Below, piece after piece: positions 1 through 34,919 of a DNA stretch of 34,919 nt. The translations under genes and the position numbers were made by a program. The notes under the pieces are model-generated. The model had not been told where the DNA came from. It saw only the letters and a program-made list of their open reading frames with translations, and searched no databases. Where the stretch lies: the NCBI GenBank assembly GCA_903887455.1, contig CAISPT010000151.1, forward strand, positions 1-34,919, in the 5' to 3' direction. The number at the start of each line of letters is the position of its first letter. Positions within the stretch are counted from its first letter, which is position 1. Source of the DNA: an uncultured Opitutaceae bacterium. Lineage in GTDB: Bacteria > Verrucomicrobiota > Verrucomicrobiia > Opitutales > Opitutaceae.

Positions 1-1
1 C

Positions 2-121
2 CTCAACGTCCCCGGGCACCGGGCGGAGGCCGCGGAGCATCTCGAGGCCTACCTTCGGGTTCGCCCGGCCAACGAGATGACCCAGCAGATCGCCTCTCAG
101 ATCCAGGGCTCCCCGCCATGA
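2..121 (+). CDS. C-terminus of a probable TPR-repeat protein (partial)
   Basis: An open frame enters from the left edge and ends at TGA 119-121, leaving 39 residues. The segment HRAEAAEHLEAYLRVRP has the spacing of small and large residues of a TPR helix pair, with the usual final proline, so this is probably the last repeat of a tetratricopeptide protein. The rest of the gene is outside the window and its partner or role cannot be told. It lies 112 bp upstream of the next gene on the same strand, so co-transcription is possible but unproven. Confidence 0.5.
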   Translation, partial: LNVPGHRAEAAEHLEAYLRVRPANEMTQQIASQIQGSPP

Positions 122-233
122 GGGTTGGGGCGTTATAGACACCCGGCCTCGTTGATATAGGGTGCGGTTCAGTCTGGCCGGACACGACCGATTTGCCATA
201 GTCCCGCGAAGCCCTCCAGAGAACCCGCGCAAT

Positions 234-1307
234 ATGGAGTCCCCCGCCGCCCGAACGCCTTTCCCTCCTCGAACCGCTTCCGCCCGGAGGCGGTGGGCCG
301 GCCGGGGGCTTGCCGCAGGCCTCCTCCTCCTCGTGGCCGCAGCTCCGGCGCTCGCCGTGTCGCCCAAGTACGAAGGCGCCCAGAAGGCCAGGATCGAGAA
401 CGGCTACGCCACCGTGCTCCTCGCGAGCGGATCGAAGACCCTGGTGCCGCTCTCTTCGTTGGATGCGGAGGACCTGGCCTTCCTCAAGGACCTGAGCGTC
501 CGGAGCCCGCTGCAGCGCGGGAACGCGGTCATCACGGTCGTGAAGGCGACGGTCCCCGTGAAGAAGACAATCGCCGTGCAGTCGGTCGTGGGCCCCCTGG
601 AGACCGTCCAGCTCGTCCCCCCCAACGTCGGCAGGGACCAGATCGGCGCCACGTGCATGGTGTACGCCCGCGTCCACTGGCTCGATATCGCCGGCTACTA
701 CGTCGACAACGCCGAGATCTACAAGATCATCAACAACGCGGACACGAACGAGCCGTGGAAGAGCCCCGGGTACTACTCCGGCCTCACCCACCTGATCTAC
801 GACTTCACGCCCCGGCCCCAGGTCCACAACTGGACGCCCCGGGAGGACCCCTTCGAGTGGACGCGCCAGGAGCTCCGGAAGGGCCGACCCGTGCTCGGGG
901 CGTTCCCGCGTGAAATCTGGCAGGCGCTTCCCCCGGGATTCGTCGGCAAGCACCCGTGGTCGGGCGGCAACGTGGGCCACCAGATCGTCGTGAACGGCTT
1001 CACCTGGAACAGCGAGACCCATTCCGGGACCTTCCACATCATCAACTCCTGGGACGGGCTCATGGAGTTCGACCTGAAGACCGAGTTCGCGAAGGGCGCC
1101 ATGAGCGTGGAGCAGAGCCTCTCGCCCAAGGGGGAGCTTCCCGAGAAGGCGGAGCAAACCCGGGTGCTCAAGATCCGGCTCCTGAAGGCCGTAGGGAAGA
1201 GCAACTTGTACGAGGCGGACACCAACAACGGCGCGCAGCGGGTGGTGGCGCCTGACGAGGATTCGGCGAGGGCCATGCTGGAGAACGGGGACTCAGGCGG
1301 ACGCTAG
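234..1307 (+). CDS. secreted C39-like putative cysteine peptidase with SHD1-like N-terminal domain
   Basis: The protein has 357 residues. I chose ATG 234 because it places a twin-Arg-containing, Leu/Ala-rich signal peptide at the N-terminus, ending around APALA; an upstream start at 162 would bury it. Residues about 45-85 (YEGAQKARIENGYATVLLAS, then VPLSSLDAEDLAFL) resemble the SHD1 beta-domain. The rest looks like a papain-fold C39-type domain: oxyanion Gln136 and candidate nucleophile Cys141 in QIGATC, His249 in GHQIVVNGF and Asn271 in HIINSWDG, in the order Cys-His-Asn. The family includes peptidases and inactive relatives; substrate and activity here are inferred only. It is likely periplasmic or exported. 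It converges with the kinase genes on the other strand, with a 30-bp gap. Confidence 0.75.
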   Translation: MESPAARTPFPPRTASARRRWAGRGLAAGLLLLVAAAPALAVSPKYEGAQKARIENGYATVLLASGSKTLVPLSSLDAEDLAFLKDLSVRSPLQRGNAVITVVKATVPVKKTIAVQSVVGPLETVQLVPPNVGRDQIGATCMVYARVHWLDIAGYYVDNAEIYKIINNADTNEPWKSPGYYSGLTHLIYDFTPRPQVHNWTPREDPFEWTRQELRKGRPVLGAFPREIWQALPPGFVGKHPWSGGNVGHQIVVNGFTWNSETHSGTFHIINSWDGLMEFDLKTEFAKGAMSVEQSLSPKGELPEKAEQTRVLKIRLLKAVGKSNLYEADTNNGAQRVVAPDEDSARAMLENGDSGGR

Positions 1308-1337
1308 TCCGCTACAGGGTCCGGCGCCCGGGAGCAT

Positions 1338-1817
1338 TCAAGGCCCCCTGGATATCCACCTCTCGAGGCAGGCGTGAAGGTCGGCCTTGCGCACGGGCTT
1401 GGCGATGAAGTCGTCCATGCCGGCGGCAATGCACTTCTTGCGGTCTCCCTCCATGGCATTGGCGGTCAGGGCGATGATAGGCAGGCGCCTCCCGTTCAGG
1501 CCCACGCGGATTCGCCGCGTGGCCTCGAACCCGTCCATTCCCGACATCTGGCAATCCATCAGCACCGCGTCCCAGGAGCCCGACAAAGCGGCGTCCACCG
1601 CCGAGGCCCCGTCAGCAACGATCACAGCGGAGAGCCCTAGGTTCCTCAGCAGGAGTTCGACCACACGCTGGTTCACCCGGTCATCCTCCACGACGAGGAG
1701 CCGGCCCAATAGCGTGGACGACCCGGCCGACGGTTGTGGACTCGCGGGCGGCTCGACCCCGGTCGGCAAGGTGACGGCAAACGAGAAGACGGATCCCTTT
1801 CCCTCCTCGCTCGTCAC
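1338..1817 (-). CDS. response-regulator receiver domain, C-terminal part of a frameshifted hybrid histidine kinase
   Basis: This 159-codon frame begins with [17 protein letters not shown], which is the end of a histidine kinase ATPase domain, followed by a linker and a complete CheY-like receiver. Visible receiver features are the acidic pair in VVEDD, the phospho-acceptor Asp at residue 88 in [11 protein letters not shown], the conserved Thr in ALTANAM and the Lys in AKPV. It cannot be a stand-alone regulator, because its first residues complete the domain that the upstream frame leaves unfinished. One added base in the C6 run at 1827-1832 joins the two frames. No output domain follows the receiver, so the intact protein would be a hybrid kinase relaying phosphate to a partner outside the window. 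Confidence 0.8.
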
Positions 1818-3103
1818 CTCGATCTGCCCCCCATGCGGCTCACCAAGGGCTGGGATATGGCGAGGCCGAGCCCCGAGCCCCCGTAGCGCCGCGTCATCGA
1901 GCTGTCTCCTTGGGAGAACGCCTGGAACAGCTTCTCCCGGGTGTCCCTGCTCATCCCGATCCCCGTGTCGCGGACGGTGAAGCGGACCGTGGCCCCGGCA
2001 GCTCCGGACGCAACGGACTCGACGGAAACATCCACCCGCCCGGAGCCCGTGAACTTCACCGCGTTTCCCGCCAGGTTGAACAGCACCTGCTTCAGCCTGA
2101 AGGGGTCGCCCACAAGGTACTTCGGCAGGCCGGGCCCAAGCGCAAGTTCCATCCCGAGGCCCTTCTCAACGGCACGCGGCTTGAGCAGCTCGACGACGTC
2201 GCCCGCCAACGCCGCGAGCGGGAACGGGACGGACTCGAACTCGAGCTTGCCGCTCTCGATCTTGGAGAGGTCCAGGATGTCGTTCAAAAGCCGCAGGAGC
2301 GTGTCGGCCGAGCCCGACGCCACGTCGACCTGGGTGCGTTGCTCATCGGTCAGCGGCGTGTGTTGGAGCACTTGCAGCATCCCGACAATGCCGTTCATCG
2401 GGGTCCGGATCTCGTGGCTCATGTTGGCCAGGAACTCGCTCTTGGCCCGATTGGCCGCCTCGGCGCGGTTTTTCGCCTCGCTTGCCGACTCCAGGAGCCT
2501 CTCGTTCTCGAAGACCAGCCGCCAGAGGTGCTGCAGGTCCTTATAGTGGAGGTTGGCCGTGTTCAGCAGGAACAGGGCATAAGTCACCGTGATCACAGCC
2601 AGGGTCCAGGCCCCCTGCTCGTGGAGAAAAAGGAACCGGAAAAAGAGCGGCGTGAGCGTGGTCGCCACATAAACCCTGTAGGCGACGGGGACCGATGCCA
2701 GCGACCGCGCGGCGCCTGCGTTCATGCCTGCCAGGATGAAGACCAGCAGGAGCCTCGGAAGGAACGCCACGGGCTCGAAGAAGTACCAGCCCGAAGCGCC
2801 CCAGATGATGCCCGAGGCCATGGTGGCCAGGATAAAGCCGGTGCGCCACAGGGGCAGGCGCTCCACAGGTGGTTCGGACCGGCTGAAAGCGGCGCCCAGC
2901 CCAATCCGCGCCAGGGTGACGACAATGATGGCCGAGAGCCACGTGGCGACGAGCGAGGGCGGATGGGTGCTCAACGTGCCCGCGACCAGGACCGCAGCGA
3001 GCGCGACATTCGAGAACAGCCCGAAGTTGGCCGCCCGGTAGAGGATGCGCGTCATCTCCGCGTCCACCTTGCGTTGGATATCGGGATCTATCGATTGGGA
3101 CAT
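1814..3103 (-). CDS. membrane hybrid histidine kinase, N-terminal and kinase part (frame broken before the receiver)
   Basis: The frame has 429 codons from ATG 3103. Residues about 25-185 hold roughly six hydrophobic segments, a membrane sensor region with little periplasmic domain. A short coiled coil leads to HisKA with phospho-acceptor His230 in [12 protein letters not shown], then an HATPase_c domain with N-box Asn348 (NLAGNAVKF), the G1 box DTGIGM near 379, and the G2 box [11 protein letters not shown] near 408. The frame then runs into RSR-stop just where the last beta strand should follow SRMGG. The missing strand and the receiver continue in the overlapping frame (1338-1817). The break lies in a six-C run (1827-1832, plus strand); seven would restore one protein of about 590 residues. 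A sequencing or assembly error, or a natural mutation, are both possible. Confidence 0.85.
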
Positions 3104-3346
3104 GGGGAGCGCCGGGACACGCGGGGTACCCGGGGAAATCTGCGGGCTTTACCCGGTTGGCGGAAGGCAATTCCAGACGGGTCTCACTTCGACTGCCGCG
3201 AGCAGAAGCGCCGTCTCTCCCGCGACGCAACCCAAAGCTCTACATAGAACCATGCGGGCCCCTACGCGCCGTTGCCCGCAACCAAGCTCCCTTGCAACAC
3301 AGGCCCGATCCCCAACAACCGGAAGGCCACAGGGATATCCCGGGTC

Positions 3347-3973
3347 CTACTCGAGGTCCCGCGTCCGCACCCAGTAATACGCGGACAGGCCCCCCTGGTA
3401 GAGGAGCGTGATGCCGCAGATGGCGGCTGCCACGATGAGGCGAATCCGGGCCGCCAGCGCAATCATCTCCGAATTTTGCTCCCCTGACTCGGTGATCAGC
3501 TCCGTGATTTCCGGGGAAAGCGGCTCCGGATGGAGGAGGCTATAGGCCGCGTAGGCCCACGCCGCGGCGATCAGGAGGATCTGGCTGCCCATGAGGCGCT
3601 GCCGCGATCCGGGAAGCCTGCCCGTGAACCGCCGAAGCCCATCGAGTTCCAGGCATCCGCACGCGGTCACCACAACGCCGATGAGGATCCCGACCGCACT
3701 GAACGAGAAGCAGGAGAGGAGGATGGAGGGAACCCCCATCACAAGAAGGCCATACCCGTCGAACTTCGCCATGCGCAGCGTCCGGGAGGGAGGGACCGGG
3801 CCCGAGGACGCCCCGGATGGGGCCCTCCCGGCCTGCGCGGACGCCAGCACCGCGGCCGCAGCCAGTTCGGAGGCGAGCTTCTTCGCCTCTTCCTCCGGCA
3901 CCCCGTGCCCCAGAAGCTCGGCGTACCGCTTCTTCCACACTTCAGCGTACTGCGTTGGGGGCTCCACGGGCAA
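3347..3973 (-). CDS. hypothetical membrane protein with a soluble N-terminal helix
   Basis: I do not recognise this 208-residue protein. The first 45 residues are charged and helical (EVWKKRYAELLGHGVPEEEA), followed by an Ala/Ser/Pro linker and about four hydrophobic segments near residues 74-93, 94-108, 128-147 and 177-200. A loop between the last two is rich in Glu and Ser. The reading frame gives TTG at 3973 or GTG at 3967 as possible starts; no clear Shine-Dalgarno sequence separates them. It lies 243 bp downstream of the kinase start on the same strand and faces away from the solute-binding protein gene. The 243-bp gap to the kinase (3104-3346) shows no gene that I can support. Confidence 0.6.
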   Translation of the reverse strand: MPVEPPTQYAEVWKKRYAELLGHGVPEEEAKKLASELAAAAVLASAQAGRAPSGASSGPVPPSRTLRMAKFDGYGLLVMGVPSILLSCFSFSAVGILIGVVVTACGCLELDGLRRFTGRLPGSRQRLMGSQILLIAAAWAYAAYSLLHPEPLSPEITELITESGEQNSEMIALAARIRLIVAAAICGITLLYQGGLSAYYWVRTRDLE

Positions 3974-4193
3974 GGCATGGCATAATATCGCGTGGCATCC
4001 AACTGCGATGAAACACCGTGGGCCCTTTTCCTAAGGGTTCGCTGCGCGGGTTTCCCGATTCACCGGATGACCGGCATCAAGTTGGCCCCAAATGAGCCGA
4101 TGTTCCCTGTTGGGTGCGGCCCGCGCTTCCTTGATGGACGAAACGCCCCGTTGCCTGCGTCCACCACGAACAATCCCAGCCCCCATTTTCAAC

Positions 4194-4898
4194 GTGTTCC
4201 CTAGAGCCCTAGCCAAACTCCCTCTTCTTGCCGGCCTCGCGCTGATCGGCACCGCCACCCTGGCGGCAGAGCCCATGCGCCTCGTGATCCCGGAATACGC
4301 CCCCTATACCTCCACCGCTGGCGGAAAGCCGCACGGCATCGGGGTCGACAAGGTGGTGCCGCTCCTTACCGCGCTCGGCATCGAATCCAAAATTTCCGGC
4401 GGAAGTTTCGGCGACGCCGTGACCGCCATCAAGGAGGGCCGTGCCGACGGTTTCTTCCTCGCCTCCCAGAACTCGGAACGGGATGCCGTCGCTATCCTGT
4501 TCGCCCCGATCGTCTTCAACAACTGGTTCTGGTACCTCGCCGCCGACTCCAAGCTCGATCCCAAAGGGGCGGACTTTAATCGCGCCACCATTGTCGGGAC
4601 AGTCAGCTTCTCGGCTCAGGCTGCCTGGCTCAACAAGAACGACTTCCATGTGCGGATTGTGCCCACCGCGGATTCCCTTCCCGGGATGCTGCTCGAGCAC
4701 AAGGGCATCAATTCGATTCTGGGGCCCGAGCTGGTCATCAATGACGCCATCGCCAAGGCGGGGCTCACCCCGGACAAGTTCCGGAGCGTCCTCGCCGATC
4801 GTAAGCCCTTCGGCCTCTACGTCGCGAAGACGTGGCTGAACGCCCATCCGGAGATGGCGGGAAAATTGAAGGCGGCCGTAGCGGCGCTAAATCCCTGA
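4194..4898 (+). CDS. periplasmic solute-binding protein, amino-acid-type (SBP_bac_3-like)
   Basis: The product resembles the family 3 periplasmic binding proteins: MRLVIPEYAPYT as first strand, GIGVDKVVPLLTALGIE as the helix after the first ligand loop, AVTAIKEGRADGFFLASQN as the second motif, and a hinge around NNWFWYLA. Starting at GTG 4194 gives 234 residues with a compact signal peptide (LPLLAGLALIGTATLAAEP). In-frame ATGs at 4134 and 4092 would add a Pro/Arg-rich extension before it and seem less likely, though no good ribosome-binding site supports any of the three. No permease or ATPase gene is adjacent, so the protein is an orphan here; it may serve a distant ABC transporter or act as a ligand-binding subunit for signalling. 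Confidence 0.75.
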   Translation: MFPRALAKLPLLAGLALIGTATLAAEPMRLVIPEYAPYTSTAGGKPHGIGVDKVVPLLTALGIESKISGGSFGDAVTAIKEGRADGFFLASQNSERDAVAILFAPIVFNNWFWYLAADSKLDPKGADFNRATIVGTVSFSAQAAWLNKNDFHVRIVPTADSLPGMLLEHKGINSILGPELVINDAIAKAGLTPDKFRSVLADRKPFGLYVAKTWLNAHPEMAGKLKAAVAALNP

Positions 4899-5016
4899 GA
4901 CCGGGTAACTGCGGACCGGCACCCCTTCCAGGGGCAAAGCTTAGGTGGGTCTTGCCCTGGCGGAACCCGCGACACCTCCCTTGAGTCCGGCGGTTGTTCG
5001 CGTCTGAATTCCCGCA

Positions 5017-5391
5017 ATGGATGACGCCCGACTCGACAAGCTGCTTTGGAGCCTTCGGATGTTCAAGACGCGTCCCTTGGCCGTCGCCGCCTGCCGCTCC
5101 GGTCACGTCCTCATCGGGGACCTGGAGGCCAAGCCCGGACGCCCGGTCCATCCCGGAGAGACCCTGGGCGTCCGCGTCGGCGGGGTGACCCGCACGCTCA
5201 GGATCCTGGCGATACCCCGCTCGCGGGTCAGCGCGAAGGAGCTGCCCGAGCTCATGACCGACCTGACCCCTCCCGCCGAGTACGCACGCGCCAAACAGGC
5301 CGCAATCGAGCACCAGCTCGCCCGCAAGCGGGGCATGGGCCGTCCCACGAAGAAGGAGCGCCGGGAGATCTCGGAGCTGTTCGGCCCCTGA
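5017..5391 (+). CDS. hslR: S4-domain RNA-binding protein, Hsp15 family
   Basis: The protein has 124 residues, close to the usual length of Hsp15. It starts with the S4 fold (RLDKLLWSLRMFKTRPLA, then AACRSGHVLIG and KPGRPVHPGETL) and ends in a basic tail (ARKRGMGRPTKKERREI), the same order as in Hsp15. In Escherichia coli, Hsp15 binds free 50S subunits that carry a stalled nascent chain and helps recycle them; a similar role in the cytoplasm is inferred. It is 118 bp downstream of the solute-binding protein gene and not obviously in an operon with it. Confidence 0.85.
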   Translation: MDDARLDKLLWSLRMFKTRPLAVAACRSGHVLIGDLEAKPGRPVHPGETLGVRVGGVTRTLRILAIPRSRVSAKELPELMTDLTPPAEYARAKQAAIEHQLARKRGMGRPTKKERREISELFGP

Positions 5392-5538
5392 TGGACCACA
5401 ATGAACGGACGCTGCTCACGGGCGGCTTTCCCCCTTCCCGAGCCAGGGAATGCCCCAAGGATAGCGACCCCCCGGCGCCAAAGCGGGCATTGCCAGAATC
5501 CGCGAGCACGCTACACCCTCCCCTCTCTTCAACTACCC

Positions 5539-6348
5539 ATGCTCGCCACTGCCGATCTCGCACCGGACCCCTCTGACACGCTAAAGATACGGATCTTCCG
5601 CTGGGCATGCCTCATCACGGCGGGCACGAGCTTTTTGCTCATGCTCCCCCTCTACCTGGTCCAGGTGCCGCACCGAAGCGGCACGATTGGAATCGTGGCA
5701 CTGGGCTTGGCGACGCTGGTCTGCTACTGGGCTTCGCTTCGCGGCAAGCAGCTCTTCCTCCTGTTTTTCCTGATCCTCCTGGCCAATATCGACCTCACCT
5801 GGACCATCGACTGCGGGGCCGAGGGCGGCCTGGCCTTCTACTGCCTGCCGATCCTCCTCTTCCCGCTCACGATGTACCGGGGGGCAGCCCGGTGGGCACT
5901 GGCGTCGCTGGTCGCCGTGAATCTCGTCGGGCTATTCCTTCTTGATAAGGCGGCGCCCGGCCTGTTGCTCCACTTCCCGTCACAAAGGGCGCAGCTGTTC
6001 GACCGGATAACGGGCGCTGTCTGCAGCCTGGTGATCACCGCGGCCATCATCCGGGTCATTCTGAAGAGCTACGATACCGAGCACCACGAGCTCGAGCAGG
6101 CCAGGAATGAGCTGCTCCTCAGGAACGCGGAGCTCCAAGACGCCCTGTCGAATGTTCGGCAGCTGAAAGGACTCCTTCCCATCTGCAGCGGGTGCAAGAA
6201 GATCCGCGACGACAAGAACTACTGGCACCAGGTGGATGCCTATATCTCCGAGCATACGGAAGCCACCTTCACCCACGGGTATTGCCCCACCTGTCTCGAA
6301 TCTTATTTCCCTGGGGCTGCAGGACGCGCACCCCAATCCCCAGCGTAG
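5539..6348 (+). CDS. membrane protein with coiled coil and C-terminal two-CxxC signalling module
   Basis: I chose ATG 5539 (269 residues); an in-frame ATG at 5401 would add 46 Pro/Arg-rich residues unlike a coding start. Residues about 15-175 form five or six hydrophobic helices. A coiled coil (residues about 180-210, ELEQARNELLLRNAELQDAL) leads to a short module with LLPICSGCKKIRDD, YWHQVDAYISEH and HGYCPTCLES. Its four cysteines at 216, 219, 249 and 252 form two CxxC pairs that could bind zinc. I recall this module at the C-terminus of many bacterial PAS, GAF and response-regulator proteins, where its job is unclear. No kinase, cyclase or other catalytic domain is present, so this is a sensor-like protein with only the module as output. 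Confidence 0.7.
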   Translation: MLATADLAPDPSDTLKIRIFRWACLITAGTSFLLMLPLYLVQVPHRSGTIGIVALGLATLVCYWASLRGKQLFLLFFLILLANIDLTWTIDCGAEGGLAFYCLPILLFPLTMYRGAARWALASLVAVNLVGLFLLDKAAPGLLLHFPSQRAQLFDRITGAVCSLVITAAIIRVILKSYDTEHHELEQARNELLLRNAELQDALSNVRQLKGLLPICSGCKKIRDDKNYWHQVDAYISEHTEATFTHGYCPTCLESYFPGAAGRAPQSPA

Positions 6349-6497
6349 CCGGTTTGGTCTGTTTCGGCGGCTGGCCTCAATAGCTATGGAGGTGCGATTT
6401 ACCCGTGCGTGAGCAAGAGGTTCACGCACGCGGGTTCACTTTAGTTAGACAATTTGCGTCCTTGCATGGTATGACCGCGCTGTCCCGCGCTAATCAT

Positions 6498-7139
6498 ATG
6501 AATTCCAGAGAGAAGGCTTACTTCGTGATCGGTGTTGCTGGAAGTTCCGGCTCCGGAAAGACCACGCTTGCCAGCAAGCTGGTCGCCGACTGCACCGCGA
6601 TCGGGATCACGGGACAGATCTTCTCTCTCGACAGCTATTACCGTCCGCTCGACCACATCAGTTTCGAGGAACGCAATGCCCGCAATTATGACCACCCGGA
6701 TTCCATCGACTCCGCGCTGGCCGTGAGCCAACTGCGCGAGCTTTGTGTCGGAAAGGCGATCCAGCAGCCGATCTATGATTTCAAGCTGCACACACGACGA
6801 AAGGAATTCGTTTCCTGCATCCCCACGCAAATGATCGTGGTCGAAGGTCTTTACGCGCTCTACTTCAAGGAGCTGCTGGACCTCTGTGATTTCAAGATCT
6901 TTGTCTCGACCGACATCGTGACGGCCATGCTGCGCCGCGTGCAGCGAGACATCTGCGAGCGCGGACGCGACATTGAGGGAATAAAGCACCAGATCCTGGC
7001 CACGGTCCTGCCGATGTTTGAGACCTATGTGAAGCCCACCCAGAGGAACGCCCATTTCTCAATCAATTGGGAGGGCGAGGAGATTCCGACCAAGGCCACG
7101 GAAGGCCTTGTGCGCATGATGCGCGATCACTTCCGCTAA
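6498..7139 (+). CDS. udk: uridine kinase
   Basis: Uridine/cytidine kinase phosphorylates uridine and cytidine with ATP or GTP in pyrimidine salvage. ATG 6498 gives 213 residues, the size of E. coli Udk; in-frame upstream starts at 6405 and 6471 would add residues unlike the family. Visible motifs are the P-loop GSSGSGKTT (residues 15-23), the substrate-binding FSLDSYYRPL, the helix NYDHPDSIDSALA, the IYDFKLHTR segment and the lid-region arginines in RRVQRDICERGRD. The start is preceded by about 150 bp without a gene. Base composition looks less GC-rich than in the neighbours, which may mean different codon use or an independent history. Confidence 0.92.
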   Translation: MNSREKAYFVIGVAGSSGSGKTTLASKLVADCTAIGITGQIFSLDSYYRPLDHISFEERNARNYDHPDSIDSALAVSQLRELCVGKAIQQPIYDFKLHTRRKEFVSCIPTQMIVVEGLYALYFKELLDLCDFKIFVSTDIVTAMLRRVQRDICERGRDIEGIKHQILATVLPMFETYVKPTQRNAHFSINWEGEEIPTKATEGLVRMMRDHFR

Positions 7140-7206
7140 AACACAGGCCGCCGAGGAGGCTCAACCCGCGTTGGGTCATCACCTCCGAGCAGAATCAACC
7201 CCATCC

Positions 7207-9897
7207 ATGTTCACGCGAATCCAACTATCGCTCCTTTTAGCGCTGACTTTCCTCCCCGGCCTATTCGCCGCTGATTTCGCCATGAGGGTGACGGACAAGA
7301 ACTACCTCGATACCCAAGGATTCAGCGTATTCCTCTACGACAGCAGGTACCATCCGGTCTTCGTGGACCAAAAGAACACGGCCATGGAGATGATCCTCCA
7401 TGGCCAACGGATTGCCACCAATGGCGATGTGCGCCTGATGCCAACCCCCGAGCAATGGGATCTGGTGGCCACCCTGAAGGGTCGCCACGCTGACAAGGAT
7501 AACAACAGGCTCACCGCGAACCTTGACTTCCCAACCTTCGATCTCAGCTACACCCTGGAGGTGGCCGCCGAACCCGGTGGCGTGAAGGTCAGCATCAACC
7601 TCGACAAGCCGCTGCCTCCCAAATTGGCCGGGCGGGCGGGCTTCAACCTGGAGTTTCTACCCTCGATCTACATGGGCAAGGCCTACCTCGTGGACGGGAC
7701 CCGGGCGGGCCTCTTTCCGAGAACGCCCGAGGACCCGATGGTCAAGGTGCTCCCCTTGCCCGACGAGCCGAAGAAAGCGTATTATCTCGAGGACTGGGAC
7801 AAGGCCAAAGGCTACACCGAGCCCCTGCCGTTTGCCGTCGGCAAGACGATCAGCCTCGGTGTCGACGACCCGCTGGCCAGGATCAGCGTCATTTCGGATA
7901 CGGCGGACCTAATGCTGTTCGACGGGAGGAGCCGCGCTCAGAACGGCTGGTTCGTTTTGCGCTCCCTGATACCCACCGGAAGGACCACGGGCGCCGTTGT
8001 CTGGCACATCAGGCCGGACGTGATACCGAACTGGACCCGGCCGCCGATGATCGCGCACAGCCAAGTCGGCTATGCTCCGGGCTTCTCCAAGGTGGCGGTA
8101 CTCGAGCTCGACCCAAAGTACAACGGGCCGAAGACCGCCAAGGTGCTCCGCCTCATGGAGGATGGCTCCTATAAGCCTGTGTTCGAAGGTCCGATCACGC
8201 CGTCAACTCCCTGGCTCCGGTACGTCTACTCGAAATTCGATTTCACCCCGGTCAATGACCCGGGCCTCTACGTCATCGACTACGCCGGCCAGCGCACGGC
8301 GACCTTTCCCATATCCAAGGACGTTTACGCCCACATCTGGCAGGCCAGCCTCGACCATCACCTCGCCGCGCAGATGGATCACGTTTCGGTCCGCGAGGCC
8401 TACCGCGTGTGGCACGGCCTCTCCCACATGGACGACGGCCGCCTCGCGCCGGTGGTGGGCGAACAATTCGACAACTGGAACCAGGCGACGGCAACCGACG
8501 GGAAGTACAAGGGCGGCGACCATATTCCCGGGATGAACGTGGGCGGCTGGTACGACGCCGGCGACTTCGACCTCGAGGAACCCGCTCAGCTCAGTGTCAT
8601 CCAGAGCCTGGCCCTGGCCTATCGGGAATTCGATCTCACCTACGACGAACTGACGGTCGACGAAGTCGCGCACGAGGTCGAGATGCACCGGCCCGACGGT
8701 GTGCCGGATACGGTGCAGCAGGTGAAACACGGCGCCCTGTATATCCTGGCGCAATTCCACAATATCGGGCACGCGATCCGGGGCACCCACGAGCCGGACC
8801 TACGCCAGTACACGCACCTGGGTGACGGAGCGTCGAAGACCGACGGACGCATCTACGACCCGTCGCTCGGGCCCAACGAGGTGAAAGGCGACTTCTCGGG
8901 CAAGCCGGACGACCGCTGGATCTTTACCTCCAACAACCCGTTCTTCCAGTGGAGTGCCATCGCGGCGCTGGCCGCGGCAGCCGACACGTTGAAAGGCTGG
9001 GACGATCCCTTGGCAAAGGACTGCCTTGAAACGGCGATCCAAGCGTGGAACGACGAAAAGACCCACCCCACAAAAGCCCCGACACGAAAGGGGCCCTTTG
9101 ACATGGAGGACCCGGAAGCCGGCTCAGGGGGAGGCGTCCTCGCCGCTTCGCAGGGTTCGCTGGGCAGACCGAATAGCCGGGGCGCAACGGCTGCAACCGC
9201 TGCTGCGGTGCCCCCCGCTCATCCCGCCGGTGTCGGCAGGGGATTCTTCGGCGTCGGAATCGATTGGCCTGCGGCCCTGGAGCTCACGATCGCGACAAAG
9301 GGCGCGGAGCCCTACAGGTCCCGCCTTAAGGAGTTGTTCCCCCAGGTGATCACGCCTGAGCAAATGGAGTTCCGGGGTTGGACCGCTGTCCGGGCGTTGC
9401 CGTACCTCGACGCGGGAGCAAAGGAGCAACTGCACGAAGCGGTGAAGACCTACATGGCAGCCCTGGACGCGAAGATGGGGGCGACACCGTTCGGCGTTCC
9501 CCCGAGCCTAAGGACCTGGGGCGGATCAGGCGCCGTCGTGGAGATGGCGATCCGAATGTACTTCCTGCACAAGACCTTCCCCGACCTGGTGGGCCCCGAG
9601 TACACCCTGCGCGCCGTGAACTACATCCTCGGCACGCACCCGGTATCCAGCACGTCGTATGTCGCCGGAGTGGGAACGGTCTCAAAGACGAAGACCTACA
9701 GCAACAACCGGGGTGACAACGCCTATATCCCCGGTGCTGTGATTCCCGGATATATCATCATAAAGCCTGATTTCCCCGAGTGCATCGACGATTTCGGATT
9801 TCTCTGGTTTGAGGACGAAGCCGTCGTGGCTGGGTCGGCAAGCTGGGTCGTTGCGGGCAACGCGGCCGACGCGCTAGTAAAAGAGGCAACCCCGTAA
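7207..9897 (+). CDS. secreted glycoside hydrolase family 9 endoglucanase
   Basis: The protein has 896 residues from ATG 7207, which begins directly with a signal peptide (MFTRIQLSLLLALTFLPGLFA). The first 270 residues are beta-rich and not recognised. Residues about 280-370 match the Ig-like domain that precedes many GH9 catalytic domains (MIAHSQVGYAPGFSKVAVLE). The GH9 (alpha/alpha)6 barrel follows, with the DAGD motif at 450-453 (catalytic base aspartates) and a C-terminal acidic cluster E869-D-E871 in GFLWFEDEAVV holding the likely proton donor. The family hydrolyses beta-1,4-glucans by inversion. Odd point: residues about 624-692 are a Gly/Ala/Pro/Ser-rich stretch inside the catalytic domain. 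It converges with the GH43-like gene, with 134 bp between that hold nothing evident. Confidence 0.9.
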   Translation: MFTRIQLSLLLALTFLPGLFAADFAMRVTDKNYLDTQGFSVFLYDSRYHPVFVDQKNTAMEMILHGQRIATNGDVRLMPTPEQWDLVATLKGRHADKDNNRLTANLDFPTFDLSYTLEVAAEPGGVKVSINLDKPLPPKLAGRAGFNLEFLPSIYMGKAYLVDGTRAGLFPRTPEDPMVKVLPLPDEPKKAYYLEDWDKAKGYTEPLPFAVGKTISLGVDDPLARISVISDTADLMLFDGRSRAQNGWFVLRSLIPTGRTTGAVVWHIRPDVIPNWTRPPMIAHSQVGYAPGFSKVAVLELDPKYNGPKTAKVLRLMEDGSYKPVFEGPITPSTPWLRYVYSKFDFTPVNDPGLYVIDYAGQRTATFPISKDVYAHIWQASLDHHLAAQMDHVSVREAYRVWHGLSHMDDGRLAPVVGEQFDNWNQATATDGKYKGGDHIPGMNVGGWYDAGDFDLEEPAQLSVIQSLALAYREFDLTYDELTVDEVAHEVEMHRPDGVPDTVQQVKHGALYILAQFHNIGHAIRGTHEPDLRQYTHLGDGASKTDGRIYDPSLGPNEVKGDFSGKPDDRWIFTSNNPFFQWSAIAALAAAADTLKGWDDPLAKDCLETAIQAWNDEKTHPTKAPTRKGPFDMEDPEAGSGGGVLAASQGSLGRPNSRGATAATAAAVPPAHPAGVGRGFFGVGIDWPAALELTIATKGAEPYRSRLKELFPQVITPEQMEFRGWTAVRALPYLDAGAKEQLHEAVKTYMAALDAKMGATPFGVPPSLRTWGGSGAVVEMAIRMYFLHKTFPDLVGPEYTLRAVNYILGTHPVSSTSYVAGVGTVSKTKTYSNNRGDNAYIPGAVIPGYIIIKPDFPECIDDFGFLWFEDEAVVAGSASWVVAGNAADALVKEATP

Positions 9898-10031
9898 CAC
9901 GGTCGATAGGGTCCTCCATAAGCCGTTAGCCACCGGCGGGACCGCTTAGGCCATAGTGCCCAGCCTGGCCGAAAGGTGTGGCGCAGGTTTTTGGCTACAA
10001 GCCCTCTCTCGGTGGCCATCCGCGGAGCCCC

Positions 10032-11246
10032 TCACTCTTTCAAATCAACATGCCAGTGGGCGACGACGGCTTGCAGTTCCTCCAAGGTGATTGGGGTCAC
10101 GGCGCCGTGCTTGGGGCGCACGAAGTTGGTTCCCTTCATCACGCCCTCGTTGAAACGGCCGAGATGGCGCCAGGTCACGAAATCTTCGGTCTCGCTAAAG
10201 CCCATGTTGTTCGGCCGGGCGCCGTAGACGTCGTACATGAGCACGTAACGGGAGGTGCCGAGCCGCTTGAAGATATTGGGCGCCTCGGTTGGAACCGTCT
10301 CCGGATCGATGCGCTCCGGCGTGCCCGTGTAACCGCTGGCGAAGGCCGCTGACCACGAGTGATGGATCTGAGCGTTGCTCACATAGAACATATGCCACCT
10401 TCCATCCACCAGCGTAAGATCGCCGTCGATGCCCCCGATGCCCGGGATCATCTTCGGCGGGGTCTCAAGCCGGGTAAAGGCCTCATTGGCATAGGACCAG
10501 TAGAGGTTGGCGTTCTTGTTGCCGTAGCGGATCGTGAAATAGACGACCATCCTGCCAGAGACCGGATCGTAGGTCGTCTCGGGTGCCCAGGCGCAGTCGA
10601 TGTCGCCGAGTTCCGGGAAGGCGGCATCCACGCGGAAGTCCGAGTGGGTCCAATGGACCAGGTCCCAGGATTTCATGAGCACCAGGGCCCGATTGTTGCC
10701 CCAGCCGTACTTTTCCTCGGGTCGCTGCCAGCGGGTGCTCCGAAATCCGGCGCGGTCGCCGAAGATATGGAGGTCCGTCATCACGAGGTAGAAGGCGCCG
10801 TCGGGTCCTCGCGCGATGTGCGGATCACGCACCCCCTTCTGCTCGGCAAGCTTTGCCCCGTCGAACACCGGATCGCCCCCGTTCACGTCGGTGAACGTAT
10901 ACCCGTCACGGCTGATGGCAAAATAGGCACAGTGCGTCTCATCCTTGAAATAGACCATCAGGTAGCCGCCATAGTCCTTCTCCTCAAGATGCCGGGCAAT
11001 CGCGGGTAGTTCGAGGGCGGAAACAAGCTCAATCCCGGTAGGCCGTCGCACCGCCGGGATAGGCCGTTGAGGGGCTCCCGATGGAGCGGCCGTTGAGGCA
11101 GGAATTTGCGCACCGGCCTGCCCAAACGCGCACAGAGCAATGAGGACGGCGACAACTCCTTTCACAAACCGGGACGCGGCAAAAGGGCGGAAGGAGGCCG
11201 AACCGGCATTGGGACCGAACAGACCCTGAACCGTATTCCGCTTCAT
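10032..11246 (-). CDS. secreted glycoside hydrolase, family 43-like
   Basis: The protein has 404 residues and looks like a five-bladed beta-propeller of the GH43 type (arabinanase/xylosidase group). Candidate catalytic residues in order are Asp141 in VRDPHIARGPDG, Glu223 in AWAPETTYD and Glu321 in TEAPNIFKR; the last best fits the general acid. Repeated SWDLVHWTHSDF and TEDFVTWRHLGRF segments are typical blade motifs. A signal peptide (VVAVLIALCAFGQAGA) follows a basic N-terminus. ATG 11246 is preceded by AGGGAGAGG seven bases upstream, a strong ribosome-binding site, and overlaps the TGA of the upstream esterase remnant (ATGA), so the two were translationally coupled. Substrate is likely a plant-type hemicellulose; the exact linkage cannot be read from sequence. 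Confidence 0.85.
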   Translation of the reverse strand: MKRNTVQGLFGPNAGSASFRPFAASRFVKGVVAVLIALCAFGQAGAQIPASTAAPSGAPQRPIPAVRRPTGIELVSALELPAIARHLEEKDYGGYLMVYFKDETHCAYFAISRDGYTFTDVNGGDPVFDGAKLAEQKGVRDPHIARGPDGAFYLVMTDLHIFGDRAGFRSTRWQRPEEKYGWGNNRALVLMKSWDLVHWTHSDFRVDAAFPELGDIDCAWAPETTYDPVSGRMVVYFTIRYGNKNANLYWSYANEAFTRLETPPKMIPGIGGIDGDLTLVDGRWHMFYVSNAQIHHSWSAAFASGYTGTPERIDPETVPTEAPNIFKRLGTSRYVLMYDVYGARPNNMGFSETEDFVTWRHLGRFNEGVMKGTNFVRPKHGAVTPITLEELQAVVAHWHVDLKE

Positions 11247-11509
11247 TTTGCCGCCTCTCCCTTCAGAAATTTGTTCACGTCGAGCCAATGGATGAAGACC
11301 GGAATCCAGCCATTGCTTGCCCGGTCCGGATAACCGAGGCCGAAGCCGTGGCCTCCGTTCTGGTAAAGATGAAATTCGACCGGACGACCGATGTCGAACC
11401 AGGACTTGACGACTCCGAACTGGCCTTGAAACAGGAAGTCATCCGTGGCGATGACGTTAAACATCGGCGAGGCGTCCTTCGGCCCGTCCACGGGACCCGT
11501 GCCGCCATA
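11243..11509 (-). pseudogene. 3' remnant of an alpha/beta-hydrolase (esterase) gene
   Basis: Only the last roughly 88 codons remain. The segments ASPMFNVIATDDFLF, VEFHLYQNGGHGFGL and WIPVFIHWLDVNKFL are the C-terminal third of a secreted alpha/beta-hydrolase of the dienelactone-hydrolase/acetyl-xylan-esterase type, with the catalytic Asp (ATDD) and His (GGHGF) but no nucleophile Ser motif. The frame can be read back in phase to YGGTGPVDG and then meets the TAA that ends the SmpA-like gene at 11510. The first two thirds of the hydrolase are absent from this window. A GTG at 11491 could still start an 82-residue product, but it could not be a working esterase. The remnant keeps its ATGA overlap with the GH43-like gene, so the two once formed an operon. 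Confidence 0.7.
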
Positions 11510-12193
11510 TTAGGGAACGGTGCCCTTGTAGCCCAGGTCAGCCAGCTGCTTCTCAGTTTGGCCGATGATCCGGTACAGCCGGTTGATCTCCAGCATCTCC
11601 TGCTCGGTCAGCTTCTTTTTCGGGAGCTTGTGATCGGCATAGAAGTACTTGGTCATCGAATTGAACTCCAGCTGCTTTCCGTCCCACATCACATCGGGCG
11701 GACCGTCCCTCCACAGGATATAGCCATGCGAGTCGTACGGTGTCTCCCGGGTCCTGCGCACGTCGACCGTATTGAAGTTCGGCCGGGTTGCACCGTCGTG
11801 GAAATAGAATTCCCAGAATTGTAGATTCGGGTCCTTGGGTACCGGCCTCACCTCCTGGTTAACGATCCTCTTTACCTTGGCTACCGCATCGTCCAATTGG
11901 GCGAGTAATCCCGAGATCTGCGGATCGCCGGACGTGGGTCTGGAGGTGTCCGGGCTTGCGACCTGGGGTGCCTTAACCGGCGAACCCACCACCTTGATTG
12001 AGACGACGACATCGTCCTTCAGCTTAATGACCGAATCGGGATACGTGAGCATCCGCATCGCACCCGCCTCCATTTGGCTCTTTGGATTACCCTTTTCAGT
12101 TAGCACCTGTTGATACGTGTCGCCAACGTTGGTGGCATACGCGCTCGCTGCCGACATGAGTATCAACACGAAAAGGTTTCGGAGGGAGCGCAT
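11510..12193 (-). CDS. secreted SmpA/OmlA-like hypothetical protein
   Basis: The protein has 227 residues from ATG 12193. A signal peptide (LRNLFVLILMSAASAYA) precedes a short domain, residues 22-70, whose VGDTYQQVLTEKGNPKSQ and LTYPDSVIKLKDDVVVSIKV resemble the small two-helix/beta-sheet SmpA/OmlA fold of periplasmic proteins. No lipobox cysteine is seen. The rest (residues about 85-227) is unrecognised, with a Trp/Asp-rich patch (GYILWRDGPPDVMWDG) and a charged C-terminal helix. Function unknown. Its stop codon abuts the esterase remnant in the same frame, which suggests that this gene arrived by the rearrangement that destroyed the esterase. Its codons are less GC-rich than those of the neighbours. 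Confidence 0.6.
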   Translation of the reverse strand: MRSLRNLFVLILMSAASAYATNVGDTYQQVLTEKGNPKSQMEAGAMRMLTYPDSVIKLKDDVVVSIKVVGSPVKAPQVASPDTSRPTSGDPQISGLLAQLDDAVAKVKRIVNQEVRPVPKDPNLQFWEFYFHDGATRPNFNTVDVRRTRETPYDSHGYILWRDGPPDVMWDGKQLEFNSMTKYFYADHKLPKKKLTEQEMLEINRLYRIIGQTEKQLADLGYKGTVP

Positions 12194-12530
12194 CAGCGTG
12201 AGAAATCAGATGTCATTTGGATGGTTCGGTAGCCGAAGTCGATCCCAGCATCTTGCCCCATAGCCCACCAGCATTACTGCCGCCTTCCGACAATTCAGAT
12301 GCATGAATTCACACATAGGCTCAAGTTTCCAGCAAACACCGTAGCATGATTTCGCCTCCCAGAACAGAACGGGCAGTACGCTAATTTGCGTATCAGCGAT
12401 CTACGAGAGATTTTACGGCTCCAACTTCGAATCAAAAAACAAACTTCCCGCTTTACCGCCTCCGGTTGGCAGCCCAGCTGAAGTCGGACTGCTATCCCAA
12501 CAGCTGTTATTCATTGTTACCTTACAATAA
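12194..12530. other. 337-bp non-coding region between the SmpA-like gene and tRNA-Leu
   Basis: No open frame here looks like a gene. The stretch is visibly more AT-rich than the surroundings, for instance at 12430-12450. A short perfect inverted repeat, TACGC-TAATTT-GCGTA, lies at 12377-12392. On the minus strand, downstream of the tRNA 3' end, a T-rich run at about 12433-12443 could end the tRNA transcript, but I see only a weak 4-bp stem before it. No duplicated tRNA 3' end was found by eye. Confidence 0.5.
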
Positions 12531-12616
12531 TGGTGCCCGAGGCGAGACTCGAACTCGCATGCTGTTAAGGCACAGGCTTCTGAGACCTGCGTGTCTACCA
12601 ATTCCACCACCCGGGC
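12531..12616 (-). tRNA. tRNA-Leu (anticodon CAG)
   Basis: The minus strand reads as an 86-nt class II tRNA with the CCA encoded. The acceptor stem pairs GCCCGGG with CTCGGGC. The D arm holds the AATTGGTAGA core. The anticodon stem CAGGT/GCCTG encloses the loop CTCAGAA, giving anticodon CAG for CUG codons. A long variable arm follows, as expected for leucine, and the T arm is GCGAG-TTCGAGT-CTCGC. Confidence 0.97.
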
Positions 12617-12641
12617 GCTGAACATAATCCCCTTCCCTTGA

Positions 12642-12665
12642 GCGTTTTCCGGATACCGGAAACGC
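12642..12665. repeat. inverted repeat upstream of tRNA-Leu
   Basis: GCGTTTTCCGG and CCGGAAACGC flank the three bases ATA, forming a ten-pair hairpin with one bulged T. It sits 25 bp upstream of the tRNA 5' end and about 200 bp upstream of the coiled-coil gene, in a divergent promoter region. It could be an operator or a transcript hairpin; no T-run follows on either strand, so a terminator is not favoured. Confidence 0.5.
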
Positions 12666-12868
12666 CAGGAAAGGAGAAAGAACCTCTTCTTCTAATTCCG
12701 CCCATCCAGCGGCGGGGGGTCATTACTACCCGCTAGCCAAAATCAACGGCAAGCAGAAATGGCGCGCCCCGGCCCCGGGCGCGGTTTTGAAACCCACTGG
12801 AATCGCTCGCCCTAAAAAGACGGCGTAATGTGGATTGTTTCCTTAGTCATTGCTGCTAAACGTACGCA

Positions 12869-15800
12869 ATGCCCTCGTCCGGACGCTCCACCCTGGCCCT
12901 TTTTGCGCTCAGCCTGGCGACCGCTGTCTTTGCCGCCGACCCCCTGCCCCCGGACCTCGCCGCACTCAAGGTCAAGGCCGAGAACGGGAACGCGATCGCA
13001 CAGTACAACCTGGGCCTCGCCTACGCGACGGGGAGCGGAGTGCCGCTGGACCAGGCCGAGGCGTACGTCTGGCTGACCCTGGCGAGCGAGCAGGGAAGCA
13101 CCGGCAAGGACATCGGTGTCCTGGTCTCCGGGATGAGCCCCGAGGTGCTCGCGGAGGGAAAAAGGCGCCTCGAGATGGAGCGCTCCCAGATCGCCGTCCC
13201 AGCGCCCGTCGCCAGCTCGATCACCTTTAACAATACGAGGCGGGAGATCGCCCCCTCGCCGAAGGAGGCTCCGGCCCCCGTGGCGCCAAAGCCTGCGCCG
13301 GAAGCCCAAGCCCCCGCTCCCACTGCCGACCCCGAGGTCGCGCAGCAGAAGGCGAAGATCAAGGAACTCCAGGACAAGGTCGCCCAGGATGCCTCGGTCA
13401 CCCAGCAGCTGACCCGCGAGCTCGACGAGCGGGGCCAGGCCCTCATGCAGGCGCTGGCGCAAATCAACGCCGTCAAAAACCTCCAGACGAGCCAGGATGA
13501 CGCCGCGGAGAAGGAACTCAACTCGACCCGCGCCGCGCTCGAGGCCTCGAAGCTCGCGCTCCAGGACGCCAAGGCGGACGCCGCTGCAAAGCTCGACGCC
13601 CTCCAGAAGAATGCCGACGCAAGCGCGGCCGAGGCGGAGCGCCTGAAGGCCACGGTCGCCCAGGACGAGGCAGCGCTCAAGGCCGCCGGCAGCTCGTCCG
13701 CCAGCACCCAGGCGTCGGTCGCCGACCTTTCGAAGGCCCGCGACGACCTTGCCGCCGCTCTAAAGAAGGCGGAGGCCGACAAGGCAGACCTCGCGACCCG
13801 CGCGGCGGGACTCGAGCAGGATCTCGCAAAGCGAACCGCGGAATCCGACAGGAATTTTAACCAGCTCGCCCAGGACGAGGCGGCGCTCAAGGCCGCGCAG
13901 GCGGCCGCAGCCAGGACCGACGCCCTCGCCGCGGAACTCTCCCAGGCAAAGAACGACCTCGCGGCTGCAACAGCGCAGCTCGCCGAGGCCACAAAGTCAG
14001 CGCAAGCCGCCTCCTCCGCCGCGGCGTCAGCCGCACCGAAGGACCGGCTGGACAGCCTCACTGCCGAGCTCGCGACGACCCGTCAGGCGCTGGCCGAGGC
14101 AAAAGCAGCCGCGATCAAGGAAAAGGAGGCCGAGGTGACCTGGTCCGCCTCACTCGAGAAGGAGCTCGCGGCCCAGACGGCCATGTCCAACGAGCTCAAG
14201 GACAAGCTCGCGGCGGCCAACGAGGCCCTGAAGGCAGCCGGCGACACTGGGGCCGGAGCCCGCAAGATCTCAGCGGACCTGGCAAGCGCCAAGGCTGACC
14301 TTGCCGCGGCGAGGGACCAATTGGTGCAGGCCCAGGCAGCCGAGGATCAATTGACGGCAAAGGTCCAGGCCCAGCAGGCGGCGCTCAAGGAGGCCTCCGG
14401 GCTCGGCCCAAAGGTCGACAAGCTGACGGCGGATCTCGCGGCTAGCCGGAAGGCCGTGGACAGCGCGTCCGAGGCCGTGGCGGCGTCCGAGCAGAAGGCG
14501 GCCCAGGCCTCCGAGAAGCTCGCCGCGGCGGAGCGCGACCTTGAAACGGCGAAGGCCCAGGTTGCCGGCGTACAGAAGGAGCGGGACAGTCTCGCGGCCA
14601 AACTTTCCGTCGACGACGCGGCGCTCAAGTCCGCGGGCGAGACGGGTTCCAAAGCCCAGGCGCTCGCGAACGAGCTTTCCCTGGCAAAGCGGGAGCTCGA
14701 GGCAGCAAAGGTTACCTCCCTTGCTGCTGTGAACGACGCCGCGGCCAAGTCCTCGGCTCTTTCCAAGGCGGAAAGCGACCTCAAGGCCTCGGAAGACAAA
14801 CTGGCCTCGCTCGCCAAGGACCGTGACGCCCTCGCCGCACGACTCGCGGCTGACGAGACCGCGCTCACGGCAGCGACGGGCGACGCTTCAGCGAAGGTCA
14901 AGATGCTCTCCGACCAGCTCGCCGCCGCGCAGAAGGATCTCGAAGCCGAGAAGGCGGCCTCGGAGGCGATCTCGAAGGTCAGTAACGCGAAGGGCCTCGC
15001 TCTGAAGCACATGGCCGGCGACCTAGAATCCGCCCAGGAGTCGCTTGCCGCGGTCCAGAAGGACCGGGACGCGCTCCTGGCAAAGCTCACGTCCGACGAG
15101 GCCGCGCTCAAGGTTGCGGGGGATTCCGGTCCGAAGGTCCAGGAACTCTCGGCGAGCCTGGCCGCGGCGAAGAAGGACCTCGAGGCCCAGAAGGCCTTGA
15201 CCGCTTCGGCGGCGCAGGATGCCTCCGCCAAGGCCGCCGCGTTCACCCAGGCCTCCTCCGAGCTCAAGGCCGCACAGGCCGACCTTGCCGCGGCACAGAA
15301 GGACCACGACTCGCTCATTGCCCGGATCAACGACCGCGAGGCCGCGCTCAAGGCCGCGGGCTCCACCGGCGACAAAGCCGCGGCGCTCGCCGCCAACCTC
15401 GAGGCCGCGCGCGCGGATATCGACTCCCTGCGCACCCAGGCGGCCGCCGCCTCGAAGGACGCCGACGCGAAGGCAGCGGCGCTCGCCAAGGCGACAACTG
15501 ACCTGAAGGACGCCCAGGAAAGGCTCGCATCGACCGTGAAAGAAAAGGACGCCCTCCTGGCCGACCAGGAGTCGGCGCTAAAGACCGCGGGCGCCGCCGG
15601 GGAGCGGGCGGAGGCCCTGGCCCGACAGCTTGAGGCCACACAGAGGGACCTCGCCGCGGCCAAGGCCGCGGAGGAGTCCGCGAGCCGCGACGCGGCCGCG
15701 AAGGCGTCCGCGCTCACGGAGGCCCACAAGGCGGCCGACGCCTCAGGCGCGCAGGTGCTTTCCCTCGAGAAGGACCTGGCTGACCGCACGGCGGAGACCG

Positions 15801-17269
15801 TGGATTTGAAGAACAAGCTCTCGGTCGCCCTTGCCGGGACGCGAGCCTCCGGCGAGAGCGGCGCGCAGGTGCAGGCCGTGAAGGCCGAGCTCGCGCGCGT
15901 CCAGGCTGATTTGGACGACGTGAAGTCCCGGCTCGCCCAGGCGACCGCGGAGGCGGCCGCCGCCAAGGGGGCCGCCCAGACGGCGAACCTCACCAAGGCC
16001 GAGAATACAGTCCTTAAGGCGGAGCTCGCGAAGGCAAAGGCCGACCTCGACTCGACGCGCGGGCAGTTGGCCCAGGCGGCGGCGGAGGCCTCAGCCGCAA
16101 AGTCCGCCGCCGAGACGGCGGGCCAGCTCAAGTCCGAGAACGCCTCTCTTAAGGAGAAGCTCGCTTCGGCAAGCACCTCTCTGCAGTCGGCTGGAGACAC
16201 CGGGACGCAGGTCGAGGCGCTTAAGGCCCAACTGTCCAAGGCGACAGAGGACGCCGCATCTGCCAAGGCCGCCAACCTCGCCCTCTCGGATCGCCTCGCC
16301 AAGGCCGAGGACGCCGAGAAGGCGCTCCAGGCCTCCGTCCAGAAGAATGCGGGAGATGCGGCGGCGAAGGCCAGGGCCCTCTCCTCCGAACTTGAGCGCA
16401 CGAAGGGCGCACTCGACGTGGCCCATGCGGAGCTCGCCCTCGCCAAGAATTCCACGAACGATCGGGTGACTGACGCCCAGAAGGCCGCCGACGCTGCGAA
16501 GGCGGACGCCGCGGCCAAGACCGCGGCCATGGAGCAGCAGCTTTCCGAGGCCAGGGCCCGGGACGAGGCGCTCACCTCGGACCTCGCTTCCGCAAAGAAG
16601 GACCTCGAGTCGGCCCGCCTGGCGCTCAGTGGAACCAAGGAGTCGGCCGCCGGCACGGCGACTGCGCTCGACCAGGCGAAGGCCGAGGGCGAGGCGCTGA
16701 AGGGCCAATTGGCCCAGGCCAAGTCCGACACCGAGTCCCTCCGCGCAAAGCTCGCGGCGGACGAGGAGGCGCTTAAGGGCGCCGGAGATTCGTTCGCAAA
16801 GACCCAGGCCCTTGCCGCGGAGCTCGCGCAGGCGAAGGGCGACCTCGCCGCGACGCAGTCCCAGCTGGCCGATGCGCTGAAACTCGCCTCGACCGCGAAG
16901 CAGCAGGCCGAGGACCACGGCCTCGACCGGGACAGCCTCCAGAAGCAGGTGGCCGACCTCTCGGCGAAGCTCGCGGCCTCGCAGGCCGCGACCGCCTCTC
17001 TCCAGGAGGAGAACACGCGCCTTAGGCGCTCGTCCCCGCTCAGGCCCGCGACGGCGCTCGCGGCGCAGGCCATCGCGGCCGCGGCCCCCACCCCGGTGCC
17101 GACCCCGGTGCCCAGGACCTACACGGTCGCCGACGGCGACACGCTGACAAAGATCTCGCTCCGGTACTACGGCACCTCGTCCAAGTGGATCACGATCTAC
17201 CAGGCGAACCGCGACAAGCTGCCGAACGAGAGCGTCCTCTCGATCGGGACGGTGCTCCGGATCCCGTAG
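12869..17269 (+). CDS. giant secreted coiled-coil protein with Sel1-like N-terminus and C-terminal LysM
   Basis: The protein has 1466 residues. A signal peptide (STLALFALSLATAVFA) is followed by one Sel1/TPR-like segment (AENGNAIAQYNLGLAYATG, residues about 37-75), a Pro/Ala-rich linker (130-160), and about 1200 residues of Ala/Lys/Glu/Asp-rich coiled coil. The rod contains repeats of about 80 residues that start with DEAALKAAG-like motifs. After a Pro-rich hinge (PTPVPTPVPRTY) comes a LysM domain, residues 1416-1466 (YTVADGDTLTKISLRYYG), which should bind peptidoglycan. The product is therefore likely a wall-anchored envelope rod. It looks monocistronic; the next gene is convergent, with four bases between the stops. 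A role in envelope structure or spacing is inference; no homologue with known function is recognised. Confidence 0.85.
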   Translation: MPSSGRSTLALFALSLATAVFAADPLPPDLAALKVKAENGNAIAQYNLGLAYATGSGVPLDQAEAYVWLTLASEQGSTGKDIGVLVSGMSPEVLAEGKRRLEMERSQIAVPAPVASSITFNNTRREIAPSPKEAPAPVAPKPAPEAQAPAPTADPEVAQQKAKIKELQDKVAQDASVTQQLTRELDERGQALMQALAQINAVKNLQTSQDDAAEKELNSTRAALEASKLALQDAKADAAAKLDALQKNADASAAEAERLKATVAQDEAALKAAGSSSASTQASVADLSKARDDLAAALKKAEADKADLATRAAGLEQDLAKRTAESDRNFNQLAQDEAALKAAQAAAARTDALAAELSQAKNDLAAATAQLAEATKSAQAASSAAASAAPKDRLDSLTAELATTRQALAEAKAAAIKEKEAEVTWSASLEKELAAQTAMSNELKDKLAAANEALKAAGDTGAGARKISADLASAKADLAAARDQLVQAQAAEDQLTAKVQAQQAALKEASGLGPKVDKLTADLAASRKAVDSASEAVAASEQKAAQASEKLAAAERDLETAKAQVAGVQKERDSLAAKLSVDDAALKSAGETGSKAQALANELSLAKRELEAAKVTSLAAVNDAAAKSSALSKAESDLKASEDKLASLAKDRDALAARLAADETALTAATGDASAKVKMLSDQLAAAQKDLEAEKAASEAISKVSNAKGLALKHMAGDLESAQESLAAVQKDRDALLAKLTSDEAALKVAGDSGPKVQELSASLAAAKKDLEAQKALTASAAQDASAKAAAFTQASSELKAAQADLAAAQKDHDSLIARINDREAALKAAGSTGDKAAALAANLEAARADIDSLRTQAAAASKDADAKAAALAKATTDLKDAQERLASTVKEKDALLADQESALKTAGAAGERAEALARQLEATQRDLAAAKAAEESASRDAAAKASALTEAHKAADASGAQVLSLEKDLADRTAETVDLKNKLSVALAGTRASGESGAQVQAVKAELARVQADLDDVKSRLAQATAEAAAAKGAAQTANLTKAENTVLKAELAKAKADLDSTRGQLAQAAAEASAAKSAAETAGQLKSENASLKEKLASASTSLQSAGDTGTQVEALKAQLSKATEDAASAKAANLALSDRLAKAEDAEKALQASVQKNAGDAAAKARALSSELERTKGALDVAHAELALAKNSTNDRVTDAQKAADAAKADAAAKTAAMEQQLSEARARDEALTSDLASAKKDLESARLALSGTKESAAGTATALDQAKAEGEALKGQLAQAKSDTESLRAKLAADEEALKGAGDSFAKTQALAAELAQAKGDLAATQSQLADALKLASTAKQQAEDHGLDRDSLQKQVADLSAKLAASQAATASLQEENTRLRRSSPLRPATALAAQAIAAAAPTPVPTPVPRTYTVADGDTLTKISLRYYGTSSKWITIYQANRDKLPNESVLSIGTVLRIP
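14612..15565 (+). repeat. best-preserved 80-residue coiled-coil repeats in the LysM protein gene
   Basis: Four consecutive units begin at codons 582, 662, 743 and 823 (bases 14612, 14852, 15095, 15335), with lengths of 80, 81, 80 and 77 residues. Each begins with a motif such as DDAALKSAGETG or DEAALKVAGDSG and shares ALAxxLxxAxxDL and KDRDALxAxL segments. More diverged copies of the same motif occur on both sides, for example at residues near 264 and 1305. The nucleotide sequences have drifted, so this is an old protein-level duplication. Confidence 0.8.
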
Positions 17270-17273
17270 GCCC

Positions 17274-18035
17274 CTAAGCCGGGGGCCCCGGGAGGAAGTC
17301 GGCGATGTTCGGGATCTCGTGGACCCGGCGGCCGCCGTTCCGGCGCTCGAGGTAGAAGTCCTCCTCGGGCTTCATCGGTGACTCGTCGCCGTCCTCGATC
17401 TCGTCCTCGTCCTCCTCCTCGTCCTCGTCGACCACCCACTCCTGCTCGTCGAAGACGTGCGACATGCGCCGGGCCACGGGGGCCAGCACCAGGGCCGGGT
17501 TCTTCACCTTTCCGTCCTTCACGAACTCGAAGAGGCAGGGGTAGAACTTGTCCTCAAACTTGGCCCTGAAGTCCCCCATCCACTTGTTGGAGACACCGTC
17601 CCTCCGGTTGAGGAGGACGACGTCCGAGTAGAAGATGCAGGCCTCGTACCAGGCGAAGAGCTTGGGGTGGGCCTCCGCGAGCTGGCAGTTCACGATGCAG
17701 AGGACCCGCGCCACCTCGGTCACCCGGTCCGAGAGGAAGGACTTCCATCCCTCGATCTGGTCCACGGGGTTGTGGCGGCCGTCAAAGAGGATGAAGACAT
17801 GGGTGGCGTCCGGGGGGAGCTGGGCGTCCACGGCGTTGTCGGGGCCGAGCGTCCAGCGGAGGAGCGCCGGGAAGGAGGCGTCCCGGGGATCCGGGGCCTC
17901 CTGGCCGGAGAACAGGAACGCGGGCCTGTCGCCCTCGGCGAGGCCCTCGACCAGATCGGACAACACCTCCCTGCGCCCGGAGCCGGCGGCCCCGAGCACC
18001 AGGTAGACCCGGGGTTTGTCGTCCGCGTCGCTCAG
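17274..18035 (-). CDS. P-loop GTPase-like protein of unknown function, probable CTG start
   Basis: From CTG 18035 the product has 253 residues. ATG/GTG choices are poor: GTG 17999 would cut away the first beta strand (PRVYLVLG) of the nucleotide-binding fold. The CTG overlaps the aroC stop as CTGA, the geometry usual for coupled genes. The P-loop GAAGSGRRE lacks the Walker A Lys and Ser/Thr, so nucleotide binding is doubtful. Later segments ([36 protein letters not shown]) look like the switch and base-recognition strands of SIMIBI-class (CobW-like) GTPases. Residues about 205-235 are a long Asp/Glu tail. Function unknown; the assignment to that superfamily is tentative. Confidence 0.6.
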
Positions 18036-19126
18036 AAGGTGAAGGTCTTGTTCTGCGCGGCGTTGCGCATCCAGTGGTCGAGGAGCACCAAAGCCGCCAT
18101 GGCCTCGACGATCGGGACGGCGCGCGGGAGGACGCAGGGGTCGTGGCGGCCCCTGCCGGTGAGTTCGGTCGCGGCACCGGAGGAGTCGACCGTCGCCTGG
18201 GGAATCATGATCGTGGCGGTGGGCTTGAAGGCCACGCTGAAGACGATCTCCTCGCCGTTCGAGATCCCGCCCTGGACGCCGCCGGAGCGGTTGGTCGCGG
18301 TCCCCACTCCGCCTGCCTTGGGCACAAAGGCGTCGTTGTGCTCTGAGCCGAGGAGGAGCGTCCCCTGGAAGCCGCTTCCGATCTCGAAGCCCTTGGTGGC
18401 CGGCAGGGAAAGCATCGCCTTTGCGAGGTCGGCCTCCAGCCGGTCGAAGACGGGTTCACCGAGGCCCGCGGGCACCCCGCGGATCCGGCAGGTCACGATC
18501 CCGCCGACCGAGTCGCCCTTCGAGCGCACATCCTCGATCCGGGCGATCATGGCGGCCGCGGTCTCGGGGTCCGGGCAGCGGACGGGGTTTGCCTCAATCT
18601 CGGCGAGACTCGGGAAGGCCTTCGGGGTCCCCGGGGGGAGCGCCAGGTCCTGGACCCGGGACACGTAGGCCCGGATCTCGATCGCCTGGGAGGAGAGGAT
18701 CTTCTTTGCCACGGCGGCCGCGGCCACGCGGCCCACGGTTTCCCGCGCCGAACTCCGGCCGCCGCCCCGGTGGTCCCGGATCCCGTACTTCATCTGGTAG
18801 GCGAAATCGGCGTGGGAGGGCCGGAACTTGTCCCGCATCTCGTCGTAGGCCCCGGGCCTCTGGTCGGAGTTCCTGACAAGGAGCGAGATCGGGGCCCCGG
18901 TCGTCCGGCCCTCGAAGACCCCGGAGAGGATCTCGACCAGGTCCTTCTCCTTCCGGGGGGTGACGATCGAGCTCTGGCCGGGCCTCCTGCGGTCCAGGTC
19001 CCCCTGGATGTCCCCTTCCGAAAGCGGCAGCCCCGGGGGGCACCCGTCGATCACGACCCCCACGGCGGCCCCGTGACTCTCGCCCCAGGTGGTGATGGTG
19101 AAGAGCTTTCCGAACGTGTTGGGCAT
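18032..19126 (-). CDS. aroC: chorismate synthase
   Basis: AroC converts 5-enolpyruvylshikimate-3-phosphate to chorismate, the last shikimate-pathway step, using reduced FMN. The 364-residue length and motifs fit: [53 protein letters not shown]-like region (AVAKKIL), [11 protein letters not shown] and [20 protein letters not shown] 19126 begins the standard [15 protein letters not shown]; an upstream in-frame start at 19192 would add a non-conserved tail. The gene is divergent from gspD across 148 bp and its stop overlaps the start of the P-loop-like gene. Confidence 0.96.
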
Positions 19127-19137
19127 CGCGCCTTGGG

Positions 19138-19235
19138 AAGGTTGCCCCCGAAAAGGGACCCCGCAAGCGGCAAATCTAGGCGATAGAGGCAACCTTTGCC
19201 CCGGGAGGGCGTCATAACAGCACGCCCTTTACAAT
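19138..19235. promoter_or_regulatory. aroC/gspD divergent control region with two inverted repeats
   Basis: Two structures are visible in this 148-bp spacer. AAGGTTGCC (19138-19146) and its exact complement GGCAACCTT (19188-19196) are 41 bp apart. AGGGCGT (19206-19212) and ACGCCCT (19222-19228) form a 7-bp hairpin with a 9-base loop, and a TACAAT hexamer (19230-19235) follows, a possible -10 element for gspD. No good -35 hexamer is seen at 17 bp, so activation by a bound protein at the repeats is possible. Confidence 0.3.
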
Positions 19236-19274
19236 GGTGGCGCTTTGCCCCCTAATCCGCATTCCCGAATCTGC

Positions 19275-21332
19275 ATGACATTGCGCCTCGCACGCTTGTG
19301 GCTCTTCACCGGGCTCTTGGCCACGGTAACGGGCCTCCGGGCCGACCCCGTTGCATCCCCGAAGCCTGCGGCCGTGGCGCTGAAGCCGGGCGACCCGATG
19401 GTCGACTCCTTCAAGCTCGCCGACGGCGACATCGACTCGGTCTTAAGCGCCCTGGAGATCTACACGGGCCGGACGGTGGTCCGCCCGGGCCAGCTGGCGA
19501 CGGCCAACTATTCCCTCAAGATCACCCGGCCGATCCCGAGGTCGGAGCTCGTGACGGCCTTGGAGACCCTCCTTGAGCTGAACGGGATCTCGGTGACCCC
19601 GATGGGCGACCGGTTCCTTAAGGTGACGAACCTGGGCGGCGCGAAGAGCGAGGCCCCCGAAATGATCATTGGCTCCTCGCTCGACCTGCCGGCGAGCGGC
19701 AAGGTCGCGACCAAGATCTTCGAGCTCACCTTCCTTAGGGTCTCGGAGTTCGTGCCCCAGATACAGACCTTCATGACCCCGGGGATCGGCGGCGGGATCG
19801 TCCAGCTCGAGAAGGCGAACGTCGCCATGGTGACCGACACGGTCGAGAACCTGCAGCGGATCGAGCGGCTTCTCGCCGAGGTCGACAAGCCGAGGCAGGA
19901 GAGCCTGGCGCCCCGGTTCTACGCGCTAAAGAACGGCGCCAAGGCGAGCGACGTCGTGAGCAAGATCCGCTCGATGCTGACCGGCGCCGCCGCCAACCAG
20001 CTCCGCTCCACCACGACCTACACGCCCGACGACCGCACGAACCAGATCATCGTGATCGCCGACCCCAGGGAATACCCCCTCTTCGACGCGATCATCAGCC
20101 AACTGGACATCAAGAGCGACCCGTTCACGCGCATGGAGGTGATCGCCTTGAAGCACGGCGACGCGAAGGACGTCGCCACCCTCCTTTCGAACCTCGTGAG
20201 CGGCCAGAACGCCGCCGCCCAGAAGACCTCAAACCAGTCGGTCCGGCCCGGCCAGATCGTGACCCCGCTTAACCCGCAGAACCCCGCGGCCCCGGCCATC
20301 CAGGCCGCCGCGGCGGTCGCAAGCGAGGCCGTGGGCTCGAGCGAGTTCAGCGGGCTTGTCACCATCCAGCCAGACGAGCGCACGAACTCAATCGTGGTCT
20401 CGGGGACCTTTGACGACATCCGGCTCATCAAGGGGATCGTTGACAAGATCGACGTCCTCCTGGCCCAGGTCTCGATCCAGGTCGTGATCGCCGAGGTTTC
20501 GCTCACCGACTCGGACGTGAGCGGCGTGCAGGCGCTTGGGCTCCAGGTCGGCAAGGCCCCGAACGGGGGAACCTCGATCACGGGCTTCTCGGGTTCCATC
20601 GCTGGCTGGACGGTTGGCGCCTCGCCGGGGGCCTCCGGGCTCACGGGCGTGAACCCGCTCAGTTTCCTCGCCCAGCTCCGCGCAGCCGGGGACCGCCACC
20701 GGGTGAAGATCCTCCAGGCGAACACGATCACGACCACCCACAACAAGGAGGCGAAGCTCACGGTGAGCCAGCAGCAGCCCGTGATCACGGGCTCGACCGC
20801 CGAGCCGATCGCGGCCACGACCTCGACCTCCTTCGCCACGTCATCCCAGGTGACCTACAAGGACATCGGCATCACGCTCAAGGTGACGCCGCTGATCGGA
20901 GACGACGGCAACATCCAGCTGACAATCGACCAGACGGTCGACGACAACCAGGGCAGCACCACGATCGACGGCAACAGCCAGCCGATCATCGGCCACCGCG
21001 AGGCCACCGCCTTCATCAACGTGACGGACGGCCAGATGGCGGTCTTGGGCGGCCTCCAGAGCTCCGGCCACACGACCGACCGCCAGAAGCTGGGGCTCAT
21101 TTACGAGATCCCGATCCTCGGCAACCTGCTCGGCTACCGGAACAACGAGCTCGACCGCACGGAGCTCCTCCTCTTCATCCAGCCGCATGTGATCCGCCCC
21201 GACGAGGCCACGGCCGACACGAGGAAGCAGATCGAGGGAATGGGCAACAAGGAGCAGATCAACGATTACCTGAAGAACCCGGGCAAGATGCCCGACGCGA
21301 AGGATTCGCTGATCGAGAAGCTGAAGAACTAG
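19275..21332 (+). CDS. gspD: type II secretion system secretin GspD
   Basis: GspD is the outer-membrane pore of the T2SS. ATG 19275 begins a signal peptide (LARLWLFTGLLATVTGLRA). The 685-residue protein then has an N0-like domain (residues about 45-115, FKLADGDIDSVLSALEIYTG), ring domains of the N1-N3 type (FYALKNGAKASDVVSKIRSM; VIALKHGDAKDVATLLSNL; QPDERTNSIVVSGTFDDI), and the secretin barrel from about residue 390 (IQVVIAEVSLTDSDVSGVQ) to the conserved end (TDGQMAVLGGL, IPILGNLLGYRNN, LLLFIQPHVI). No lipoprotein Cys is present. gspE starts 22 bp downstream. The distance to aroC and the inverted repeats suggest that its promoter lies at 19200-19270. Confidence 0.93.
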   Translation: MTLRLARLWLFTGLLATVTGLRADPVASPKPAAVALKPGDPMVDSFKLADGDIDSVLSALEIYTGRTVVRPGQLATANYSLKITRPIPRSELVTALETLLELNGISVTPMGDRFLKVTNLGGAKSEAPEMIIGSSLDLPASGKVATKIFELTFLRVSEFVPQIQTFMTPGIGGGIVQLEKANVAMVTDTVENLQRIERLLAEVDKPRQESLAPRFYALKNGAKASDVVSKIRSMLTGAAANQLRSTTTYTPDDRTNQIIVIADPREYPLFDAIISQLDIKSDPFTRMEVIALKHGDAKDVATLLSNLVSGQNAAAQKTSNQSVRPGQIVTPLNPQNPAAPAIQAAAAVASEAVGSSEFSGLVTIQPDERTNSIVVSGTFDDIRLIKGIVDKIDVLLAQVSIQVVIAEVSLTDSDVSGVQALGLQVGKAPNGGTSITGFSGSIAGWTVGASPGASGLTGVNPLSFLAQLRAAGDRHRVKILQANTITTTHNKEAKLTVSQQQPVITGSTAEPIAATTSTSFATSSQVTYKDIGITLKVTPLIGDDGNIQLTIDQTVDDNQGSTTIDGNSQPIIGHREATAFINVTDGQMAVLGGLQSSGHTTDRQKLGLIYEIPILGNLLGYRNNELDRTELLLFIQPHVIRPDEATADTRKQIEGMGNKEQINDYLKNPGKMPDAKDSLIEKLKN

Positions 21333-21354
21333 GGGCCGGGCCCCCCTTGGAGCC

Positions 21355-23073
21355 ATGCCAGTCATTCAGCCGGATTCCCTTCCCGAGGCGATCGCCGCCC
21401 GGCTCTCCGACGAGCAGCGGCAGGCCGTCCTCGGCGCCGCCCGCGGCAGCCGGCTCTCAGTCCTCTGCGCGGCGCTCGGGGTCGACGAGAATTCCGCCCT
21501 TAACCTCGCGGCCGCGGCCGCCGGGCTCAACATTGCGACGAACCTGGAGACCGACCCGGGCGCCCGCGGCCTCCTGCCGGCGCGCCTGGTCCACGACTTC
21601 CAGATTATCCCGATCCGCGTCGGTCCCGCCCCCGCGGAGGACACCGAGGCCACGGCCTCGACGCCGCTCCACCTGGCCTCCGCCTGGCTCCCGGACACCT
21701 CCATGGCCGACTGGCTCAGGACGTTCACGCCCCGGCCGCTCGTGTGGCACTTGGCGGTCCCCGAGCGCGTCCACCAGTTGATCATCGAGAACTTCGGCGT
21801 CGGCTCCGGCGCCCTCGAGGACTCCGACGAGGGCTACGTGGCCCCGGAGGCGCTCCGGGACAACGAGGCCGAGGTCGACGAGGACGCGGCCGTCGTCCGG
21901 TTCGTGACGGACGTCATCACGCAGGCCGTGGACGACCAGGCAACCGACATCCACTTCGAGCCCCAGGAGGGGCAGCTAAGGATCCGCTACCGGGTGGACG
22001 GGCTCCTGGTCCCGGTCTCCGTGCCTGAGAACCTGCTCCGCTTCCAGGACGCCATCATCTCGCGCGTAAAGATCATGGCGCGGCTCAACATCTCGGAGCG
22101 GCGTCTCCCCCAGGACGGAAGGATCAACTTCAAGGCGGCCGGCAACACGCTCGACATCCGCGTCTCGACGATCCCGACAATCTACGCCGAGTCGATCTCG
22201 CTCAGGCTCCTGAACAAGCGGAAGGAAGCCTACACGATGGACCGCCTCGGGATGAGCGCGGAGGAGCAGGACCAGATCAAGCAGGTGCTCGACTACCCGC
22301 ACGGGATCATCCTCGTGACCGGCCCGACGGGCTCGGGCAAGAGCACGTCGCTCAACGCCTTCCTGCGGCAGATCAACTCGACGGACCTGCGCATCATCAC
22401 GATCGAGGACCCGATCGAGTACGAGGTCCCGGGAGTCAACCAGATGCAGGTGCGCGCCGAGATCGGCCTCACCTTCGCAAGCGCGCTCCGCCACGTTCTC
22501 CGGCAGGATCCCGACGTCATCATGGTGGGCGAGATCCGCGACCGGGAGACGGCCGACATCGCGATCCGCGCCTCCCTCACGGGGCATCTGGTGTTCTCGA
22601 CGCTCCACACGAACGACGCCCCGGGCGCCATCACGCGGCTCGTGGACATGGGGATCGAGCCCTTCCTCGTGGCGAGCGCGATCGAGCTCGTGATCGCCCA
22701 GAGGCTCGTGCGCCGGCTCTGCCCGGAGTGCACGCGGCCGGAGCCCGTCTCCCGGGTGAAGCTCCTCGAGTCCCTCGCGATCCTCGGCTGCAACGCCTCC
22801 GAGGCGGAGTCGGTCACCGCGCTCAAGGCTCCCGTCGGCTGCGACCGCTGCCGCGGGACGGGCTACCGGGGCCGGATCGGCCTCTTCGAGATCTTCCGCC
22901 TGAACGAGGAGATGCACACCCAGGTGCTCCACCGGGAGAGCACGCGCACGCTCGCGCAGAGCGCCCGGGCCCACGGCATGAGGACGCTCGGCCAGAGCGG
23001 CTGGGACAAGGTGAAGGCCGGGTTCACGACGCTCGAGGAGGTCCTCCGCGTGATCACGATCTCCGAGAAATAG
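21355..23073 (+). CDS. gspE: type II secretion ATPase GspE
   Basis: GspE is the cytoplasmic ATPase that powers pseudopilus assembly. The 572-residue protein has an N-terminal GspE_N-type domain (residues about 1-150), then the ATPase core with Walker A GPTGSGKST at 323, the Asp box, Walker B DPDVIMVGEIRD near 385 and the His box GHLVFSTLHTNDA. Four cysteines in two pairs (C456/C459 in CPEC, C496/C499 in CDRC) form the zinc-binding insert typical of GspE and PilB. It lies between gspD (22 bp) and gspF (11 bp), a clear operon. The domain order is complete and nothing is missing. Confidence 0.95.
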   Translation: MPVIQPDSLPEAIAARLSDEQRQAVLGAARGSRLSVLCAALGVDENSALNLAAAAAGLNIATNLETDPGARGLLPARLVHDFQIIPIRVGPAPAEDTEATASTPLHLASAWLPDTSMADWLRTFTPRPLVWHLAVPERVHQLIIENFGVGSGALEDSDEGYVAPEALRDNEAEVDEDAAVVRFVTDVITQAVDDQATDIHFEPQEGQLRIRYRVDGLLVPVSVPENLLRFQDAIISRVKIMARLNISERRLPQDGRINFKAAGNTLDIRVSTIPTIYAESISLRLLNKRKEAYTMDRLGMSAEEQDQIKQVLDYPHGIILVTGPTGSGKSTSLNAFLRQINSTDLRIITIEDPIEYEVPGVNQMQVRAEIGLTFASALRHVLRQDPDVIMVGEIRDRETADIAIRASLTGHLVFSTLHTNDAPGAITRLVDMGIEPFLVASAIELVIAQRLVRRLCPECTRPEPVSRVKLLESLAILGCNASEAESVTALKAPVGCDRCRGTGYRGRIGLFEIFRLNEEMHTQVLHRESTRTLAQSARAHGMRTLGQSGWDKVKAGFTTLEEVLRVITISEK

Positions 23074-23084
23074 GGCCCCGCCCG

Positions 23085-24353
23085 ATGCCCCGCTATTCGT
23101 ACAAGGCCCGCGACACGTCCGGGAAGGCCTCCGATGGGGTGATCGACGCCCCCGCGAGGAAGGACGCGCTCAGGCTCCTTTCCGCAAGGGGCCTCTCGAT
23201 CACCTCGGTCTCCGATTTGCCTGGTGCCGCGGCGGCCGGACAAGCCCGGAAGCCGGCGACCCCGGCGCCCGAGGCGGCCCCGAAGGTCGCCGGCGGGAGC
23301 CCCGAGACGACGCCAAAGCGCGCGCAGCGCCTCCCCTTCCTCGAGTCGCTCCACGACCTCACCTCCTCCGGGCTCTCCGCGGGCGAGGCCGTCCGCCTCC
23401 TCTCCGTCCGGATCAAGGAACCGCGGCTGAGGAGCCTCTCCGAGGGCCTCTGGGCCAGGCTCTCCGAGGGCGCCCCGCTCTCGCGGGCCATGGAGGCCTA
23501 CCCGGAGGTCTTCGATCCATCGACCGTGAACCTGATCCGGGCCGGCGAGGCCACGGGTTCCCTGAACGACACCCTGGCGCGCCTGATCGAGATGCTGACC
23601 GAGCAGCGCGAGCTCCGCACGGCGCTCCTCACGGCGATGGCCTACCCGCTCCTGATCGTGGTCGCCTCCTTTGGCGTCGTCCTCTTCTTCCTCTTCTTCC
23701 TGCTGCCCCGGCTCCAGACCCTCCTCGCCTCCCTCGGGGGGAAGATGCCGCTTCCGACCCGGATCCTGGTCGCGCTCGCCAACTTCACGCTCCACTACGG
23801 CGTCTTTGTCGCGATCGCCGGCGCGATCGCCGGGGTGTCCCTCTGGCGGTGGCGCTCGACCGAGGTCGGGCGCGCGCGGAGCGACGCGTGGCTCCTCAAG
23901 CTCCCCGCGGTCGGGCCCTTCATCGTCTCGCAGACGGTCCTCGCCTTCAGCCAGACGCTCGGCGTGCTCCTGCAGAACGGGATCACCACCTCGGATGCCC
24001 TCCGGATGACCGAGCGCCAGATCGAGAACCGCGTGCACCGGGTGGCCTTCGAGGGGGCGATCGAGCGGGTCCTGGAGGGCGAGGCCCTCTCGACAGCGCT
24101 CGGGCGGACCGGGTGCTTCCCGGAGCTTGTCCTCGACCGGCTCTCGGTGGGCGAGAACACCGGAAACGTGGTCCCGAGCCTCCGGGACATCGCGAAGACC
24201 TACCAGAAGCAGATCTCCCGGCAGCTTAACTTCTTCACCAAGGTGATCGCCTCGGTGATCCTGGGCGCCGTCTTCATCTTCGTCGGCTTCATCGCGATCG
24301 CCATGGTGATGGCGGTGCTCCAGGTGAGCTCGAGCTTCAAGGTCGGCGGCTAG
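23085..24353 (+). CDS. gspF: type II secretion inner-membrane platform protein GspF
   Basis: GspF is the polytopic inner-membrane protein on which the ATPase acts. I chose ATG 23085 (422 residues) because it gives the family start MPRYSYKARDTSGK; the longer upstream frame overlaps gspE and is not conserved-looking. Two T2SSF repeats are seen (from LPFLESLHDLTSSGLSAGEA and from VLAFSQTLGVLLQNGI), each followed by hydrophobic helices, including LLIVVASFGVVLFFLFFLLP and IASVILGAVFIFVGFIAIAM. A 50-residue Ala/Pro-rich linker (residues about 46-85) separates the N-terminal piece from the first repeat. It converges on the GH44 gene with three bases between stops. Confidence 0.94.
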   Translation: MPRYSYKARDTSGKASDGVIDAPARKDALRLLSARGLSITSVSDLPGAAAAGQARKPATPAPEAAPKVAGGSPETTPKRAQRLPFLESLHDLTSSGLSAGEAVRLLSVRIKEPRLRSLSEGLWARLSEGAPLSRAMEAYPEVFDPSTVNLIRAGEATGSLNDTLARLIEMLTEQRELRTALLTAMAYPLLIVVASFGVVLFFLFFLLPRLQTLLASLGGKMPLPTRILVALANFTLHYGVFVAIAGAIAGVSLWRWRSTEVGRARSDAWLLKLPAVGPFIVSQTVLAFSQTLGVLLQNGITTSDALRMTERQIENRVHRVAFEGAIERVLEGEALSTALGRTGCFPELVLDRLSVGENTGNVVPSLRDIAKTYQKQISRQLNFFTKVIASVILGAVFIFVGFIAIAMVMAVLQVSSSFKVGG

Positions 24354-24356
24354 CAG

Positions 24357-27092
24357 CTACGGGACCTCGTAGACCTCGACCAGCGCGACGCCCGTGTCGC
24401 CCGAGGCCCCGGTCACCTGGGCGGTGTAGGTCCCCGGCGCAAGGGTCAGAAGGAGGGCGGAGTCGGCGCTCGAGGCCTTGGCCCACGCGAAAGCCCCGAC
24501 CTGCGCCGCGGCCGCGGTCACCATTGCGTCGCCGGCCCAGCCGGCGTTCGAACCGATGGGCGTCGCGGTGCCGACGGAGGTTCCCTGGTAGAGGGAAAGC
24601 TTCGGGTCGGAGAGGGTTCCGGAGACCCCGAAGGGAACGAGGGCGGGGCCCGAGGCGCGGACCAGCACCTTGACGGGGGCGGAGCCCCCGACGACAAAGC
24701 CCGCGATCAGCGTGCCCGAGCCTGCGCCGACCTGGACCCGCGCGGAAAGGTTCACCAAGCGGGGGGTGGAGGGCGTGAGGGTCGAGGGAGCGGCCGCGTC
24801 GTAGACCTCCACCAGGGCGATTCCCGTGTCGCCCGACTGACCCGAGACCTGCGCGGTGTAGGTCCCGGCAGCCAGGCTCGCGACGAGGGCGGAGTCGTGG
24901 CTCGACGTGTCGGTCCACCCGAATGCGCCGGTCGCCGATGCGGCGGCGGCAATGGAGGGGGAGCCCGCCCAGCCTCGGTTGGTCGCCGCGACCGTGCCCC
25001 CGGAGAAGAGCTGCAGCTGGGGGTCGGGAAGGGTCCCGGTGACGCCGAAGGGCGCGAGCGCCGGGCCTGAGGCGCGCAGGAGGAGCGGTACGGAGCCCGA
25101 GGTTGCGGATCCTCCCACCGCGAAGCCCGCGATCAGGATTGCGGAACCCGACCCGACGGAGGCCCGGCAGGACAGGTTGATCAGCCTCCCGGCGGCGGCC
25201 GCCGAAACGGTGAGGGTCGCCGCGGCACTGGTCGTGCTCCCCGAGGCGTTGGTCGCCACGCAGGTGTACGTTCCGGCGCTCGCAGCCGAGGCCGATGCGA
25301 TCGAAAGCGTCGACGAGGCCGAGCCGGCGAGCCCGCCGCCGTCGGAAAGGGCGACCCCGTTCTGGAGCCAGCGGTAGCTGACCGCGGCCCCGCCGGTCGC
25401 TTGCACCGTGAGCGTGACCGGCGCGCCCGCGGGGACCGTCTGCGACTGGGGCTCCGCCGTGAATTGCGGAAGCGCTCCCATCGGGGCGAAGACAAAGTGC
25501 GCCGCCGTGAGCGCCGGCAGCGAGTACTGGAGCGCGTTGCCCGAGACCGTGGCCGCCGCCCGCTCGGAGACCTTGGCACTCGAGGCATCGAAGGCGAAGA
25601 CGCGCGCGCTCCCGTAGGCGGCGGGCCCGGCGATCGTGAAGGAGACGTCGGCCGGCTGCGTGAAACTCTTGTTGAGGACCACCACGTGCACGGCACCCAA
25701 CGCGTCTACCGAGGCATAGGCCGAGGCGTTCACGATGTCGGAATTGGTGGCCGGCACGGAGGTGGAACCGAACGCACCCCCCTGCCCGTCGTAGTTCAGG
25801 TACAGGGAGAAGGCGGCCGCCGTGAACAGGGGCGCCGGCGTCCCGTGGAGAAGCCAGACGCAGCCCAGGTAGACCCCGTACTTCCCGTAGATCCCGAGCA
25901 CGTCCGCCTGCGCGATGCCGCCGGAGATGTCGCTCTCGCCGCCGTAGCTGTACTCGGAGAAGGCGAGCTTCGTCCCCGGGTAGCGCGCGGCGATCGACGC
26001 CTGCAGGTTCGGGATGTAGGGCAGGAACTGCGCGTAGTACTGCTGGACCCAGCTGTTCTCCCGGTAGGTGGGGTCCCAGAGGACGCGCGGGGCCTGCACG
26101 CGCTGCATGTTCGTCGCCGTGTCCGAGAAGTCGGTCTGATTCGTGATCGAAACGCCGCCCGAGCCCCCGACGTTCTCGTCGCTGTAGCGGTGCAGGTCGA
26201 GGACGTCGAGCAGCCGCCGGCCCGCGGTCGCGGACGCCTGCCCCATCTGGTCCAGGAAATAGTCGATGAACCAGCGGTCTCCGGTCGAGGCCTGGATCGC
26301 GGGCCAGTCCGGGGCGTTCTGGAGCGTGAAGTAGGCCTCGCTCCCGTAGAGGACGCCCCCCAGCACATCGGCGCTCGGGTCCATCCGCTTCACGGTCTTC
26401 GCGAGCGCCGCGGACCTGGACACCAGCTCCGCGCAGGTGGTCGCCGCCGGGTGAAGGTACGGATGGGTCGAGGGCCACAGGGAGGGCTCGTTGTCCAGGT
26501 TGTAGCCCTTGACGCCCGTCCGGCCCGACGCAGGGCCGTAGCGGGACGCGATCAGGTTCAGGAGCTCGTCCATGTAGACGGTCCCGTCCGTGGTGTCGGG
26601 CGGGTTCGAAAAGACCCCGCCGGGCTTGTCGTTCTGGACGGCCTTCCACCGGGAAGAGGGGGCCGCCTGGGAAGCGGTAACGGGACCGGCCTCGTCGGCA
26701 GCGACGTAGCCCGCCATCTGGAGCGTGAGGACCGAGTACGGCGTGCCGGCTGCGAGCGACTGGTCGTGGAACGCGGTGAGCGCGACCGCGGGAACGGACT
26801 GCTGGCTCTGGGGCAGCGTGTAGACCAGGTAGTTGTCGCTCTCGTTCAGGTAGTCCGTCCCCGCATTCGAGGCGTTGGTCTCCCAGTTGTAGCCTGTCAG
26901 ACGGTTGCCGCCCATCCGCCGTGCCCCCGGAGCGGCGACCCCGGGCAGGTCCTGGTTGGTCCCGTAGATGTACGGGCTTATCGGCGTCCGGCCCGACGAG
27001 GGATCGACGGTAACCCGCACGGGATTTCCGCCCCGGGCCGCGAGCGGGAGGATCACAAGCAGCGCGAGGCAGGCCCGGCCGAGTGCCGACAT
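24357..27092 (-). CDS. secreted GH44 endoglucanase with Ig-like domain and two C-terminal modules
   Basis: The protein has 911 residues from ATG 27092, chosen because a signal peptide follows at once (RACLALLVILPLAARGG). The GH44 catalytic part, residues about 22-480, shows GTNQDLPG, RMGGNRLTGYNWETNASNAG, the acid/base Glu202 in GYNLDNEPSLWP and the nucleophile Glu380 in LAFSEYSYGGE. GH44 enzymes retain configuration and cut cellulose, xyloglucan and related glucans. An Ig-like domain follows (PQFTAEPQSQTVPAGAP to GTYTCVATNASG), then two copies of a module of about 130 residues, the last ending exactly at the C-terminus (ALVEVYEVP). It is 61 bp downstream of the Pro-Thr protein gene on the same strand and is a likely T2SS substrate, by context. 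Confidence 0.9.
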   Translation of the reverse strand: MSALGRACLALLVILPLAARGGNPVRVTVDPSSGRTPISPYIYGTNQDLPGVAAPGARRMGGNRLTGYNWETNASNAGTDYLNESDNYLVYTLPQSQQSVPAVALTAFHDQSLAAGTPYSVLTLQMAGYVAADEAGPVTASQAAPSSRWKAVQNDKPGGVFSNPPDTTDGTVYMDELLNLIASRYGPASGRTGVKGYNLDNEPSLWPSTHPYLHPAATTCAELVSRSAALAKTVKRMDPSADVLGGVLYGSEAYFTLQNAPDWPAIQASTGDRWFIDYFLDQMGQASATAGRRLLDVLDLHRYSDENVGGSGGVSITNQTDFSDTATNMQRVQAPRVLWDPTYRENSWVQQYYAQFLPYIPNLQASIAARYPGTKLAFSEYSYGGESDISGGIAQADVLGIYGKYGVYLGCVWLLHGTPAPLFTAAAFSLYLNYDGQGGAFGSTSVPATNSDIVNASAYASVDALGAVHVVVLNKSFTQPADVSFTIAGPAAYGSARVFAFDASSAKVSERAAATVSGNALQYSLPALTAAHFVFAPMGALPQFTAEPQSQTVPAGAPVTLTVQATGGAAVSYRWLQNGVALSDGGGLAGSASSTLSIASASAASAGTYTCVATNASGSTTSAAATLTVSAAAAGRLINLSCRASVGSGSAILIAGFAVGGSATSGSVPLLLRASGPALAPFGVTGTLPDPQLQLFSGGTVAATNRGWAGSPSIAAAASATGAFGWTDTSSHDSALVASLAAGTYTAQVSGQSGDTGIALVEVYDAAAPSTLTPSTPRLVNLSARVQVGAGSGTLIAGFVVGGSAPVKVLVRASGPALVPFGVSGTLSDPKLSLYQGTSVGTATPIGSNAGWAGDAMVTAAAAQVGAFAWAKASSADSALLLTLAPGTYTAQVTGASGDTGVALVEVYEVP
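24360..25187 (-). repeat. two tandem copies of the C-terminal module in the GH44 enzyme
   Basis: Copy one is encoded by about 24798-25187 and copy two by 24360-24761, with a 12-residue Ala/Ser/Thr/Pro linker between. Shared landmarks in order are RLxNLSxR, LIAGFxVGGS, LxRASGPALxPFGVxGTL, DPxLxL, GWAG, GAFxW, DSALxxxLAxGTYTAQVxG, and SGDTGxALVEVY. A third copy closes the neighbouring 534-residue protein. The predicted fold is all-beta. Confidence 0.9.
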
Positions 27093-27153
27093 GGGGGTCA
27101 GTTCATCGCGGCATCCGGCGAGGGGCAAGCGGCTTCCCAGGGAAGGCGCGGCC

Positions 27154-28758
27154 TCATGGCACCTCGTAGATCTCGACCAGGGCGACGCCCGTGTCACCCG
27201 AGGCGCCGGCCACCTCGGCCGTGTAGGAACCCGGCGGAAGCGTGAGCAGGAGCGCCGCGTCCGCGCTCGACGCCGACCCCCACGCGAACGCGCCCGCGGA
27301 GGCGGCCGCCTCGACGATCGGAGGGGATCCGCCCCACCCCTGGTTCGTCGCCAGGAGCGTCGCCCCCGCGTAGAGCTTGAGCGACGGGTCGGGGATAAAG
27401 CCCGCCACCAGGAAAGGCGCGAGCGCGGGACCCGAGGCGCGAATCAGCACCGTCCGGGCCGTGGGCCCCCCGACCACGAATCCCGCGATCAGGATGTTGC
27501 TGCCGGTCCCGACCATGCCGCGGTTCGAGAGGTTGATCAGCCGTCCGCTCTCGGGGGAGGCGGACACGGCGACCGTCGCCGGCGTGCTTGCCGTTGAGCC
27601 GAAGCTGTTGGTCGCGACGCAGGTGTAGGCGCCGGCCGCGGGGTTCGTGAGGACGAGGATTGGCCCCGTGGCGCCGGCAATCGGCGCCCCGTTCAGGTTC
27701 CACTGGTAGGTGGCAACCCCGGTCGCCACCGCGTTAAGGACCACGGTCCCTCCGGAGACCGTCACCGAAAGCGGCTCCTGCGTGAAGATGGGGGAACCGG
27801 TTGCCGCGGGCGCGGGCGTCGGGGTGGGCGCGCTCGTTGGCGTTGGCGTCAGCGCAGGCGTGGGCGTGGGTGAGCCGGCTGACGACGTGGGGGTCGGGGT
27901 CGGCGTGGGCGTCGTGCCGGACGCGGTAGGCGTGGGTGTCGGCGTGGGACCGGAAGCCGTTGGCGTCGGCGTCGGGGTCACTCCAACCGAGGTGGGAGTG
28001 GGAGTGGGCGTAGGGGTGGGCGTCACGCCCACGGGTGTCGGGGTGGGTGTGACCCCCACGGCCGTCGGCGTGGGCGAAGGCGTAGGGGTTGGCGTCGGAC
28101 TGGGTGTGGGAGTCGGCGTCGGGCTCGGTGTGGGCGATGGGGTCGGTGTTGGGGTGGGCGTGGGCGTTGGCGTGGGCGTTGGGGTGGGCGTCGGGGTAGG
28201 CGTCGGCGTCGGCGTGGCGCCCCCGCTCACATCCACCTCGTACGTGAACTTGCTCGAGGAATGCCCCGTCCCCCCGTTGCTCTCCCAGGCCTGGAGCGTC
28301 ATGACATAGGTCCCCGCGGTCGTGGGCGTCCCCGTGAGCGTGGGGTTCGTCGCATTGGCAAACCCGGGAGCCGTCGTGATCGACGAGGACGCGGAGCCAA
28401 AGACCAGGCCCGGTGGGATCGATCCGGTGACCGTCCAGGACTTGGGCGGGCTGTCGGTGGCCGGGTTCGCGGAAAGCGCGAAGGCGACCGGGGCAATCGC
28501 GGTTCCGGCGGTGACGGCGTACGGGCTCGGGTGGCCGGGCGTCCCCGTGAGGAGCGTGAAGACCGTGGCGCCCGCTACGGAGTCGACGGCGCCGAGCGAG
28601 GCGAGCGACGCCGCAGCGGCCTTCAGGATCATCCCTGCGTTCGACTCCAGGACCACGCCGGCCAGGCGGGCCGCGGACTGGAGGGCGGGCGCACGCTGCA
28701 GCACCGCCATAAGGATTGCAACGGGCAGTCGGAGGCGGGCGGTGGGAATAGGGTTCAT
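27154..28758 (-). CDS. secreted 534-residue protein: Ig-like domain, Pro-Thr repeat linker, second Ig-like domain, C-terminal module
   Basis: I do not recognise a catalytic domain. Residues about 8-66 are a long hydrophobic/amphipathic leader ([17 protein letters not shown] to [12 protein letters not shown]) rather than a short signal peptide; I recall similar leaders in Opitutaceae Ig-domain proteins. A putative Ig fold follows (residues about 70-178, [15 protein letters not shown] and [18 protein letters not shown]), then 138 residues of mostly Pro-Thr repeats (181-318), a second Ig-like domain ([18 protein letters not shown] to [11 protein letters not shown]) and the 129-residue C-terminal module ending ALVEIYEVP. 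It is probably a surface or secreted adhesin or carbohydrate-associated scaffold; this is inference. It begins 87 bp after apbE and precedes the GH44 gene. Confidence 0.75.
27157..27543 (-). repeat. third copy of the C-terminal module, in the Pro-Thr protein
   Basis: The last 129 residues repeat the landmarks of the GH44 C-terminal modules: [64 protein letters not shown], and [16 protein letters not shown] at the very end. Similarity to the last GH44 copy is closer than to the internal one in this final segment. Confidence 0.9.
27805..28218 (-). repeat. Pro-Thr coding hexanucleotide repeat tract
   Basis: About 414 bp encode residues 181-318, nearly all Pro-Thr pairs with occasional PS and spacer units such as VGVTP and ASGTT. 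The plus strand reads as variants of GGCGTN/GGNGTG six-base units. Third positions vary between units, so the tract is not a perfect microsatellite, but repeat-length change by slippage or unequal crossover is expected. Confidence 0.9.
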
Positions 28759-28845
28759 CGCGCGGGCATGGACCCGCCCGGCCCTAACCGGTGCCCCGAA
28801 TTTTCCGTAGGGCGCCCGCTTTCACAGGTTCTTCAAAAATGCCGC

Positions 28846-29838
28846 CTAGCCCGAGGCCACGAAGTTGAAGAAACCCCGGGTCTGGGCGCGCTCCTTCTCC
28901 GTCAGGATGATCCCCTCGGAGCCCGGGCAGGACCGGATGAGCTCGAGGCCCTGCTGCACGCCGCCGATGAAGGCCGAGGTCGAGAGCATGCCCGCCTGGA
29001 GGCAGGTGTCGGCGATCACGGTCGCCTGCGTGCACCCGTTCGACACCGGCCATCCGGTCCGCGGGTCGATGATGTGGCCGTACCTGCGGCCGCCGACCGT
29101 GAAGCTCCTCAGGTAGTCGCCAGAGGAGGCGATCGCCTTGTTGGATAGGGCGACGCTGCCCCAGGTCTTCCCCGGGCTCGCCGGGTCCTCGAGCCCGATG
29201 TGCCAGGCCGGGCGCCCCGGCGGGGCGCCGCTCGCCCGGAGGTCGTGGCCAAAGTCCACCAGGCTGTCGCGGATCCCGTGGTCCCTCGCAAGGATTGAGA
29301 CCATGTCGACCGCGTACTCCTTGCCGAAGCCCCCGAAGTCGAGCGCCATGCCCTTCTCGGGGAGGAACACCTTCCCGGGCTCGCGCCGCACCTTGCTCCA
29401 GCCCACGAGCCGGAGGGCCTCGGCGATCTGCGCGCGGTCGGGGACGACCGGCGGGGTCGCCTTCCAGTTCCAGAGGCGGATCAGGGGGAGCGCCGACGGG
29501 TCCAGGATCCCGCGGGTCATGAAGACGAGCGTGTCGCAGATCGCGAGGAGCCCCTCGGTCTCGGGGTCCACCGCGACCCACTCCAGGCCGGCGGCGGCGT
29601 TGATCCGGGAGACGATGCTCCCCGGCTGAAAGCGGGAGAACTTGGCCTCGAAGGCCCTCACCCACCCCTCGGCCGCGGCCTCGAACGCCCTGGCCTGGGT
29701 GTCGCCCCCGGGGGCGGAGTACTGCACCTCGCACGGCGTGGCCATGGCCCGGAAGGAGAGCTTCCTCACCGGCAGGTTGGCCCCCGAGGTCGAGGGCGCA
29801 GGCTCCGGGGTCCTCTCCTGGCGCGAGACGATCGCCAT
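28846..29838 (-). CDS. apbE: ApbE-family FAD:protein FMN transferase
   Basis: ApbE attaches FMN through a phosphoester bond to Ser/Thr of target proteins. The 330-residue product from ATG 29838 shows MATPCEVQYSAP near the start, FSRFQPGSIVSRIN, the core MALDFGGFGKEYAVD, GHIIDPRTGWPVSNG and the C-terminal metal-binding segment ADTCLQAGMLSTSAF. All match the family. Most ApbE proteins are periplasmic lipoproteins; here I see no signal peptide or lipobox, so a cytoplasmic form is suggested. The start follows the gspM-like stop by eight bases, so apbE is the last gene of the pseudopilin operon. No flavinylated target is visible nearby. Confidence 0.88.
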   Translation of the reverse strand: MAIVSRQERTPEPAPSTSGANLPVRKLSFRAMATPCEVQYSAPGGDTQARAFEAAAEGWVRAFEAKFSRFQPGSIVSRINAAAGLEWVAVDPETEGLLAICDTLVFMTRGILDPSALPLIRLWNWKATPPVVPDRAQIAEALRLVGWSKVRREPGKVFLPEKGMALDFGGFGKEYAVDMVSILARDHGIRDSLVDFGHDLRASGAPPGRPAWHIGLEDPASPGKTWGSVALSNKAIASSGDYLRSFTVGGRRYGHIIDPRTGWPVSNGCTQATVIADTCLQAGMLSTSAFIGGVQQGLELIRSCPGSEGIILTEKERAQTRGFFNFVASG

Positions 29839-29846
29839 GGGGCCCC

Positions 29847-30389
29847 CTAGTTCCGGGAGATCTCCACCGACGAGATCTGGAAGCTCGCGGCGAGGAGGGA
29901 GGGGTTTGCGCGGTCGACCTGGAGCCGGCACTGCTCGATCCCGATGTACGGGGAGCGTTTGCCGAGGAGGAGGTAGAACTGCTTCAGGGTCCCCCAGTCG
30001 ACCTTGGTGACGCTGAACTGGAGCGTGTGGACGGAGAAGTGCCCGCTCGAGACGTCGCGGGACTCCCCGCTCGAGGTGTTCTTCGTGAGGCCGGCCTCGT
30101 TGGCGATCGCGGTCACCTCGGCGAGGAGGCGCGTGGCGTCGAGCGTCTTCACGGGGTCGAGCTGGGCCGCGGCCGCCTGGGCCGAGGCCTCGATCGAGGC
30201 GCGGTTCGAGAGCCAGAGCTGCTGCTCGTTGAGGGTCACCGTCGTGGACTTGGCCGTGCGGACCATCCGGCCGGCCCGGCCCGCCAGGCTCGAGAACCAG
30301 ACGGCGGCCGAGAGGACGACAAAGCCCGTGAGGAGGACCTTCTCACGCAGGAGCCGGGCGAGGAAGAAGGCGCGCAGCGTGGCGATCAT
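29847..30389 (-). CDS. GspM-like type II secretion assembly protein
   Basis: The protein has 180 residues with one transmembrane helix (residues about 17-35, VLLTGFVVLSAAVWFSSLAG), a periplasmic coiled coil and a small ferredoxin-like fold (FSVHTLQFSVTKVDWGTLKQFYLLLGKR and LAASFQISSVEI). This is the layout of GspM and PilO. Sequence identity to classical GspM is not obvious, so the call rests on layout and position: it follows gspL with an ATGA overlap (30386-30389) and ends a G-to-M gene order. It would pair with GspL in the inner-membrane platform. Confidence 0.7.
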   Translation of the reverse strand: MIATLRAFFLARLLREKVLLTGFVVLSAAVWFSSLAGRAGRMVRTAKSTTVTLNEQQLWLSNRASIEASAQAAAAQLDPVKTLDATRLLAEVTAIANEAGLTKNTSSGESRDVSSGHFSVHTLQFSVTKVDWGTLKQFYLLLGKRSPYIGIEQCRLQVDRANPSLLAASFQISSVEISRN

Positions 30390-31531
30390 GACGCGGCGGG
30401 CGCGAGCGCCCCGGGCTTGAAGGTGACGATGAGCGTGAAGGTGACCACGTTGTCGCGGGCCCGCTGGTCGCGGATCTCGACCTTGTCGACCCCGGGCGCC
30501 TGCTCGAGCGCCGTCCGGTAGCCGGCGATCTCGCCGGCGTTCCCGGTCTGGGCCTCGATCTGGATCGTGTTGAGCGCCCCGGCGGTGGCGCTCAGGAACT
30601 GGATCGCCGGGGGGGCCTTGGGGAGCGCCGACTCGGGCGACACGGCCGAGATCATCTCGAGCGGCAAAAGCCGCTTGGTCGAGAGCTCCTCGATCCTGCC
30701 GGCAAGCTCCTGCTCGTCCATGATGCGGGAGACCGTGGGCTTCTGGGCCGCCACCTTGGAGATCCGGGTCTTCTGCCAGAGGCCGGCGCCGACAAGCGCG
30801 ACCTCGCCGAGGCCCATGAGGAGGCAGGCGAGGACGGAACCCATCGCGACTCTCCAGAGGACCAGGTCGCGGCGCCTGGCCCTGGCGAGCGCCTCCAGGT
30901 CCCCCTTGTCGCGGACATCGAGGGCCCCGGCGGCGTCGGCCGGGACGACCGAGGTCACCGGACCGGCCTGGAACGAGAGGTCGCGGTCGCCGCCGAGCGG
31001 CACCGGGGGTGAGGCGGCGTCAAGGACCGTGGTCGACCCGCCGGCCGCCTTCAGGAGTCGCGCGCGGGCCGCCGCACGCTCCTCCTCGGTCGCCTCGGGG
31101 GAGAGGGGCTCGAGCAGAACCGCATCGGGGACCCGTCCCTGGCCCCAGTGGACGGCGGTCAGGGAGTCGGAGGCCGACAGCACGAGGGTCGTCCCGGGCG
31201 GCACCTCGGCCCCGAGGACCGCGGCGAAGGCCGGGAGCACGAACTCCGCCCCGCCCCAGCCCGAGGCCTGGTCGACCGTGAAGCGCCGCCGGTAAGCGGC
31301 GTAGGCGAGCGCCCGGTCGGAGCCGGTGGGCCAGAAGTAGCCGTGGTAGAGCTGCGACAGGGGGAACGGGGAAAGGCTCTCAAGCGCGAGGCCGACCTGG
31401 GCCACGACCTCCGGGCGGGTGGCCCCGGGCGCCACCGGGATCGTCCTCGAGAAGAACACCGCGTCGGGCAGGAACGCCACCTTGGGGGGCGGGGGCCCGG
31501 ACCTCAGGAAGTCAAAGGGGGAGGCGCACAT
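30386..31531 (-). CDS. GspL-like inner-membrane platform protein
   Basis: The 381-residue protein has a cytoplasmic N-terminal part (residues about 1-220) with the PilM/GspL-like segment VVAQVGLALESLSPFPLSQLY, one transmembrane helix near 222-252 (VLWRVAMGSVLACLLMGLGE), and a periplasmic part with a coiled coil and a ferredoxin-like domain (IQIEAQTGNAGEIAGYRTAL and VTFTLIVTFKPG). This is the plan of GspL, which links GspE to the periplasmic machinery. The ATG lies two bases after the gspK stop and the stop overlaps the gspM-like start. The actin-like domain is divergent and its nucleotide site cannot be seen. Confidence 0.75.
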   Translation of the reverse strand: MCASPFDFLRSGPPPPKVAFLPDAVFFSRTIPVAPGATRPEVVAQVGLALESLSPFPLSQLYHGYFWPTGSDRALAYAAYRRRFTVDQASGWGGAEFVLPAFAAVLGAEVPPGTTLVLSASDSLTAVHWGQGRVPDAVLLEPLSPEATEEERAAARARLLKAAGGSTTVLDAASPPVPLGGDRDLSFQAGPVTSVVPADAAGALDVRDKGDLEALARARRRDLVLWRVAMGSVLACLLMGLGEVALVGAGLWQKTRISKVAAQKPTVSRIMDEQELAGRIEELSTKRLLPLEMISAVSPESALPKAPPAIQFLSATAGALNTIQIEAQTGNAGEIAGYRTALEQAPGVDKVEIRDQRARDNVVTFTLIVTFKPGALAPAAS

Positions 31532-31533
31532 GC

Positions 31534-32697
31534 TCAGGTCTGGGAAGGGGCGGGGGGAGGCTGCGGGATCTCATCATCTTCGAGCAATTCGAGGAGGGTA
31601 AAGGGATAATTGATGCTTTGCGAGGCCGCGGCGGCCGAGGAGGCACTGGTGGCGGTCGAGGAGGGCTGGGAGGTGGCGGTCACGGGCGTCGGCGTGGAGG
31701 GTGACGTCCCGGAGGCGGCGACGGTTGCGTTCACGGCATTGGTCGTGTTGATCGTCGCCCCGCCCTGGGGGGCGAGGACGGCCGACATCCGGTACTGGGA
31801 GCGTCCCTCCCTGACCGTGATCGTGACCCGAAGTGCCGAGATTGTGGTGCCAAACGCCGACGCATTGCCGCCGGCGCCCGCCACGGCGGCGAGCGTCCCC
31901 GCGTTCGCGAACCACTGCTGGCCCTGGTTGGCGTACTGCCCGGCGCCGGAAAGGAAGTCCCTCACGTGCTCCTGCTGGGCCTCCGTGTACTGGCCAAGGG
32001 CCGCCATCACGTCCGGGTTGGCCCCGTTCACGTTCGGCTGCGAGAAGTTGAAGATCGAGACGTCGCCGACGAACCGCCAGAAGAGGGCGTTCGGGAGCCC
32101 GTTCTCGTCGAAGAAGGCGTCGCGAGCGAACGCGACGGCGGAGAGCTCGCTGAAGGCCCGGAGCGGGCGCCCGGGCTCCGCATAGGGGAGCTCCGCGTTC
32201 GAGTAGCCCGGGGTGAGCGAGGTCGAGTAGACGTAGCCCTGCTGCATCCAGCCCATGAGGGCGTCGGCAAGCTTCGCCGCGTCGGCCTGCGGCATCTGGT
32301 AGGCCTCGAAGAGGTTCGTGAGCGTGGTCAGGTCCGCGCGCCTGAGCGGGATCTTCCCGCTCTCGTCCTGGAAGGAGACCTCGACCGTCCTGCCCGCGCT
32401 CGGGCTCCACCCGGCCCACGCGAGCGGGTCCCCCCACCCCTCCGCCGGGCTCCTAAGGCCGTTGTCGGCCTGGCGGAAGTCCTCGAGGACGGCGAGCGTC
32501 ACCTCGAGCGCCGAGAACGCCTCCTGGCGGAGCCGGTGGGCGTCGGACTGGCGGATCTCGACCAGGAGGTCGTTGCCCGCCTTCTCGATGAAGGCCGTGA
32601 GCGCCACGGCCGTGAAGACGAGCGTGACGAGCACCAGGACGATGACCGAGCTGCGGAGCCGGGGGTCCCTCGCGGGAGGTGTCGCGGGCGTCACCAT
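31534..32697 (-). CDS. gspK: minor pseudopilin GspK
   Basis: GspK caps the pseudopilus tip. ATG 32697 (387 residues) overlaps the gspJ stop by seven bases. The N-terminal hydrophobic helix (SSVIVLVLVTLVFTAVALTA) follows a basic leader (PPARDPRLR) but lacks the usual Gly at the cleavage point. GspK normally lacks Glu5, as here. The large domain has the family segments VSFQDESGKIPLRRADLTTL, LADALMGWMQQGYVYS and NVNGANPDVMAAL. A Ser/Thr-rich low-complexity stretch and an acidic-then-proline tail (LEDDEIPQPPPAP) end the protein and are unusual for GspK. Confidence 0.85.
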   Translation of the reverse strand: MVTPATPPARDPRLRSSVIVLVLVTLVFTAVALTAFIEKAGNDLLVEIRQSDAHRLRQEAFSALEVTLAVLEDFRQADNGLRSPAEGWGDPLAWAGWSPSAGRTVEVSFQDESGKIPLRRADLTTLTNLFEAYQMPQADAAKLADALMGWMQQGYVYSTSLTPGYSNAELPYAEPGRPLRAFSELSAVAFARDAFFDENGLPNALFWRFVGDVSIFNFSQPNVNGANPDVMAALGQYTEAQQEHVRDFLSGAGQYANQGQQWFANAGTLAAVAGAGGNASAFGTTISALRVTITVREGRSQYRMSAVLAPQGGATINTTNAVNATVAASGTSPSTPTPVTATSQPSSTATSASSAAAASQSINYPFTLLELLEDDEIPQPPPAPSQT

Positions 32698-33335
32698 GGG
32701 TTGGGGAGCCCCTGCTTCACGACCGGGACCATGATCAGCGCCTCGCGGACCAGGTGCTGGTAGGTGAAGGTGAGCCGGAGGCGCTGCGGGGGGAGCGGGT
32801 TGCCGCTCGTGTCGGTCTTTAGCGCCGTCTCGGTCGTCCACTTGTTGAAGTCGGTGTCGAAGTAGTCGTAGGCGATCGCGGTCACGAGCGGGGAGACGAG
32901 CGTCTCCCGCGGCGGGTCATCCAGGTAGTGGTTCTCGAGGTCCGAGTGCCAGAGCATGTAGAGGCCCTTGCCCCGCTTGACCTGGAGGGAGCAGTACACC
33001 TCGGGCAGCGGGTTCCCCGGCCAGCGCAAGATCCTGCCGCCGGTGAGCTGCATGTACGTGACCAGGTTCTCCTGGCCGCCGGAGGCGGGCTTAACGGGGA
33101 GCGCCCCCACGGGGGTCGCGTTCGGGGAGGCGGACGGCGGCAGGGAGGCCCGCACCACCTCCCGCTCGACATACCGGGTCACCGCGCGCACGTGCTGGTC
33201 GAAGAGCCGCACGTCGGCGTTCTTCCCCCAGAGCTCGCTCATCGAGAAGATGAAGGTGTTGAGCCCCACGAGGACCAGCCCCACGAGCGCCATCGCGAGC
33301 ACGACCTCGATGAGCGTGAAGCCGCGCGCTTTCAT
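32691..33335 (-). CDS. gspJ: minor pseudopilin GspJ
   Basis: The 214-residue protein begins MKARGFTLIEVVLAMALVG, a type IV prepilin leader with Gly before Phe+1 and Glu at +5, to be cut and N-methylated by a prepilin peptidase. ATG 33335 is chosen for this; the longer upstream frame is not coding-like. The rest (REVVRASLPPS, SDLENHYLDDPP, QRLRLTFTYQH) fits a GspJ-type minor pseudopilin in position and length; the precise subunit identity rests on order G-H-I-J-K. The start overlaps the gspI stop by four bases. Confidence 0.85.
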   Translation of the reverse strand: MKARGFTLIEVVLAMALVGLVLVGLNTFIFSMSELWGKNADVRLFDQHVRAVTRYVEREVVRASLPPSASPNATPVGALPVKPASGGQENLVTYMQLTGGRILRWPGNPLPEVYCSLQVKRGKGLYMLWHSDLENHYLDDPPRETLVSPLVTAIAYDYFDTDFNKWTTETALKTDTSGNPLPPQRLRLTFTYQHLVREALIMVPVVKQGLPNPW

Positions 33336-33784
33336 TGGGCCTGCTTTCCCTGGGCGAGCGCGATCCGGTCGGCCGCGTTCTTGCGGAGCGTCGTCCGCTC
33401 GGTGGGGTCGCTCCAGGTGGGCCTTAGCAGCATGAAGGTCTCGGTCGTCGTCTTCGGGGCCGCCGCGCTCGTGTCCGAGATCACGCAGGTGAAGGTGACC
33501 GTGAAGAGGTCGGTCGTCGCCGTGGGCTCGATCTCGGCCGTCCACTTCACGTGGCGGTCGCCGTCGTCAAACTCGGCGCCGTTCACGGCGGTCTGCAGGT
33601 CCGAGATCGCCAGGAGCTGAGAGCGGGCGAAGGCGACCTCGTCGCCGCTCCTGTTCGAGCGCTCGGCGGCCTCGTAGCTGTTGAGGACGTTCAGGTACGC
33701 GGCGCCCATCACCACGGCCGTCAGGCCGAAGATCATGAGGGCCACGAGGACCTCGATCATCGTGAATCCCCTACGTGGTGCCAT
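33332..33784 (-). CDS. gspI: minor pseudopilin GspI
   Basis: The 150-residue protein starts MAPRRGFTMIEVLVALMIFG, a canonical prepilin leader with short basic head, Gly-Phe cleavage site and Glu+5. The body includes SYEAAERSNRSGDEVAFARSQ, a helix continuing the pilin spine, then beta strands. GspI nucleates the tip complex with J and K. It overlaps the end of the gspH frame by 14 bases and the start of gspJ by four, so translation is coupled through the operon. Confidence 0.85.
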   Translation of the reverse strand: MAPRRGFTMIEVLVALMIFGLTAVVMGAAYLNVLNSYEAAERSNRSGDEVAFARSQLLAISDLQTAVNGAEFDDGDRHVKWTAEIEPTATTDLFTVTFTCVISDTSAAAPKTTTETFMLLRPTWSDPTERTTLRKNAADRIALAQGKQAQ

Positions 33785-34283
33785 CGGGGGAGGCCAGGAT
33801 CGGCGCGCAGGTCCAGGGGTCTATCGAGAGGAGGTGCGCGCCGCCGCCCGAGCGGAACTGGGCGCGGAACGGCGTGCAGGTGCCGTCGCTGTAGAAGGTG
33901 ACGAAGGCCATGGGCTCGGTCTCGACGAGGGTCCCGCCGATCAGGGTCGAGCTGCTTCCCTCCGACGGGGGCGGGTGGAAGTCGATCACCAGGTCGTCCG
34001 GGCCCTGGACCGGGACGGCACGGGGGGCCCCTCCGTCAGAGAGGATGAAGCTGCGCACCTTGGGGTCGTAGGAGAGGATGACGCTTCTCTGGCCCTCGAG
34101 CGCCTGCTTCCTTGCGGAGGCGCAGACCTTCCAGAACTGCTCGTCGGGCGAGGGGGCCTTGCTGCTCAGGAGCGCCGTCGACCCGCCGATGAAGATCCAG
34201 CTGAGGAGCCCCACCAGGGCCAGGGCCAGCAGGATCTCGACCAGCGTGAACGCGCTGCGGTCACCAGTTCCCGATGTCATCAT
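33771..34283 (-). CDS. gspH: minor pseudopilin GspH-like
   Basis: The protein has 170 residues from ATG 34283 (or the next codon, ATG 34280). The leader MMTSGTGDRSAFTLVEILLA has Glu+5 but Ala, not Gly, directly before Phe+1. A long helix and a beta-rich domain follow (GQRSVILSYDPKVRSFIL, VTFYSDGTCTPFRAQF), with two cysteines near 141 and 163 that could pair. GspH-type subunits usually have this size. The start lies 23 bases inside gspG, a longer overlap than the other junctions. Confidence 0.8.
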   Translation of the reverse strand: MMTSGTGDRSAFTLVEILLALALVGLLSWIFIGGSTALLSSKAPSPDEQFWKVCASARKQALEGQRSVILSYDPKVRSFILSDGGAPRAVPVQGPDDLVIDFHPPPSEGSSSTLIGGTLVETEPMAFVTFYSDGTCTPFRAQFRSGGGAHLLSIDPWTCAPILASPDGTT

Positions 34284-34695
34284 CGGAGCCGTCGGTCTTG
34301 TCCGGCCCCTTCGACCAGAGGTCGTAGCCCTCCTTGTTGTGGACGCCGGGGTAGCGGTACTGGTAGGGCTCCCCCCAGGGGTCGAGGACCGGGACCTTGA
34401 TGGACTCGTCGAGATAGGGCCCGCGCCACCGGTCGGCCTTGCCGGCGGGGGCGGTCTTGAGCGCGGCGAGCCCCTCCTCGGTGGACGGGTAGGAGCCCAT
34501 GTGGAGCCGGTACGTCACCAGCGGCGTCCGCATGCTCTGGTTCACGAAGAGCCTGGCGATGTCGACCTGGGAGCCCCCGAAGAGCTTGCCCACGTTCGCG
34601 ATCGTGAGGCCCGCCAGGAGCGTGATGATGGCGATCACGACCAGGATCTCGACCAGGGTGAAGCCGCGGCGCTTGGAGTTGTCGTTGAGGCGCAT
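34261..34695 (-). CDS. gspG: major pseudopilin GspG
   Basis: GspG is the main subunit of the pseudopilus. ATG 34695 gives 144 residues with leader MRLNDNSKRRGFTLVEILVV; an upstream GTG at 34761 would overlap the previous gene and lengthen the leader beyond the usual size. Diagnostic GspG elements are MGSYPSTEEGLAALKTAP, DPWGEPYQYRYPG and the calcium-site region LWSKGPDKTDGSDDDIGNW at the C-terminus. It is first of the gsp genes in this operon; the partial gene before it ends 62 bp upstream. Confidence 0.93.
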   Translation of the reverse strand: MRLNDNSKRRGFTLVEILVVIAIITLLAGLTIANVGKLFGGSQVDIARLFVNQSMRTPLVTYRLHMGSYPSTEEGLAALKTAPAGKADRWRGPYLDESIKVPVLDPWGEPYQYRYPGVHNKEGYDLWSKGPDKTDGSDDDIGNW

Positions 34696-34757
34696 GACGG
34701 GGTGAGGATTGCCGAAGGGCAGTCCCTTGTCGAGACGCTCCCCTTGGCCTTCCGGTT

Positions 34758-34919
34758 TCACGGGGAGGGGCCGTGCCGGCGGGAGCGGTCGATGAAGATG
34801 AAGTTCACGAGGAAGCTAAGACCGAGCACGCCGCCCAATGTTCGGATATTGCGCATGGCGCCGACCACGGTGGAGAGGGGGCTGGCGGCGGGCTCCCGGA
34901 CCCGGAGGAGGAGGAAGGC
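34758..34919 (-). CDS. C-terminus of an unidentified membrane protein (partial)
   Basis: The last 53 codons of a gene run in from the right edge and stop at TGA (34760-34758). The piece contains LSTVVGAMRNIRTLGGVLG and a hydrophobic stretch LGLSFLVNFIFIDRSRRHG, consistent with a final membrane helix and a basic cytoplasmic tail. Too little is present to name it. It lies 62 bp upstream of gspG on the same strand and may share the operon. Confidence 0.5.
   Translation of the reverse strand, partial: AFLLLRVREPAASPLSTVVGAMRNIRTLGGVLGLSFLVNFIFIDRSRRHGPSP

Follow-up and report, generated by a model that had tools for sequence, protein, structure and literature searches.

The window, by which we mean the whole 34,919-nucleotide stretch analysed here, is the entire contig G000:C151 of a metagenome-assembled genome of an uncultured Opitutaceae bacterium (3.34 Mb, 376 contigs, 93.5% complete), and the evidence on the junction described below comes from this one assembled contig. 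It was compared with 12 other genomes of the genus (13 including its own). The locus is named in none of the titles found in the literature. The following features are used in the analysis.

5017 to 5391, plus strand: S4-domain gene, presumably Hsp15-like; far flank of a candidate integration slot, as suggested by two relatives
5401 to 6348, plus strand: open reading frame of 315 codons between the S4 and kinase genes, with no Pfam or NCBIfam match at E 0.01
6405 to 7139, plus strand: uridine-kinase-like gene
7171 to 9897, plus strand: GH9 cellulase-like gene, inside the stretch from the S4 gene to tRNA-Leu
10032 to 11246, minus strand: intact GH43-like glycosidase gene, its ATG overlapping the TGA of the remnant (ATGA)
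11243 to 11509, minus strand: 3' remnant of an alpha/beta-hydrolase (esterase) gene, an apparent pseudogene of 88 codons plus TGA
11510 to 12193, minus strand: intact SmpA-like gene, 227 amino acids, its TAA (11510-11512) abutting the remnant
12194 to 12530, no strand: 337-nt stretch from the SmpA-like gene to the tRNA, GC 0.487, with no sizeable gene
12531 to 12616, minus strand: tRNA-Leu(CAG), near flank of the candidate slot
12869 to 17269, plus strand: Sel1/LysM protein gene, which adjoins the tRNA in five of ten genus loci
18032 to 19192, minus strand: chorismate synthase gene (aroC), the anchor for the tRNA-Leu site in relatives

Read on the minus strand from 12193, a single frame runs through the 227 codons of the SmpA-like gene, its TAA, 88 open codons and a TGA (11243-11245). 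The remnant that follows the TAA starts at YGGTGPVDGPKDASP, with the Y of a YGG motif as its first codon; intact homologues read KLAFIGPIYGGMGPVEVPKDAPP at this place, only one P before the Y has a counterpart in the window, and the protein search alignment reaches two columns before the Y, the TAA being one of them. A search of 149 other genomes of the family gave 19 matches in 18 genomes (E ≤5e-32, 58-74% identity), followed by a next best match at E 3.8e-11; judged by these alignments, the likeness of the remnant to its homologues is far above chance, and the remnant alone matches no Pfam family. Eleven homologue frames were read and measure 300 to 388 codons from stop to stop, ten of them with the full N-terminal part. 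The frame of G034:C11 (L081, through 9174-9437) is without the conserved N-terminal part and is a possible second case of damage to an esterase gene; G034 has another esterase match, on C19.

The nearest intact copy is a 318-residue esterase in a relative from the genus (G151), 79% identical to the remnant over 87 of its 88 residues and adjoined on its contig by two other hydrolase genes. Measured against it, the remnant amounts to 28% (88 of 318 residues), a little under the third given in the first-pass annotation, which was otherwise right that a truncated esterase stands in frame directly after the SmpA-like TAA. It had also described the upstream part as gone, and we found no second copy of that part in the assembled genome, where the only matches are paralogues at E 3.6e-14 or weaker. 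G151 is the one genome among the 12 others of the genus that carries this close type of esterase, intact, and the best esterase relatives in the remaining genus genomes reach 34-37% identity by protein search. The junction itself was seen in none of the 12, among the matches listed and by protein search; the scan for it scored 23 candidates per genome in all but one genome, and the absence leans also on the protein search. This supports a lineage-specific truncation.

We used invariant alignment columns to follow constraint on the remnant; dN/dS was dropped, since synonymous sites were near saturation and some pairs could not be computed. Fifteen homologues, with the G034:C11 frame retained among them, have 43 invariant columns in the first 84 common to them. 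The remnant breaks five of these 43; in a leave-one-out comparison, every homologue breaks zero or one. In a tree, the end branch of the remnant is 0.32 against a median of 0.056; G151 is nearest to it by path, and it falls in no well-supported group. In a control on the adjoining GH43 gene, which took in 12 of 15 fetched loci, the gene in the window breaks one of 167 invariant columns and the 12 homologues break 0-6 of 167-173. Columns, branch and control together point to a loss of constraint specific to the remnant and to a break that is not brand new. With both truncation (88 of 318 codons) and relaxed constraint, the remnant looks like a decaying pseudogene.

The gene in front of the remnant is complete, which supports the first-pass annotation. 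Its closest homologue (G072:C74) ends GYNAPVQ-stop and the protein in the window ends GYKGTVP-stop at the same place, and among six further aligned homologues, five stop no more than a few residues away and one has a longer tail. Because the homologues end at or near the same point, the gene most likely ends at its original TAA, which would place the break on or just behind that codon. Resemblance to SmpA/BamE is predicted for the N-terminal part, from a structural model with a mean pLDDT of 86.6 and a pTM of 0.61. VIA-align placed residues 13-69 of this model on BamE chains (Z up to 6.5) and residues 11-69 on OsmE (Z 6.7), with a Staphylococcus aureus secretory protein as the top row (Z 6.8) and BLIP-type chains at Z up to 5.7; the BamE rows are tied with unrelated rows and score too low to exclude a common arrangement. 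The best Foldseek row was BamE at E 0.18, with no match at E 0.001. Solved structures searched with a profile of the SmpA-like family yielded no match at E 1, and at E 0.01 none of 17 family members matched a Pfam-A or NCBIfam model. A hydrophobic start, judged by eye, suggests that the protein is exported. The C-terminal domain, at about residues 90-220 (IVNQPV...ELEFNSMTKYFYTDRSxPKKKLTExEMLEINRLYRIIG), is conserved (L185, L186, L187, L194, L195, L198) and is found with different N-termini in Verrucomicrobia and in some records titled Alphaproteobacteria. The SmpA-like family is multicopy, with three copies in the window's own genome and more in the genus.

On the other side of the junction, close relatives of the GH43 gene occur in 18 of 251 other genomes of the family and in none of the 12 other genomes of the genus, where one weak match (E 1e-5) was found. 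Fifteen GH43 loci from these 18 genomes were examined. An esterase lies in the same stretch (up to 20 kb) in six of them, once directly adjacent but with the GH43 gene first, and in G003 at a distance of 13.7 kb. An intact esterase directly upstream of GH43, the arrangement that the first-pass annotation had suggested seeking in relatives, is present in 0 of the 15; the two genes are thus linked in some relatives, but not in that exact order. In G144:C6 (L080), a 608-residue frame at 6807-8630 has an Abhydrolase_6 domain joined to a GH43-like enzyme and stands directly before the esterase. In the window, a ribosome-binding-like sequence precedes the GH43 ATG.

Third-position GC (GC3) is 0.755 in the uridine kinase gene, 0.804 in GH9, 0.758 in GH43, 0.716 in the remnant and 0.746 in the SmpA-like gene, against 0.87-0.96 in the five genes measured right of the tRNA. 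The lower GC reported earlier is therefore real, but it is not confined to 11510-12530, since values of 0.72-0.80 run from the kinase through the SmpA-like gene; nor is the idea supported that only 11510-12530 is a newcomer, since the GH9/GH43 side shares its slot and is no less foreign. By composition and distribution, the DNA on either side of the junction looks foreign to this place. GC3 is also low left of the S4 gene (0.777 at 4092-4898) and in one of the two SmpA-like paralogues of the same genome (0.726), and the borders of the block can therefore not be set by composition.

The 3' end of tRNA-Leu(CAG), at 12531, faces the SmpA-like gene and the block behind it. To see what lies at this site in relatives we used aroC, which is present in 11 of the 13 genus genomes, the window's own included; ten other aroC loci were fetched. 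tRNA-Leu(CAG) is found in eight of these ten, and the order aroC, homologue of the gene at 17274, Sel1/LysM gene, tRNA-Leu in five. By eye, the 60 nt behind the tRNA 3' end in six readable relatives differ from the window and from each other. A tyrosine recombinase gene lies 76 nt from tRNA-Leu in G131 and abuts it in G148, and G151 has a MobA/MobL gene less than 5 kb past it.

Two relatives carry a second piece of this tRNA at the S4 gene. In G151, a 54-nt fragment of the tRNA-Leu 3' end (94%) lies 118 nt behind the S4-domain gene, and beyond it (L133, G151:C68 1-5401) are a piece of an N-6 DNA methylase gene and an AAA ATPase gene (AAA_15, AAA_21); judged by these domains, the island in G151 may carry defence genes. 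In G072, a degenerate 34-nt fragment lies 83 nt behind the S4 gene, with a uridine-kinase homologue beyond it as seen from that gene. None of 500 mononucleotide shuffles scored as high as either fragment in the expected orientation, whereas behind the S4 gene no fragment is found in the window (453 of 500 shuffles as high), G150 (451) or G114 (174). The two ends of the slot lie on separate contigs in both G151 and G072. Most simply read, these sequences make the S4 gene and tRNA-Leu the opposite borders of a single integration slot. Because the relatives' fragments sit just behind the S4 gene, the slot in the window is taken as 5392-12530; it contains the kinase, GH9 and GH43 genes, the remnant and the SmpA-like gene. 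A conserved stretch at 4980-5390 had been considered as a possible RNA; it proved to be the S4-domain gene, and Rfam gave only the tRNA in 1-20000.

In G153, a homologue of window positions 231-1307, which lie outside the slot as taken here, is found 2.4 kb behind the tRNA 3' end, and the S4 gene is absent from that 5.6-kb contig; the left border may thus, in some species, lie elsewhere or have been rearranged. At tRNA-Leu, two G153 contigs share an overlap of exactly 141 bases (L131, G153:C78 5439-5579, and the end of L101, G153:C3). One of them ends precisely where the tRNA 3' end does, the pattern of a fork in an assembly graph; the fork may mean that the site is occupied in only part of the population.

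The first-pass annotation had pointed to tRNA-Leu as a common integration site and suggested a search for a duplicate of its 3' end in the flanks. For the relatives, the integrase genes and 3' fragments bear out the first point, but a search of the window, of the sequence behind the S4 gene and of the rest of the same genome gave no duplicate (three or fewer mismatches in 26 nt). A Pfam scan found no integrase among the six main open reading frames of 5392-12530. With no duplicate found and no integrase among these frames, the status of the window's own block as an island rests on the relatives.

Taken together, the evidence makes the locus a probable tRNA-Leu island, now eroded, within which illegitimate recombination, such as a deletion, has left an esterase gene's tail downstream of a complete gene. 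Approximately 5392-12530 would be the island, lying between the S4-domain gene and tRNA-Leu(CAG), and it would have lost its attachment site and integrase. Illegitimate recombination, most simply a deletion, would have joined the end of the SmpA-like gene to the middle of the esterase gene at 11509/11510, removing the first ~229 esterase codons and whatever lay between. Transcription initiated upstream of the SmpA-like gene may now continue into GH43.

It is improbable, in our view, that the SmpA-like gene and the stretch upstream of it (11510-12530) are instead a small separate insertion into the esterase, with the glycoside hydrolase block older at this place. The multicopy nature of the SmpA-like family would suit such an insertion, as would the nine scanned loci with other copies (L068-L076), which contain no tRNA, so that tRNA-Leu is not the gene's usual neighbour. 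Yet after an insertion the missing 5' part of the esterase would be expected on the tRNA side of the SmpA-like gene or at another place, and a search did not find it; GC3 is similar on either side of the junction, nothing in the block is more foreign to the genus than GH43, and no tRNA duplicate was found in the own genome.

We give as little credence to the stronger reading that the deletion fused two transcription units and put GH43 under the promoter of the SmpA-like gene, a promoter capture that selection has maintained. A scan of 9800-12700 gave no promoter-like sites (1.1 in shuffles) and two terminator-like sites (2.3 in shuffles), both on the minus strand inside the remnant and no more numerous than in shuffled sequence; if real, they would stop read-through into GH43.

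We also doubt that the junction is a chimera produced in assembly. It lies on one contig of a 376-contig metagenome-assembled genome and was seen in no other genome of the genus among the matches listed, which would suit a chimera. However, the contig joins the S4 gene and tRNA-Leu, flanks indicated independently by the G151 and G072 fragments, which is unexpected of a random chimera, and the remnant is a diverged copy rather than a clean piece of an intact gene. Least credible is a functional arrangement, with the piece behind the TAA serving as a read-through extension or a small coupled protein: it offers one frame of 88 codons without a stop and an ATGA overlap with GH43, but one in three junctions is in frame by chance, no relative was found with the same arrangement, conserved residues of the family are broken, and the first ~229 residues are missing.

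The eroded-island reading makes the broken esterase a case of ordinary gene decay and not a new system. What the locus adds is an indication that, in this Opitutaceae genus, tRNA-Leu(CAG) serves as an integration slot, and that one genome has plant-polysaccharide genes beside it.

Among known protein families, the G151 esterase, 79% identical to the remnant over the C-terminal 87 residues, matches Abhydrolase_3 and BD-FAE; the nearest NCBIfam name for esterases of this type is acetylxylan esterase AxeA1, at 72 bits against a cut-off of 700; compared with esterases of these families, the window keeps the last 88 codons only. The likeness of the SmpA-like protein to the SmpA/OmlA (BamE) domain concerns its N-terminal domain in the predicted model, whereas, unlike the BamE lipoprotein, it has no cysteine for a lipid anchor and has an additional C-terminal part with no Pfam or NCBIfam match. 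The closest known system for the locus as a whole is the tRNA-associated genomic island of tyrosine recombinases. The block in the window differs from such islands in having no integrase in its main open reading frames and no tRNA duplicate, which would make it at most an eroded one; it resembles them in adjoining the tRNA 3' end directly, in its sporadic presence and in its deviating composition. Relatives in the genus resemble such islands in having genes for integrases or mobility proteins past the tRNA-Leu(CAG) 3' end, tRNA 3' fragments at a far border and a content that varies between genomes.

Follow-up and report, generated by a model that had tools for sequence, protein, structure and literature searches.

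A predicted wall-bound, hinged coiled-coil protein with a Sel1 head and a C-terminal LysM in Opitutaceae

The described envelope proteins that come closest to the one analyzed here each share part of its plan. SlpA (Omp-alpha) of Deinococcus-Thermus and Thermotogae is exported and carries a wall-binding domain on one end of a long coiled coil. It has an N-terminal SLH domain and a C-terminal beta-barrel or membrane helix, and its coil, which is about 28 nm in D. radiodurans, varies in length between phyla (PMC9388160). The polar organizers FimV and HubP have both a LysM-type domain and a domain of alpha-helical repeats (TPR class), and their middle part is long and variable; the LysM lies on the N-terminal side, in the periplasm, a transmembrane segment follows, and the acidic cytoplasmic part ends in the TPR domain (PMC12918733). 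The Braun lipoprotein, Lpp, is a short alpha-helical coiled-coil lipoprotein that is covalently attached to the wall and sets the width of the periplasm (PMC5736177).

Kbp (YgaU), the BON-LysM protein of E. coli, ends in a single LysM, at or near its last residue. It lacks a signal peptide as well as a Sel1 head and a rod. The Sel1-like repeat (SLR) proteins LpnE, LceB, EsiB (c5321), and AlgK have arrays of many repeats and neither a coiled-coil rod nor a LysM; SLR proteins generally act as modules for protein interaction. Proteins that connect layers of the envelope tend to be constrained in length, and both Lpp and SlpA have been interpreted as spacers.

In a 34,919-nucleotide stretch of DNA from an uncultured Opitutaceae bacterium (the window), we analyzed a gene whose product joins a Sel1 head to a LysM by way of a long coiled coil. 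A limited search of the open literature (LysM with coiled coil, Sel1, or periplasm; LysM in Opitutaceae; envelope coiled coils in Verrucomicrobia), with subscription papers and preprints outside its scope, found no published description of such a protein. This agrees with a sequence-only reading of the locus, which knew of no protein with this plan.

Domain layout and comparison with described proteins

The gene starts with ATG and encodes 1466 amino acids. From N- to C-terminus, the product has a signal peptide, one Sel1 repeat, a proline-rich linker, about 1230 helical residues, another proline-rich linker, and one LysM:

12869-17269, + strand: open reading frame of 1466 amino acids
12869-12934, + strand: signal peptide (residues 1-22), with rule-based cleavage between VFA and AD
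12950-13189, + strand: head domain (residues 28-107), with one Sel1 repeat (42-77) and three more helices
13208-13330, + strand: proline/alanine-rich linker (residues 114-154), predicted to be disordered, with 10 prolines in 40 residues and pLDDT of 37-45
13331-17029, + strand: coiled-coil rod (residues about 155-1387), helices with short breaks between them
14225-15796, + strand: array of 80-residue repeats (residues 453-976, with its core at 505-902; another copy lies at 1223-1300)
17036-17047, + strand: P-x-R-P motif (PLRP, residues 1390-1393), where the rod ends and the second proline-rich linker starts
17120-17266, + strand: LysM domain (residues 1418-1466), reaching the last residue

Both end domains, which the sequence-only reading had placed there, have Pfam matches above the curated cut-offs and are conserved in orthologues. 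Sel1 (PF08238) matches residues 42-77 (E = 3.7e-8, 34.1 bits versus a cut-off of 30.7, profile positions 1-36 of 36), and LysM (PF01476) matches the tail (E = 9e-7, 29.2 bits versus a cut-off of 20.9, profile positions 1-43 of 43).

We predicted the structure of a single chain with AlphaFold2 (AF2), using a 25-sequence alignment. The head is predicted to have five helices (pLDDT about 90-97) and the LysM a beta-alpha-alpha-beta fold (pLDDT about 95), with disorder in the linker from rod to LysM. Foldseek finds that the head resembles the SLR structures LpnE, LceB, and AlgK (probability 1.0, E of 0.005 and above), and a profile of the head also matches solved SLR proteins; those proteins have many repeats, while the head has one canonical repeat. 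It is the conserved module of the family, with 8 invariant columns in an alignment of 19 sequences. Compared to plasmid sequences, the N-terminus matched only generic Sel1 proteins. The P-x-R-P motif is unchanged across all of the 25-sequence alignment and lies within 110 residues of the LysM in 42 of 56 family members.

The N-terminus (MPSSGRSTLALFALSLATAVFA, then AD) resembles a type I signal peptide, so the protein is probably exported. In a hydropathy scan of the whole protein, the signal peptide is the sole membrane-type hydrophobic window (KD > 1.6). There are zero cysteines among the 1466 residues, and hence no lipobox cysteine as in Lpp-like lipoproteins.

The protein shares its long coiled coil with SlpA (Omp-alpha). 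Unlike SlpA, it has its LysM at the C-terminus, a Sel1 head at the N-terminus, and a hinged coil that is several times longer; Pfam finds no SLH domain, and the protein ends in LysM, with no beta-barrel or C-terminal membrane helix to serve as an outer-membrane anchor and no hydrophobic segment past the signal peptide. Unlike FimV and HubP, it lacks a transmembrane segment, its domains are in the reverse order, its middle is an alanine-rich coiled coil that would lie outside the cytoplasm, and there is no match to the C-terminal FimV TPR domain in Pfam or NCBIfam. Its tail hits the NCBIfam model PRK11198 (E = 2.2e-8), but at 34.7 bits, which is far under the cut-off of 134, and it has no BON domain, unlike Kbp. 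Unlike Lpp, it has no lipid anchor, its predicted attachment to the wall is by LysM, and its length is freely variable.

The nearest solved LysMs are those of NlpC/P60-type endopeptidases and Kbp. Some LysMs bind ligands other than peptidoglycan, which counts against the wall-binding reading.

We rejected kinship to SMC or Rad50. The NCBIfam SMC model reaches 53.5 bits, where the cut-off is 567, and matches the coil region only, which indicates generic coiled-coil similarity; there are no ATPase head domains. An antisense open frame of 914 amino acids (window 14347-17091, - strand) probably exists because GC-rich coding leaves few stops.

A coiled-coil rod with predicted joints

We computed composition and periodicity over residues 161-1385. 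The rod is 30% alanine with almost no proline, and its hydrophobic period is 3.49 residues. A seven-state heptad HMM, trained on the rods of the family, scores it about 20-21 standard deviations above shuffles (z about 21), with 18 register breaks. As the sequence-only reading proposed, the rod is genuinely a coiled coil, and prediction gives helix and not disorder.

The same reading took the rod to be built from 80-residue repeats, and this holds for part of it. Autocorrelation along the rod peaks at a lag of 80 (0.316 versus a shuffle mean of -0.15, SD 0.06). The core (505-902) is a single unbroken array of five units with 34-45% pairwise identity, each 80 residues long except for two (81 and 77). 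A repeat HMM finds 8 copies in the rod, including weaker ones outside the core, while 0 of 50 heptad-shuffled controls had a match; the remaining rod is heptad coil with no detectable 80-residue unit. In each of four congeneric orthologues (L054-L057), the HMM finds 11-12 copies, so orthologues do differ in repeat number, and in other genera it finds 0-2. These counts show that the 80-residue unit is real and essentially confined to the genus. The copies are old: at the DNA level they are spaced by ~240 nt and are just 60-76% identical, and we rejected a recent expansion.

AF2 predicts the rod as successive helices (pLDDT mostly 60-85, lower in about 1190-1265), and the low global pTM (0.32-0.33) is expected for a chain of joints. 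Helices break at 273-276, 388-390, 458-462, 511-512, 589-593, and 670 in the first half of the rod, and at 750-754, 831-834, 995-997, 1108-1111, 1305-1308, and 1350-1353 in the second half, mostly at AGxxG or similar glycine motifs. Independently, the heptad model breaks register at 466, 512, 591, 672, 752, 838, 991, 1110, and 1315. The two sets of breaks recur about every 80 residues and mark the same predicted joints. The predicted hinges include:

13685-13696, + strand: AGSS (residues 273-276), AF2 break
14240-14254, + strand: GDTGA (residues 458-462), AF2 break, register break at 466
14633-14647, + strand: AGETG (residues 589-593), AF2 break, register break at 591
15116-15130, + strand: AGDSG (residues 750-754), AF2 break, register break at 752
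15359-15370, + strand: GSTG (residues 831-834), AF2 break, register break at 838
15851-15859, + strand: GES (residues 995-997), AF2 break, register break at 991
16190-16201, + strand: AGDT (residues 1108-1111), AF2 break, register break at 1110
16781-16792, + strand: AGDS (residues 1305-1308), AF2 break, register break at 1315

The predicted unit would be 11 heptads plus 3 residues with a glycine joint, and its helix would measure about 11 nm. In a straight line, the ~1233 helical residues would reach roughly 180 nm, which is likely an upper bound only, given about a dozen predicted breaks. The sequence-only reading noted that the rod, if one continuous helix, would far exceed the width of a normal periplasm. 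This is fair for a straight helix, but because hinges segment the rod, one continuous helix is unlikely, and we rejected a rigid one on the coinciding AF2 and register breaks.

The rod might span the periplasm as a connector or spacer, similar to SlpA (Omp-alpha), with LysM on the wall and the Sel1 head docked on an outer-membrane protein. Coiled coils do join a wall-binding domain to the outer membrane in Deinococcus-Thermus and Thermotogae (PMC9388160), and SLR folds occur in some scaffolds of the outer membrane, AlgK among them. However, the window protein has no outer-membrane barrel, membrane helix, or lipobox; its rod, which could measure as much as about 180 nm if straight, would far exceed the ~28 nm of the SlpA coil; and the rod is hinged and varies in length several-fold across the family. 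We consider a connector unlikely.

The family, its lengths, and selection

We defined the family by a signal peptide, the conserved Sel1 head, a coiled-coil rod, and a C-terminal LysM that ends the protein, as in the window. Strong matches to the head profile were found in 103 of 200 Opitutaceae genomes, so the gene is missing from about half of those sampled. At a strict threshold, there were no matches outside the Opitutaceae in samples of 177 genomes from the order and 288 from the phylum. The family is widespread in Opitutaceae and apparently undescribed.

We surveyed the family on 80 named contigs, all from Opitutaceae, Opitutae, or Verrucomicrobia MAGs and isolates. Including the window protein, 57 proteins are complete to the C-terminal LysM, and 56 of these have a rod (522-2068 amino acids in total length). 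The exception (L088, 7929-8429, + strand) is a 167-residue protein, in frame, with a signal peptide and Sel1 head joined to a LysM; it may be a natural version or an assembly collapse. Rod periodicity is 3.39-3.58 in every family member where it was measurable. By the same rule, 77 of 81 N-termini resemble signal peptides, and one has a lipobox-like motif. Most open reading frames that lack LysM run into a contig end, are short tandem paralogues, or have a stop or frameshift with LysM continuing beyond it (one or two are harder to classify). The complete orthologues keep both LysM and signal peptide, and the losses that would have spoken against the original description were not seen.

Other proteins put different heads on a rod and LysM tail of the same kind. 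A type with six Sel1 repeats and a long coil is encoded at L158:1573-7362 (-) (1929 amino acids) and L159:1477-7209 (-) (1910 amino acids), and the protein encoded at L160:2866-10512 (-) likewise ends in a LysM, behind a long coil and several Sel1 repeats. Across these loci, the lengths are about 1900-2550 amino acids. One congener of the window genome (G012) has a 2549-residue Sel1-coil-LysM protein and lacks the single-Sel1 type. These parallel types, with six Sel1 repeats or with no Sel1 head, are why the design looks modular, with head, rod, and wall anchor as its parts.

Several side observations concern these relatives. The window's own genome encodes a putative headless relative (L162:1427-2296 (-), contig C332), with 290 amino acids, a signal peptide, a short coil, a PTRP motif, a LysM, and no Sel1. 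Within the genus, the multi-Sel1 type was found in G012 and, as a partial copy at a contig end, in G011. Both lack the single-Sel1 type, and the five genomes with the single-Sel1 type had no comparably strong match to the multi-Sel1 type. In one clade (L095, L098, L100, L101, and L103, around 8000-8800), a ~230-residue Sel1-plus-coil gene without LysM is directly upstream of the long gene; its product is possibly a partner subunit. A conserved coil motif, [AV][LV]RS[YF], is found in many other genera, typically 70-230 residues before LysM (for example, at residue 1546 of L061), and is absent from the window's genus.

We estimated dN/dS from three close species pairs. It was 0.08-0.18 for the head and 0.04-0.17 for LysM, versus 0.24-0.40 for the rod. 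These ratios indicate strong purifying selection on head and LysM and weaker selection on the rod, which would be maintained, but loosely. The shuffles, the orthologues, and dN/dS together rule out a chance or low-complexity artefact.

Length is loosely constrained. For example, the proteins from L111 and L116 share 97% identity in their first 100 residues and 90% over the alignment, yet one has 1212 amino acids and the other 1030, a net difference of 182 rod residues, or about 27 nm if straight. The sequence-only reading suggested that the protein might measure the envelope. If repeat number set a distance, then core repeats of near-constant length (80 residues, or 11 heptads plus 3) and repeat counts that differ between congeners would fit. 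But the difference between L111 and L116, the range of 522-2068 amino acids across the family, and the rodless form contradict a ruler, and hinges would make length a poor measure. Conserved ends together with an unconserved length also argue against it, and we consider it highly improbable.

Drift of rod sequence and length in close relatives also counts against a periplasmic filament, since regular packing in a polymer is expected to resist it, and glycine hinges lower stiffness. Coils that bundle side by side at the wall, as a cytoskeleton-like polymer, would influence cell shape or envelope stiffness. The very long heptad coil, its regular segments, and a wall anchor at one end point that way, and long coiled-coil-rich proteins can form filaments; on balance, we think that a filament is quite unlikely.

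We also rejected a link to motility, as the presence of flagellin is independent of the rod gene: among the 200 genomes, 56 have both, 47 have the rod gene only, 57 have flagellin only, and 40 have neither (P = 0.57, Fisher exact test).

Genomic neighborhood and proposed role

The nearest neighbors of the gene are syntenic, and we assign them no functional part:

12531-12616, - strand: tRNA-Leu(CAG), upstream neighbor, found by ARAGORN
17274-17999, - strand: convergent gene for a 241-residue protein without a Pfam family

In the genus, the gene order is tRNA-Leu, rod gene, 241-residue protein, aroC, and gspDEF. The gene for the 241-residue protein is a conserved neighbor of the rod gene in the genus and occurs without it in other species, and the rod gene has no neighbor that is common to other genera. 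We rejected a functional link to type II secretion or to aroC because the synteny is confined to the genus.

The type II secretion genes lie in two divergent blocks (window 19245-24353, + strand, and 31534-33545, - strand), with gspD, gspE, and gspF as well as a gspK-like gene and a pseudopilin. Between the blocks are genes for a GH44/Ig-domain protein and an ApbE protein, and a GH9 gene is further upstream. This is likely a polysaccharide-degrading secretion region.

In the genus, the rod gene is two genes from gspD, in a syntenic block, as might be expected for a released or surface protein that is exported via the adjacent type II system and uses its LysM to bind extracellular glycans, such as chitin or the walls of other bacteria. 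There are known examples of secreted LysM proteins. The type II neighborhood is not retained in other genera, though, and a single C-terminal LysM with a long coil is unlike known effectors, so we consider release to be very unlikely.

The gene is dispensable: it is absent from about half of the Opitutaceae sampled, one congener has an empty site, and another has a remnant. At the empty site (G012, L152:3566-3718), tRNA-Leu is about 150 bp from the gene for the 241-residue protein. In the other congener (G006, L150:7561-8673 (-)), the upstream intergenic sequence is fused to the last ~300 residues of the rod protein, so that this 5'-deleted remnant lacks the start, the head, and most of the rod. 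It may be a real deletion or an assembly error.

Of the roles that we considered, a scaffold or tether, the former already suggested by the sequence-only reading, remains the best interpretation. We put it at slightly better than an even chance that the protein acts in the periplasm as a hinged tether or scaffold, bound to the wall and presenting a Sel1 (SLR) adaptor head. The protein would be exported to the periplasm, where the C-terminal LysM would grip peptidoglycan. Pairing of the coiled coils would give at least a dimer, and two or more LysMs would give avidity for the wall. The Sel1 head would recruit an envelope protein as its partner, or hold it in place. The rod, in which each 80-residue segment measures about 11 nm, would lie along the wall or fold inside the periplasm, and it would provide reach, not a fixed distance.

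Several results support a tether or scaffold. The protein has a signal peptide, no further membrane segment, and no cysteine or lipobox. The same plan is found in the 56 rod-bearing members and in the rodless one. Head and LysM are constrained, the rod is laxer, and rod length shifts greatly between close relatives. AF2 is confident of the head and the LysM, and it breaks the helical rod mostly at glycine motifs, with matching breaks in register. The LysM most resembles Kbp and LysMs that are known to bind the wall. Against this interpretation, no conserved neighbor outside the genus points to a partner, the gene is dispensable, and the global pTM is low.

More broadly, Opitutaceae may have a class of hinged, wall-bound tethers of their own, whose heads can be exchanged (none, a single Sel1, or six) on a rod and LysM tail of one kind. 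Each would show a different adaptor through the periplasm at tens of nm or more, with length only weakly constrained. This would be a periplasmic reach-extender architecture that has not been described elsewhere; we offer it as a tentative proposal that has some chance of being right.

Overall, this is a widespread, conserved family of Verrucomicrobiota proteins whose ends are constrained and whose rod, nominally several periplasm widths long, shifts by tens of nm between sister species. It varies naturally in length and head type and is absent from some genomes, a clean series that makes it a clear case for testing whether periplasmic coiled coils of such length serve for reach, as scaffolds, or as filaments, among bacteria whose envelope has been little studied.
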